Below, one piece after another: positions 1 to 64,000 of a stretch of 64,000 nt of DNA. A model generated the notes under the pieces. The model ran no database searches, was not told the origin of the DNA, and saw only the letters and a program-made list of their open reading frames with translations. The position numbers and the translations under genes are program-made. How positions within the stretch are numbered: the first letter of the stretch is position 1; every line of letters starts with the position of its first letter. Origin of the DNA: Odontesthes bonariensis (lineage: Eukaryota > Chordata > Actinopteri > Atheriniformes > Atherinopsidae); assembly GCF_027942865.1 (NCBI RefSeq), contig NC_134507.1:34525711-34589710 (forward strand), written 5' to 3'.

Positions 1-1174
1 ACAACGCTGTCTTACATTGCGCAATCATTTATAATACACGTGGTGTAATAAACACAGGAACAGTGCATTTGAAAGCTATGGCAATTAAACCCGCGGGAAC
101 ATTTAGCGAACGTTCCATGAGCGAGTAAGCAAGAAGCCAGAACTGTATGAGAACTAAGCTGTTTAGCGCCTTAGAATGGCGTTTAGTAGTGCACTAGCTA
201 CCAACGAATAGAGCATGGCACCGCAGTAGGATGCATTTTAAAATGCTAGCAGTGGGCATGCTTCGACACTGACATTTAATATCAAGGTTTAACATTATAG
301 ACAATCGGGTATATCGTTGCATTTTCCCTTGACCCAAAGTCAGAAGTAACTTAATCATTAATGTGTTTCACTGCACTATTTTCACTGTCTCATGGCATAT
401 CAAAGTTTAGCTATTCAACTTAGCTTAGAATGGCGTTTAGCGCCCATCTAAGAATGGTGAACACACTGAAGCAGGTGCATTGCTAATGTAATGTAAACGA
501 TTATTATCACGATTTAACATTATTGACAGTCGGATATAATTGTTACATTTCCCCTTTACCCGAAGGCAAAAGTTATTTCGAGCATTTCAGCTAAAACTAT
601 GTGTTAATATAACAAATATACCTTGCACTGGCTGTGCAGCTGCGGGTGATGGTCTCGTAGGTGAGTGATCAAATTGGATGTGTTGCTCCCTTTCGCGGAT
701 ACCTTCCGCCGGCATGTCCTACACACGGGGGCACCGTCCTCCACCAGTTGCCCCTCAGAGTTTTTGAAATATCCAAAGTAGGACCACACTTCCGATTTTG
801 TGCGCTTAGAAGGTGGAAAAATGGTACCATCGCGGCTTCCTTCTTCTGCTGCCATGCTTAAAATGAGAGAGTGTGAGAAAAGAACCTCGGACTAGTGGCG
901 CCCGCGAACGTTCGAAAGTGTCACGTGTGTGGTGTAGAGCTCTAGTAACGCACCTAGATAACATTATGTTTTGAAATGCAAAGTATTTAGCGCAGTAACA
1001 GTGTAATACAGTGTAACCGTGGGAGTATTAGGGAAATGAAAGCTCTCCCGGTGTAACGGTGTGCGGTAAGGTAACCCACCGAGATAACACCGTGTTTTGA
1101 AGTTCAGAAGGTTATCTCACCGTCAAAATATTTTAGCGCGGTTACCGTGTACACCGGTAACCGTGACAGCCCTA
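1..1174 (-). mobile_element. hAT transposon, 5' end (rest lies left of the window)
   Basis: The element ends at 1174. Read inward on the minus strand it begins TAGGGCTGTCACGGTTACC, a typical hAT terminus closely related to the element at 9819-13252. A BED zinc-finger exon (622-855) points away from this end, as expected for the first coding exon of a hAT transposase. Subterminal sequence from about 900 to 1174 is rich in short inverted CGGTAAC-type motifs. The stretch 1-600 holds only an internal duplication (about 255-330 resembles 505-575) and no coding sequence I can see, so it is read as intron. The second terminus and the target-site duplication are outside the window. Confidence 0.7.
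622..855 (-). CDS. BED zinc-finger exon of hAT transposase (ZBED1-like), partial
   Basis: A 78-codon first exon starting with ATG at 855. It encodes one BED-type zinc finger, the DNA-binding domain found at the N-terminus of many hAT transposases and of the domesticated ZBED proteins. Visible signature: SEVWSYF with the conserved aromatic residues at 24-27, a C-x2-C pair at residues 45 and 48, and a H-x4-H pair near residues 65-70. The exon ends in AAG followed by GTATAT (donor GT at 621-620), so the catalytic RNase-H-like domain must be encoded by a downstream exon beyond the window edge. No frameshift or stop is present in the exon, so this copy may be young or domesticated. The family assignment is firm; whether the gene is active cannot be judged from one exon. 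Confidence 0.75.
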
Positions 1175-1505
1175 CGTCTGAGCAAATCACGTTAGCAGAA
1201 ACAAGCAGCAGCCAATGAGATTCTGTCATTAGCTATAAATCCGCCTTTAGACATCCATGATTGGTTACTGATAGAAAGGAAGTGCCGTTATTTGGGTGAC
1301 ATCATTTTGTAGGAGACTCAGAGCTTTACAGCGATACTGGTTATGACAGACTTCAGTAAATAGACAAAGCTCGGCATGGCGCGTTGGAATGCTAACTTTT
1401 TGGTAAATTCGGGCGAAACGTGCTAGTTAACAAAATGTAAGAAAATAAACATTTGAATTTATGTTTTCAACGTTTTCTTTATAGCAGGTCTAAAGAACAC
1501 ATATA
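1175..1505. other. Intergenic sequence, nothing recognised
   Basis: Unique-looking AT-rich sequence between the hAT end and the next repeat. No open frame, RNA gene or repeat family could be supported. Confidence 0.5.
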
Positions 1506-1995
1506 ATAATAATAATAATAATAATAAATTTTATTTATAACGCACTTTACATTTACAATAAAATCTCGGAGTGCTACAGTGGGATAAAAGACAAATATTA
1601 GGTTCAAAAGCAGGGACAGTAAAATGCAAATAAAATACACAAATAAAAGTAGTGAGTCGTTTAAATGCAAAAACGAAATAAATACAGGACAGAGCATTCA
1701 AAGGGAGATCATTAAAACATTGGGTAAAAAGAAAGGTTTTCAGGCCTGTTTTAAAGTGTTCCACAGTCTGTGGAGCCCTCAGATGTGGAGGCAGAGCGTT
1801 CCACAGCCGAGGGGCAGCGCAGGAAAAGGCCGGTCTCCCATGGTGCGGGAGCGGGTTCTGGGAGTGTGAAGAAGGTTGGTGTTGGAGGAACGGAGAGAGT
1901 GTGAAGGACAGTGAAGGTTGAGAAGGTCTTTTAAGTAAGATGGAGCATTACCATGCAGGCAGTGGAAGGTGAGCAGAGAGATTTTGTAAGTATAT
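1506..1995 (-). repeat. Interspersed fish repeat with (AAT)n end
   Basis: An (AAT)n run at about 1506-1527 is followed by TTTTATTTATAACGCACTTT and by a block containing GGAGGCAGAGCGTTCCACAGC and GAAAAGGCCGGTCTCCC. This type of repeat (A/T-rich tail beside the TTTATTTATA block, GTTCCACAG core) is dispersed in fish genomes. The tail at low coordinates suggests minus orientation. The precise family name and right boundary are uncertain. Confidence 0.45.
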
Positions 1996-2175
1996 GAAAA
2001 ATCACTGTTTTTGCCTGGCGTGTCTCGCCTTAATGGAATGTGACTGGATGGTTAAAAACTGTGCAGAAAGGTTATCAAGAGAAGAAGAAAAGTGGGTGTG
2101 GTTTAACCCGCTGCACGCCACAGCTGGATCTTATCGTATGTGCTGACAGTTGCAGAGTCCATCAGTCGGACCAGA

Positions 2176-2481
2176 ATGGAGCAGCTGAACCAGGAGCTGA
2201 ACCAGGAGCTGAAGCAGGAGCTGAAGCAGGAGCAGAACCAGGCGCTGAAGCAGGAGGAGAACCAGGAGCTGAACCAGGAGCAGAACCAGGCGCTGAAGCA
2301 GGAGGAGAACCAGGAGCTGAACCAGGAGCAGAACCAGGCGCTGAAGCAGGAGGAGAACCAGGAGCTGAACCAGGAGCTGAACCAGGAGCTGAACCAGGAG
2401 CTGAACCAGGAGCTGAACCAGGAGCTGAACCCCTCCACCAGGAAACGAGCCCGCTCATCCTCTGGGTCCACCGGGCCACAG
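2176..2481 (+). CDS. Possible first coding exon made of a 12-bp coding minisatellite
   Basis: From ATG at 2176 a 102-codon frame runs to a good donor (CCACAG then GTCAGT, GT at 2482). Residues 2-83 are almost entirely four-residue units of the type LNQE, LKQE, QNQA and KQEE, predicted to form a charged coiled coil. The exon ends with PSTRKRARSSSGSTGPQ, a basic, serine-rich, possibly nuclear-localising tail. I do not recognise the protein and see no certain second exon, because the sequence just past the donor is repeat and then a Harbinger element. All forward frames are open through the array because the unit is a multiple of three, so openness alone is weak evidence. The splice donor and the non-repetitive tail are the better support. 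It may equally be a non-coding minisatellite. Confidence 0.3.
2182..2430 (+). repeat. Minisatellite, 12-bp units in a higher-order pattern
   Basis: About 20 units related to CTGAACCAGGAG, with variants (CTGAAGCAGGAG, CAGAACCAGGCG, GAGAACCAGGAG) that recur in a higher-order block of about 60 bp three times, followed by a homogeneous run of CTGAACCAGGAG near 2356-2430. The homogeneous end suggests recent expansion there. Confidence 0.85.
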
Positions 2482-2483
2482 GT

Positions 2484-2929
2484 CAGTGTGGAGGAGGTTT
2501 TTATTTTATTTCTTATTTATTTGGTTAGGACACTGCACATTAATCAACATATCAGCAAAGCATCTATGTAAATATGCCGGAGTTAGCACAGTTGCTAAAT
2601 TTCATCCGTTGTCGTCAGGCAGGTATCATAAAAACATACAGACAATACACCATGACAAAAAACTAAAGAACAAACAAACAGAAAATATTTTGAAAGATTC
2701 ACATCAAAGTTAAGAGTCCGTACACAAAAGGGAAAAGACGAAGAGGTGACCCATGAGAGCAGCTCTGGCTGTTTTCAACCACTGTTTAAGGGTCTTTTTA
2801 AAGGTGGTGGAATTGTCCCAGTTTCTAACACGAGTTGGCAGTGTGTTCCAGCACTGTTCCTCTGATGGACTCCACCACTTGGCCAAACTTAGTCCTGCAT
2901 CATTGCACATCAGTCTCCTCTAGTGCTCT
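2484..2929 (-). repeat. Interspersed repeat with LINE-3'-end-like coding trace
   Basis: The sequence carries TTATTTATTTGGTTAGGACA at its left side. On the minus strand near 2735-2900 it reads EEQCWNTLPTRVRNWDNS and then TTFKKTLKQWLK, resembling the C-terminal end of LINE-type ORF2 proteins (WN-LP-R motifs). The same repeat seems to continue after the Harbinger element at 9192-9235, implying the Harbinger element landed inside it. Confidence 0.4.
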
Positions 2930-3187
2930 GGGGCCTCATGTACAAAGACTTGCGGCGCACATACTCAATGCACGTCACGGGGAATAATATTAGGACAATT
3001 ACAAGAATGAAGTTACTCACCAAGAAGCCAACCATCACGCACAGTTCCGCCCTGTAAGTCTGTTCCCAACAATGCTGTTACTCAGAATGTATGAATCGTG
3101 CGTTGAACCAGGGCACCTCACCACAATGTTGGTTAATTGCATTTACGCATCACATATGATCTGTACATGATCGAATGGAAATGTTTC

Positions 3188-3411
3188 CTGTTAACATACA
3201 AATTCATCATGTGATGGCGCTTTTATAGCAATGTGTGCGCAGTCGATAGCTCCGATTACAAAATCGGCTCTCGCTTCAAATTGAGCTTTAATGTTGGCCT
3301 GTTGGGAATTTGACTGAGATGCGGATAATTCTGTCCCACACGACTGGCATGGCTCGGCTCAGGGTAGACTGGCACAGTCCCAATCGGGTGGCCAGCTCCC
3401 TCTGGAATGCC
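3188..3411 (-). pseudogene. HARBI1-like DDE transposase, N-terminal half of catalytic domain
   Basis: Minus-strand translation from 3411 reads FQRELATRLGLCQSTLSR then AMPVVWDRIIRISVKFP, the helix-turn-helix-like region typical of Harbinger nucleases. A shift of frame near 3305 leads into QANIKAQFEARADFVIGA and IDCAHIAIKAPSHDEF. The D of AIDCAHIA is the first residue of the expected D-D-E triad. The frame then hits a stop (TAA) near 3190, and the second D and the E are absent. The protein would act as the transposase, usually together with a Myb/SANT partner, but this copy is dead: at least one frameshift, a nonsense codon, and an internal minisatellite. Confidence 0.75.
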
Positions 3412-3649
3412 CCGGTTGCTATAGGAACCCCAGTGTGCACATCACCTGTGGAATGCCCCGGTTGCTATAGGAACCCCAATGTGCACATCACCTGTGGAAT
3501 GCCCCGGTTGCTATAGGAACCCCAGTGTGCACATCACCTGTGGAATGCCCCGGTTGCTATAGGAACCCCAGTGTGCACATCACCTGTGGAATGCCCCGGT
3601 TGCTATAGGAACCCCAGTGTGCACATCACCTGTGGAATGCCCCGGTTGC
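3406..3649 (-). repeat. 46-bp minisatellite born inside the transposase frame (interrupted by a hAT; resumes at 4623-4710)
   Basis: CCGGTTGCTATAGGAACCCC starts recur at 3412, 3458, 3504, 3550, 3596 and 3642, an exact 46-bp period. After the hAT insertion the array resumes at 4623 with one more unit and a shortened one. Read on the minus strand each unit contains the transposase codons for CTLGFL, then in another frame IATGAFHR. The array is therefore an expansion of a piece of the HARBI1-like coding sequence. Because 46 is not a multiple of three, each unit shifts the frame. Confidence 0.85.
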
Positions 3650-3883
3650 TAGTGATGCTCCGATCGATCGGCTGCCGATCATGATCGGCCGATAATGCCC
3701 AAAAATAGCCTGATCGGCGATCGGAAAAATATGCCGATCAAAAAGCCGATCACGTGACGTAATTACAAGCTTTTTTTTTTTTTTTTTTTTTTGACGTAAA
3801 TTACTAGCAACCACTTTCTAATGTGGTACGGGACGTGTGTACAGAACCGAACAGGCAAAACCTCTACAGTGCTTCTCGACAAC

Positions 3884-3937
3884 ATGACCTCTCCTGTCTG
3901 GAATTTCTTCAAAGTGTGTCAGAAAGATGTGAAACTT
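3884..3937 (+). pseudogene. Start of a BED zinc finger, broken by an insertion
   Basis: ATG at 3884 opens MTSPVWNFFKVCQKDVKL, which matches the first half of a BED domain as found in hAT transposases. The frame is interrupted at 3938, where the ACTGCGGTCA terminus of the inverted-repeat family begins, before the zinc-binding cysteines. Only an N-terminal trace of the transposase survives. Confidence 0.6.
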
Positions 3938-4463
3938 ACTGCGGTCACGCCATCTGCGCTTCGCGCTAGCTACACTTGAAAATCGAGTGCCCGTTTACAT
4001 CGCTTCATACGGTAAAGCGTGTGAGCGGATTTATGGTGTATTCAAGTGCACCCCGTAAACTCAGTAATCTATATCGAAGTTGATTTTCATTTGTTGGAAT
4101 ACATACACCTGTCATTACTTGGTTGTTTTTTTTACTACATTCTTTTTAATGATTAGAACAAAATTATTGAAGCATATTCAGAATCAAACTCATTTCTGCA
4201 TAGTCAGATTTGAAAACTTCCTTAAAACCAAATCAAAATGTTCTCTGCCGACTCCACCAGATTCTTGTTCTACATGTCCCCAGCTACCTCTTTGGAGATT
4301 TTCAAGTTATTTCACTGCATCATTGTTTAATAATCTGATGCTGAAATCATACCCAGTGGATGATGTATATGGGCAGATTAAAATAATAATAGAAAGTAAA
4401 AAAAACAATTGTTTTCTGCAAACTCCACCAGATTCTTGTTCTACATGTCCCCAGCTACCTCTG
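3938..4463 (+). mobile_element. Fragment of the long inverted-repeat element family (same family as 25437-28115)
   Basis: Starts with ACTGCGGTCACGCCATCTGC and follows the left arm of the 25437-28115 element through the CACCTGTCATTACTTGGTTG region. It ends after two copies of the 172-bp satellite unit (CTACATGTCCCCAGCTACC at about 4272 and 4440). The second terminus is missing. Confidence 0.8.
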
Positions 4464-4699
4464 GCAGTTTAATTTCTATAAATGGTGCACTCTCTGCTAG
4501 ATGAAAGGCATGGAAATGTCCGATTCCTTCCATGATCGGCAGTGATCGGCAATCGGCAGATCATGATTTTGGTGATCGGTGATCGGTGATCGGTCCAAAA
4601 AATGCTGATCGGAGCATCACTACCGGTTGCTATAGGAACCCCAGTGTGCACATCACCTCTGGAATGCCCCGGTTGGAACCCCAGTGTGCACATCACCTG

Positions 4700-4907
4700 T
4701 GGGCACAGGCAGCGCATGGCTCCTCACTGTGTTGCGCTCCAACGCCGGCCGCAGCTCTGCGCACAGTTCTAGGAGGATTTCCCTCAAAACGGCTAATGAG
4801 TCAGTCGCCATCATATGCCAGCTAATCCTCTCTGTCTCTGAACACACGCTCTCTTTGAATTGCACCATTTGCAAAGTCTTCTAATACTGCAGCAGTGATC
4901 TCAAAAC
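4700..4907 (-). pseudogene. HARBI1-like transposase, upstream part of the same gene
   Basis: The minus strand reads TERISWHMMATDSLAVLR, then EILLELCAELRPALERN, directly upstream of the minisatellite. Its position and the run into VHTGVP and GAFQR units match the start of the HARBI1-like frame continued at 3411. The segment is separated from the rest by the 46-bp array and the hAT insertion. Its left-hand neighbour in gene order is lost at the LINE junction near 4910. Confidence 0.5.
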
Positions 4908-4927
4908 GGTGTATAACTGAAAACAGT

Positions 4928-6700
4928 AGTGAGATCTTTAACCAGGTCTTCTCTTTAACACCTGCCCTGTCCGGGGCTTTAGTCAATGAGCTCGTCAGTA
5001 GCTTCAATACTAAAATGTTAAATGTTATGGATGCTATTGCTCCCATTAAGGTGAAGGTTATCTCTGGAAGGAAGAAGTCTCCATGGCGAAATTCCACACT
5101 AGTGAAAAATGGGAAAAGAGAGTGTCGGAAAGCTGAGCGCAGATGGAGAAAAACAAATCTCCAGGTTCATTATAACATCTATAAAGAGAAACTTCACTCT
5201 TATAATTTACAACTGAGGAATGCAAGAAAGTCCTACTTCTCTGACATCATAATGCTCATAATGCTCGGGCCTTATTTGCTACAATTGACAGGCTAACAAA
5301 CCCTCCTGTGTTAGTGGCAACTGAACTTCATTCCACCATGGCCTGCAATGACTTTGCCAAATTCTTCACTGACAAAATCCAAAATATTAGACAAGCAGTT
5401 GGTACATCAGCAGTAGGTTCAGCATATGTACCGTCTCCACCGAAAACCCGTTTAAACACCATGACACAGTTCCAACCCATTAACAGCAAAGACCTGGAGG
5501 ACATCTTACGTCAGCTGAACTCCTCCTCTTGCTGTTTAGACATCCTGCCAACAGCTTTTTTCAAAAGGGTCTCAAAGATTTTGCAGTCAGACCTGTTACT
5601 GATTGTGAACTTGTCTTTAATGTCGGGTGTGTTTCCAGAGCCACTAAAAACAGCTGTAATCAAACCTCTGCTGAAAAAGGACAATCTTGACAAGACACAA
5701 ATGAACAACTACAGGCCTATCTCAAATCTCCCATTTTCAAGTAAGATCATTTAAAAAGCGGTTTTTCAACAGCTTAATTACTTTTTTAAACAAAATAACT
5801 GCTATGACACCTTCCAGTCAGGTTTTAGACAGAACCACAGCACTGAGACTGCTCTGACCAAAGTGTTTAACGACATATGTCTGAATACAGACGGTGGAAA
5901 AATGTCAGTCTTAGTTTTACTAGATCTCAGTGCTGCATTTGATACAGTTGACCACAAAATATTACTGACACGACTGGAAAACTGGGCGGGTCTTTCCGGA
6001 ACTGTACTAAACTGGTTCAAAACATACTTGGAGAACAGGAAGTACTTTGTGTCAATAGGTAACTTTACATCTGAGCAGACAAGAGTCACATGTGGAGTTC
6101 CCCAAGGTTCCATCCTGGGACCTCTTCTGTTTAACATCTACATGCTCCCACTGGCACAGATTATAAAAAAACAACAGAATAAACTACCATAGCTATGCAG
6201 ATGACACGCAGATATATATTACAATGTCACCAGGAGACCTTTTCTCCAGCTAAACAAAACTGAGGTAATTGTCTTTGGAGCCAAAGAGAAACGATTACAG
6301 TGTAGTGATGGACTCAGACCTAAATTTGGAAAAACACATTAAGGCAGTAACAAAGTCAGCCTACTATCACCTTAAGAATATATCAAGGTTAAAGGATCTG
6401 ATGTGTCAGCAGGACCTGGAGAAACTAGTCCATGCATTCATCTTTAGTAGGCTTGATTACTGTAACAGCATCTTTACAGGTCTACCTAAAAAGTCTGTTA
6501 GACAACTGCAGCTTATTCAGAACTCTGCTGCTCGAGTCCTCACTAAGACCAAAAAAGTGGACCACATCAGTCCAGCTCTGAGGTCTTTACACCGGCTGCC
6601 TGTCCATCAGAGGATAGACTTTAAAGTTCTGATGCTGCTCTATAAAGCTCTGAATGGTCTAGGACCAAAATCATCAGTGACCTCCTGACCCAGTATGAAC
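4928..6700 (+). pseudogene. LINE ORF2 reverse transcriptase, broken
   Basis: Pieces in order: a linker upstream of RT (KKSPWRNSTLVKNGKRE and RRWRKTN), an ELHSTMACNDFAKFFTDKI block, RT fingers with NNYRPISNLPF, then QSGFRQNHSTETALTKVF, motif A (LLDLSAAFDTVDHKIL), motif B (GVPQGSILGPLLFNIY) and the catalytic SYADDTQIYI near 6190-6220. After a deletion the thumb and C-terminal region follow (6269-6688: SRLDYCNSIFTGLP, NSAARVL, LHRLPV). There are frameshifts near 5297, 5754 and 6186, a stop after the YADD box, and a deletion near 6240. The protein would copy LINE RNA at nicked target DNA; this copy cannot. Confidence 0.75.
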
Positions 6701-6709
6701 CTTCCAGAC

Positions 6710-7614
6710 TAGAGACCGACCGATATGGGTTTTTCTAAAGCCGATACCGATATTTAGCGGTCAGAGTCAGCCAATGGCCGATGTGACCTGCCGTTTTTTT
6801 TATTTCTTTTTTTTATGCTATCATATTATCCTTAATTGGCATGCAAATAAAACATACTAGTAAGGTACAACACTTGTAAACTTTAAACATGTATGCATCG
6901 CGAAAACAAATGGACATGGGATGACAATGTTTTAAAACGTTCACTTGTTATTTGTGCGTTCTCTTTTTGTTAATATTTCACTTAGATTGTCCGTTACTTC
7001 AGTTTAGATCGTAACATAGCAGTCCCCAGCAGGGCTCTAAATTAACTTTTTTTTTCTTTACACTTCCAGCCAAAATGGCTAGTGGATATTAATCTTTCTA
7101 GCCAAACACACACTCACTAATGGGTCGAAGTGGCTAGTAAGTTTTATTTTCTACCAGCCAAACTGAATTTTCACCAGCATTTGGCCGGTTGGCTGGTGTT
7201 AATTTAGAGCCAGCGTTGAGGGGGCTTGCATAGTCTGCGCATTCCCAACGCACTTGTAACCACAACGCTAAGCAACTTTCATTTCTTCTTCAACTCCAAT
7301 GCAGTTGGAAACAAATGGACATGGGATGACAATGTTATAAAGCATTCACATGTTAGATTAGCGTCCTCTTTTTTGTTATATTTCCACTTAGATTATTGTT
7401 ACTATACAGTATTTCCCGCAGGAAATTGCTTAGTCAAGGTGGTGAGTCGTCAGCCGGGACCAGGGGTTTTGCGCGGATAGCGTTCCGTCGGGTGTCTTTT
7501 AATGTTTGAGCCTGGCAAAGCATTATTACTTCGGTTTAAAAAAAAAAAATGAAATCATTTTTTTAAATTTTTTATAAGATTAAATCGGCTGGCCGATCGA
7601 TCGGTCGGTCTCTA
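6710..7614. mobile_element. Non-autonomous hAT element
   Basis: Inverted ends TAGAGACCGACCGATA at 6710 and the inverse (GATCGGTCGGTCTCTA) ending at 7614. Exact 8-bp direct repeats TTCCAGAC lie at 6702-6709 and 7615-7622. No coding sequence. Within it, 6895-6990 and 7305-7400 are diverged copies of each other (AACAAATGGACATGGGATGA in both), separated by a smaller MITE. Confidence 0.85.
7030..7211. mobile_element. Small MITE nested in the hAT element
   Basis: Ends GGCTCTAAATTAAC at 7033 and its inverse GTTAATTTAGAGCC ending at 7211. The interior repeats AGCCAAA and GGCTAGT motifs. No target duplication is obvious, so the exact ends are approximate. Confidence 0.55.
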
Positions 7615-8007
7615 TTCCAGACCCCTCAGGTCATCTGGATCCGGTCTTTTATCAGTTCCCAGAGTCAGAACCAGACATGGAGAAGCTGCATTCAGCTTCT
7701 ATGCTCCACATGTCTGGAACAAACTCCCAAAAAGCCTCAGCTCATCTGAAACGCTCAGTGTATTTAAGTCCAGGTTGAAGACACACCTATTTTCAGCTGC
7801 GTTTGAATAAAGCTCAAAACTTAATCACATTTTAACTACTGATTTTATATTGTTCTTATTTCTTTCTTTTTGTTTACAATTTAAATCATGCTTTTTATTT
7901 CTCTGATTTTATCTATTTGTATTTTTTCTTATGTTCTTATTTCTTTTTTATGCCTTCTTGTGATTTTATATAGCTGTGAAGCACTTTGAATTGCTTTGTT
8001 TATGAAT

Positions 8008-8780
8008 CAGTGATGCGCGGGCTGACCCGAAGCCAGCGGGAGCCTGCAGGCATCCGCGGTCACCTGCAGTTGCGGGTCATAAAAATTTTTTTTTAATGAT
8101 GTTCGGGTTGCAATCGGTCGGGTCGTTTTGTCATTTCAGATAAACATTAAAAAATAACGTGGTAAACGTTTGTAATTCAAACAGTAGACACAATGTTCTA
8201 TTAAATAAATACACTTTATCGGCTGAATAACTTCCGCAGAGATGACGTACGTGGTCAGAAGTGCAGTAGGTATGGAGACGGCAGGACAGAAGGTCAAGTT
8301 GGGAGAGTGGAAGCTCCGCAAACACACACGCAGAAAAAGTAAGGTTTGGGACTCATTCGCCGAGATCATCAAAAGATGTGATGTGAGAGCATATGTTATT
8401 CTTCCATGTGACGAAGTTGCCTATAGCAAATTGTTGTGGGAAGGCTACCTCTATTGTATTCTTTTAGATGCTGAGCGCTAATTTAACTTTTGAATGCTGA
8501 AGCGGGGCAAGTTTGTCAACGTAGACTTACAAGCAATGCAATCTTACAATTTTAACACCTTAAAAATGAATGCAGGTAGGCTATATGAGGTCCATTGTGC
8601 GTTGCCAATGACGCTAGGATGTTCATTAAGACCATTGGCTACTTTTTTTAAAAGCGGGACGGGAAGCGGGTCGGGTCAACATTTTTTCATAAATATTTCT
8701 AGCGGTCCGAGTTAACGGGCGGGTTGGTGGTCAAAGCGGTCGGTTGCGGGATGTTTTTTTCGTCGACCCGCGCGTCACTG
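8008..8780 (+). mobile_element. Non-autonomous hAT element with BED remnant
   Basis: Ends CAGTGATGCGCGGGCTGACC and the inverse of CAGTGACGCGCGGGTCGACG. The flanking 8-mers TTATGAAT (8000-8007) and GTATGAAT (8781-8788) match at 7 of 8 positions. Near 8320-8440 the plus strand encodes RRKSKVWDSFAEIIKRC, a BED-finger start, without the cysteine/histidine ligands that should follow. It splits the 3' UTR of the surrounding LINE. Confidence 0.8.
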
Positions 8781-9445
8781 GTATGAATTGTGCTCTATAA
8801 ATAAAATTGCCTTGCCTTGCTAAAGCAGCCATTGTTTTTAATGGTATGCATTGCACCACTTTGCGCTGCTTTCATATCCACTCATGCAAATGGAGACACA
8901 TGGGTGTATTAATTGTTTATCAGTATTAATTGTTCATCTATCTCAAATGTGCACATCACTGTCTGAGGACTAATTGTTTTCACATTTATTTATTCTAACA
9001 GTTTCCCAACATCACCTTAGGTGTCGCCAAAGAATCAACGGCTGCAGAAATGTGCGTACGCCAGCCCTGAAGCTGCCGTGAGGCACCGCACGTTTCCACG
9101 GTCTTTTTGTTCTTGGTACATCTGATCGTTGACGTGAAAAGGTGCGTACGCCACTATTTTGTGCGTACGCACGCTTTGTACATGAGGCCCCTGGTGTTTA
9201 CTCTAGAGGATTCTGTCTTTATGAAATCCTGTAATAGATAGATAGATAAGTACTTTATTCATCCCAATTTGGGAAATTGTTGTGTTGCAGCAGCATACAG
9301 TAAAAGATATGTAAACAATTAAAGTAAAAACAAGCAAATAGAATAAAATAAAATAAAAATAGTGAATAAATATTAGCTATGTACAAATCTACAGTATGAA
9401 GAGTTTTTTTTTTTTTGTTATTGTTTTTTAGGAGAGACTTCAGGC

Positions 9446-9818
9446 CTATTGAGCTTGAAGTTCTCTTCCAGCCAGAGGGGAGGTGTTGTAGATGGTGATG
9501 GCTGCTGGTAGGAAGGATTTCCTGAATCGTTCCTTGTGACGGCGGAGCTGGATGAGCCTGTTGGAAAAGGAGCTCCGCTGTCCAACCAGCAGCTGGTGGA
9601 GAGGATGGGTGGGGTTATCCATGATGGATAACAGTTTGTTCAGTGTCCTCCTCTCCACCACCGATTCAAATGAGTCCAGTTTGCAGCCGATGACAGAACC
9701 AGCCTTCTTAATGAGTTTATTAAGCCTGTTGGTGTCACCGGCTCTGATGCTGTTCCCCCAGCAGACCACAGCGAAGAAGAGTGCTCTGGCAACAACAGAC
9801 TGATAGAACATCTCCAAC
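9446..9818 (-). pseudogene. LINE ORF2 C-terminus (distal to the hAT insertion)
   Basis: The minus strand reads EMFYQSVVARALFFAVVCWG, then NKLIKKAGSVIGCKLDS and RKSFLPAAITIYN before a stop at 9446, the usual C-terminal end of this LINE group. It continues directly from the frame at 13253-14048: the residues LEM lie across the hAT target site. Confidence 0.75.
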
Positions 9819-10624
9819 TAGGGCTGTCGCGGTGAGGAAATTCCCACCGCGGTGACTCATAGCCGCTCAACAGCGCGGTATGCGGTGCTATCGCATTTTT
9901 GTTCATTAGGCTACTTTCCACGACACGCAATGTTAGATGAAAATCGAGCGCATAATCCGTCTTTTTTTCCCAGCGATTCTGACATTTCACTTTGCTTTGC
10001 CTGTCATTTACTCGCTCACAGACCAACATAGCGGAGATCAAGCAGCGCATACCCCAGTTCTGCAACATTGTTGCCAGTGCCACATGGCAAATATCAACAT
10101 TGTTGCAGACCTGCGCACGTTTCGTTTAGTAATGAGGGAGAAAAACGAAGCAGATCAGTGCAGCAGTTGAGCTCACGTGTCCGGGATACAGTTTTCTTTA
10201 AACAGACTGCCCGCCGTCCAACCAACCCAAGCTGAACTTTAACTGTTTCCGCGAAGTTGTTAGAGCTTATTTCTGGCACGACACATTTTTAAATTTTTTT
10301 TTTTTTTTTTTTAAATAGGCCTACAGACCTAGGCCCTAAAACTTAAAAGTTAAGGAACATGACTGATATCAAGTTACTCACCGATGTTTCCTGGAAAGTA
10401 GGGCTGCCACGATTAGTCGACGTTGTCGACAAAAATCGATAATAGAAATAGTCGACAATGAATTCCATTGTCGACTATTGTCGCCAGACGTGTTTTTCCA
10501 ACAGAGTGAGGCATCTCACTTAATTACAATCTCTGCCGAGAGTCGCACATGCACTCTCACATGCGTCTCTGTCGAGCGGTAATGTACACAGAAATGGCGG
10601 CGTCCAACACATTAGCTAATGCGT

Positions 10625-10994
10625 GCCAAAACTTCTAAAGTTTGGGAGCATTTTAGCCTGGATACGGCGACTAAAAAGATAACTTGCAAGGTTTGCAAAG
10701 CAGACCCTCGGTGATGCACGAACATTTAAAGAGAAAGCACGTCGGGCAGTTAAACGAAACGGAGTCTGACTCGCCTCGGTAAGTTGAAAATGGTGGAGAG
10801 AAAATGAGAGGCATTTTCCCACACTGTCAAACCTAGCAAGATCTCTTCTGTGCATTCCTGCAACATCCACCCCGGCAGAGCGAATCTTCTCAGCAGCAGG
10901 AAATATCTGCTCCCAGAAGAGAACAAGCCTCACACGAGAGCATGTGGATATGCTGACTTTTCTTAGGATGAACAAACTGAACGACATAGCCTGA
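10625..10994 (+). pseudogene. hAT transposase reduced to its BED finger and C-terminal dimerisation domain
   Basis: TSKVWEHFSLDTATKKITCK followed by VCKAD gives the first half of a BED finger with its C-x2-C pair, then a stop (TGA near 10711). In a shifted frame MHEHLKRKHVGQL supplies the H-x4-H half. After a jump, LARSLLCIPATSTPAERIFS and AAGNICSQKRTSLTRE, then VDMLTFLRMN, form the hAT C-terminal dimerisation motif, ending at TGA 10992-10994. The whole catalytic core between them is deleted. This is the classic internal-deletion form of a hAT element. Confidence 0.75.
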
Positions 10995-11036
10995 GACTCA
11001 TGTTGATTTTAAACCTGGTCTGTCCACCATGACAGG

Positions 11037-11249
11037 TTTTTTTTTTTTTTTTATAAGTATTTTTTTGGGCTTTTTATGCCTTTAATGATAGGACAGTGTG
11101 AGAGAGACAGGAAGCAGGGGGCAGAGAGATGGGGAAGACACGCAGCAAAGGGCCGCTTGGTGCGGGAATCGAACCGGGGCCCGCTGCATCGAGGACTAAG
11201 CCTCTGTACATGGGGCGGCTGCTTAACCCACTATGCCACCGACCGCCCC
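11037..11249 (-). mobile_element. tRNA-derived SINE
   Basis: Minus orientation with the A-tail as poly-T at about 11037-11052. Toward 11249 it shows an A-box-like TGGCATAGTGGGTTAAG and a B-box GGTTCGATTCC. Direct repeats of about 16 bp containing CACCATGACAGG flank it (11024-11039 and 11250-11265), the mark of LINE-driven insertion. It lies just after the stop of the host hAT transposase remnant. Confidence 0.85.
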
Positions 11250-11424
11250 CCACCATGACAGGTTTGTGTCCAGGTTGTATCACACAGTCCATGTTTACTT
11301 GATTTTGGACAACTCTGAATGCTTTATTTTCAGCTGTGTTGTTAAAAGCGGAGAATTGTAAAGCGGACAATTGAGAATTGTAAAGTTCTTTTGCCACTGA
11401 ATTTACTTCACAAAATGCACTTAA

Positions 11425-11840
11425 AGCTGCAGTCGGCAGGTTTTCAAAATTGCGAGTCTAAAGTCGGAAAATTCGAACTGATACAACTTTCAGGTCCCTC
11501 CCCCAACCTCTAACAAGCTCCGAATCGCCCCCCAAACCCCTCCCCCTCTGTGGACGAGGTTGTGCACGTGAGTTCACACCAGTGTGAGCGCACACAAGCT
11601 GGGGCAGACTCACGCTCAGCAGCGCGTGCACAAACTGTGATTGACAGGTAGGATTCCTCCACCCTAACTTGATTGGTTAAAAACAGCCGGGAGCGCTCGG
11701 TTTTTGCAAGCATGATTACAGGCTTCAGAGGGAGCTACAAATTTCATTATTTTTCCTAAACAGCCTATTTAATATTCTACTTCCAGAATCCCATGACAGT
11801 TCAAGCTAATATGACTAAAAAAAAGTTGCCGACCGCAGCT
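11425..11840. mobile_element. MITE with TTAA target duplication
   Basis: TTAA at 11421-11424 and 11841-11844 flank inverted ends AGCTGCAGTCGGCA and TGCCGACCGCAGCT (one internal difference). The TTAA target fits the Kolobok or piggyBac superfamilies; without transposase the choice is open. The interior is GC-rich and non-coding. Confidence 0.75.
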
Positions 11841-12390
11841 TTAATATTTGTTTTATTTACTGTTTTACTGCTGCTAATGTGCCTGTCCTTGGTTTACAGG
11901 AAAAAAATGTTTACTTGATTGTAATTATTTATTTTTTATAAAACACATTTGCCTGTCCTTAAAAAATGGACAGAGGTTTATTTATTTATGGATTTATGTC
12001 TATACTGACCGAGCACTGTGCCTAATTGGTTTTAGATAGGACATTTTTATTTACTTTTTGTATGAATCAGCAGCAAAGTTGAATAAAAGATGCATTTTTC
12101 ATTGAAGTACCCATCTTTCTTGTGTTTATTATCATTTGCCACATAATTAAAGCAACTTCATCCTAAATTTAAGAAAAAATTAGTAATTATCCGATTAATC
12201 GTTTCAATAGTCGGTGACTAGTCGACTATTAAAATAGTCGTTAGTTGCAGCCCTACTGGAAAGCATGGCCCTTGACCAATTTATGCAATGATGGTGCATG
12301 TGTGTTTTATTGAGGGAACACCCGGAGATAGATTACAAACACTCATTATCATTATTACTGTGCTGGCTTAAAAAAAGTATCAGTTCTGTC

Positions 12391-13074
12391 TAGTGGTGCA
12401 ACGGATCATCATTGATCCGTGATCCGTTCGGATCAATTATTTCGGTTCGGCACACACATGATCCGCAGATTGCTTTATGAATAAAAAAAAATTGTGCGCA
12501 TGTTCAGTCCTCACACAGCCGTTACCATTCCTGCTAGTTTCCAGGGACAGAGCTACTTTCCACGCTCTGGGTAAAAGTCTACAACAGTTCCCTCTTCAAT
12601 AAGCAAACAGTCCTATGGCTCGTTTGTGATTTATTGTCCTCAGCGTAAAACATGTAGAACAGTGGGCATGGAAAATAAAAGTAGGCTAGACTTCGGTGCA
12701 GACTTTGCAGCGACATCACCCCGGTGTTTCACTGACAGTAGTGAAACCGAAAGCGGGTGAACAACCGCGGCATTTAGGCAGCCCCTTCCTTCACAATCTG
12801 ACCGGGCTAAAGCGATCACAAACACTATCGGTGTGTTTTTATGTTGCACTTTAAGTTGTTTTTCTTTGATTATGTTGAAAAGAAGATGTTAATTGCGCTC
12901 TTTAAGTTGATTTTATATATTTCAATTTAATAATTTAAAAGTGTTGATAAACAAAAAGACAAAACATGTTTTTTTTTTTTTGTTTTTTTTTGCTGATCCG
13001 AAAAATGATCCGATCCGTGACTCTGATCCGAGGAACGATCCGAACCGTGAGATTTTTGATCCGTTGCACCCCTA
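12391..13074. mobile_element. Non-autonomous hAT element
   Basis: Ends TAGTGGTGCAACGGATCA and the inverse of TAGGGGTGCAACGGATCA, with identical 8-bp direct repeats GTTCTGTC at 12383-12390 and 13075-13082. The subterminal GATCCG motifs are repeated many times. No coding sequence recognised. Confidence 0.85.
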
Positions 13075-13252
13075 GTTCTGTCAGTCGCTTTGTATGTACT
13101 GTGCATTCTTAAAAACTCTTTTAGTTTCTCGAGTTGTTCTGCGCGCGCAAGGGGGCGTGCGGTGGGCGGTGGTGGCGGTGGCCTGGACATGCAACGCGGA
13201 GGTCCTCTCAGCACGGCGGTGATTACATTTTGCGGTTATCGCGACAGCCCTA

Positions 13253-14470
13253 TTTCCAACATCTTGCTGCACACATTGAAGGATCTCAGCTTCCTCAGAA
13301 AATAGAGTCGGCTCATTCCCTTCTTGTAGACAGCATCGGTGTTGGTCCTCCAGTTCAGTCCGTTGTCCAGGTGCACTCCCAGGTACTTGTAGTCCTCCAC
13401 CACTGCAACATCCTCTCCCAGAACGCACAGAGGTTTTGGAGCCGTCCTCCTCCTTCTGAAGTCAATGACCATCTCTCTGGTCTTTGCCACATTCAGAAGC
13501 AGGTGATTTCTGCCAGACCAATCCACAAAATCCTCTACCAGCGCTCTGTACTCCCCCTCCTGTCCATCCCTTATACACCCAACAACTGCAGAGTCATCTG
13601 AATACTTCTGCAAGTGGCATGACTCTGAGTTGTATTTAAAGTCTGTGGTGTACAAGGTAAACAGGAAAGGAGACAGCACAGTCCCCTGAGGAGCTCCTGC
13701 ACTGCCAACCACCACATCAGACAGAACACTGCCCAGCAGGACATACTGTGGTCTGTCTGTCAGGTAGTTAGCAATCCAGGAGATGATGGATGTGTCTACC
13801 CCCATGACCTGCAGTTTGTCACTCAGTAGACCCGGCCGGATTGTGTTGAATGCATTCGAAAAATCAAAGAATGTGATTCTCAAAGTGCAACCAGATCCAT
13901 CCAGGTACGAGTGAGCACGCTGCAGCAGGTAAACAACAGCATCATCCACCCCCAGGTGAGGCTGGTAGGCAAACTGTAGAGGGTCAAGGGAAGAAGCCAC
14001 CTGCGGTCTGAGATGCGTCATGACCAGTCTCTCCAGCACCTTCATCACATGAGATGTGAGAGCTACTGGTCGGTAATCATTGAGTCCAGAATAGTGTCAT
14101 CTTCTTCGGGACAGGAACCACGCAGGACGTCTTCCACAGTGCTGGGATCCTCTCTAGGTACAGGCTCAGGTTAAACAGACAGCTGGCTGGCACAGGTCCT
14201 CAGAACTCTGGGGCTGATGCCATCAGGTCCTGCAGCCTTGCCTAGGTGGAGTCTTTCCAGCTGTCTCTTCACCTGGCCAGTACTCACATCAGGCGGGGGA
14301 GGGGGGTTGATGCCTCAGTGGGGTAAAAGCAGTCTGGAGGAGAGGTGTTGAAGTCCAATGCACTCAGCAGGGGGGGTTGAGAAGTGGAGGACAAAGACGT
14401 TGAGAGCAGTCGGGGGTTGATGTCCGCAGGATGTGTGGTGGGGGGGCGAGGTGTGAAGTGGAGGAGACAG
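13253..14470 (-). pseudogene. LINE reverse transcriptase core
   Basis: From about 14048 downward, 270 residues are open: VLERLVMTHLRPQVASSLDP, QFAYQPHLGVDDAV, motif A (TFFDFSNAFNTIRPGLL), motif B (GAPQGTVLSPFLFTLY), the catalytic box LQKYSDDSAVVG (SDD in place of the usual ADD), then YKYLGVHLDNGLNW in the thumb. The frame passes straight into the hAT target site at 13253. Upstream, 14050-14470 holds a decayed N-terminal part with frame breaks. The family copies its own RNA by target-primed reverse transcription. The long open stretch suggests a fairly young copy. Confidence 0.8.
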
Positions 14471-14474
14471 CTGA

Positions 14475-15174
14475 AGCCTGATTCTTACTCGGCGCAACCT
14501 CGCTTTGACCCATTCTTACTAGCTGGTTGCAAATGGCGCAAACGGTCACGTGACCCAAAATTCCGCCACGCCCCCCGTCGCAAGCTAAAAAATCCTCGCG
14601 CGTCGCAAGGTCGCGCACACAACTTTTTTTCTGACTTCGCGCGAGCTCAACCGGAAACAGCTGACCAAGAGAAAGGAAACATGAACACTGCAGAGACCGC
14701 GGTGACCGAGAGGGTGCGCCTCTACAAACATCTGTACGACACGTCTATGAAGTTACACTGGGACAACACGGCAGTGTCGAATTCCTGGGGGGAATTTGGC
14801 AGGCATCTGGGGCAGTCGGTGGTGGAGGTGAAGAAAACATGGAAATGCATCCGTGCATTCTGTTTTTGCCGCAGCCGCTTAGCTCTGAGATACATATACA
14901 GTTCTAGACCCAGAGTAAATTCATTCCATCAGATGTGCCAGCCTCTGCTGACGTGACACCACAGGTGGCATTGTGTATGCTTTTCTTCGTCCGGTTCTTC
15001 AGCTTGTTTCCTCAACAGTGACGCCCGCTGGTCTGGAGAGAACTGTAACGCATACTCGGCGCAAACTGCGCTTATAAGCTGAAGGAACTGTGAAGGGGCT
15101 GGCGCTTTCGATGACGTCATTAATGGTTCTCGAGCCAGAACAGTTGCGCGGTTGCGCCGAGTAAGAATCAGGCT
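14475..15174 (+). mobile_element. Harbinger-type MITE carrying a MADF coding fragment
   Basis: The ends are perfect inverted repeats of about 25 bp starting AGCCTGATTCTTACTCGG at 14475 and mirrored at 15174. TGA flanks both sides (14472-14474 and 15175-15177), a 3-bp target duplication in the size class of PIF/Harbinger. The interior encodes a MADF domain (14681-14865). It splits the LINE between its RT region and its upstream linker. Confidence 0.8.
14681..14865 (+). pseudogene. MADF (Myb/SANT-like) domain fragment of a Harbinger accessory protein
   Basis: ATG at 14681 opens a frame reading ERVRLYKHLYDTSMKLHWDN, then WGEFGRHLGQSVVEVKKTWK. This is the helical MADF pattern: start with (L)Y..LYD, central W-x-EI/F, final VKK-W..IR. 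In PIF/Harbinger elements of fish a MADF or Myb-like protein works with the nuclease. After about residue 60 the frame enters unrelated sequence, so the C-terminus is lost. Confidence 0.65.
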
Positions 15175-15217
15175 TGAGGGTGGGGAGCTGAACCTGTTGA
15201 AGAAGGTGTTCAGCTCG

Positions 15218-15460
15218 TTAGCCCTCTCCAGGGTGCCCACAGTCTGTCTGCCTTTCACCTTCAAGCCGGTTATGTCTTTCATCCCCGACCACACATCTCT
15301 GGTGTTGTTCTGCTGGAGCTTGGCCTCCAGCTTCCTCCTGTAGGAGTCCTTGCACTGCCGCAGTTTGTCCCTCAGGTCGTGCTGGATGCTCCTCATCTGG
15401 GCCTTGTCTCCTGCCCTGAAGGCCTCCTTCTTCCTGGGCTTCTTTAAGTTTTCTAGGAAA
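15218..15460 (-). pseudogene. LINE linker region upstream of RT
   Basis: The minus strand reads KKEAFRAGDKAQMRSIQHDL and CKDSYRRKLEAKLQQNNTRD, then VWSGMKDITGLK and NELNTFFNRF, the usual segment between endonuclease and RT in this LINE group. It belongs to the same copy as 13253-14470 and is separated from it by the MADF MITE. At 15460 it joins a different LINE. Confidence 0.7.
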
Positions 15461-15930
15461 TAACAAGTTGCTGTCTCTGCTGAATGGAATTTCCTAAATC
15501 CAAACTGCATTGGATGAAGAGTGGCATGGCCATTATTTCAGTGTTCAATCGGTTCTGTGGTAACCCATTTCTCCGCTACTTTGGAAATTCCAGGTAAAAT
15601 ACTTATGGGTCGATAGATTTTGTCGGCCTTAAAGACGTCGATAGTACCGTTCCTTGTTTTATGGACACATTTCCAAGATGTGCAGCTGGGTCAGCAAGAG
15701 CCTGTTTATTGGTCTTTAAAAGGTCACTAGTAAGACCAAATGAATCTCTGGCCTTTTTAGAGATGAAATATGTGAGCATTTAAAGGGCTTCGCAAGTTCC
15801 TCAACTGAAAAATCTATTGAGAACTCACAGTAATCTCCAGGTTGTTCAGTTAGCTCATCGTTTACATGGAGCTGTAGACCACTAAGATGGGGAGATAAAT
15901 AATTATGGGCGCCAGCCGAAGGCATTAGAC
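15460..15930 (-). pseudogene. LINE RT fragment (second LINE)
   Basis: Minus strand: KIYRPISILPGISKVAEKWV near 15560-15625, then QFGFRKFHSAETATCYFLEN near 15460-15510, both standard RT finger/palm motifs of the L2/Rex1 group. Upstream lies FSVEELAKPF near 15790. Frame breaks separate these blocks. Confidence 0.65.
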
Positions 15931-17090
15931 ATATTTAATCTGTTGCCAGACTTTTTATTCTCCCGTTTCCGCCCTAAAGTTCGGCGTGCTACTAGTCTAG
16001 CAGCGATGGTCCGACCGGCCTGCGTGCTTATCGATCGGGAATGGTATGCTATTATGTTTGGCTCTCATTTGTCTAAAGGAATTCCGACAAAATGGGAAAA
16101 AGTCGGAAAATTGTGAATGGGGAAAATGCATTGAAAAGCACTTAACGAGTACTATGGCCTATTTTAGAGGCCTTATAACTCAGCCATAAAGCATAACACA
16201 GACCTCATTCAAAGTTTATATGTGACAGGAGACTCTCGGCTTTAACTGAATCAAAGGGTTTGTATATATATTATACAGCTTTGACACAACGGCGGTTTAA
16301 GTTTGAGGAAGACTACATCTCAGCTGAGGTGTCTCTCCCACTATGTTTCTCACTCTGAATGTAATACTGCACCAATTCCTCAAACAAATGTCTCTCATGT
16401 CCAAAATATCTGCCCGATCTGGACAAATTTTACTTCAAAACGGCATTTTTATCACAAATTGCCTCTGAGCCCAGAGAGTCGGCCCTCCAGCTGACATTCC
16501 ACCCATTATAAAGGCCTAAAATCAGAAAATTCAGGTGAAAATGATTTTAAAACTGCCATAAAAAACGAGCCACACATAGTAGCCGAACTAAAATTACACC
16601 GCTGGCTTCTGCCGTCTCTTGGGGCGCTGACGGTTCAAGAATTATTCGGATATGACTTTTGCTTTTCGAACAGTGACCGTTTGGTCGAGATAGTCGACTG
16701 CAGTCAAAATTATAGTGCAATTTTAAGAAGCCATAGTGAGCGTACATGTCAGTGACAAAGACGAGCCGCACCTGCTCCTGTTACCGGGGCAACGTCTTGT
16801 TAGCCTGCACTGTTCTGACACTGCTTATGAGGGCAGAGCCAAGATGGCTGCTCTATTATAACAGCTTCATGTTATAAATCTGATCTGCATTTCTCCTTTA
16901 AACTGATAGTTAAGTTAAGTTTGAAATGACCCACAATGCAATGGGAAAATGCATTGAAAAGCGCTTAACGAGCCAAAAACTGCCCTATTTTGGAGGCATC
17001 ATAACTTAGCCATACAATGTCACAGAGACCTCATTCAAAGTTTATGACTGTAGACTCAACTTTATATTTTACAACGATACAACGACTCAA
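15930..17090. repeat. Unclassified repeat block with a diverged internal duplication
   Basis: Interrupts the second LINE. Segments near 16105-16220 and 16935-17050 are diverged copies: both contain AATGCATTGAAAAGC, CTTAACGAG, CCTATTTT and CAGAGACCTCATTCAAAG or a close variant, about 830 bp apart. No coding sequence and no clear terminal repeats were found. It may be a non-autonomous element with internal direct repeats. Confidence 0.45.
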
Positions 17091-17335
17091 CGTTACTATT
17101 TTTTCTAGTTTAGTTTAATATTATTAATTTTGTTCCATATTAGCTTTTAATTGCCATTTGCCCCATTTATGGCCTCAATATAGAATCTGCTTTCACCTTA
17201 CGGGTAATCCTTAAGACTTTATCTCGATTTTTCATTCATTTTATAATTTCATTGTTCAATTAAGGTAGATTATTTCTATGTTGCTTGGATTTACCCCTTT
17301 TTTTTTTAAGTGCGTTATAATATCATTGACTTTTT

Positions 17336-17765
17336 TTAATAAAGCATCTGAGCTAGCGTCAATGTCGTTATTTTCCAGAATATTAGACCTTCTAGATTTT
17401 GGATTTCCTCATTCAGGAATTGTTGCTGGCTTTTGGGTATGAAGTAGAACTGGTGACCTCTGGTGGATGCCATTAAATGCTTCCTCTTAATTTTCCATGA
17501 GCACAAGTTGTGATCTGAAAGGCCTGATAATAGATTAAAAGTCTCAGAGATTCTTTCAGGATTATTAGTAAATATTAGATCAATTGTTGTATTTGATGTA
17601 TTAGTTATTCTTGTCGGTCCTTTTATAATTTGTGTCAAATTGTACTCATCCATCAGCTGTTTAATTTTTTCCCTGACTTGATGTCCCAGTTGATATTAAA
17701 ATCAGCGAGTAGGATGATTTCCTTTTTCGAGTTGCAGTGATTTAAGGTTGTCTGAAGATTATCAT
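17336..17765 (-). pseudogene. LINE apurinic-type endonuclease domain, C-terminal half
   Basis: Minus strand: NHCNSKKEIILLADFNINWD, then YNLTQIIKGPTRITN, TTIDLIFTNNPERI and LSGLSDHNL. These are the ADFN, TRI, IDLIF and SDH motifs of the AP-endonuclease that nicks target DNA. A stop near 17650 splits the domain. Its N-terminal half is missing. Confidence 0.75.
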
Positions 17766-17815
17766 AAAACACAACCTCAAAAGGATCTAAGTCTTCTTCC
17801 TCTCTGTCATTGCAG

Positions 17816-18766
17816 AAACATAGAGCCCAAGAGGGATCCAGATGGCACTGCTGTAAGGACTGTGGGAAAGTTATCAAACGATCTCGTCTGAGGTATCATC
17901 AGATAATTCATACTGGAGAGAAGCCTTACAGCTGTGGTCAGTGTGGGGCAGCTTTCACTCAGTTAGGTAATCTAAAGACACACCAACGCATTCACACAGG
18001 AGAGAAGCCTTTCAGCTGTGGTCAGTGCGGGGCAGCTTTCACTGCATTATCTAGTCTAAAGGCACACCAACGTATTCACACAGGAGAGAAGCCATACAGC
18101 TGTGGTCAGTGTGGGGCAGCTTTCACTGCATTATCTCATCTAAAGAGACACCAACGTATTCACACAGGAGAGAAGCCATACATCTGTGGTCAGTGTGGGG
18201 CAGCTTTCACTGCATTATTTAGGCTAAAGGCACACCAATGTAGTCACACAGGAGAGAAGCCTTACAGCTGTGGTCAGTGTGGGGCAGCTTTCACTCAATT
18301 AGGTAATCTAAAGACACACCAACGTATTCACACAGGAGAGAAGCCTTTCAGCTGTGGTCAGTGTGGGGCAGCTTTCACTCAATTAGGTAATCTAAAGGCA
18401 CACCAACGTATTCACACAGGAGAGAAACCTTTCAGCTGTGGTCAGTGTGGGGCAGCTTTCACTCAATTATCTCATCTAAAGGCACACCAACGTATTCACA
18501 AAGGAGAGAGGCCATACAGCTGTGGTCAGTGTGGGGCAGCTTTCACTACATTATCTCATCTAAAGGCACACCAACGCATTCACACCGGAGAGAAGCCACA
18601 CAGCTGTGGTCAGTGTGGGGCAGCTTTCACTGAATTATCTACTCTAAAGAGACACCAACGTATTCACACAGGACAGAAACCTTTCATCTGTGGTCAGTGT
18701 GGGGCAACTTTCACTCAATTATCTCATCTAAAGAGACACCAACGTATTCACACTGCAGAGAAATGA
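17816..18766 (+). CDS. C2H2 zinc-finger protein, terminal exon with 11 fingers
   Basis: The exon has no ATG of its own. It starts after a strong acceptor (CTCTCTGTCATTGCAG, AG at 17814-17815) in phase 0 and ends at TGA 18764-18766. It encodes a short leader, one degenerate finger (C-x2-C then only 11 residues to the first H) and ten regular 28-residue fingers joined by TGEKP linkers (two variants, KGERP and TGQKP). The repeating core is CGQCGAAFT. Predicted contact residues (-1,2,3,6) vary: QGNT, ASSA, ASHR, AFRA, QGNT, QGNA, QSHA, TSHA, ESTR, QSHR. The units are highly alike at the DNA level, which favours unequal exchange. Such proteins bind DNA in the nucleus. The upstream exons are not identifiable: the intron is filled with antisense LINE sequence. 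Terminal finger 11 ends TAEK-stop. Confidence 0.8.
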   Translation, partial: KHRAQEGSRWHCCKDCGKVIKRSRLRYHQIIHTGEKPYSCGQCGAAFTQLGNLKTHQRIHTGEKPFSCGQCGAAFTALSSLKAHQRIHTGEKPYSCGQCGAAFTALSHLKRHQRIHTGEKPYICGQCGAAFTALFRLKAHQCSHTGEKPYSCGQCGAAFTQLGNLKTHQRIHTGEKPFSCGQCGAAFTQLGNLKAHQRIHTGEKPFSCGQCGAAFTQLSHLKAHQRIHKGERPYSCGQCGAAFTTLSHLKAHQRIHTGEKPHSCGQCGAAFTELSTLKRHQRIHTGQKPFICGQCGATFTQLSHLKRHQRIHTAEK

Positions 18767-20897
18767 TTGGCTTAAATCAACAACAATTTTCACGGCAGAT
18801 AAGCAAACATTCACCTGAGAGCATCAGCAGGAACTACCAATCAAAAGCCTTGCCCCTTTGTTCAGATTAAAAATCTTCTTTGTGGATTACCACCTTCTCT
18901 TGTCAGGACTTTAGTTCTGAATGTTCTGTGGGGAGCACATGTTTGAAGAACCATTGAAAGTGCTTTATAATTTGTTGGGATTGCTTTAACTGGGGACGGA
19001 TCTCCTGACATTCAAGACAAAACATGGCATCAATTGTGAGTTGATGGACAGAACAAAATGCAGTCTGTTTGAAAGTAGAAACATGTTTATTCTGTTATAC
19101 TGAACATATTTGTTTTGTTTAAAGTTAAGATCCACAAAGTAGCTTTGCACCAGCTGTGGGTATTTATGTAAACATCTGAAGAAGCAATATTTCATTTCAG
19201 TTTGATGTGAAGTCAAGCTTTACACTCGTCTGTATTTCATTGTTCTGCATTTCATTAAAGGTCAGATGTTAACTTTTCTCATTCTTTTCCTGTTCTTGCT
19301 ACACAGATATTTTTGAAGAAAATGTGTGTTTGGTTACGAGGAAAAGTTGACCCTTATCATCTTCCCCAAAGACCCAGAAATCTTTAACGCAGTCTGAAAA
19401 AGGTTTGGAGTTGTTCCCTGTACTTCCCAGACAGCTGTATGATGCTCATGACTGAAGCTGAAAGTTAAGGCTGTTCCAACACTAAAAGGGCACAAGGCTC
19501 AACTTCAAGCTGTGAAACTCTTTCAAATGTCTGTTGTGTTGGAATCAGATGTGTGAACGCATTTTAGTCCAAACGTCATGGCTGCACTGAGGGAAAAGGC
19601 AGCTAAGCAGGCTAACGGTACTTTGAATTGAACCGTTTAACAGGAGAAAACTGAGCTGATCTGTTTGTTGCTTCTACAACTGCTCAGTTACTCACACAAT
19701 CAGGTACTGAGCAGATTTACCAAACAGACATTCTGCTGTAATCTCAGATGCTCTCAGTCGCGCTGCTCACATTGTTTTATTCCACAACTCTTCTTCTTCT
19801 TCTGCCCCGACGGCTACACAACTTACCCAGAACACCCGGTGGCAGAGTGTGCACATGACACCCTTATACTTTATTGGATTGTATCTACAAACTCAAACGC
19901 TGATGATTTAAACCTGCTTCAGGCTGTTTTTGTTCCCTTTAGTTTTAAGCTGACTGTGTTTGGCGTACCCTGAGCATTTCAGTGGAAAATGTTCAGCACA
20001 GACTTGGAGTTGTATTGTGTTCTTGTGGTAACTACGTCCCCACAGCTATTATGTCCTTAAGAGTTTCTTAGAAAGCGCTTTGTGCCGCTCACAGTGGGAG
20101 AATCTCACCGACAAATCCCACTTTGGTCTAAAGATGTGATCAGCTGTGACTTTTGTGTGTTAGCGACTGGCGCTACGGTCCTGGCTGAACAGGAAGTAGC
20201 CACCAGAAATGCAAGACAGTCGCTGTAGCGACTGAATGTTACGCAGGACTGTCTTCCTGTATGCAGATGGTCATCAGTGAAGTCACCTCCCCCGAATGAA
20301 CCCCGTCATGTTGTGTATATGTGGCAAAACATGGCGAGCCAGCCGGGGGGCTGTTAGCGTGACAGAGACAGTCCCTCAGTCAGAGACCAACCTCAGAAGT
20401 TAAACCCAGTTTTTAACTGAGCTGACTCACAGTGGAAGTCACACGTTAGATCTGGTTCTCAGTGAGTGTTTCCTGTTGAGATCCAGCCGTGTCTGATCAG
20501 TGCTGCAGTTTCTTGTTTTGCATTATTCTCTCCTCTTACTCAGACTACACCTGAAACTAATCAAAATCAGGAAGCAGCATGAAGAATTGTCTCATCAGCC
20601 AATTCAAATAAGTAATAACAAGTGCTTGAAAAAGGCAAATGAATGAAGGGACGTAAAAATGAGGAAAATACCCTCAGTCCCCAGAAGTCTTTCTGGGGTT
20701 CCTGCTCCCAAAGCACACTGAGCGCTGCTTCTGTGCTTCAGTGTTTTTCAGTAGTTTGTGTTCACTTTTTCCACCTCCGTAATGATCTGTAAAACTGAAG
20801 GTTGTTGAAGAACACAGTGCTGGATCCAAACAATAGTGTAATGTTCCAATCTGACCTCCTGGTGGCAGTGTCGTCTCACTGGTGGGGATTTCTCATT
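18767..20897 (+). other. 3' UTR of the zinc-finger gene and intergenic sequence
   Basis: Unique-looking sequence. An ATTAAA poly(A) signal at 19254-19259 is a plausible 3' end of the zinc-finger transcript. A (TTC)n run lies at about 19790-19801. I found no further exon, RNA gene or repeat I can support up to 20897. Confidence 0.4.
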
Positions 20898-21701
20898 AGC
20901 CCCTTTCACACTGAGGAAGAACCCGCGTTTAATTCGTGAATTTAGCGTGTCCGCTGTTCCTTTCACACTGACGACCCGGGCTGGCGTGTCAACTCGACTC
21001 GCCTTTCGACCCGCGTCGGACCCTAGTCTTTTTGCCGAGCCGAGTTTGATGTGAAAGCAATTGACGCGGGTCGGACGTGGGCGTGACATGAGGAGTTAAA
21101 AGACAGAATGGACAGCTGATTCAGAGCAACAGCGACAGGTGTGGACAAGTTTCACTCTATTTTACTTCAAGTTCGAGACGTTTTTGAAGATGGCCAACTG
21201 GGGAGACAAGGAGGTCCATGAGCTCCTCAGCCTCCGAGCAGAGGATGTTATTTACCGCCACATGTCGGGACGGTGAAAGATGGACCTCTGCTGGAAGGGC
21301 TGGCTGTTCGCGTTCTTCTACTTCAAATTGTCGCTGGATTTCTTTAACTTGGAGATTATAGTGCTCTTGTATTCTCCGCATATGTTCTTCGGCAGCATCC
21401 CACGTTGTGACCATCCACACCCCGTAAAATAACATCTCCATGAACTGCATATACAATTGCAAAAACAAGTCCTCAAGGTGTATTTAACCCTACCTCCGAC
21501 GCATGGCTTGGGCCTACGTCATTGTACACGCCCAGCATTTTATGTGTTTCGTGTGACGCTCTGCCACTAGGCAACGCCCCCTGAACTCTGCTTCAGGTGA
21601 CACGGATCACCTAATACGCAAAGCGTTCACATTGCTCGATGCGGGTCGAAGTGGCAATTTGGACCCGCTAAGGTAGTGGGTCTCATTGTGAAAGGGGCTA
21701 C
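20898..21701 (+). mobile_element. Harbinger-type non-autonomous element with Myb/SANT remnant
   Basis: Inverted ends TAGCCCCTTTCACACTGAG at the left and the inverse of TAGCCCCTTTCACAATGAG at the right. The target duplication is not clear (TA or none). The interior is rich in GACCCGCG motifs and holds the start of a Myb/SANT-type gene at 21190. That gene type, not the ends, drives the superfamily call. Confidence 0.65.
21190..21276 (+). pseudogene. Start of a Myb/SANT-like DNA-binding protein, truncated
   Basis: ATG at 21190 gives MANWGDKEVHELLSLRAEDV followed by IYRHMSGR and a stop at 21274-21276. The pattern W-x-D-KEV-x-ELL-x-(I/L)R is the first helix region of Myb/SANT-like proteins that accompany Harbinger nucleases. 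Only 28 residues remain. The rest of the domain is absent. Confidence 0.55.
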
Positions 21702-22029
21702 AGATTCTTTTAAAAACAGGATTCAACGTCAGATATTCATGATCTGAAGGGGATGAACTCCTGTGCTTCTGCAGAATACCTGAGTTTCCTCCAGTGCGAC
21801 CATGAAGTTGGTGTTTCTCACCATATATATTTATATTTACACTAACTTATAGATTTAATCTGCTGTAACTCCTGGTTAAATGGAGGTTTTCCTCTTTCTT
21901 TAACTGCAGAATTCCACCGTAATATAATTCTAGTTAAAAAAAATTAAATAATAAACTCATATGTCAGCTTTAGTTGTTTAGAAATTTAGATTGATGGTAC
22001 CCCTAACCCTAACCCTTTGACTCTTCAGT
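21702..22029. other. Intergenic sequence, nothing recognised
   Basis: AT-rich sequence without a supported feature. A two-and-a-half-unit CCCTAA run at 22001-22015 is too short to be an interstitial telomere. Confidence 0.4.
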
Positions 22030-22190
22030 CAAAGGCTTCTTCAGTTTGGATGCAAAACGGACCGCTACAGGAAATCTTTCCTGCCCACAGCCGTCAGCAT
22101 TTATAATAACTCCTTGATTTAATTGAGTTACATCAACATTTAATATCCCTCTGGGATAAATAAAGTATTTTTGAATTTGAATTGAAATTG
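22030..22190 (+). mobile_element. LINE 3' end (same broad group as the LINE at 9236-15460)
   Basis: The plus strand reads RYRKSFLPTAVSIYNNSLI and a stop, the C-terminal end of the LINE ORF2, followed by a short UTR and ATAAATAAAGTATTTTTGAA with TTGAATTTGAA tail repeats. It is extremely 5' truncated. Confidence 0.7.
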
Positions 22191-22469
22191 GATGGAAGCT
22201 TTTGGCTCCGGATGAAATGTTTTGGGTTCAGGTGGAACCGAACCGAGGGCCCATTGCACAAAAGTAAGATTTAGACATCCAGGATGAGTTACTTAGCCAG
22301 GTTCAAGGAATCCAAAACATGGGCGCCCAGGCTTAGTTGGTTGCACAAAGGCCAAGCCAGGATGAGCAGACACGGATTCATTAACCCAGGTGAAAGCGAT
22401 CCTGGATAAGTGCTGCACACGGCTTGCTTAAACAGACCCCACGATCGATCATAGATTCACTGATTCACC

Positions 22470-22627
22470 ATGGCAACAAGGGCGGCGTATTTCTCCCCAG
22501 CGGAGCAATAATTATTAATGGAAGCATATGAAGAGGTGAAGGAGAAAATAAAACAAAAAGGAAATACTGCCACAGTTAAAAAACAAAGGGAGCAAGCGTG
22601 GCAAACCATTGCTGACCGCCTGAATGC
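22470..22627 (+). pseudogene. Myb/SANT-like DNA-binding exon of Harbinger, one nonsense codon
   Basis: ATG at 22470 gives MATRAAYFSPAEQ, then an in-frame TAA (22509-22511), then LLMEAYEEVKEKIKQKGNTA and KKQREQAWQTIADRLNA, ending at a GTAAGT donor (GT at 22628). This matches the trihelix/Myb-SANT domain (NAIF1-like type) that binds Harbinger termini and recruits the nuclease. The single stop and the intact donor suggest moderate age. Confidence 0.75.
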
Positions 22628-22988
22628 GTAAGTAGTGCACAAATACACACTCACCACTCCACTGAAACTATCACAATTAGGCTACAATCCAAATCAAATG
22701 TTAATTAACATATTTGAAAACATATTTGTAGGAGGAGTTTTATAGGATTGCAGGTAAGAAAAATTTTTTTTTTAAAATTACAGTTACAATTACAATGTTA
22801 ACATTCAGAGTAAGATACTCATTGCATCGTATTACAGGTTTCCTCAGGTGGCCATGAGGGGGATTTTGTGAACAGGAAAAACTTCCACAGCATTAATGTA
22901 CAGGTGAACATGACTTTTGATAAAGTTAATTAATGAACACTGTACATTGCCTGTGATGTGCATTAATTGGTTTAACATCTTATTTCAA

Positions 22989-23284
22989 ATGGTCTGCAAT
23001 GCTGACTATTTGTACAGTAATGTTGTGGCAAAGTGGCCCGGCTCGGTCCACGACTCCCGAGTGTTTCGGAACTCAGAGATCTATCGGCGCCCATCATAAG
23101 GTGAGCCACAGAACCTCTATTGATAACCACTTTTAACTTCATGGCTGTGTTTAGACTGTCACTACTTATGAGGTTGTGATGGTAACATTTTGTATTCACA
23201 GGTGAATTCCTGGGTGTATTGCTGGGTGACAGAGGGTATGCCTGCCAGCCTTTTCTGCTCACTCCATTTGCAGACCCTCTGGAG
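22989..23284 (+). pseudogene. HARBI1-like DDE nuclease, two exon remnants
   Basis: First exon 22989-23100: MVCNADYLYSNVVAKWPGSV then HDSRVFRNSEIYRRPS. The D of VHDSRVF is the second catalytic residue of the DDE triad. A TAA interrupts the last codons, followed by a GTGAGC donor. The acceptor before 22989 reads CAA instead of CAG. Second exon from 23202 (after TATTCACAG): GEFLGVLLGDRGYACQPFLL then TPFADPLE, cut off by the hAT insertion at 23285 before the region holding the third catalytic residue (E). Confidence 0.8.
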
Positions 23285-24205
23285 CAGGGGTCTCCAACCT
23301 TTTTCCCTCTGAGAACTACTTTCACAAAATAAAAATGGCCGAGAGCTACTCGTGTTTTGTAACATTTATTGTCATCGCTCATTTTGAACAAACAAACTCA
23401 ATAAGCCTTCTTTTCTTGAACATTTGCAATATGTTACTGTCCACATCTCACATTCTGTATTAAAACATAAAAAATAAAGAACAAAAATGGCATTCACAAT
23501 AAAAACCATTTAGTTCAGTTCAATGTTGAGCAGTGAAGGTGTGTGTGTGTGAGTGTGTGTGTGTGAGAATGTGTTCAGAAGTTCAGCTTTTTTAGCCAGT
23601 GAGATGACTGACACTGCAAGGAGTCAGCAAGAGAGGTGTATGCTGGAGTGTATCCACTTAAGTTCACTCTTATGGAGTCATTTAAATGTTCATCGGTCAG
23701 TCTCGTTCTGAGCTTTGATTTCAGGACATTCATGTCAGAAAAAGCTGACTCACAGAGGTATGTAGACCCAAACAAAGCAGACATTTTCAGAGCTGCTTGG
23801 TGAAGATTTTCATAATCATATGGCTCTACCAAGCTCCAGAAATGCTGTGAATGCTGCTGAGACTTTAACTGCACATTGTTTTGAAGGTTTATAACCTCCA
23901 TTTCCATTTCCACAGGATCGACTCAGAAAAGTTCAGCCATCTGTCCTGAAATCTCACTTATGCCCACATTCATGAAAGGGTTGGCCATAAATGTCACACA
24001 GGGCTCAAGTTTCTCAAAGTCACTGAATCTGTCAGCAAACTCCTGTCCAAGCCTTGATAAGAGTCACAATACTTGGACACATTTAAAACGCTGGCTGCAC
24101 CTGTGTGACTGTCCAGCATCTTTGAGATAGAGGGGAAGTGCTGAAATCTTCTGCTTTTCACTTGCTGAATGTACAATGATAGTTTTGCACTGAACGACAA
24201 CACTG
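23285..24205 (-). mobile_element. hAT element, one end with transposase C-terminus
   Basis: Begins CAGGGGTCTCCAACC at 23285, a common hAT terminus, and inserts into the Harbinger nuclease exon. The opposite terminus is not found, so the element is truncated near 24205 or lost its end by deletion. A (GT)n run lies near 23539-23565. Confidence 0.65.
23578..24205 (-). pseudogene. hAT transposase C-terminal part (dimerisation domain)
   Basis: Read from 24205 downward: AKLSLYIQQVKSRRFQHFPS, SFVANPF-like block (CVTFMANPFMNVGISEIS, near 23940-24000), VINLQNNVQLKSQQ, and HQAALKMSALFGSTYLCESA then FSDMNVLKSKLRTRLTDEHL. The last part is the hATC dimerisation motif (S-x-Y-CE-x-AFS-MN--K-K-R--L---L). 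Several frameshifts separate the blocks. Similar to transposase-derived ZBED5/GTF2IRD2-type proteins. Confidence 0.7.
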
Positions 24206-24384
24206 ATCATGTTGTCGCCATCGTAAACTCCTTCTCACTGGCCTAGCAAGCCAGACCTGTACAGCTTTTATTGACGCTGGATAGCAGTGTGGGCGGGATA
24301 AACGGTTGTCTGTCAAGTTGCGTCTGCACTCAACGCCACGCAATAGGATGGCGCAACAACCAATCAGAGCGTCGTCCCACCAAC

Positions 24385-24566
24385 AGAGCAAGCTGGTAAA
24401 TTAAACTTTTACCGTACCCGGTGAGCAAAACTCCGAAAACGTCCTTTTTTTTCAAGAAAAACTTAAGTGCAGTTATCTGTTCGTCTCGCAAAGAAAAATT
24501 TATATTTAAATCTTCTAGAGTTGCTGCCAAAGCCAACTCGAAAGCCTGTTGGCTGGGCGCAGCCAC
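24385..24566 (-). pseudogene. RecQ-like helicase fragment (Walker A region), transposon-associated
   Basis: From ATG at 24566 on the minus strand: an N-terminal leader, then LNINFSLRDEQITALKFFLK, KKDVFGVLLTGYGKSLIYQL and ALLV. LRDEQ matches the Q-like motif and TGYGKS the Walker A motif of RecQ-type ATPases (usually PTGYGKS; here L replaces P). After about residue 60 the sequence leaves the helicase fold. Fish genomes contain intronless RecQ-like helicase genes linked to DNA transposons, and this looks like a scrap of one, though the superfamily is not decidable here. Confidence 0.6.
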
Positions 24567-25008
24567 TGTTTACCTCTCTCTGGAACTACACACTGAAACG
24601 TAGCACCTCTGTTGTCACTAGGTAGCCCGGCCCCGACCCCGCTCCTCACGATTTGATTGGCTTGATTAAGTTTCGATTTTCAGCCTCGCAAAACGACCAC
24701 AAGTGACTAGACTAGCCCGGGAGCAAATTCAATTTGCGGTCGCTGGTCAGTGGTGATGTGAGAATCTCACTCAATATATTCGTTTTAGCAGATACCCGGC
24801 TACGTGTGGATGGGGCCTAAGGAGATCCTGGAACTTAGCCTGGTCTGGAGCAGGCTAGCTTCACAGAATAAATCTCCATGGTAACTTAGGTCTGAACATA
24901 TCCCACTTCCATCCCACTTTTGTGCAACTGGATCACGGATAAGTTGATCCAGGATAGCCAACATATCCCGGCTTAATCCCTTATCTTAGTTTTGTGCAAC
25001 GGGCCCCT

Positions 25009-25172
25009 GAAGCACTGCTGTAAACAGTTATGGCACCATGTTGACGTACATAATAACACCATAAGGCACAGCTGGGATTTGAACCCAGGATCTCCTGTTT
25101 ACTAGACAGGCACTTTGACCAACAGGCCACAGCGCCACATGGTTCATAAAACTGATGAAAGAATAAAGAGCA
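25009..25172 (-). repeat. Copy of the tRNA-Thr cassette (tRNA plus its flanks)
   Basis: Upstream flank (minus strand: CTCTTTATTCTTTCATCAG, ATGAACCATG) and downstream flank (TACGTCAACATGGTGCCATA, CTGTTTACAGCAGTGCTTC) match the flanks of the tRNA-Thr genes at 56196 and 57744, about 30 kb away. The left side is cut where the Harbinger H2 end lies (25006), the right side where a Harbinger fragment begins. Confidence 0.8.
25065..25136 (-). tRNA. tRNA-Thr (anticodon AGT)
   Basis: The cloverleaf can be drawn: acceptor GGCGCTG with one U-U mismatch, D arm, anticodon stem CCTGT/ACAGG with loop CTAGTAA (anticodon AGT, reads ACU), T arm with TTCAAAT loop. Nearly the same as the copy at 57744. No run of four T follows on the minus strand within the near flank. 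It is probably a dispersed copy; expression is uncertain. Confidence 0.8.
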
Positions 25173-25173
25173 G

Positions 25174-25436
25174 AGGTCCGTTTCACGTAGCAGGTTTAGT
25201 GAAAACTCTGAGTTGATTAACCCTGAAATAAGGGAAACCCTGAGTTTTCCGTTTCACAAAGGGAGGTAACTCAACCCAGAGAAAGAGGGGTAACTCTAGC
25301 CTCTGTTTCACACAGAGAGGTAACTTAACCTCTCGGTCAGTTACCGTAGTAACAGACTCTCTGAACCTAACCTGGTCGGGACCAGGTTTTATTCAAGAAA
25401 CCTCGAGTTTCTTTCTGTCTCCGCCCTCTTTCAGCC
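25174..25436 (+). mobile_element. Harbinger-like element, end fragment
   Basis: Starts GAGGTCCGTTTCACGTAGCA and runs through CCCTGAGTTTTCCGTTTCAC and GTAGTAACAGACTCTCTGAA. The same 200-bp block occurs at 51046-51245, so this is a repeat family end. Its other end is not found; the inverted-repeat element at 25437 follows directly. Confidence 0.65.
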
Positions 25437-28115
25437 ACTGCAGTCACGCCATCTGCGCTTCGGAGAGGCACGGTCGCGCTAGCTACACTTGAAAATCGAG
25501 TGCCCGTTTACATTGCGTCGTACGGTAAAGCGTGTGAGTGGATTTATGGTGCATTCAAGTGCACCCCGTAAACTCAGAAATCTATATCAAAGTTGATTTT
25601 TCATTTGTTGGAATACATACACCTGTCATTACTTGGTTGTTTTTTTTACTACATTCTTTTTAATGATTAAAACAAAATGATAGAACAAAATTATTGAAGC
25701 ATTTTCAGAATCAAACTCATTTCTGCATTGTCAGATTTGAAAACTTCATTTAGAACCAAATCAAAATGTTCTCTGCCAACTCCACCAGATTCTTGTTCTA
25801 CATGTCCCCAGCTACCTCTGTGGTGATTTTCAAGTTATTTCACTGCATCTTTGTTTAATAATCTGATGCTGAAATCATCGGTCACATCCCCTCATCTCTT
25901 TATATCACTCTTCTTCTTTCCTTTTGCATAATGTGGTTTCATTTCACCATTTTTGCCTTTTACTTGCTTGATATCCTTGTATGTGTGCGTGTGTGTGTGT
26001 GTGTGTGTGAGACCATATTCCTTATTGGACATCCAGCCCTACCTGCACCTGTCAGGGGGGTGTAGGGGAGGTGAAGGTAGGACACGGATGCGGACTTCAA
26101 TATAGAATACTGGGTTTATTAACAAAAACAAAGTACAAACAAAAAGCGCGGCAGGGCGGGGCGGGGCGGGGCGGGACGAGACGAGACGAGATGAGACGAG
26201 CAATGGCAAAACCAAAAACCAAGACATGACCCGAAACACAAAAAACTTAAAACATGAGTCCATGGGCGTGACAGCACCAGATCCAAATCAACTTGTCATC
26301 TCTACCTTGTCTGCACCTCTCATCAGTGCACTAACACCTCACAGTGAGCAGTTTAATAAATACACCCTATCATAGTGGCCACTTGCATGGAAGATTTTGT
26401 TGAGAATTTGAATAAAATGTCTTTTCAGATTCCCAAAGAAACTTAATATTGATAAATCTGATGTAGCAATCAGATTTAACATATTTAGAAATGATTTAAC
26501 AGAACTATATATGAGTGAAGATCACATAATGAGGACATTACAGTTAAGCCGTTACACAACTAAAACTATAATTTATTTTCCATCCTAATGCCTACACTGA
26601 ACTGTCGATATAGTGTGGCTATAGGTTTAAGGGTATAGGTGATCTATCTAGCTGTGTACAACATAAAATTGTTATCAAGAAATAGTTTATTTGATGTGTC
26701 ATATGAATGCAAACTTTTTCTAAAAAGCTGGAAAATTAAGTTTAACATGGAGATGTGAAACTTAAAAAAGGGAAATAAGTCAAAAAATGAAGGAGTGCAG
26801 ATAAATAATGGAGAGATATGGTATATTTAACCCCATAAAACCACATCTCGATAAAATACATGGTATTACACAGGAACATCTGGGCAACAGCTGAAAAAAA
26901 AGGACAAATTGTTTGTTTTGTTTATTTAACAGTGTATTTTTTAATTCCAACATGAACAAAAGCTATGTCAGACGTAGCCGTGAACCTTGTGTTTGAAATC
27001 TCAATATTTAGGAACATATAGCAGTAAAGCAACATGAAAGCCAGGATAGGAGTATCTGGAGATGTGTTGTAGATTACATGCTGCATATATATTTGTCACA
27101 TCCACTGTTGCTCTGAGCTCTGGAATTGCCAGTCCATGGTGCTAAAGCTCCACAACGTCACATCATTTCAAGTCAAGAATCAGGTCATGCCTGGGCCTCC
27201 TTCATACACAGTTTTGAGTTAGCTTGCTTATTTTTTAAACTGCTCACTGTGAGGTGTTGTGGTGATAATTTCAGTTTGGTTCTGTCTCTTCCCTGTTTGG
27301 CTGTAGTGCACTGATGAGAGGTGCAGACAGGGTAGAGATGACCAGTTGATTTGGGCTGGTGCAGGTAGGGCTGGATGTCCAATAAGGAATATGGTCACAC
27401 ACACACACACATACAAGGACATCAAGCAAGTAAAAGGCAAAAATGGTGAAATGAAACCACATTATGAAAAAGGAAAGAAGAAAAGTGATATAAAGAGATG
27501 GGGGGATGTGACCGATGATTTCAGCATCAAATAATCACAAAAAGATGCAGTGAAATAACTTGAAAATCACCACAGAGGTAGCTGGGGACATGTAGAACAA
27601 GATTCTGGAGTTTGCAGAAAACAATTAGAATTGATGTTTTTATGATTTTTTTAATCTAGCCATATACATCATGCATTGGGTATGATTTCAGCATCAGATT
27701 ATTAAAAAATGATGCAGTGAAATGACTTGAAAATCACCACAGAGGTAGCTGGGGACATGTAGAAAAAGAATCTGGTGGAGAGAACATTTTGATTTGGTTC
27801 TAAATGAAGTTTTCAAATCTGACTATGCAGAAATGAGTTGATTCTGAATATGCTTCAATAATTTTGTTCTATCATTTTGTTTTAATCATTAAAAAGAATG
27901 TAGTAAAAAAAACAACCAAGTAATGACAGGTGTATGTATTCCAACAAATGAAAAATCAACTTCGATATAGATTTCTGAGTTTATGGGGTGCACTTGAATG
28001 CACCATAAATCCACTCACACGCTTTACCGTACGACGCGATGTAAACGGGCACTCGATTTTCAAGTGTAGCTAGCGCGAGCGTGCCTCTCCGAAGCGCAGA
28101 TGGCGTGAGCGCAGT
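25437..28115. mobile_element. Inverted-repeat element P1 (2.7 kb)
   Basis: Terminal inverted repeats begin ACTGCAGTCACGCCATCTGC at 25437 and, on the minus strand, ACTGCGCTCACGCCATCTGC at 28115. The arms are matched over about 450 bp of subterminal sequence, then a 172-bp satellite unit, then a (GT)n-bearing block. The left arm reaches about 26360 (with a solo LTR inserted) and the right arm runs from about 27230. The spacer 26400-27230 is homologous to 30330-31200 in the large element. Flanking 9-mers do not match (CTTTCAGCC, ACTTTGTCG). I see no transposase. Confidence 0.8.
26050..26273 (-). mobile_element. Solo LTR with 5-bp target duplication
   Basis: The 224-bp insertion runs TGTCA...TGACA and is flanked by GCACC at 26045-26049 and 26274-26278. 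Comparison with the uninterrupted sister sequences (near 27350 and 36655 in inverted form) confirms the ends. On the minus strand it contains AATAAA (26120-26115), a plausible poly(A) signal, and downstream GC-rich pentamer repeats (GGGGC)n and (GAGAC)n. TG/CA ends, the 5-bp duplication and the poly(A) signal fit an LTR retrotransposon (Gypsy-like), reduced to one LTR by recombination. Confidence 0.8.
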
Positions 28116-28702
28116 ACTTTGTCGTCCCCTGCTAGCTCCACAATCACTGTCAGCTCCTTTTTGAAGCCGCCGTCTTTCGCATTCTCCCCTGCATTCCTCA
28201 CATCATTCAAGCTCGCATTCCTACTTTCTCCCTTCCGCATTCACTTCTCCATTCATTCTCATTTTCTCCTGCATTCATTCTTTCATTAATGGCGCTTTCC
28301 CACCAGCTCGCTTCGGCTCGGCGCGCTATTGCGAGTGAGTACAGTCTGCGAGAAACGTGAGTGGTTAAGTTCGTTTTTTAAAAACATGTTTAGTGCCATA
28401 TGTGTCTCCTTCTTTAAGAAAGTGTTATGTCAATTGAATATAAATATAATTCATTACAAACGTTTTTTGGGGGAAAAATGTCTTTGCCTTGACACAAGAC
28501 AAAGACATTTTCCTGGGCTAGCTTAAGCAGGTTCCCAATTATGCTGAAAAGAATTGTCCATTAAGACGAACATTTCTTTATTTGGATAATGTGTTTCATA
28601 AACGGGGAAGAAAAGGGGAAGAAAGAATTATATTTCACAAGCTACGATCGAGTTTTGACACCAGAGGGCGTCATGGTCATAAATGTTCTTCGACAGTTAA
28701 CC
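28116..28702. other. Sequence between the two inverted-repeat elements
   Basis: A CATTC-rich stretch (28180-28290), then unique-looking sequence. Positions 28694-28702 are the left copy (CAGTTAACC) of the 9-bp target duplication of the next element. No gene seen. Confidence 0.5.
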
Positions 28703-28928
28703 ACTGCGGTCAAGTGAGCCGCCACTCGTTCATCCGCCGTTAAGGCAGCCGCCACTTAACTTTCACATGCGCTCATATTCTCTACTACTACGGTTTTAAA
28801 CGGCGCGACACACACAACGTTATTAGTTCTAACCTAAACGACGTGTGAAAGAGTGGCGGCTGGGAATGGCGGCTAGCTTGACCATCGTAAATGCACTGCC
28901 AGATGAGCGAGTTACAGCAGGCTTTAGC

Positions 28929-28930
<2 letters not shown>

Positions 28931-28988
<58 letters not shown>

Positions 28989-28991
28989 TCT
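28931..28991. repeat. (CT)n microsatellite, left arm
   Basis: About 60 bp of CT dinucleotides with two TTTCTC interruptions. The mirror tract in the other arm (38971-39058) is longer, one of the few visible length differences between the arms. Confidence 0.9.
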
Positions 28992-29023
28992 ATATATAGG
29001 CTATATATAGCAAACATTAATTA

Positions 29024-30260
29024 ACGTTTGGATCAGAATTTCACTTCAAACATCTTGCATAATAAGTTTTGTCAAACATCTTGCATATTCAAGTTTTTGT
29101 CGTTTAGAAATCATGATATGTGAGGTTTTTGAAGGACCTTAGCTCCAAAATTGTACAGTAAAATCTATTGGTTCTTTGTTCAGGAATGACTCAGTGGTAC
29201 TATCAGTATGTCCATGTACTCCATTGCTAAGAATAATTGACATTTGGGTCAACATTTCACTTCAAAGTGCTTACATATGCAAGTTTTGCCCATCATAACG
29301 TGAGGTATTAGGACAATTACTCCAAATTTTTACAGTAAAATCTACGAAGTCCTCTTCCAGGCATGACTCAGTGGAGCTGTCAGTATGTCCATGTGATTCA
29401 TTGTTAATAATAATGAACATCTGGATAAGCACTGTACTTCAAAATACTTGCATATGATTTTTTTGTCCGCTAAAATGCAATGTTGTGTTTTTGAAGGACC
29501 CTTGCTCCAAAATTGTACAGTAAAATCTATTGGTTCTTTGTTCAGGCATGACTCAGTGGCACCAAATATATGTCCATGTAATCCATTGCCAAGAATAATT
29601 GACATTTGGGTCAACATTTCACTTCAAACATCTTGCATATTCAAGTTTTGTCGATTAGATATCGTGATATGTGAGGTTTTTGAAAGACCTTAGCTCCAAA
29701 ATTGTACAGTAAAATCTATTGGTTCCTTTTTCAGAAAGGACTCGGTGGTACCAAATATATGTCCATGTAATCCATTGCCAAGAATAATTCGCATTTGGGT
29801 CAACATTTCACTTCAAAGTACTTGCATATGCAAGTTTTGCCCATCGTAACATTATGTGAGGTATTAGGACAATTACTCCACATTTTTACAGTAAAATCTA
29901 CTAAGTCCTCTTCCAGGCACAACTCAGTGGAGCTGTCAGTATGTCCATGTGATTCATTGTTAACAATAATGAACATCTGGATAAGCACTGTACTTCAAAA
30001 TACTTGCATATGCTTTTTGTGTCTGCTAAAATGCAATGTTGTGTTTCTGAAGAACCCTAGCTCCAAAATTGTACAGTAAAATCTACTGGTATCTTGGTCA
30101 AGCATAACTCAGTGGAACTGTTAGTACATCCATATATTTCACTGCCAATAATAATGAACGTTTGGATAAGCATTTCACTTCAAACTGCTTGCATATGGAC
30201 GTTTTGTTTTTGATAAGACGTAATCAAAAACAGTAAATTCTATTGGTTGATTTTCCAACT
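29024..30260 (+). repeat. Satellite B array, about 180-bp units (left arm)
   Basis: Seven units recognisable by (G)ACATTTGGGTCAACATTTC or a variant at about 29024, 29241, 29413, 29602, 29791, 29971 and 30158. Each has CTCCAAAATTGTACAGTAAA and ACTCAGTGG downstream. Units alternate between two subtypes (TTTGGGTCAAC and TCTGGATAAGC), so a dimeric higher-order pattern is likely. No coding function seen. Confidence 0.85.
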
Positions 30261-31479
30261 CCAGGACCGACTGCAGCACGCCATCCAAGGAGGGGTTCGC
30301 CAAAAGGGTTCCTGTGATACCAATCCTCTCAGATTACCAAAGAAACTGAATATTGATCAATCTAATGTAGCAATCAGATTTAACATATTTACAACTCAAC
30401 ATATTTAAAAATTATTTAACAGAACTATATATGAGTGAAGATCACATAATGAGCACATTAGAGTTAAGACTAGTTTCACAACTCAAACTATAATTTCTTT
30501 TCCATCCTAATGCCTACACTGAACTGTCGATATAGTGTGGATATAGGTTTAAGGGTATAGGTGATCTATCTAGCTGTGTACAACATACAATTATTATCAA
30601 GAAATAGTTTATTTGCTGTGTAATATGAATGCAAACTTTTTCTAAAAAGCTGGAAAATTAAGTTTAACATGGAGATGTGAAACTTAAAAAAGGGAAATAA
30701 GTCAAAAAATGAAGGAGTACAGATAAATAATGGAGAGATATGGTATATTTAACCCCATAAAACCACATCTCGATAAAATACATGGTATTACACAGGAACA
30801 TATGGGCAACAGCTGAAAAAAAAGGACTAATTGTTTGTTTTGTTTATTTAACAGTGTATTTTTTAATTCCAAAATGTCTTTATAGGAAATTCCTGCAGTA
30901 ACGCAAAATTAAAAGCTATGTCAGAAGTAGCCGTGAACCTTGTGTTTGAAATCTCAATATTTAGGAACATATAGCAGGAAAGCAACATGAAAGCCAGGAT
31001 AGGAGTATCTGGAGATGTGTTGTAGATTACATGCTGCATATATATTTGTCACATCCACTGTTGCTCTGAAATTGCCAGTCCATGGTGCTAAAGCTCCACA
31101 ACGTCCCATCACTTCAAGTCAAGAATCAGGTCATGCCTGGGCCTCCTTGATACACAGTTTTGAGTTAGCTTGCTTATTTTTTAAACTGCTCACTGTGAGG
31201 TGCTGTGGTGATAAATTAAGTTTGGTTCTGTCTCTTCCCTGTGTGGCAGTAGTGCACTGATGAGAGGTGCAGACAAGGTATAGATGACCAGTTGATTTGG
31301 ACTGGTGGAGGTAGGGCTGGATGTCCAATAAGGAATATGGTCACACACACACATACAAGGACATCAAGCAAGTAAAAGGCAAAAATGGTGAAATGAAATA
31401 ACATTATGAAAAAGTAAAGAAGAAGAGTGATATAAAGAGATGGGGGGATGTCACCGATGAATTCAGCATCAAATAATCA

Positions 31480-33390
31480 CAAAATGAAGCAGTGAAATAA
31501 CTTGAAAATCACCACAGAGGTAGCTGGGGACATGTAGAACAGGAATCTGGTGGAGTTTGCAGAAAATAATCGTTTGTTTATTTTTTATGAATATTTTAAT
31601 ATAGCCATAAACACCATGCATTGGGCAAGATTTCAACATCATATTATTAAACAATGATGCAGTGAAATAACTTGAAAATCACCACAGAGGTAGCTGGGGA
31701 CATGTAGAACAAGAATCTGGTGGAGTTTGCAGAAAATAATCGTTTGTTTATTTATTATGAATATTTTAATATAGCCATATACATCATGCATTGAGCAAGA
31801 TTTCAACGTCAGATTATTAAAAGATGATGCAGTGAAATGACTTGAAAATCACCACAGAGGTAGCTGGGGACATGTAGAACAAGAATCTGGTGGAGTTTGC
31901 AGAAAATAATCCTTTTTTTTTTTATTTTTTATGAATATTTTAATATAGCCATATACACCATGCATTGAGCAAGATTTCAACGTCAGATTATTAAACAATG
32001 ATGCAGTGAAATAACTTGAAAATCACCACAGATGTAGCTGGGGACATGTAGAACAAGAATCTGGTGGAGTTTGCAGAAAATAATCGTTTGTTTATTTTTT
32101 ATGAATATTTTAATATAGCCATATACACCATGCATTGGGCAAGATTTCAACATCATATTATTAAACAATGATGCAGTGAAATGACTTGAAAATCACCACA
32201 GAGGTAGCTGGGGACATGTAGAACAAGAATCTGGTGGAGTTTGCAGAAAATAATCGTTTTATTTTATTTTTTATGAATATTTTAACATAGCCATATACAC
32301 CATGCATTGAGCAAGATTTCAACGTCAGATTATTAAACAATGATGCAGTGAAATAACTTGAAAATCACCACAGATGTAGCTGGGGACATGTAGAACAAGA
32401 ATCAGGTGGAGTTTGCAGAAAATAATCGTTTGTTTATTTTTTATGAATATTTTAATATAGCCATATACACCATACATTGGGCAAGATTTCAACATCATAT
32501 TATTAAAAGATGATGCAGTGAAATGACTAGAAAATCACCACAGAGGTAGCTGGGGACATGTAGAACAGGAATCTGGTGGATTTTGCAGAAAATAATCGTT
32601 TTTTTTATTTTTTATGAATATTTTAATAAAGCCATATACACCATGCATTGGGCAAGATTTCAACATCATATCATTAAACAATGATGCAGTGAAATGACTA
32701 GAAAATCGCCAGAGAGGTAGCTGGGGACATGTAGAACAAGAATCTGGTGGAGTTTGCAGATAAAATAATCCTTTTTTTAAATTTTTTATGAATATTTTAA
32801 TATAGCCATATACACCATACATTGGGCAAGATTTCAACATCATATTATTAAACGATGATGCAGTGAAATGACTAGCAAATCACCACAGAGGTAGCTGGGG
32901 ACATGTAGAACAGGAATCTGGTGGATTTTGCTGAAAATAATCGTTTTTTTTATTTTTTATGAATATTTTAATAAAGCCATATACACCATGCATTGGGCAA
33001 GATTTCAACATCATATCATTAAACAATGGATGCAGTGAAATGACTAGAAAATCGCCAGAGAGGTAGCTGGGGACATGTAGAACAAGAATCTGGTGGAGTT
33101 TGCAGAAAATAATCGTTTGTTTATTTTTTATGAATATTTTAATATAGCCATATACACCATGCATTGGGCAAGATTTCAACATCATATTATTAAACAATGA
33201 TGCAGTGAAATGACTTGAAAATCACCACAGAGGTAGCTGGGGACATGTAGAACAGGAATCTGGTGGAGTTTGCAGAAAATAATCGTTTTTTTTTATTTTT
33301 TATGAATATTTTAACATAGCCATATACACCATGCATTGGGCAAGATTTCAACATCATATTATTAAAAGATGATGCAGTGAAATGACTAGA
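31480..33390 (-). repeat. Satellite A array, about 172-bp units (left arm, 11 copies)
   Basis: The motif GGTAGCTGGGGACATGTAGA recurs about every 172 bp (near 31519, 31689, 31859, 32035, 32205, 32378, 32548, 32718, 32892, 33064, 33235). Units differ by small substitutions and by the length of a T-rich stretch. The same unit occurs singly or doubly in P1 and in the fragment at 3938-4463. Confidence 0.9.
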
Positions 33391-33404
33391 AAAAAATAGA
33401 TGGA

Positions 33405-33735
33405 ATTCTCTCTCTCTCTCTGCCTCTATATATATATATAGGCTATAGCAAATAATAATTAACGTTTGGATCAGAATTTCACTTCAAACATCTTGCATAA
33501 TAAGTTTTGTCAAACATCTTGCATATTCAAGTTTTTGTCGTTTCGAAATCATGATATGTGAGGTTTTTGAAGGACCTTAGCTCCAAAATTGTACAGTAAA
33601 ATCTATTGGTTCTTTGTTCAGGAAGGACTCAGTGGTACTATCAGTATGTCCATGTACTCCATTGCCAAGAATAATTGACATTTGGGTCAACATTTCACTT
33701 CAAAGTGCTTACATATGCAAGTTTTTCTATCATAA
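33405..33735 (+). repeat. Partial copy of the subterminal/B block in the palindrome spacer
   Basis: Repeats 28975-29289 in the same orientation: CT tract, TATATATAGGCTATAGCAAA, first B units. It is therefore a third copy of arm sequence sitting at the centre, not part of the symmetric arms. Confidence 0.8.
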
Positions 33736-34125
33736 ATAGGTTTTTGATGGACACTATACAAATACAGCGTTCACGCACTGTGGCATTTCCGTACCAGGTG
33801 ATGATGGACCCTGTCAAGGTGCTCTCCACTGCTGAGGAGTAAAACGCTTTTAGGATGGGTGTTGAAACTTTGAACTTTCTCAACAGGCGAACAAAGTATA
33901 ATCTCTTTCTGGATTTCTTTATAATGTGTTGCGTGTTGTTTGTCCATGTTAAGTCCTTTTTGATATGTATCCCCAGGTATTTAATGCTCTCTACTCTCTC
34001 AACAGGTTCTTTGCAGATGGAAAGTGGAGTGAAGTCCACCACCATTTCCTTAGTCTTACTGACATTAAGTGCAAAGTTGTTGAGCTGGCACCACTGTGAG
34101 ATGTTTTCACAAAATCTGGCCTAAT
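33736..34125 (-). pseudogene. LINE ORF2 fragment at the palindrome centre
   Basis: The minus strand reads CENISQWCQLNNFALNVSKT, KEMVVDFTP, then ERVESIKYLGIHIKKDLTWT, RKRLYFVRLLRKFKVST and SSAVESTLTGSIITWYGNAT. This is the RT thumb and following region of an L2-like LINE (YLG and LR-LRKF motifs). No RT catalytic box and no 3' end. Both of its borders coincide with the arm boundaries. Confidence 0.75.
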
Positions 34126-34129
34126 GCAT

Positions 34130-36480
34130 GATGTATATGGCCATATTAAAATATTCAAAAAAAATAAAATAAAACGATTATTTTCTGCAAACTCCACCAG
34201 ATTCTTGTTCTACATGTCCCCAGCTACCTCTGTGGTGATTTTCTAGTCATTTCACTGCATCATTGTTTAATGATATGATGTTGAAATCTTGCCCAATGCA
34301 TGGTGTATATGGCTTTATTAAAATATTCATAAAAAATAAAAAAAACGATTATTTTCTGCAAAATCCACCAGATTCCTGTTCTACATGTCCCCAGCTACCT
34401 CTGTGGTGATTTTCTAGTCATTTCACTGCATCATCTTTTAATAATATGATGTTGAAATCTTGCCCAATGTATGGTGTATATGGCTATATTAAAATATTCA
34501 TAAAAAATAAACAAACGATTATTTTCTGCAAACTCCACCAGATTCTTGTTCTACATGTCCCCAGCTACCTTTATGGTGATTTTCAAGTTATTTCACTGCA
34601 TCATTGTTTAATAATCTGACGTTGAAATCTTGCTCAATGCATGGTGTATATGGCTATGTTAAAATATTCATAAAAAATAAAAAAAACGATTATTTTCTGC
34701 AAACTCCACCAGATTCTTGTTCTACATGTCCCCAGCTACCTCTGTGGTGATTTTCAAGTTATTTCACTGCATCATTGTTTAATAATATGATGTTGAAATC
34801 TTGCCCAATGCATGGTGTATATGGCTATATTAAAATATTCATAAAAAATAAAAAGAAGGATTATTTTCTGCAAACTCCACCAGATTCTTGTTCTACATGT
34901 CCCCAGCTACCTCTGTGGTGATTTTCAAGTCATTTCACTGCATCATCTTTTAATAATATGATGTTGAAATCTTGCCCAATGCATGGTGTATATGGCTATA
35001 TTAAAATATTCATAAAAAATAAACAAACGATTATTTTCTGCAAACTCCACCAGATTCTTGTTCTACATGTCCCCAGCTACCTCTGTGGTGATTTTCAAGT
35101 CATTTCACTGCATCATTGTTTAATAATCTGACGTTGAAATCTTGCTCAATGCATGGTGTATATGGCTATATTAAAATATTCATAAAAAATAAACAAACGA
35201 TTATTTTCTGCAAACTCCACCAGATTCTTGTTCTACATGTCCCCAGCTACCTTTATGGTGATTTTCAAGTTATTTCACTGCATCATTGTGTAATAATGTG
35301 ACGTTGAAATCTTGCTCAATGCATGGTGTATATGGCTATGTTAAAATATTCATAAAAAATAAAAAAAACGAGTATTTTCTGCAAACTCCACCAGATTCCT
35401 GTTCTACATGTCCCCAGCTACCTCTGTGGTGATTTTCAAGTTATTTCACTGCATCATTGTTTAATAATATGATGTTGAAATCTTGCCCAATGCATGGTGT
35501 ATATGGCTATATTAAAATATTCATAAAAAATAAAAGGAAGGATTATTTTCTGCAAACTCCACCAGATTCTTGTTCTACATGTCCCCAGCTACCTCTGTGG
35601 TGATTTTCAAGTCATTTCACTGCATCATCTTTTAATAATATGATGTTGAAATCTTGCCCAATGCATGGTGTATATGGCTATATTAAAATATTCATAAAAA
35701 ATTAAAAAAACGATTATTTTCTGCAAACTCCACCAGATTCTTGTTCTACATGTCCCCAGCTACCTTTGTGGTGATTTTCAAGTTATTTCACTGCATCATT
35801 GTTTAATAATATGATGTTGAAATCTTGCCCAATGCATGGTGTATATGGCTATGTTAAAATATTCATAAAAAATAAAAAAAACGATTATTTTCTGCAAACT
35901 CCACCAGATTCCTGTTCTACATGTCCCCAGCTACCTCTGTGGTGATTTTCAAGTCATTTCACTGCATCATCTTTTAATAATCTGACGTTGAAATCTTGCC
36001 CAATGCATGGTGTATATGGCTATATTAAAATATTCATAAAAAATAAACAAACGATTATTTTCTGCAAACTCCACCAGATTCTTGTTCTACATGTCCCCAG
36101 CTACCTCTGTGGTGATTTTCAAGTCATTTCACTGCATCATTGTTTAATAATATGATGTTGAAATCTTGCCCAATGCATGGTGTATATGGCTATATTAAAA
36201 TATTCATAAAAAATAAAAAATAGGATTATTTTCTGCAAACTCCACCAGATTCTTGTTGTACATGTCCCCAGCTACCTTTGTGGTGATTTTCAAGTCATTT
36301 CACTGCATCATTGTTTAATAATATGATGTTGAAATCTTGCCCAATGCATGGTGTATATGGCTATATTAAAATATTCATAAAAAATAAACAAACGACTATT
36401 TTCTGCAAACTCCACCAGATTCTTGTTCTACATGTCCCCAGCTACCTCTGTGGTGATTTTCAAGTCATTTCACTGCTTCA
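34130..36480 (+). repeat. Satellite A array, about 172-bp units (right arm, 14 copies)
   Basis: TACATGTCCCCAGCTACC recurs about every 172 bp from near 34212 to 36431, in the opposite orientation to the left-arm array. It has three units more than the left arm, so the arrays have changed length since the arms formed. Confidence 0.9.
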
Positions 36481-37640
36481 TTTTGTGATTATTTGATGCT
36501 GAATTCATCGGTGACATCCCCCCATCTCTTTATATCACTCTTCTTCTTTACTTTTTCATAATGTTATTTCATTTCACCATTTTTGCCTTTTACTTGCTTG
36601 ATGTCCTTGTATGTGTGTGTGTGACCATATTCCTTATTGGACATCCAGCCCTACCTCCACCAGCCCAAATCAACTGGTCATCTATACCTTGTCTGCACCT
36701 CTCATCAGTGCACTACTGCCACACAGGGAAGAGACAGAACCAAACTTAATTTATCACCACAGCACCTCACAGTGAGCAGTTTAAAAAATAAGCAAGCTAA
36801 CTCAAAACTGTGTATCAAGGAGGCCCAGGCATGACCTGATTCTTGACTTGAAGTGATGGGACGTTGTGGAGCTTTAGCACCATGGACTGGCAATTTCAGA
36901 GCAACAGTGGATGTGACAAATATATATGCAGCATGTAATCTACAACACATCTCCAGATACTCCTATCCTGGCTTTCATGTTGCTTTACTGCTATATGTTC
37001 CTAAATTGAGATTTCAAACACAAGGTTCACGGCTACTTCTGACATAGCTTTTAATTTTGCGTTACTGCAGGAATTTCCTATAAAGACATTTTGGAATTAA
37101 AAAATACACTGTTAAATAAACAAAACAAACAATTTGTCCTTTTTTTTCAGCTGTTGCCCAGATGTTCCTGTGTAATACCATGTATTTTATCGAGATGTGG
37201 TTTTATGGGGTTAGAAATACCATATCTCTCCATTATTTATCTGTACTCCTTCATTTTTTGACTTATTTCCCTTTTTTAAGTTTCACATCTCCATGTTAAA
37301 CTTAATTTTCCAGCTTTTTAGAAAAAGTTTGCATTCATATTACACAGCAAATAAACTATTTCTTGATAATAATTGTATGTTGTACACAGCTAGATAGATC
37401 ACCTATACCCTTAAACCTATATCCACACTATATCGACAGTTCAGTGTAGGCATTAGGATGGAAAAGAAATTATAGTTTGAGTTGTGAAACTAGTCTTAAC
37501 TCTAATGTGCTCATTATGTGATCTTCACTCATATATAGTTCTGTTAAATAATTTTTAAATATGTTGAGTTGTAAATATGTTAAATCTGATTGCTACATTA
37601 GATTGATCAATATTCAGTTTCTTTGGTAATCTGAGAGGAT
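36481..37640 (-). repeat. Block of about 1.2 kb shared three times (reverse copy)
   Basis: Reverse complement of 30325-31500 and of 26425-27540. Contains a short (GT)n stretch and a block ending AACATCATTCCT-type sequence. Small open frames in this block occur in all copies but match no protein I know and end at block borders. Confidence 0.8.
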
Positions 37641-37699
37641 TGGTATCACAGGAACCCTTTTGGCGAACCCCTCCTTGGATGGCGTGCTGCAGTCGGTCC

Positions 37700-38945
37700 T
37701 GGAGTTGGAAAATCAACCAATAGAATTTACTGTTTTTGATTACGTCTTATCAAAAACAAAACGTCCATATGCAAGCAGTTTGAAGTGAAATGCTTATCCA
37801 AACGTTCATTATTATTGGCAGTGAAATATATGGATGTACTAACAGTTCCACTGAGTTATGCTTGACCAAGATACCAGTAGATTTTACTGTACAATTTTGG
37901 AGCTAGGGTTCTTCAGAAACACAACATTGCATTTTAGCAGACACAAAAAGCATATGCAAGTATTTTGAAGTACAGTGCTTATCCAGATGTTCATTATTGT
38001 TAACAATGAATCACATGGACATACTGACAGCTCCACTGAGTTGTGCCTGGAAGAGGACTTAGTAGATTTTACTGTAAAAATTTGGAGTAATTGTCCTAAT
38101 ACCTCACATAATGTTACGATGGGCAAAACTTGCATATGTAAGTACTTTGAAGTGAAATGTTGACCCAAATGCGAATTATTCTTGGCAATGGATTACATGG
38201 ACATATATTTGGTACCACTGAGTCCTTTCTGAAAAAGGAACCAATAGATTTTACTGTACAATTTTGGAGCTAAGGTCTTTCAAAAACCTCACATATCACG
38301 ATATCTAATCGACAAAACTTGAATATGCAAGATGTTTGAAGTGAAATGTTGACCCAAATGTCAATTATTCTTGGCAATGGATTACATGGACATATATTTG
38401 GTGCCACTGAGTCATGCCTGAACAAAGAACCAATAGATTTTACTGTACAATTTTGGAGCAAGGGTCCTTCAAAAACACAACATTGCATTTTAGCGGACAA
38501 AAAAATCATATGCAAGTATTTTGAAGTACAGTGCTTATCCAGATGTTCATTATTATTAACAATGAATCACATGGACATACTGACAGCTCCACTGAGTCAT
38601 GCCTGGAAGAGGACTTAGTAGATTTTACTGTAAAAATTTGGAGTAATTGTCCTAATACCTCACGTTATGATGGGCAAAACTTGCATATGTAAGCACTTTG
38701 AAGTGAAATGTTGACCCAAATGTCAATTATTCTTAGCAATGGAGTACATGGACATACTGATAGTACCACTGAGTCATTCCTGAACAAAGAACCAATAGAT
38801 TTTACTGTACAATTTTGGAGCTAAGGTCCTTCAAAAACCTCACATATCATGATTTCTAAACGACAAAAACTTGAATATGCAAGATGTTTGACAAAACTTA
38901 TTATGCAAGATGTTTGAAGTGAAATTCTGATCCAAACGTTAATTA
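37700..38945 (-). repeat. Satellite B array (right arm)
   Basis: Mirror of 29024-30260 with the same unit order and subtypes; only scattered single-base differences were seen when reading the two side by side. Confidence 0.85.
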
Positions 38946-38970
38946 ATATTTGCTATATATAGCCTATATA

Positions 38971-38975
38971 GAGAG

Positions 38976-39058
<83 letters not shown>
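38971..39058. repeat. (GA)n microsatellite, right arm
   Basis: About 88 bp of GA repeats, mirror of the CT tract at 28931 but longer. Confidence 0.9.
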
Positions 39059-39062
<4 letters not shown>

Positions 39063-39486
39063 GCTAAAGCCTGCTGTAACTCGCTCATCTGGCAGTGCAT
39101 TTACGATGGTCAAGCTAGCCGCCATTCCCAGCCGCCACTCTTTCACACGTCGTTTAGGTTAGAACTAATAACGTTGTGTGTGTCGCGCCGTTTAAAACCG
39201 TAGTAGTAGAGAATATGAGCGCATGTGAAAGTTAAGTGGCGGCTGCCTTAACGGCGGATGAACGAGTGGCGGCTCACTTGACCGCAGTCAGTTAACCGCT
39301 TTGAAGAAAATGGCCGCCCATAATAGTTGTGAATGCTCTTGTTGAAACTAATTATGTAGTGTAAATTACTAGAGGTGTTCGACGGCGCTGTGTTTATATA
39401 TGTAAACACGTGTATTTTAAATGGTACTGAGTAATGGTAATGGTACGCTTTTGCTTTGGAAAATTAAATAAATTGATTTTAAATAA

Positions 39487-39719
39487 GGCTGCACGGTGGT
39501 GCGGTCGTGTGGGTTCTCTCCGGGTACTCCGGCTTCCCTGTCCAAAAACATGCATGTTAGGTTAATTACTGTGTCTCAAATTGTCCCGAGGAGTGAGTGT
39601 TAGCGTGTGTGTGGTTGTTCGTCTCGTTTGTCTCTCTCGCCCGATTACGCTGGGATAGGCTCCAGCCCCCGACCCGACCGACGGATTAAGCGGGTGTAGA
39701 AAATGGATGGATGGATGGA
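39487..39719 (+). repeat. Interspersed fish repeat with (TGGA)n tail
   Basis: Contains GGCTGCACGGTGGTGCGGTC, CTCTCCGGGTACTCCGGCTT, ACATGCATGTTAGGTTAATT and GGGATAGGCTCCAGCCCCC and ends in TGGATGGATGGA. The same repeat lies in antisense at 41693-42036. Very common in fish genomes; the class name is left open. Confidence 0.75.
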
Positions 39720-40215
39720 GTTTACATAAATTGCCTATTCAGTACAAAACCAGTTCGGTATCATTTTTGGACAGCTAACTTCAGGCACTATGAAAATGAG
39801 TGCACAGGAAATTAACCTTAGACATAATGAACTGCTCAGTTAAGCAATGTATGATGGGAAACAGAGGCGGGACCTTCCGTAAACCACAACCATGCAATTT
39901 TAAGGAGGTATTCAGGTGCTCATGGGAAATGCACAACTCCTCACCAATAGAACTGTATATGCTATTGTAGTAATTTACTAAATATATCAAACATATACAG
40001 GTAAGTGAGTGATGGTTCATTGTTCTGGTGATGAACACAATTGTAACATATGACTAACATAATGGTAAAGCTAGGTACAAGGAAATTCCAAGGGAATGTT
40101 TGTATTTGTCATTTTTTAAACAGAAAATTGTATATATATACATATGTGGATGTGTGTTTATATATCTGTAAATATTGAACTCATTCCTTTGTCTGTGTTC
40201 CTCTTGTCTTTGCAG
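39720..40215. other. Sequence upstream of the OB-fold-like gene
   Basis: AT-rich, no recognised repeat. It may contain a promoter or a non-coding first exon for the gene that starts at 40216. The splice acceptor CTCTTGTCTTTGCAG lies at its end. Confidence 0.4.
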
Positions 40216-40216
40216 A

Positions 40217-42395
40217 ATGGCACTAAAAGAGCTGCTGACCAAAAAGGCCCTAGGGCCACATTTCAAGCCCCCTACGCTGCGAGTGCAGGTACTGTGCAGC
40301 AGAGTACACGCGAGGGTGGTTGCTTGGGACTTCAGTGAGGTGTCAGCAACCCCCCCGCTGTACTAAGACGAACAAGTCACTACTCTGACACTTTTGGAGG
40401 AATTTTCCTCCAAAGTGGATGATGGGAAGGGGTACCTCATGACAGAGTACACCCTGAAAGGGGTTTCTCCTCGCACCATTTGGGTGAGCAGGTAGACCCA
40501 GTTTTTTAGGAGCTCCCCATTAGATATATCCCCAGAGCTCAAGAGCCAGGCCCAGGCTCTGCTTTTCCCTGAGTCCAAGGACACACAAGTTGGAGAAATC
40601 CAACAGGCAAAGGGCCTCATGACTGTTGTGGGGCAGGTCATGGAAGTAAGTTAGTTCTATGTAAAGATGAAACATCACATCATAATGCACAGAGATAAAT
40701 CAACATAACAAAGTTAACAGCACCTGCTGTCAGCCAACTTTGCTAATCCTCTTGCAATTTTAGGAAGAAGAGTATTTGATAAGTTAACAGTGAAAATCTG
40801 TCATTTTACCATAACCATCAACTTTTTAGAACACTTCTGTAATTATTCATCATTATTAAAATGATCTAATTGACTGACTACTGTGAGTATGAATGGTGTT
40901 ATTAACACTTTCATCCATTTTGTTTTTTAGTTATCTGCAATAAAGAAGATCGTGATGGGGAGAGAGCCGGTCCCAATGAGGACCCTGCAGCTTCAGGAGG
41001 TAAGACGAGACATTGTGAAGAGGACAAGGATTGGGTGGGAGAAACAGACTTCTGAACAATTGAACAAACTGATGGTGTCAGATCTGCTTTTTAATGCACT
41101 CAAGTTTAATATTTTCTACAGTCGGCCTGGAATTGTGGCATGTGCTAAAGTTCTTTTCATATATATCTAAAAATAAAACACCTATGTTTACTTAAGCCAG
41201 TTGTATTAGAATTACAGAGCAGTACTCTATGAGGACTATAACCACAACAATCTATTTTATGTACAGGGTGCAGCCAAGGTCGATGTGGCCCTCTGGAGGG
41301 AGGTGGCCATCGCTAAGGTGGAAGCTGGGGCCACCCTCAAGGTCACACATTTAAAAAGGGGAAAGTCAGCGTATCAGGACCAGCTGAACAGCACAAATTA
41401 TTCGGTGCTGGAGGTAAATTTTTAAATGATGAGAACATAAAACAATTATAACAATAAAGGCACCACAGTAAATAGTATATATTTTCTAATAAACATGAAT
41501 AACATGAATAATGACGCATCAAAGGTGTTTCGTTAACACTTTTGTCAACACCAAATACACATTACTTATTCTTTGGTGAAAATGCCATCTTTAAATGCAC
41601 TACAGCCACCAAAACACTTCATAATTCACCCAAAACTGACTTGTGCTGCCATAATTCTGATAAAAAAAATAATGTAACCTTGCAAAACTATCCATCCATC
41701 CATTTTCTACACCCGTTTAATCCAACTCATGGTCATGGGGGGCTTGGCGCCTAATCCCAGTCATCATTGGGTGAGAGGCAGGGTACACTGTGGACAGGTC
41801 GCCAGTCCATCACAGGGCCACACAGAGACACACCAGACGAACAACCACACACACTCACCCCTAGGGACAATTTTAGAGACACCAATTAACCTGCCATGCA
41901 TGTTTTTGGATGATGGGAGGAAGCCAGAGTACCCGGAGAGAACCCACACATACATACAACCATACAGAAAGAAACTGAACATGGAACCCTCTTGCTGTGA
42001 GGTGACAGTGCTAACCACCGTGCCACCCCAGAAAAACTAGTCGAGAACTAAATGTTTACAAAGCTAAAGACCACTAACGTGAATACATCACAGATGTAAA
42101 CAGGGCTTGTATCCCCCATTTTGTTGATGTGACATATTATCATGTTGATGAGACTAATTTGTTGTCTCCCTCACAGATGCTCAGTGCCAGTCCAACATCG
42201 GCCTTGGGCATTGAGGTGCTCGGGGTTCTGGAGGGGGAGACGGAGGGCGTGGTGGACCTCATCCTGGGAGACGACTCCCAGGTTAACATCAGTGCTGCCT
42301 TCTGGGAGCCCATGGAGGAGCTCCTCGCCGAGGGGAGGCTATATGTGGACCTCCAAATGAGGGGAGCAAATAAAAGCAGTGGAGGCTCCACTTAA
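40217..42395 (+). pseudogene. Four-exon OB-fold-like (RPA-type?) gene with two in-frame stops
   Basis: Exons: 40217-40645, 40931-40999, 41267-41413, 42177-42395, all joined in phase 0 with good GT/AG signals (acceptors TTTTTTAG, ATGTACAG, CCTCACAG). Together they encode 287 codons in one frame. Two nonsense codons, TAA at 40364-40366 and TAG at 40493-40495, both lie in the first exon; otherwise the frame is intact. Third-exon sequence AAKVDVALWREVAIAKVEAG then ATLKVTHLK resembles the beta-strand pattern of replication-protein-A-type OB folds, followed by LNSTNYSVLE. The last exon is acidic and ends at TAA 42393. An AATAAA signal follows at 42505-42510. I do not recognise a named gene. It could be a young host pseudogene or an accessory gene of a DNA transposon. 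Confidence 0.55.
41693..42036 (-). repeat. Interspersed fish repeat (TGGA tail), inside intron 3 of the OB-fold-like gene
   Basis: Antisense copy of the repeat at 39487-39719, here more complete. It begins with (ATCC)n at 41693 and contains TTTTTGGATGATGGGAGGAA and ends near GTGCTAACCACCGTGCCACC. Confidence 0.75.
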
Positions 42396-42504
42396 TTAAA
42401 TGTATTTTAGTTTTCAATCAGTTCTTTTTTTTTTTGTTCAAATTTAGAAACTTTAAATGTAAAAAAATCTAGTTTATTTGTTTGTATTTTGTTTGTTTTT
42501 CATT

Positions 42505-42510
42505 AATAAA
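42505..42510 (+). terminator. Poly(A) signal AATAAA of the OB-fold-like gene
   Basis: AATAAA 110 bp after the stop codon, followed by a T/G-rich stretch (TGTTTATTCAGTATTGG). A plausible 3' end for the transcript. Confidence 0.5.
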
Positions 42511-43965
42511 TGTTTATTCAGTATTGGATTCAGCTATTTATTTACTCACATAGTCACATACCTCTGCTAAAAGGTTCAAATGAGCCAGTAAAGCATCATA
42601 GAGAGAGCAAAGAGCAGTTCCACAGTGCATGGGGACATGGTGATACACATCAGTCACATGATTTAATTCAATGAAATATCAAATTGATGTATTTATTAAA
42701 AACAATTGTACATGATACTTAAAGCTAGTGAAACATCTTCAGTTTAAAGATTTTTACAAACATTTGCGCCACACAGTCGTCACTTCTTGGACCTTTCCGA
42801 ATGCCCTGTGAACATCTGGTTTTTATTCGCGTTCTCCCAGAAGGTGAGACGCTCCCCACCCCGGTCTGTCATCAATTTGATAAACTATGAAAGTTTAGCT
42901 GCTTACATAAATTACATAAGTTGTATTTAACTGCAACTGAATGAAAATAAAATGCAGTGTTAGTGTAAAAACATTCAATCCACAGAATGTTAGAATAGAA
43001 TACAACAGGTACAATGGATATGTAACAATGTTTAAACTGATAGGAGTTGTCAGAATATGATTCTTTCTAAATTATTTTTGAAGGTGAACAACTGTAACAT
43101 GATTTCATTAAAAGAAACATCTAAATTTTGTATTTGGAATACTCGTCATGCCCCTGAACGTCTCTGAACATTAAACGGCTCACTCTTCTTCGTTTGCAAA
43201 GGTAAGTCTGACGCTGTCTAACTCTGTCTTTCCCAAATGAGGAATTTATGAATCTATGACTTTCAGGGAGAGGACTCAGTCTCCTCCTCCCCCCCAGATA
43301 CTGTCACCTGGAAATACTGAATGAATGTGTGGACTGGTGATGATTATACTGTGTGCATTAATGTATGTTTTACTGACAGTTTTAGTCCAAACCTTCCATT
43401 CAGACTGAAATATCTCAAGTGTTTCCAGTTAAAGCGAGTGTCCCATATCAGGAGAAAGTATTTCCTTATTTCTGTAAAATCCCCATTTTACTGTCCTGTT
43501 CCTGTGGGCAGTGTCACTCAGTGGGTCTACATGATGAGAGGAACTCCATTACAGCTATAGTTGGGTTCTGCTCCTTATTTGGGCAAGGGTAATTCTCCTT
43601 GGATATGTGGCGGTGAATGAATGGGATCAGAGGCACAAAGCGTGTCATACCCCGGTATGATAGGTGGCGATGAACCCATTCCAGCTGTTGCTAACAGAGC
43701 CACTTCCTGTTGACCTCTGCACCACCACCAACAACAACAAACTCAGGCATTGGAGAAAGATGGAGAACGCAGAGCAAGATGAAGCTACGTCCCTCTACAT
43801 TTGGTCTGTGATAAGCTGCTTGTTGCACAAACTTGATGCCCAACGGAGCATTCTCCATCGCGTTGTTTGTTTCTTTCTGACGGCGACAACAACAGGAATA
43901 TCGTCTCCTTTGACTTCGTGACCCGACCCCGGGAAAACATCTGGAGCATGCGCAGAACGCAAACT
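42511..43965. other. Intergenic sequence, nothing recognised
   Basis: No exon or repeat that I can support. A small frame at 43760-43920 (starting MENAEQDEATSLYIWSVISC) just left of the repeat at 43966 may be part of the same unclassified element, but it matches no family I know. Confidence 0.4.
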
Positions 43966-44225
43966 CTGCGCTCCCGCAACTCATGTCTTGTCTAGTCAAG
44001 GACTGTACAAACAAGATATTAGATAAAACGCAGGAATTAAAACATCTTACCATATTAAAAATATGACCTCTGTCCTTTCAGGCTGCTGCTCCACATTTAC
44101 AGTAGCCGATAATGTAAAACAACCCACTGGCTGAAGTATTTGCATTAAGTTCATCATCTCCCTCAGGCTTCCCTAATGTTATCCGTGCACTACACTGTAC
44201 CCATGTACGCATCCAAGGCTCTGAT
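43966..44225. repeat. Repeat shared with 51488-51992 (deletion derivative)
   Basis: TGCGCTCCCGCAACTCATGT followed by GTCAAGGACTGTACAAACAA and on to GTACGCATCCAAGGC matches 51488-51992 almost base for base, but lacks the 51520-51768 part. It is thus a shorter derivative of the same unclassified repeat. Confidence 0.75.
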
Positions 44226-44344
44226 TCACCACGTGCTTCAGCGTCTACAAGCAGGTTTAGTGTGACTTTCAACCCAGTTATCTCGGGGTCTCAATCCGAT
44301 CCGATCCAATTCTTAGTCAGATTAAGGTGTCTACATGCACTTAA

Positions 44345-45771
44345 AGGCCTACAGGAAGGTGATTTTTTTTGCACAAAACTGAAATAGCAGATCGATTCCT
44401 TATATACCATGGATTTTTTTTATGATTTTAAAATAATTTTAGGCCCCTGGATAGTCCTGATTAGGCCCAATAAACTATCACCACATTTGACTCGAATTTG
44501 GCAAACTGCCAGGTCTCCGCCAGGTGGAGAGTGGAAATCTCGGCAGAGCGATCATCAAGATGATCGCTGATTTCAGGGCAACCATCCCGAGGTGTGTCCG
44601 CTCTCCGCCAGGTGGATTCCCCCTGAGCATCCGCACCGCAGGGAGCTGAACACGGCGGGATGGCTCCGGCTGATTTCACCAGAGAGGAGGCAGGCGGACA
44701 GAGAGGCACAGACACAAGACCGCGGGTCTCTCTGCTTCCTCTGTCCCTGGTGGTGTGAGCTGCTGAGGGCAACACACGCACCCACAGCACTTCGTACATC
44801 TACTCGCAATAAAAACTGCACTGAACCCAACGTTTTATGTCCTTCACCACTAGAGCCTGGCTCGGGCCAGATTTTTCTGTCCGAGCCCGGCCCTCAACCG
44901 ACAGAAAAGTTCTCAAATCCGACCTGAGCCCGAGATTAATTAAAATATTTGTGTCCGAGCCCGCCGGAAGCCCGAGACCAGTGACCAACACAAGACGGCG
45001 CACCCTAATCAGTAAATACACATTGGTGACAGCGCACCATTATCCACCATAATCCATTATAGCTTAAAGCGTTTGCACACAGTGGATTTCCCCCTCTTAT
45101 TTTCAACGACTTTCAGTTCTCCAGAAGCTATTTTTCTTTTAATGTCCTCCATAGCGCTTCCAGCCAACTGAGCTCGGCTGCACTGATCGCACGTGTTTAA
45201 TGTAAAGTTGTTCGAATGTTCGATATGCGTGCGTGCGCACCGAGCATGCACAGACCACAGATGCACACAGATGCATGCTGCACGGCATGAGGCACGAATA
45301 ACCTACCAACATTTTCATTTATGCATATTCAATTATTTATGTTTTCCACAAAAACTGACGTTTGCAATGAACTGAAACCTGTCCTCTGGCTGTTTATAAT
45401 TTTCACGATGTCTGCTTGCTTTCAAGCCCGACCCGAGTCCGACAAGACATTCTAATTTTTTGTCCGAGTCCGGCCCGGCCCGTCGGGTTCCGACTGGGCC
45501 CGTCGGGCTTCGGTCGGGTTGCCTTGCTCTATTCACCACTCAACAAGCATACTAATAGCGGCAGCCAGGAAAACCCATGGCACCTGTGACGTCACACGGA
45601 AGCCCCGCCCCCAGTTTGGAATTCCAGGAAGGATTTCCAAGCGGCAAATTCAAAATCGCAAATTTCATGCGTTTATGAAATGTTTTGGTGTAGAGTCCAA
45701 TGATCATTATTGTTCCTCTGTGTATGTATTATCATTATGTATTGGGTGTGGTGTCGGCTTTCTGTAGGCCT
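44345..45771. mobile_element. TTAA element (Kolobok- or piggyBac-type target), with a hAT inside
   Basis: TTAA at 44341-44344 and 45772-45775 flank inverted ends AGGCCTACAGGAAGGTG and the inverse of AGGCCTACAGAAAGCCG. No transposase. The interior is split by the hAT at 44851-45531. CGTGACGTCACACGGAAGCC-type sequence lies near its right side. Confidence 0.7.
44851..45531 (-). mobile_element. hAT element with BED-linker remnant, exact 8-bp duplication
   Basis: Ends TAGAGCCTGGCTCGGGC at 44851 and the inverse of TAGAGCAAGGCAACCCGA at 45531, with identical TTCACCAC at 44843-44850 and 45532-45539. Subterminal CCCGAGC motifs abound. On the minus strand near 45060-45155, MEDIKRKIASGELKVVENKR then GKSTVCKRFKL is the start of a BED finger (usual SEVWKRF; W replaced by C). 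Confidence 0.85.
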
Positions 45772-45775
45772 TTAA

Positions 45776-46413
45776 CTCAGTCTGATTGTAATTTAGCTAA
45801 TGATCCGATCCTTTCAGTGCCATGTGACCCCACTCAGTGATTGACAGGTAAAGCAGCCAATAGCAGCAGCTCAGCACATGACGTCCACTGCAGGGCAGCT
45901 GGCAGAAGATGAGACTGTGCTGCTTCTAACTTTGTCTCATCAGTTATTTTCTGTGGAAATAAAGCTGAAATGGCAGCACAGCTGAGCTCTCTACATGCTC
46001 TGAGTGTGAAAAGCCCACAACAACCGCAGCTCCATGTCCCAGTGACACACAGTCAAAGTTGCACAGTCATTACCTGGTGTTTTATTTAGCTGCTGTGTCC
46101 TCAGCTGGAGGAATTTAACTGACTACTCTCTTTTCCTCCTTTCTTTAGACTAACTGAACTCTGACCCCTGCTCCTGCTCTGACTGGTGAGGACCAACCTT
46201 TACTTCCTTGATGGTTGTGTTCCTGCTACCTGCTCTGTGTCATATGAAGTGGAGCTTCCAGTCAGTGCCCAGCAGACCTTTTCCCTCTCAAACTGCATGA
46301 GTGAAGTGAAACATTGATCATTAGTCAGAGGACAGATTTAAGATCAGATTTATTGGTCATGCATACACACAAAATTTGTCCTCCGCTTTTAACCCATCCA
46401 GGCTGGCACCTGT
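45776..46413 (+). other. Unique-looking sequence, possible 5' non-coding exon
   Basis: Around 46110-46190 a pyrimidine-rich tract and AG (TTTCCTCCTTTCTTTAG) precede about 38 bp and then GTGAGGACC, so a small untranslated exon is conceivable. Nothing else supports it. Confidence 0.3.
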
Positions 46414-46414
46414 T

Positions 46415-46504
<90 letters not shown>
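46414..46504. repeat. (CA)n microsatellite
   Basis: About 45 uninterrupted CA units after CACCTGTTGA. Confidence 0.95.
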
Positions 46505-46506
<2 letters not shown>

Positions 46507-48479
46507 AGAAATAAGACTTAATTCTCCCTCAGCAAGTAGACACAGCTTTGATAATTGAGTCTGTGATGCCCTCTGGTGCTACACAGAAGCCATTACGGGA
46601 CACAACTTACAATTTTGATTGTTAACATTATTACCATCTTTTCATATTATAAGACAGTGATTCTGGATATTCACTGACCGACCAGCATTGCTTCGCTCTG
46701 CAGAAGATGAAACGTCGGCTTTGTTTGATTGACGCAATGTGTGAGCTGTGAATGTGAGACATGTGTCAGTGGGCCTCTGAACTTGTGAGGTTTATATGGG
46801 GTATAGTTCATACTGCAGACTACATACACACATTGCACATCTCAGTTGAATATCAAGTGTTTTGTCATTGAAGCCTTTATGCCCACTACTTTACTTTACT
46901 AGATTAAGTGATGCACTTTGTCAAAGCTTTCAAATCAGTCTGTTTGAACTAAATCTGAAGCAAAAATGAAGTGTCAGAAATCCCTACCCTGATAGTTCAA
47001 CAAAATGGCTGTGTGATGCAGGCTGAAAGCTACATTTGGATAAGTGATGCAAAATAAAACCCAATGTTAAGTATGACTTTTAGGCGTTTAAGTGTACAAC
47101 TCATGTAAAAGACTTCTATATATTCATTAGTTATTTAAAACATTGGTTATTTTTTTTATTAATGTTTAACTTACAGTTGTAAAAATAAGTTTAACTTCAG
47201 TCAGTAAAAGGACCAAGTATAAGACTACTGAACACTTGGCAGAGGCCAAGTACCTGTATCCCTGCCAAATGCAGGACCTGATCCAACCACTGACAAGAAA
47301 GTACTGTAGTTTAGTTTCTTTCTCTTCATCAGCAGATTGTGCGGTACTCTGCCGCCACCTACTGTTGAGGCGCTTAGTACTGCAGTCTGTGGCACAAACT
47401 ACATCTTAGTTGGGCTTCCTGGTGAAATAAACAAACAAAATTGACATATCTACGCTCTTTTGTGTGTCCCTATTATACTGTAAAATAATCTCTTAGGCTT
47501 TGATTATTTGAAAGCTGCAGTTCCTGTCAGGAGGTGTCACCATGAAGTCAAACCTGGAACCACCATCTGCTTGCACTATCTTTCTTTGCTGATATTTTAC
47601 CTGCGTAGAAGTAAAGGTACTGCTGTAAAATTCCAGTTCATTCAAATTCAGCACATCACATTTATGGACACCTCGGACGAGCTGTGGAACTAAATTGAAA
47701 ACATACAGAAACAGTACATATAAGTATATACTTTGAAGAATATCAATTCCAAATATAATAGATAAAGAAGGAATGTCACCCACTTACAGAATTGTGAGCA
47801 TATCAATCAGTTCCACCTTTGCCAATAAAGACATGAGTTTAACTTCTTTCATGCGCCCAAGATACACACAACACTAACTGAAAGAATAAAGTTACATCCT
47901 CTCTGTTTTTTGTTTATAACCATCCAAAAAAGACCTAGTAGCGGTCAATTTCTAGTTCATGCTGGCGGCCACAGACTGCAGTGACAACAAAGTGAACAGT
48001 AGTTACATTCTAAACAGAAACGTGGACAAAGAAACACTTTTCCAGTTTGCTTCTGCATCTTAGTTACAGAAGCATGACCAAGATGCATGAGTTGCCGTCC
48101 TCTCATTTACTTCCACAGGCTGCTTGGTTACCACTGTCTGCTTATCTAATTTTGGTGACTGAAAAGTGGATGAAAAAGATTTTATGATTGAAACATGGTT
48201 TACATGAAGAAGAAATAATGAGTAAACTGCTTAGGGGTAAATGTAGTCTCAATTTCGATGAGGACAGATATTTATGCCTGGATGAGGTACGATACTAGAT
48301 GTATCGTTGAAATCATGTCAAGGGCTCATTAATCCAAAAAAAGTTGCAGTCATGGGAATGTGTTGGTGATGGACAAGAGGCTGAGTACTGTGAACTGGTC
48401 GTCCCATACATGGCATGGAAACAATTAGTTTCTCTTGAATGTCCGAGCCAGTGGCTCAAAGGAACTGAACTAACTAATA
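46505..48479. other. Intergenic sequence, nothing recognised
   Basis: Read on both strands; no exon with flanking splice sites, RNA gene or known repeat could be supported. Confidence 0.4.
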
Positions 48480-48780
48480 AAGAAGACTGACTTTGTGCTG
48501 GGTACTGCCCTGGAGCTGGTTGTGCACAGGAGAATGCTGCAAAAGCTGCTCAACATGAAGAACAACGCCACACGCTCTCTTCATAGTAATTAAAGAGTCA
48601 CGTGTGTTCTGTCAGAGGCTTCTTCAGCTTTGCTGCAACATGGAACGATAGGGGCGGTGTTTCCTGCTAACAGCAATAATTCCATGCAATGAAACAACAA
48701 CATTAGAATTTCACTCTTGTGTTGATAAAATATCATTTCATTCTATTCTATTTCATTCTATTGCATTCCATTCCATTTCA
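48480..48780 (+). mobile_element. Decayed LINE 3' end
   Basis: TALELVVHRRMLQKLLNMKN, then NATRSLHSN, parallels the ERRTLNKLLSIMDNPTHPLH region of the LINE at 9446-9818. The UTR follows and ends in an (ATTCT/ATTCC)n tail near 48735-48780. Several stops are present. Confidence 0.6.
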
Positions 48781-50544
48781 ACACAAAACTGGGTAGCCAG
48801 GAGGAAACTGCACAAAGGACTGATAGAAAGCTGGAAGTTTGAATACAACTGGGGATGATCAGGTACGTGGATGCAAGCATGCTGATTTCAGAACATGTAA
48901 AAAGTGAGGGAAGCGGCACCTGGGGACATGGGAAGGAGACAAGGACAATGAAGACCTCTTTTAGGTGGAAAATAGCAAGACAGAAGAAAAGAAAAAGAAT
49001 AAAAGTTCATGACCAAACAGGTGAGATGATAAGCCACCTGTATCCTAACATGGTACGGTCAGAATGATCACAGATTGAATGGCTTTTGTACAAGAAAAGC
49101 CACTTTCAGTCACCTTCAGACAGAAATACTAATACGACACGGCTATCCAAATAAAACCATCCTGCTGGTCGTTGTTTTATGAAGAGAAAAACAAAGTTTA
49201 TGAGGACATACTTGGCTTGGCTTATAACAATAGAAGACTTTATAACAGTGAAGACCATAAAGATGCTCAAAGCTAAATTCAAGAAGTAACATTAAGGAAA
49301 ACAGACTCATTTTCTCAGTTCTCTGATTTGAGTGATAATTGTTGTAATGACAAATAAAACGCGAGAGGTCTTACTTAAGAGTGGACTTAAGAGTACAAAT
49401 GCTAGTCATGATTGTATTTTAGTTCAATCTTTTTAGTATTTCACTGAGCTGACAAAAGAGCTACTGTAAAGCAGATATCAGAAATGCACTGCTGATAAAG
49501 AGTTGTGTTGCATGAATTGTGACAATGACAAACCCAAGCGACAACCACACAGTAGTGCAGACTCAGTACTACTGAGTTTTCCCATCAAAAGAACTTCACT
49601 CAAATGCTTAGCCAACTTTACACCACATATGCCATACAATACGTGCCTTAACACAGTACTTAACAGAACAAAGAGATTCGTGGGAAGTCTTTAAAAGCAG
49701 CTTCACAGCGGCGTTCTGAGAGGTTATTCAATTTCAGCTTTCAGTACTATGGACAGCGCAAACAAACAGCGCTGTCCGTGGTTCTGCTGAAACCCTACGC
49801 CCTTTATCCGAATATCTAATAAATTACATGCAACATGCGCAAACATCTTTACAATAACCAAGGATAACCGATAAGAGAATAACAGTACAGATAGACACAA
49901 AGTTGGAATGGGGCATTTTGTTAGTAACAAATGAGCTTCTTGATCCTGTCAGACAGCGTTTATGGAAGGTCTCGGATCCGTTTCTTTTTTCCCTTTTGTA
50001 TTTTTCCTTCTAATTCCTCATCATAAATTCCCAAATTTCAGCAACAATAGCTCAAGCTTTTGGCTGCTTGATTTTCTAAGACCAGAGATGATATTGAAAA
50101 GTTGCGTGCTCTGTGCCTTATAATCCACCTTCGAATTCGTTTTTTTTTTTCAATCGAGATCAGAGGCAGAACACGTGCGTAAGAGGGTGACGTCATTGGT
50201 AGGAACGCCCTTCTCAGAGGTGTCACTTTGATTTCTGTGTGTCCTGTTTCAGTTTGTTCTCAAACTTTTTTGGAGAAGATTTAAAGGGATACAAGGTAAT
50301 TTAGCGGCAGTATAGCGATCTCTACTGGTCAACCTGAAATTCTACACTGTCGTAAAAATGCCACTGGGTTGTTTTGCATGTTTGTATTATACACATCCAC
50401 TAACTAAACATCGGGGCGAATGCTGCCGTTGTGTTATTTAGTCAGTGCAGTTAGGTCATCTGATTCACAAGTATAGACTGCCCACGTAAGATACTATAAT
50501 CAGAGATTTTCTAAAGAGAGAACTCAAGATAATATGCTATAATA
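48781..50544. other. Intergenic sequence, nothing recognised
   Basis: No supportable gene or repeat. A poly-T tract lies near 50140. Confidence 0.4.
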
Positions 50545-51035
50545 CTGTTGACCTGCAGGTTGTCTGGTTATGTTGTTGTTGTTGTTGTTTACCTGCAGGT
50601 TGTTTGGGTATGTTGTTGTTGTTTACCTGCAGGTTGTTTAGGTATGTTGTTGTTGTTTACCTGCAGATTGTGTGGGTATGTTGTTGTTGTTGTTGTTGTT
50701 TACCTGCAGGTTGTTTGAGTATGTTGTTGTTGTTTACCTGCAGATTGTGTGGGTATGTTGTTGTTGTTTACCTGCAGGTTGTTTAGGTATGTTGTTGTTG
50801 TTTACCTGCAGATTGTGTGGGTATGTTGTTGTTGTTGTTGTTGTTTACCTGCAGGTTGTTTGGGTATGTTGTTGTTGTTGTTGTTTACCTGCAGATTGTG
50901 TGGGTATGTTGTTGTTGTTGTTTACCTGCAGGTTGTTTGGGTATGTTGTTGTTGTTTACCTGCAGGTTGTTTGGGTATGTTGTTGTTGTTGTTTACCTGC
51001 AGGTTGTTTAGGTATGTTGTTGTTGTTTACCTACA
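50545..51035. repeat. Minisatellite, about 34-46 bp units, with an embedded (GTT)n
   Basis: About 12 units of TTTACCTGCAGGTTGTTTGG followed by GTATGTTGTTGTTG. Length variation comes from the number of GTT triplets. Units alternate between CAGGTTGTTTGGG and CAGATTGTGTGGG, so dimers have been copied together. Forward frames are open through most of it, without meaning. Confidence 0.9.
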
Positions 51036-51045
51036 AGTCGCTTTG

Positions 51046-51245
51046 AGGTCCGTTTCACGAAGCAGGTTTACTGAAAACTCTGAGTAGATTAACCCTGAAA
51101 TGAGGGAAACCCTGAGTTTTCCGTTTCACAAAGGGAGGTAACTCAACCCCGAGTAAGAGGGATAACTCTAGCCTGTTTCACAAAGAGAAGTAACTTAAGC
51201 TCTCGGTCAGTTACCGTAGTAACAGACTCTCTGAACCTAACCTGG
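51046..51245 (+). mobile_element. Harbinger-like element, end fragment (second copy)
   Basis: GAGGTCCGTTTCACGAAGCA through CCCTGAGTTTTCCGTTTCAC matches 25174-25436. It ends where another repeat end (GGGGGTATTCCTAGAAGCTG) starts. Confidence 0.65.
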
Positions 51246-52002
51246 GGGGTATTCCTAGAAGCTGGCTTAGCGGAAAGCCTGGCTTATTTCGCTACTTCTG
51301 GCTAAATTTAGCGAGAGTTCCGTTCCATAAAGGTAGCTTATTTGAACGCCCGCTGAGTAACCATAGTAACTTATGCTGCTGAACTAGCCTGGTCCCGGGC
51401 AGGCTAAAGTTGAAGCTTAGCTTAGCTGCAACTCAAAAAATGTCCGAACGGCTGAAACGGACTCCGGAAAGAAATGTTCACCAAGAATTCTGCGCTCCCG
51501 CAACTCATGTCTTGTCTAAAAAACGAAACAAAAACTGTGGTTATCATATCACCACTTTCACTGTCTCGAAAAATCAATCAGTCGGTGCCAGTGCAACTAA
51601 AGAAACGCAACTATACACACGTATTGAACATGAAATTAAATGAGAGAGAACATGGTATTCATTAAAACTAATCAATACCTAACAAACATCCGATCTACAC
51701 CCACGTAGGACCAGACTCAGAAAAATGGGGGACAGGTAATAATGTTAATGATACAAATTATTTGTACAGTCAAGGACTGTACAAACAAGATATTAGATAA
51801 AACGCAGGAATTAAAACATCTTACCATATTAAAAATATGACCTCTATCCTTTCAGGCTGCTGCTCCACATTTACAGTAGCCGATAATGTAAAACAACCCA
51901 CTGGCTGAAGTATTTGCATTAAGTTCATCATCTCCCTCAGGCTTCCCTAATGTTATCGGTGCACTACACTGTGCCCATGTACGCATCCAAGGCAATTTGT
52001 AG
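51246..52002 (+). repeat. Unclassified DNA-transposon-like repeat; longer form of 43966-44225
   Basis: Begins GGGGGTATTCCTAGAAGCTG, an end type seen in Harbinger-like families. A small frame from 51440 (MSERLKRTPERNVHQEFCAP) precedes the portion shared with 43966-44225. No right-hand terminal repeat identified. Confidence 0.5.
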
Positions 52003-52230
52003 AGCACAATTCGTACACAAGGCAATTCAAAGTGCTTTACAGCTACATAAAATCACAGGAAGGCAATAAAATCATTCCAAAAAACAAAAAAAATCATTAA
52101 TTAATTAATTTAAAAGTGAAGAGTGCAGATAAAATACTTTCAGGTGTCATATGCACATCTAAATAGAACTGTTTTCAGTCTGGATTTAAACATTGTCACA
52201 TTGTCCAGACCCCTGCTGGACCCGTGGAGG
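52003..52230 (-). mobile_element. L2-like LINE 3' UTR fragment, antisense
   Basis: GAGCACAATTCGTACACAAG and GGCAATTCAAAGTGCTTTAC are the reverse complement of the 3' UTR of the LINE at 4915-8821 (joining 7975-7999 and 8789-8805). This copy also shows the UTR without the hAT, confirming that hAT's borders. Confidence 0.7.
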
Positions 52231-52421
52231 CTGACTATCTAAACCGAACATTTTTCCATATCCTAAATGTTCAGGTACACTTGGGGATAATTGTCCATAG
52301 ACTCTGAACTGGATTTCTCATTTTGAAAAACACCACATCAACCCCTTTGAGTAATGCTGAGCAATGTTACATTTATGCCCTGTGAAAGCTCATCATTGAC
52401 TCCTATCCTCCGAGCATAGAG

Positions 52422-53040
52422 ATGATCTGTGATGGAGGTCATTTCATTTCCAACATTGAGGCTAAATGGCCGGGATCAGTTCATGATTCTAGGATCTTCC
52501 GAGCATCCTCACTGGCACAGAGGTTTGCACAAGGTGCAAGAATTTTACTTACCTGAAGGAGTGTACTTTTGAAGTAAGGTGTAGCATAGGCAGAATTTTG
52601 GTAATGTAATGAGAGGTCAGGTGTAGAGGTCATCTTAAGGAATTTAAAGTGCTCGTCATACTTTATTATAGATAGCCATATAAGGCACATATTGCATCAA
52701 ATTACCTAAAGTCTTAACACATGTATATCCATCCAACATTTCTCTTATTCTGCAGGAGAGTTCAATGGTGTCCTGCTTGGGGACAGAGGCTATGCATGCT
52801 GGCTGTACCTCCTCACGCCATATCCTGATCCAGGAACAAGGGCATGCACATGCACATGCACATGCACATGCACATGCACATGCACATGCACATGCACATG
52901 CACATGCACATGCACATGCACATGCACATGCACATGCACATGCACATGCACATGCACATGCACATGCACATGCACATGCTAAAACAAGGGCACGGATAGA
53001 AATGACCTTTGGCCAAATTAAATACAGGTTCATTGCTTAA
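52422..53040 (+). pseudogene. HARBI1-like DDE nuclease with a microsatellite grown in its second exon
   Basis: First exon to 52533: MICDGGHFISNIEAKWPGSV then HDSRIFRASSLAQRFAQ, with the second catalytic D in VHDSRIF. Intron 52534-52755 (donor GTGCAA, acceptor TTATTCTGCAG). Second exon from 52756: GEFNGVLLGDRGYACWLYLL then TPYPDPGTRA, the (ACATGC)n array 52842-52979, then AKTRARIEMTFGQIKYRF and a stop at 53038. The E of RIEMTFG is the third catalytic residue. The parts before and after the array are in different frames. The upstream half (first D) is missing or unrecognisable, so this is a dead partial copy. Confidence 0.8.
52842..52979. repeat. Hexamer microsatellite (ACATGC)n, about 23 units
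   Basis: Perfect 6-bp repeats inside the nuclease exon. The seed is probably the native GCACATGC at the codons for AHAK just after the array. Read in the frame of AKTRARIE it encodes alternating H and A; read in the upstream frame it encodes alternating T and C. Confidence 0.95.
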
Positions 53041-53667
53041 ACTTCTCAGGTACCATGGCTGACTTCTCACAGAGCCATCTGTTAAATTAATAGTATACTT
53101 CATATTTTATACATTTTGTATTGTGAACAACTTTTCAGGCTCAAGTCTTTCCTCCTTGATTCCCTGCAGGTTGTAGTGCCTGAAAGGACTCAGTTTCTCC
53201 TGACACAGTGAGGGATCTATACAGGGACACATATTTCCTTTGATCCTTATTGTTGTGACCTTTGAGTTAGAACTTATTTTCATAATTTAGCATTGACACA
53301 GTAGCAGTTTAAGTCAGAGCAAGTGTAAGAAGGCTAAATATACAGAGATAATTTATAACTTTCCACACGTTTAGGTCATGGCACCCCACTGTGAATATAA
53401 ATGTAAAAAACACATTTCTAACACTTTGCATGAACCGTACAATAATGACAAGTTTGAGTTCAAGTTGTGTTGAATTGTTTAATTATTATTTCATGTTTCT
53501 CAAGCTGTGGAGAGAAAACAGAATTAAATACAGTTCACAACACGAAATTCTCCTTTATCTGAATTTATACTAACAAGCAAGACCTTGAAACGGGACACGA
53601 AAATCTTATTTCACTCCTTGGCGATAGTTGTCTTTTCATCTGACGACTGTATCTGCCACACAGAAAT
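53041..53667. other. Intergenic sequence, nothing recognised
   Basis: No further nuclease sequence follows the stop at 53038, and no other feature is supported before the tRNA-Asp. Confidence 0.4.
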
Positions 53668-53739
53668 TCCTCGTTAGTATAATGGACAGTATCTCCGCCT
53701 GTCATGCGGAAGATCGGGGATCGATTCCCTGACGGGGAG
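53668..53739 (+). tRNA. tRNA-Asp (anticodon GTC)
   Basis: Acceptor TCCTCGT pairs with ACGGGGA, the D arm TTAGTATAATGG carries the A box, the anticodon stem TCCGC/GCGGA encloses CTGTCAT (GTC), and the T arm has the GATCGATTCC B-box-like motif. A TTTT terminator lies 13 bp after the 3' end (TCTTTTATC). All stems are intact; likely functional. Confidence 0.9.
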
Positions 53740-54232
53740 AGCTCTGTCTTTTATCAGCTGCCTGCCACCAAGAGATGATTGTTTTGATACTCTCACCCAT
53801 CTTCGGCCTAAATATCAATAGCCCCCTTCAAATAGCCTAACATGAGGCCAGGTTGCTTCGGTCAAAAGCCCTTTCCCATTTACTGTGGTGTTAAGTGCAA
53901 ACCAAGACCTTATAATCAACAATGTGCCTTTTGCTAATGATTCTGTCCTGCCCAAAGCACTGTAGAAGGTTGTGACAACACAGCTAGTTGAGCAGTGGTC
54001 AGAAGATTCTCATGCAAAAAGTGTCTTGGCTGTTTTTTAAGAGGGCTCCTGAGGCAAACAAATAGTCGGCATAGCATTTGGAAGCAAGAACTCTTTGGAG
54101 GTAAAGCGGCCGTAATAATCTTTAAACTAGATGATGCAGTGCCAGAATAGCAATACGACATGGTATTGCAAAGCAAGGAGTAAACTTGGGTTGCCTTGCC
54201 AGTGAAAATAGTTCTCCAGGAGAAGTCTGCAA
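53740..54232. other. Intergenic sequence within the Pol III gene cluster
   Basis: No feature recognised. Confidence 0.4.
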
Positions 54233-54306
54233 TGTCAGAAGTGGGATTTGAACCCATGCCTCCAGGGGAGGCACACATCATTGTACAAGTACAAAATCTT
54301 TCTGAC
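54233..54306 (-). pseudogene. tRNA-Leu remnant lacking D and anticodon arms
   Basis: The minus strand keeps the long variable arm (GCCTCCCCTGGAGGC), the T arm (ATGGGTTCAAATCCCA) and the 3' acceptor strand CTTCTGACA, which match class II tRNA-Leu. A 5' GTCAGA at 54306 could pair with it, but the sequence between is too short and does not form D and anticodon arms. Read as a deleted tRNA-Leu gene. Confidence 0.65.
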
Positions 54307-54465
54307 CCTTATTTGATCCCATACTGCAGGAGCAAGAAACAGCTGTGCTTTGTAAGGGAAAGAGAAGCCAGAGAAGCAGCGAGGAAGCTGCTAAAATGTG
54401 TCAAAGCGTGTCGTTGTAGCGCGCGTGCAGTGTGTTGTGTGTGTGGAAGAGCAGAAAGAGTGTAA

Positions 54466-54763
54466 AAAGACTGAGTCCTGCTGTATTACTCAGGCTGCAC
54501 TACAGCATCTATTCACAGGTGCGATCCCACTACTGAGCAGCACGGGGGCTTTGCCCTGCTCCGTTTCCCACCTGGGCCGTTGCCCCCCTCCTTAGACAAC
54601 CTGGTGTTCCCGGGCTACCCCAGGCGCACCATATCGATACCCAACTTAGTGCGGACACCCGATGGACATAGTCCTCTGCAGCTCAGAACTCCTGAGTTCA
54701 AGCGATCCACCAGCCTCAGCCTCCCGGTAGCTTGGATTACAGGCGTGCGCCCCCGCTCCCGGC
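54466..54763 (-). ncRNA. RN7SL: 7SL RNA (signal recognition particle RNA)
   Basis: The minus strand from 54763 reads GCCGGGAGCGGGGGCGCACG and continues with GTAATCCAAGCTAC, AGGCTGAGGCTGGTGGATCG, the GTCCGCACTAAGTT segment (54656-54643), ACACCAGGTTGTCTAAGGAG, GGAAACGGAGCAG (54568-54556), CCCCCGTGCTG, AGTAGTGGGATCGC and CCTGTGAATAG, in the order of vertebrate 7SL RNA. Length is about 298 nt, the usual size. A T5 run at 54468-54464 ends it, as Pol III requires. The Alu-domain and S-domain parts are both present, so it is not a SINE. The upstream CRE at 54806-54813 suits an active gene. The RNA scaffolds the SRP that targets secretory proteins to the ER. Confidence 0.9.
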
Positions 54764-54805
54764 GACAGGTGCTCTCATTCAAGCAGGTTTTGGGCTTTTT
54801 GATCC

Positions 54806-54813
54806 TGACGTCA
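54806..54813 (-). promoter_or_regulatory. CRE/ATF site upstream of the 7SL gene
   Basis: Perfect palindrome TGACGTCA centred about 46-47 bp upstream of the predicted 7SL start. Vertebrate 7SL genes are known to need an upstream ATF/CREB-type site near -50 besides internal elements, so both position and sequence fit. Confidence 0.75.
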
Positions 54814-55497
54814 TCAGCGAGCTAATTTGCTGTCGAAGAACGAAATAAAGCATCTTTTAAACGTTAAAGGCTGATCAGTGATGAAACATTTTGACAAAAT
54901 ATGACTGACTGATCAAGTTTGACGTTTGATATCAATGAAACATTTTTCTTTGGTGCTCCGTAAAACCTCAATTTCTGATCAGCTTCAGAGGAGTTTCTCA
55001 TTTCTGCTTCTTTAACACTGACAGATCAGCTCACCAAACATTTAAAAAGGAATGCCTCTAAATGTCCTCTATCAGGTGTCTCCTTTTTCTACAGTTTTAT
55101 TTCAGATGTTACACACATTAGCCTGTTCTCAGTCATGTAGAAAAGCAGTTCTCTTCTTATGGGAATCATCTTTATCACATTGAAACACGCTGTTTAAATA
55201 CACAGATAGGAGCATTTTCAGTGCCAAATATTCAAAGTTTGCTTTGTTAAAGGAGACATATTTTACCTCTTTAAACAAGTTAGAATTGGTCTATGGGCTA
55301 TACAAAACATGTTCATGAAGTTCTTTGCACAAAATCACTCTCACATAAAGAGATTTCACCAGCTCTATTCTTGCCAGTTTCAGTCTCTCCCAAATTGAGC
55401 CGTTTAAAGGGCTCTGTCACTTTTATGCAAATAAGCTGTGAATTAAGGGTTCATTTGTTTTCAGTGCAGAGCTTCTGCAGTCTCCAGCCTGACTCAC
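54814..55497. other. Between 7SL and the fringe exon
   Basis: AT-rich sequence. It would be intron of the fringe gene if that gene is real. No further fringe exon was recognised here. Confidence 0.4.
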
Positions 55498-55635
55498 CTG
55501 TGGTGCGTTTCTAGAGACCCAGGTGTCCAGCAGCAGCTCCAGTCTCTGCCGGTGATACCTCCCGGTGGTTTTCACAGCCACGAACAGGTCAGCCTGTGTG
55601 AGCTGCTCACCGCTCTCCTCTCCCGGGCCAGCCGC
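55498..55635 (-). CDS. Fringe-family glycosyltransferase, one exon (mfng- or rfng-like)
   Basis: A 46-codon segment, phase 0 at both ends, between an acceptor (TCAACTTATTTCAG) and a strong donor (CACAG then GTGAGT, GT at 55497-55496). It encodes LTQADLFVAVKTTGRYHRQR and LELLLDTWVSRNAPQ, the first conserved block of fringe beta-1,3-N-acetylglucosaminyltransferases, which modify O-fucose on Notch EGF repeats in the Golgi. RLELLLDTWVSR is closest in memory to manic fringe. The block normally precedes TF(I/V)FTD in the next exon, which I could not find downstream. No in-frame ATG lies upstream before a stop near 55809, so the signal-anchor exon would be elsewhere. Either a real gene with distant exons or an isolated duplicated exon. 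Confidence 0.6.
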
Positions 55636-55738
55636 CTGAAATAAGTTGAGAAAACATCCGCGCTCCCTGCAGCCGGCAGCTCCTTCTGGTGTCCGCCAGT
55701 GAGCAGAGCATCCCGGCCACCAGCCGACAGGTGACCGC

Positions 55739-55890
55739 GGCGACAGCAGCGCGAGGTCCCGCTGAGCTGAAGGCGAGCCTCGGTCCCCCGGCAGGCTTCC
55801 ACATGTTCACTGCGTGGATGGGTTCACCACTTCGCTCATGGACAGAAAAGAAGTGTTTTCTCAACAGCGGGACCTCGCGCTGCTGTCGCC
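55739..55890. repeat. 26-bp perfect inverted repeat beside the fringe exon
   Basis: Arms GGCGACAGCAGCGCGAGGTC... at 55739-55764 and its exact reverse complement at 55865-55890, spaced by 100 bp. The right arm ends precisely where the tRNA-Thr cassette 3' flank begins (GCC then TTAAGATGTTATTATTTACG). Confidence 0.85.
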
Positions 55891-56195
55891 TTAAGATGTT
55901 ATTATTTACGTCAACATGGTGCCATAACTGTTTACTGCAGTGCTTCAGGAGTGCTGGACTTCTAAAACAGTCTGTACTTGGAGGCACTTCATCTCATGGC
56001 TTTAGTTATTCTTGAGGTACAGAAGATTAAACTGAGACTTAATCCGATGTTTTCACATATAGAGATAATTTGAATAACATCATGCCCTGTTTTATGCAGA
56101 GATCACATGAATTTCGGAAATAAATCACAAAAACCACTTCCTGAGGTGGATCCAGTTCCTGCTCTTTATTCCTTCATCAGTTTTATGAACCATGT
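55889..56195 (+). repeat. tRNA-Thr cassette flanks (3' flank of a lost tRNA, then 5' flank of the next)
   Basis: TTAAGATGTTATTATTTACG to ATCACAAAAACC matches the 3' flank of the tRNA-Thr at 57744-57816 (57817-58063). Then ACTTCCTGAGGTGGATCCAG to ATGAACCATG matches that gene's 5' flank (57678-57743). The tRNA that should precede the 3' flank is replaced by the inverted repeat arm. Confidence 0.8.
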
Positions 56196-56268
56196 GGTGC
56201 TGTGGCTTAGTTGGTCAAAGTGCCTGTCTTGTAAACAGGAGATCGTGGGTTCAAATCCCAACAGTGCC
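56196..56268 (+). tRNA. tRNA-Thr (anticodon TGT)
   Basis: Acceptor GGTGCTG with CAGTGCC (two G-U pairs), D arm TGGCTTAGTTGGTCAAAG, anticodon stem CCTGT/ACAGG around CTTGTAA (TGT, reads ACA), T arm GTGGG/TCCCA-type with GGTTCAAATCC B box. No TTTT occurs soon after the gene. Structure intact. Confidence 0.85.
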
Positions 56269-56549
56269 TGTGGTCCTTCAGAGCTAACTATGACTCCGCA
56301 TGTAAAACAGCTTATTATCAGGGTTCTACTAAATGCATCTCACTGGTCCACTTAATAAAAGTGCATATAAATAGCCCACAGCTTTTAAAGTGTCATTTAT
56401 GCCTATTTTATGCTTTCGGAGTGTAATTTTACTCCGTTAACATAACAAGTCAATTGGTTAGGGTCAGGGGCGTCAGCTGACCCAATACTATACAGGGGCA
56501 CAACAGGGGCACAGAAATATGATGGATGCAAAAATTTTTTTGCAGTTAT

Positions 56550-56634
56550 TTCTTTGGAGGAGGTCGTACAGCCGTTCTTGCCCACATTGGTTTCTAAGCC
56601 TGGTTTTCACAATCTTGAGCTTTGAGAAGGACCT
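56550..56634 (-). pseudogene. hAT transposase C-terminal trace
   Basis: The minus strand reads RSFSKLKIVKTRLRNQCGQE then RLYDLLQRNNC, matching the (E)RSFSKLK--K--LR----QERL--L part of hAT dimerisation domains. The codons before RSFSK are replaced by the palindrome at 56632-56682. Confidence 0.65.
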
Positions 56635-56682
56635 CTCAACTTAAGGAGGCAGCTAAATTAGCTGTCTCCTTAAGTTGAGAGG
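56632..56682. repeat. Near-perfect hairpin, 24-bp stem and 3-nt loop
   Basis: CCTCTCAACTTAAGGAGGCA and its complement around a short AAT loop; one mismatch (G/A) in 24 pairs. It begins inside the transposase codons, so it is a local inverted duplication of coding sequence. Confidence 0.9.
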
Positions 56683-57311
56683 TTTTGTGCTTTATTTCCA
56701 TCCTTCATCTTGCTTAATAAAACGAAATGTCATCAGCTGCCTGTAACTTAGTTTGGTAGCCTACCACAAAACAACCTGAGCCATGTAAAACGTTTACTGC
56801 AAGCTAGCTGTCGGTGTTTTTTTTGCTACCTAAACAGTAGCTGGCTGTCAGATTATTTGTGGTCACTAAACGTCCTAAACTCGACATTGGATTCGAGAGA
56901 AGTTGATTGTGATCATGTCTTGTAGCCTAGGCACTGTGTACACATTTCAAGCTCACCTTTCCAGGCAGTCAGGGCAGTCGCTCTACTCCCACAGTGTCTC
57001 TGCCGCCCGGTCGGGTGCACGCTTGTTTTTTGTTTTTTTCTAGTGAAGCGTGCTGCTTGCCCTCCGCAACGCCCGCGCCCCTCCCTTTTGCCTAAATCTC
57101 CAGGTGTCTGGTGAATCTGAATGATTGACTCTGAAGACTTTATTTTTGGAAACTTCAATCAAAATGACGAATTATACAGAAAATCATGTTGAAATATGAA
57201 ATCATATTTGCCTATATTATTTTTTTCTCCTGTGCACGTCACTGATACCGGGGCACCTCAGATCTACAGGGGGGCACGTGCCCCCGTGAAAAGGGTCTCG
57301 CGACGCCGATG

Positions 57312-57663
57312 GTTAGGGTACAGTACGGTGGAGGTTCTCCTCCTGTCACACTACATAACATCAAAATGAACGTACAAACCGTGAAATAGTCAGAGTTAGA
57401 GTAAAAGCTGAGGGCAGGACGTCATTTCCTCAAAATACGAAGTGTAAAATAATAAGTAAAAGCATATAAAAGCCTTGTAAAAACAGGGTAAATGACTTGG
57501 CGTGTAATAAGTACACCGCTTCATGAGATCAGGCTGTGACTGGTGAAAGTGCCCTCCTCATGAACACCAGGATCTGAGTTGAAAACCCAACAATATCTGC
57601 AAGATACGATGAAGTTTTGAATCAATTGGAGGCCCTTCTACTCATGGCTTTAACTTTTCTTGA
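57312..57663. other. Unique-looking sequence between hAT and tRNA-Thr cassette
   Basis: Nothing recognised beyond the 8-bp target duplication at its left edge and, toward 57640, the start of the cassette flank (CTCATGGCTTTAACTTTTCT). Confidence 0.4.
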
Positions 57664-57743
57664 GGTACAGAATCACAAAAACCACTTCCTGAGGTGGATC
57701 CAGTTCCTGCTCTTTATTCTTTCATCAGTTGTCCAAACCATGT

Positions 57744-57816
57744 GGTGCTGTGGCTTAGTTGGTCAAAGGACCTGTCTAGTAAACAGGAGATCCTGGGTTC
57801 AAATCCCAGCAGTGCC
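57744..57816 (+). tRNA. tRNA-Thr (anticodon AGT)
   Basis: Acceptor GGTGCTG/CAGTGCC, anticodon stem CCTGT/ACAGG around CTAGTAA (AGT, reads ACU), T arm CTGGG/CCCAG with TTCAAAT loop. Flanks are duplicated at 55889-56195 and 25009-25172. No TTTT directly after. Structure intact. Confidence 0.88.
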
Positions 57817-58076
57817 TTAAGATGTTATCATTTACATCAACATGGTGCCATAACTGTTTACTGCAGTGCTTCAGGAGTGCTGGACTTCCAAAACAGCCTG
57901 TACTTGGAGGCACTTCATCTCATGGCTTAAACTATTCTTGAGGAACAGAAGATTGAACTGGGACTAAATCCAATGTTTTCACATTTACAGATTATTTGAA
58001 TGACATCAAGCTCTGTTTTATGCAGAGATCACGTGAATTTGGGAAATAAATCACAAAAACCACTTTGCTACTTTTT

Positions 58077-58148
58077 GGCTCGTTGGTCTAGGGGTTTGAT
58101 TCTCGCTTTGGGTGCGAGAGATCCCGGGTTCAAATCCTGGACGAGCCC
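58077..58148 (+). tRNA. tRNA-Pro (anticodon TGG)
   Basis: GGCTCGT/ACGAGCC acceptor, anticodon stem CTCGC/GCGAG around TTTGGGT (TGG, reads CCA), T arm CCGGG/CCTGG with one G-U pair, B box GGTTCAAATCC. It directly follows the 3' flank of the tRNA-Thr cassette, so Thr and Pro genes are physically linked. Confidence 0.9.
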
Positions 58149-58753
58149 TTCCCTGGTCTACTGGCCTTGTGTCTCTGCTTTGCTGTGAAATCAGAGAATG
58201 ATTGAGTCAATGACTATAACATTGAATGCATTTGGAATCAAAGCCATAAATAGGGAAATACAGCTCAACCCTCCACCACTCATTCTGAAGTTGCTTCAAG
58301 TCCTTCTTAAATGAATTTCTTATCTGGAATTTGAAAGACAGATCCACGCATAAATACCTGTATCATGTAAGCACACCCTCTGCAGTATTATCTAAAGCAG
58401 TTTTGGTATTTGTTCTATAAATCCAGATTGAAACACTTTCAAGTCAATGGTAGAGAAATGGAGATATAGACCTGTTCTGTCTTAAAGTTGGGCTTCTTGA
58501 TAAAATGTGATGTGAATTGGTGGAACCTGGCGGTGAGTATTGACTCATTGGTCTCAGGAGTTTTTGTGGGCTGTTCAGTGTATGTGCCTAATAACTTCAC
58601 TCATGTTGAGTGAAGGGAGAGCCAACTCCAAACAATATAGGCTCATTGCTCTGGAAAAGTCAAAGAAGAAAGAAAGCAATCACAAATTCCCAGGATTCCA
58701 TGGCTACGTCAGCTGTTCGCACGCTCTCACGAAACACAAAAAGACCACCTTTT
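58149..58753. other. Spacer between tRNA-Pro genes
   Basis: The first 40 bp (CCTGGTCTACTGGCCTTGTG) match the 3' flank of the tRNA-Pro-like copy at 59400 (CCTGGTATTTTGGCCTTGTA). 58571-58639 is the left arm of an inverted repeat with 58963-59040. Otherwise nothing recognised. Confidence 0.5.
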
Positions 58754-59040
58754 GGCTCGTTGGTCTAGGGGTATGATTCTTGCTTCGGGTGCGAGAGGTC
58801 CCGGGTTCGAATCCCAGACGAGCCCTCCTACTTTAAGAAACCTATACGGAAAGCCTGATGGTTAACTTTGGGTACTTTCCTTGATCTCAAATGCGTCTCT
58901 CTTTGCTGCCCCAAATTGTTAATTAAGAGTGCTGATAACAATTGCAAAAATGTCCTGTCTTACTATATTGTTTGGAGCTGTAGCAGTTGGCTCTCCCTTC
59001 ACTCAACATGAGTGAAGTTATTGAGGACATAGACTGAACA
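58571..59040. repeat. Inverted duplication around the tRNA-Pro (CGG) gene
   Basis: 58571-58639 and 58963-59040 share, in opposite orientation, TTCACTCATGTTGAGTGAAG and GGAGAGCCAACT and CTCCAAACAATATA. TTCACTCATGTTGAGTGAAG is itself nearly palindromic. Confidence 0.8.
58754..58825 (+). tRNA. tRNA-Pro (anticodon CGG)
   Basis: GGCTCGT/ACGAGCC acceptor, anticodon stem CTTGC/GCGAG (one G-U pair) around TTCGGGT (CGG, reads CCG), B box GGTTCGAATCC. The T stem CCGGG/CCCAG has one C-A mismatch. Only TTT follows. Probably functional; the mismatch lowers certainty. Confidence 0.82.
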
Positions 59041-59399
59041 TCCCCAACATTAAAGCCACTGACAGTTAAGTGAACAACTCTTCTTTCTTTTACAATGCAC
59101 TTTTTAGCTAGACAAACCGTTATCCCGGCTTTTACTTGGAGTTTACGTTGACCCTCCACAAGTTTACACTCACAGCAGGGATTTGTAGTGTTACAGATTC
59201 ATTTACACATAGTTTTGGCAACTAATCTCCACGTTAGAAAAAGAGAAATTTGAAATAAAAAAAAGATGGAAGAAACACTGACATTGAGTGAGCTGAACTG
59301 AAAGTTGTAGGATGTTTCTATTCGATGATCGAACGTACCTTCCGAGGGTATCGTTTTGCTATCTGTGGCTCTTGTATGACGTCTAAAGTTGCAAACCCT
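58826..59399. other. Spacer, nothing beyond the inverted-repeat arm
   Basis: Contains the right arm of the inverted duplication (58963-59040). No other feature supported. Confidence 0.4.
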
Positions 59400-59471
59400 A
59401 GCTCGTTGGGCTAGGGGTATGATTCTTGCTTTAGGTGCGAGAGGTCCAGGGTTCAAATCCCGGACGAGCCC
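59400..59471 (+). tRNA. tRNA-Pro-like gene with TAG anticodon (probable pseudogene)
   Basis: The body is clearly tRNA-Pro (TAGGGGTATGATTCTTGC, GTGCGAGAGGTCC), but the anticodon loop is TTTAGGT, so positions 34-36 read TAG (would decode CUA, Leu) instead of TGG. Other defects: first acceptor base A instead of G (A-C mismatch), GGTCTAGG changed to GGGCTAGG in the D arm, and an A-G mismatch in the T stem. A TTTT lies at 59480-59483. Its 3' flank is homologous to that of the tRNA-Pro at 58077. Confidence 0.7.
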
Positions 59472-59535
59472 TTTCCTGGTATTTTGGCCTTGTATCTCTG
59501 GTTTGCTTTGAAATCTACGCATGACCTAAGGCCTG

Positions 59536-60098
59536 AGGCCCCGTTTACACGATAGGAAGACGCAGATATTTTCCTGCGGTTTGGCCTCTCATTTACACCA
59601 AAACCCTGTTTTTATCCCAGAAAACGATTATTTCTAAAACCTCCGGCCAAAGTGGAGATTTCTGATAACGCTGGTTGTGTGTTGCCGTGTCAACTGGGAG
59701 AAACGGCGTTTTAGGTTCTTAAACGTCACATTATGTGCCAGAAAATGCTTAACGTCATGCGAGCGCCTTATGTTTACAGTTTGTTTGGCTACTGATCAGG
59801 ATTATCATGGATGATGTTAAAGTTCTACAAATTTTTACATTTGTGGAAACAATTCTGGCCTTATTGCATTTGCCACCCCAAACCTGCTCGCACATTTCAA
59901 AATAGAGGAGCACCACTCTTCCGTGGCCGCTCCTGCGTCCAGTATGCACTGACTGTCTATATTTCCCTCTTATTGTCTTCAGTTTTGTTGTGATATTTGC
60001 TTGCGTTATCTCCTCCTTCACATGAGGAAAGTCCTCTGAGGATTTTGATTGGCTTGCAACCGTTTCTCTAAATACCCGGCTATGTGTAAATGTGGCCT
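59536..60098 (-). mobile_element. Harbinger-type MITE with Myb/SANT fragment
   Basis: Ends AGGCCCCGTTTACAC at 59536 and, inverted, AGGCCACATTTACACATAGC at 60098. The flanking TGA and TAA (if the TIR starts at GGCC) are near-identical triplets. The terminal part near 60065-60098 is also present at about 24785-24822 inside element H2. The Myb/SANT trace inside fixes the superfamily. Confidence 0.65.
59865..60021 (-). pseudogene. Myb/SANT-like domain fragment
   Basis: The minus strand reads EEITQANITTKLKTIRGKYR, then HTGRRSGHGRVVLLYFEMCE and QVWGG. The K-LKT-R-KY and (F)Y-E---(I/V)-G pattern is the last helix region of Myb/SANT-like proteins encoded by Harbinger elements. The N-terminal W-containing helices are missing. 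Confidence 0.6.
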
Positions 60099-60331
60099 AA
60101 GACTACGTGTCAACTCGTGGACAACTATGTTAGTCCATTGTTGCCAGTTAACTGCAGCCTTGCACCTTTCAGCAGCAGCTGTTACCGCTGAGCAATCAGT
60201 TCCCTCTGCACTGAGGATCATATGAAAGCAGCTCCTGCAGCTTCAGGTTAGTGTCACAGGGCTCTGAACTTTGTGTTAGTGCAGTTTGGCAGGAGCAGGT
60301 CCCAGGCAAGCTTTAATTATATTGCACCAGA

Positions 60332-61063
60332 ATGAGGTGAGTAACTTCTAGTCTATCCCAGTGCTTCTAAGTGGTGGCACTGAACCTCTGCTGCCTTAAA
60401 TGTCTGAGGCAAGCAGAACCTCATTTGGTCGCAGCATTACACTATGAATATGCAGTTAAGCTCAACAGGACTGGGCATGTTAAGGGGAGGTGGTGGTCGG
60501 ACCCCACTGGTCTCTAAATGTACTCAGAACTTCATATGAGATGTCCCTGTTTCTGCAGGGTTTTGTGGATTTCTTGTGTGCTGATTGGAAGCATCGCCTG
60601 CATTCCTGCACAAAGCGGTAAGCTGATCCCAATCAAAGCTCAGCAACTAAAAGCAGTTCAAATTGACTCGGGGTGTAAATGGAAGGCTGATCTTAATTCT
60701 GTTTCCTCACCCATGTATTCAGTTTATGGACAAGCTCTATCTAAGCCAACATATCAGAAACAAACTGGAACCAGTGGTTCTGGAGCACAGCAGCATGGCG
60801 CTCAGGGAGGTCAGTCTGGAGCTCCTGGCAGCAATTACCAGTTTGAAGATGGGAGCTGGAGCCTTTCATCTGACACCAGCGGCGAGGACGAGCCAGTCTT
60901 CACTCCTGTGGCCGACGAGGATCAAGTCTACGCTTACAAATCTCGGTCCCGCTACAACAAGAAGCGTGTGCTGTTCAGCCAGTTCCGCTACACCCCAACA
61001 GAATCTGAGCCAGACCACGGCAAAACATCTCAGCACAAGGTTCAAGTTCAGAGCGGCTTCTGA
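60332..61063 (+). CDS. Small secreted protein, 134 residues, four exons, not recognised
   Basis: Coding parts: 60332-60336 (ATGAG, donor GTGAGT), 60559-60617 (acceptor GTTTCTGCAG, donor GTAAGC), 60723-61063 (acceptor CATGTATTCAG). They join to one open frame of 135 codons including TGA at 61061-61063. Residues 1-20, MRVLWISCVLIGSIACIPAQ, form a clear signal peptide with likely cleavage after AC-IPA/Q. The mature part has a Gly/Gln/Ser-rich low-complexity stretch (GTSGSGAQQHGAQGGQSGAP), an acidic patch (SSDTSGEDEPVF), then a basic Tyr/Arg block (YKSRSRYNKKRVLFSQFRYT). No cysteine in the mature chain, so no disulphides. I know no family match; the composition would suit an extracellular matrix, egg-coat or mineral-associated protein, but that is only a guess. 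All splice sites are canonical and no stop interrupts, so it looks functional. Confidence 0.65.
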
Positions 61064-61147
61064 GGATCTTTCTGGTGAGGCTCACTTTACTCTGCATGTG
61101 TGCTCTCTGTAGCTGCTGGTAGTTGACTGACTTTCTTTGTCTTGCAG

Positions 61148-61212
61148 ATCTGCATATTCTAGAGGCATCGCTGCTGCTACTGCTTGAATAAATGGCTTTA
61201 ACTTGAATACCT
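61148..61212 (+). other. 3' UTR exon and poly(A) signal of the small secreted gene
   Basis: The third exon runs past the stop to 61074 (donor GTGAGG). A last, untranslated exon starts at 61148 after CTTTGTCTTGCAG and carries AATAAA at 61187-61192. Confidence 0.6.
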
Positions 61213-62044
61213 TGTTGCACCATCAAATGGCTCCTAGCTGTCTCAGGGTCATCCAGTTGTGGGTTGGAGGGGATAGTTGAGGGTCTGACAGGTTGACATG
61301 ACTTAATCCTATAAATAAGGTGTTGGCATTAACTTAAGGACAGTATCTGCTCAAAGGTGAGCTTGTGAAGGTCTTGACGGCTTCAGCTTGGAATGCATTC
61401 CCAACTAAAAATGGCTGAAAAGCCAACTGCAGCTCTCTGACAGCAGTGGGTAAAGGTGTGGCCTTGAGCTCTATCAGAAGATTCCACTGCTGCATATTGT
61501 GCTGAGGGGGAAACCTTTCCACTCTGTAGCAGTCCTCACCCTACAGCTCTGGGTAAGGGCAGACCCATCAGATGCTGGGGCCATGTGAAACCTTGACAGT
61601 AGTTTCTGCAAGTCCATGACTGAGGATGGCCTCATAATATCGTCTGTGGTTGCAAAGGTCTTGTACTCTGAATGCTTGTAATGAAGCTTGTGCTATACAA
61701 ATCAAAATATGTGGCAGCTACTTTTAGTGGCTTGGGAACAAAATGTATAGGCTCAATGTTGTCACTACCTGGAAGTAAGTTGGATCAGGTGGTGGGGGCA
61801 AACATCTAGTAGAGGACCCTGTTAATGACATCTTAAACACAAAGCTGAGTATTTTTATTAAATCTATACATTACCATTGAGGTTGGGTCATGGAAACTGA
61901 AAGGAGCCTCTCAGCCTCAATTGCAGAGGTGTGGCCAGAAGGTCATCATTGCCTATCAGGACAGTAGCATAGGACCTGCTCGTGAATATTAGCATGTCAG
62001 GAAAAAATTTAAGCTGAAGAAAAAGGCCTTTTGTGTTGGGTTGT
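61213..62044. other. Intergenic sequence, nothing recognised
   Basis: No supportable exon or repeat. Confidence 0.4.
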
Positions 62045-62220
62045 TCAGGAGGTTGACCTGAAGCAGGTACCAGGTCTCCATGGAAGGGTGGCTGTCAAGC
62101 CATTCATAAGGAGGGGAAAAGGCTGCGCTATGCCAAATGACACAAGAAGTGGACTGAAAATCAGTGGCAACAAGTCTGGAGGAATGAATCCTCCCCAGAG
62201 CCCGGGGAGGGTTTGAATAA
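62045..62220 (+). pseudogene. Tc1/mariner-like transposase remnant
   Basis: The plus strand reads GLHGRVAVKPFIRRGK, then after a 1-bp shift RLRYAK, a stop, and HKKWTENQWQQVWRNESSPE. The spacing G-x-GR-(x)6-F followed by R-(x)3-AK-H--WT-EQW--V-(W)-(D)ES is that of Tc1-like transposases between the DNA-binding and catalytic regions. The key D of the usual SDES motif is N here. A fossil of about 50 residues; no terminal repeats seen. Confidence 0.6.
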
Positions 62221-62922
62221 ATGAATAAATCCAACAACTCTCATGGATTCTGTCCATTAGATTAGATTTTACAGATCAAACATCTATTTTGTTCTACATT
62301 TGGAAGCAAGAAGGCGAGCCAGGTGTTGGAATATATTCAGTTAAGTCGTGAGCTGTACAACCACACAGTGGACTGTGCACAAAAGCATTCACTATCCTGT
62401 CTGGAACATGAACAAACATGTCTGATTAATACTGGGCATAATGCAACAGCAAATGTTCCATCTATATGTGAGAATCAGATGTCTTACCTGGTCGTCCCTG
62501 CAGCAAGGACACTGCCTGTGGGGAATACTTGCAAATAGTCGACATATACTGACATATAATTAAAAGAAAAGCTTCTGTGGACTTGTTTCCACACTTTAAG
62601 TCACTCACATTGTAAACCTGCAGGTTGCAATTTAAATATGAACATGATAAAGTCTGGTCTTTGTTGGATTTTATGAAAGTAATTATGAGGACAGATGATT
62701 GAACTACTGTAACAAATGTTAGTTTTCAGAATTAAAACAACCTGGGCATATAAATATTCTCATTTTCATGAATAAATATGAAGTTCAGGTGTGACAGTCA
62801 ACATTTTACAGTAAAAAAGACTTTCTCAGAAACTTAGACCCATATTAAAAAGGAGCATTATTCAAATAGACGCATTTTCCCTTTAAATGAGTTAAAAATG
62901 TAACTTTAACTTCAGTGTATTT
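62221..62922. other. Sequence 3' of the Fc-receptor-like gene
   Basis: Lies downstream of the last exon of the minus-strand gene; may include its 3' UTR. No poly(A) signal could be assigned with confidence. Confidence 0.35.
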
Positions 62923-63167
62923 TCAGTACAGTTCCACCTCACTGATGGCTGCTAAAGCCTCCACAGTAGAAACAACAGAAACAGCAGAATCAGCAGAACT
63001 AGTAGAACCAGTAGAAACAGCAGAACCAGCAGAAACAGCAGAACACCAGAACCAGCAGAAACAGCAGAAGAACCACAACACAGGCAGAAACATGAGGCAA
63101 CACCAGGGAGAGAAGAGGAGAGGAACCAGGAGAGATGGATGTAGGAGGGGTGAGATGGTGGCTTTAT
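62923..63167 (-). CDS. Fc-receptor-like protein, transmembrane/tail exon
   Basis: Starts after an acceptor (ATTTTTGTTTCAG, AG at 63169-63168) and, joined in phase 1 to the Ig exon, reads DKATISPLLHPSLLVPLLFS, then PWCCLMFLPVLWFFCCFCWF and a repetitive SAVSAGS-type tail to a stop at 62923. The hydrophobic run of over 20 residues is a credible membrane segment. Part of the exon consists of a degenerate CAGAA-rich repeat (62960-63075 on the plus strand) that could have lengthened the segment. Neighbour: the Ig-domain exon 94 bp upstream. Fish have large clusters of such genes; inhibitory or activating motifs are not visible here. Confidence 0.55.
62960..63075. repeat. Degenerate (CAGAACCAGCAGAAA)n-type repeat
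   Basis: Units of 9-18 bp made of CAGAA, CAGCAG and TAGAA words. Overlaps the transmembrane exon on the other strand. Confidence 0.75.
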
Positions 63168-63261
63168 CTGAAACAAAAATATTTATCACGTCACATTATG
63201 AATGTTTAAACTCTTTAAACTCAGCTCAGGAATCAGAGAGAGTCACCTGAGTAACCCTCAC

Positions 63262-63494
63262 CTGTGGCAGAGATCCAGCTGGGTGGAGACTCTCCATGAC
63301 TGCTGATGCTGCACCTGCAGAGGCCTTCATCAGAGCTGGTAACAGGCTGCAGGGTCATGTGACCTGTAGGCTCTGCCCTGATGAGGGAGCCATCTTTATA
63401 GAAAGCAGCTGGTGGGTCTTTGTTTGACAGCTCAGAGTGACGTCACCTCCCTCCATCACAGGGAGGACAGGACTCTGCAGGATCACTGATCCAC
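63262..63494 (-). pseudogene. Fc-receptor-like protein, Ig-domain exon with probable 1-bp deletion
   Basis: Acceptor TGTCTCTGTGCTGAG (AG at 63496-63495), donor CACAG then GTGAGG (GT at 63261-63260). The first part reads [20 protein letters not shown] then C, the start of a C2-type Ig domain. After the next few codons the family pattern continues one frame over: [51 protein letters not shown]. The exon is 233 bp, one short of the multiple of three needed for phase-1 borders, which agrees with a single-base deletion near 63430. The second Cys (CRCS; usual Y-K/R-C) is present. This is the membrane-proximal Ig domain of a fish Fc-receptor-like (Ig superfamily) gene; either a pseudogene or an assembly error. 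Confidence 0.65.
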
Positions 63495-63559
63495 CTCAGC
63501 ACAGAGACAAACTGCAGCATTTCATCCATTTCCACACAGCTTCATCAGCACTGACTCCA

Positions 63560-64000
63560 CAGTCTGATCTCACCAGAGACAGGGAGGCTGATGCTGTTAC
63601 TGGCTGCTCCCTCTCTGGGCTCACACCAGTAAACTCCACAGTCTGATCTCACCAGAGACAGGGAGGCTGATGCTGTTACTGGCTGCTCCCTCTCTGGGCT
63701 CACACCAGTAAACTCTACAGTCTGACCTCACCAGAGACAGGGAGGCTGATGCTGTTACTGGCTGCTCCCTCTCTGGACTCACACCAGTAAACTCCACAGT
63801 CTGATCTCACCAGAGACAGGGAGGCTGATGCTGTTACTGGCTGCTCCCTCTCTGGACTCACACCAGTAAACTCTACAGTCTGATCTCACCAGAGACAGGG
63901 AGGCTGATGCTGTTACTGGCTGCTCCCTCTCTGGGCTCACACCAGTAAACTCCACAGTCTGATCTCAGCAGAGACAGGGAGGCTGATGCTGTTACTGGCT
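63560..64000 (-). repeat. 79-bp minisatellite derived from an Ig exon end plus its splice donor
   Basis: AGTCTGATCTCACCAGAGAC recurs at 63561, 63640, 63719, 63798, 63877 and 63956 (with small variants), an exact 79-bp period that continues past the window. On the minus strand each unit reads [20 protein letters not shown] then PVSG, the last strand of an Ig domain with its Y-x-C motif, followed by GTGAGATCAG, a splice donor. Since 79 is not a multiple of three, the copies cannot be read through in one frame. It lies in the intron or exon upstream of the Ig exon at 63262-63494. Confidence 0.85.

What the first reader, a model, noticed from the sequence alone, without database searches (positions are those of the whole stretch)
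28703..39288. 10.6-kb foldback element with ~5-kb arms, two satellite families and an exact 9-bp target duplication
CAGTTAACC at 28694-28702 and 39289-39297 flank matched ACTGCGGTCA termini, so the whole 10.6-kb palindrome behaved as one insertion. It has no transposase I recognise, yet its arms are packed with 180-bp and 172-bp satellites. A satellite-carrying, palindromic, non-coding mobile unit of this size is unusual. The 9-bp duplication hints at a Mutator-like source (inference). It may seed satellite arrays around the genome and form cruciforms or large hairpin RNAs that feed small-RNA pathways.
Basis: partly seen in the sequence, partly recalled or inferred. Interest (0 to 1): 0.88.

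Follow-up and report, generated by a model that had tools for sequence, protein, structure and literature searches.

The report
Fish foldback transposon carrying satellite arrays
This is a real, recently mobile, gene-less palindromic DNA transposon in a fish genome that carries two blocks of satellite DNA wherever it jumps, like foldback elements known from flies; its jumping enzyme is still unknown.

Summary
Window 28703-39288 is a 10,586-bp palindrome with identical 230-bp ends, arms holding ~185-bp and ~171-bp tandem repeats, and an exact 9-bp target duplication. The genome, almost certainly Odontesthes bonariensis, holds many relatives. Of 15 copies examined (window plus 14), five have exact 9-bp duplications, two match 8/9, one 7/9, two (one insertion) show 8 bp, five show none. 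Joined-flank queries found paralogous empty sites for 7 of 7 duplication-bearing copies tested, the window copy included: insertion is shown. Both arms of a copy share variants at 18 of 22 informative sites; array length and unit order are copy-specific. No transposase of its own was found. A CxC3/KDZ-type gene in one copy is a nested transposon. MULE-domain places lie in none of the 18 tip pairs made from 100 of 183 listed tips. Best reading: a non-autonomous foldback family moved in trans, source probably Mutator-like but unproven. The paper listings seen showed no fish counterpart.

The parts
28694..28702 (.). left target-site duplication CAGTTAACC
   Evidence: exact 9-bp match with 39289-39297; single copy at paralogous empty sites
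28703..28932 (+). left terminus T (230 bp), tip ACTGCGGTCA, 4 copies of AGCCGCCAYT-type motif in both orientations
28933..28991 (+). (TC)n tract behind the terminus
29125..30207 (+). left ~185-bp tandem array (S185)
30208..31461 (+). left unique block U; 30329-31725 is 91% identical to 26425-27780
31462..33393 (+). left ~171-bp satellite array (S172)
33394..34111 (.). core: a copy of the outer TC/S185 junction plus a 116-aa RT-like ORF fragment (33695-34045, minus strand)
34112..36503 (-). right ~171-bp satellite array
36504..37755 (-). right unique block U
37756..38838 (-). right ~185-bp tandem array
38970..39058 (-). (AG)n tract behind the right terminus
39059..39288 (-). right terminus T, 0 differences from the left in 230 bp
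39289..39297 (.). right target-site duplication CAGTTAACC
25437..28115 (.). related smaller foldback E2: ends ACTGCAGTCA/ACTGCGCTCA, 442-bp outer arms 95.5% identical, no target duplication seen by eye
3937..4463 (+). single E2-type arm E3 with about two S172 units, inside a longer dispersed repeat

Best explanation
It is a non-autonomous foldback DNA transposon. Shown: the unit inserted as one block with a 9-bp target duplication, relatives inserted elsewhere in the same way, and empty paralogous sites exist. Inferred: a transposase supplied in trans, probably Mutator-like, binds the tip and the repeated AGCCGCCAYT motifs in each 230-bp end and moves the whole palindrome. Inferred from shown patterns: after or during movement the two arms are copied onto each other (intramolecular conversion, or gap repair that switches template between inverted arms), which keeps each palindrome nearly perfect, while the satellite arrays grow and shrink by unequal exchange or replication slippage. 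Each jump therefore delivers a satellite array to a new site, and its length changes between copies.
For: 201-bp end: 50 matches, 17 at the top score (100%, full length), mostly in opposite-orientation pairs (lower bound, 40 of 75 candidates scored). Flank scores over 15 copies: 5 at 9/9, 2 at 8/9, 1 at 7/9; C161 and C19 (one insertion) with 8 bp; 5 with none; 208 control pairings: none at 8 or 9, one at 7. Empty sites contiguous across the junction for 7 of 7 joined flanks, e.g. the window site at C2:33453424-33453620 (99%) and C2:36411674-36411886 (96%) (40 of 4762 candidates scored). Arm pairs of 7 long-type copies differ at 0-10 of about 2335 bp (mean 5.1) against a mean of 12.5 between copies; 18 of 22 informative sites (minor state in at least two arms; singletons left out) fully concordant; 0 of 2000 random pairings and 2 of 5040 left-right pairings as low as observed (two left arms are identical). 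Copy C24a: nine units colinear from the tips between its arms, and a block of 15 units repeated 20 units further on. Motif AGCCGCCAYT/complement 8 times in the element, 0 elsewhere in the window; tandem 69-bp copies of it in L029 and L034. Tip pattern 183 hits, reversed control 0.
Against: No transposase tied to these tips was found. 5 of 15 copies, 4 of them among the 7 near-identical long-type copies, show no target duplication, so simple insertion does not explain every copy. Between-copy arm differences go down to 0, so the 10 differences between the window's own arms are within the between-copy range. The motif as a binding site rests on analogy only. Array lengths rest on one assembly.
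Confidence: 0.85

Rival explanations
1. The trans-acting enzyme is not Mutator-like but of another superfamily (Merlin, a P/Galileo-type, or an undescribed one), so this is a foldback of another lineage.
For: No PF10551 place (8 places, 43 of 43 candidates scored) lies inside any of the 18 tip-bounded intervals paired by script from the 100 listed tips, nor in C24c (32867257-32885207), paired by hand. The stretches read at four MULE places (L039-L042) hold no exact ACTGCGGTCA, only scattered 10-mers with two mismatches. Foldbacks arise in different superfamilies (PMC3169594 and PMC3573991, passages read).
Against: 9-bp duplications are common for MULE transposases (PMC3169594 and the table in PMC6446971, passages read); Galileo has 7 bp (PMC3573991). 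83 of 183 tips were not listed, so intervals were missed, and the ends of the MULE elements were not reached.
Confidence: 0.3
2. Many near-identical copies spread or were reshuffled by recombination between copies (chimeric flanks, inversions, deletions), with true transposition rarer than the copy number suggests.
For: 5 of 15 copies lack a duplication though ends are present; of these C28, C24b, C16 and C2b differ between their two 230-bp ends at 0 or 1 site. Galileo shows chimeric copies with non-matching flanks (PMC3573991, passages read).
Against: No left flank of one copy matched the right flank of another at 8/9 or better in 208 comparisons, so no reciprocal exchange partner is visible among these copies; 7 copies have empty sites.
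Confidence: 0.2
3. A KDZ/Zisupton-type transposase moves the family.
For: A gene with a CxC3 domain (E 1.9e-8) lies between the tips of the 25.6-kb copy on C20.
Against: It sits in a 15.5-kb insert inside block U with its own 105-bp inverted ends and an about 8-bp duplication read by eye, so it is a nested passenger.
Confidence: 0.02
4. The palindrome is an in-place inverted duplication or an assembly artefact.
For: Perfect palindromes can arise from chimeric reads (general knowledge).
Against: Related architecture in 10 long- or short-type copies with different array lengths on eight contigs, precise ends, target duplications in part of them and empty sites.
Confidence: 0.02

Closest known systems
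Tetris (Drosophila virilis foldback; PMC4079207, passages read)
   Same: non-autonomous foldback, 8-10 bp duplications, tandem ~220-bp repeats inside the inverted arms, no transposase found, arms feed satellite arrays
   Different: arms here are ~4.7 kb in the window copy and longer in C24a (Tetris up to 1,735 bp), two tandem-repeat families per arm, host is a fish; arrays outside copies were not tested here
Galileo (P-superfamily foldback; PMC3573991, passages read)
   Same: long repetitive inverted arms, some copies without matching duplications, independent change of repeat number in the two arms
   Different: 7-bp duplications and P-type transposase there; 9 bp and no known transposase here
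Tm1 (Mutator/Foldback of root-knot nematodes; PMC3169594, passages read)
   Same: 9-bp duplications, composite inverted ends with tandem repeats, small MITE-like forms
   Different: Tm1 has a form with a Phantom-type MULE transposase and ~14-bp repeats; no transposase tied to these tips here
Rehavkus (PMC6446971, passages read)
   Same: 9-bp duplications and a minisatellite in the element
   Different: encodes a transposase; listed there from Arthropoda and Annelida only
FB/NOF of Drosophila (recalled; cited in PMC4079207)
   Same: foldback arms of tandem repeats, 9-bp duplication (recalled)
   Different: not compared by sequence

Membership tests
Foldback elements (structural class) | long inverted arms with internal tandem repeats and a short middle without a transposase gene | tested here: met
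Foldback elements (structural class) | mobile unit with target-site duplication and other copies | tested here: met
Mutator-like (MULE) | 9-11 bp target duplication | tested here: met
   5 of 15 copies exact 9/9; one 53-bp unit 9/9; 5 of 15 show none
Mutator-like (MULE) | MULE DDE transposase between the same tips in at least one relative | tested here: inconclusive
   8 PF10551 places, none inside the 18 tip intervals paired by script nor in C24c; 83 of 183 tips not listed
P / Galileo | 7-8 bp duplication (7 for Galileo, PMC3573991; 8 for P, recalled) | tested here: not met
   9 bp in 5 exact copies; only the C161/C19 insertion shows 8
P / Galileo | THAP/P-type transposase | not tested
   no search made
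KDZ / Zisupton | KDZ gene belonging to the same element | tested here: not met
   in the one copy with a CxC3 gene it is a nested insert with its own ends; the genome search for PF18758 did not complete
Rehavkus | PHD-finger transposase | not tested
   no sequence or model of it was searched with

The most novel reading that the evidence does not exclude
A recently active vertebrate foldback family whose palindromic arms evolve in concert, whose size runs from 53 bp to perhaps some 28 kb between matching tips, and which works as a satellite-dispersal vehicle moved by a transposase of an undescribed lineage.
Probability: 0.3. Interest if true: 0.72.

Novelty: new variant of a known kind. Interest (0 to 1): 0.56.

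Why it matters
It gives a direct vertebrate case of a DNA transposon that carries and reshapes satellite arrays, with near-identical copies, empty sites and arm-to-arm homogenisation in one genome, so how satellites disperse and how long palindromes are kept can be tested in a living fish.

Tried and rejected
KDZ/Zisupton gene as the partner: rejected, because the 15.5-kb segment interrupts U at matching positions and has its own inverted ends. L031 holds a hAT-like ORF (by eye, no family search) inside S172, read as another nested insert. MULE places L039/L041 (ZSWIM-type domain in L039) and L040/L042: no exact tip in the stretches read; four of the eight places were read, the ends of the L040-type elements were not reached, and the search for them did not complete. 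E2 as a clean family member: weakened, because the 322-bp E2 arm continues upstream into a longer dispersed repeat in E3, L043 and L044 and E2 shows no target duplication; that end sequence had 383 candidates genome-wide, 40 scored. Reading the sequence upstream of E3 as a BED-finger exon: no Pfam support, dropped. Swapped flanks between copies: none at 8/9. The 20 units of 53 bp as independent insertions: not so for the two read (L045, L046), which have the same flanks and so are one event copied with its host repeat; the other 18 were not read.

Full report
Observation. The palindrome, its matched tips and the 9-bp duplication are in the sequence at the stated places. Module order in the window copy is T (230 bp), (TC)n, S185 array, unique block U, S172 array, core, then the mirror image. 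The two T ends are identical over 230 bp. The core repeats the outer junction once and holds an RT-like ORF fragment. The longest ATG ORF in the element has 116 aa.

Host. The window lies at C2:34525711-34589710 of a 945-Mb genome. Two proteins of Odontesthes bonariensis come from a contig of exactly 48,530,455 bases, the length of C1. I take the host to be that fish (inference, strong).

Copies. The 201-bp end gave 50 matches, 17 at the top score (40 of 75 candidates scored). The 21-base tip with up to two mismatches gave 183 places against 0 for the reversed control. Of the 100 listed, 40 form 20 units of 53 bp, 36 form 18 pairs from 651 bp to 27.9 kb, and 24 are unpaired; the pairing is by position and orientation, so the largest pairs need checking. 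I fetched 14 copies besides the window copy and ten further stretches, eight of them with partial or broken relatives. Of the 15, seven including the window copy are the long type; three (C21, C16, C12) lack the S185 array and most of U; C24c, C20, C161, C19 and C1 are diverged or rearranged. C161 and C19 look like one insertion in two contigs.

Insertion. Of 15 copies five show exact 9/9 duplications (window, C24a, C12, C24c, C20), C21 and C1 show 8/9, C27 7/9 at its outer tip, C161/C19 an exact 8 bp, and C28, C25, C24b, C16, C2b none. Of 208 wrong pairings none reached 8 and one reached 7. Seven joined flanks (window, C24a, C12, C24c, C20, C21, C19) each hit at least one contiguous place elsewhere (40 of 4762 candidates scored). 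Those seven targets are therefore repeated sequences, which may reflect target choice, or the repeat content, or that only such targets leave a paralogous empty site. C1 was in neither query; C27, C28, C24b, C16 and C2b were in the second, which did not complete; C25 was in none.

Arms. Over about 2337 bp of S185 plus U the two arms of a copy differ at 0 (C24a) to 10 (window) sites, mean 5.1, against a mean of 12.5 between copies, range 0 to 21. Eighteen of 22 informative sites are concordant in every copy; singletons are not among the 22. This is concerted evolution within palindromes. It is not complete: the window copy's arms differ as much as arms of different copies often do.

Satellite. 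Arms carry 0 to 58 counted units, usually unequal between arms. In C24a units 1-9 from the tips match between arms and a block of 15 units recurs 20 units on; C21 has six colinear units. Of the other eight copies C12 has a run of two and seven, the window included, have one or none; five of the eight (C24b, C25, C27, C28, C2b) have four units or fewer in at least one arm, so they say little. No run of five or more is shared between copies. So arrays turn over faster than the rest of the arm.

Ends. AGCCGCCAYT or its complement occurs four times per end and nowhere else in the window. L029 and L034 carry tandem 69-bp copies of that part. By analogy with Galileo these may be extra binding sites (inference; the analogy from passages of PMC4079207 and PMC3573991).

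Micro-element. L045 is a 53-bp unit of two tips flanked by TACCAGTAG on both sides; L046 has the same flanks with one change. One insertion, or a larger one shrunk later, was then copied with its host repeat.

Transposase. See Tried and rejected. MULE-domain places number eight. L040 has a 579-aa open frame with the MULE domain (E 2.5e-11); a partly matching O. bonariensis protein (95% over 42% of the query) has FLYWCH. It is a possible source only.

Literature. Searches for foldback elements with fish, zebrafish or vertebrate terms (listings of 13 of 13, 15 of 270, 15 of 20 and 12 of 15 papers) and for this host with transposable elements (10 of 11) listed no such element by title or start of abstract. 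I read passages of PMC4079207, PMC6446971, PMC3573991, PMC3169594 and PMC6431247, no whole text. Most subscription journals and Repbase are not covered.

Noticed in passing
window 25437-28115: Second, smaller foldback with tips one base off at each end; 26425-27780 is 91% identical to part of block U and S172 of the main element.
   Followed up: partly
window 3937-4463; L043 and L044 1-421: Single E2-type arm within a longer high-copy repeat (383 candidates, 40 scored) that in E3 and L044 also carries S172 sequence.
   Followed up: partly
L045, L046 and 18 further 53-bp tip pairs: 53-bp unit made of two tips, with a 9-bp duplication in L045; L045 and L046 share their flanks.
   Followed up: partly
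C20 copy (L023-L025), element positions about 6377-21946: Nested 15.5-kb transposon with 105-bp inverted ends, an about 8-bp duplication and a CxC3 (KDZ-associated) gene.
   Followed up: partly
L040 1444-3180: Open 579-aa MULE-domain frame; MULE places also on C25, C1, C15 and others, L042 on C25 being 98% alike over 1975 columns.
   Followed up: partly
copies C28, C25, C24b, C16, C2b: Well-preserved ends but no target duplication; unexplained.
   Followed up: partly
C28 copy (L009), right flank: CAGTTAACC, the window's duplication, occurs three bases outside the right end; perhaps chance.
   Followed up: no
C24:2352335 and C24:2526316 (L032, L033): Mirror-image element pieces 174 kb apart, each beside a repeat array whose translation looks like that of window 2183-2431.
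   Followed up: no
window 17906-18762: C2H2 zinc-finger array of 84-bp units in a 332-aa open frame (zinc fingers recognised by eye).
   Followed up: no
window 60518-61063: Open frame whose relatives carry PF07117, named from Oryzias, Menidia and killifishes.
   Followed up: partly
window 52843-52979 and 63554-64000: Perfect (CATGCA)n array of 22.8 copies, and a 79-bp tandem array (97%) reaching the window end.
   Followed up: no
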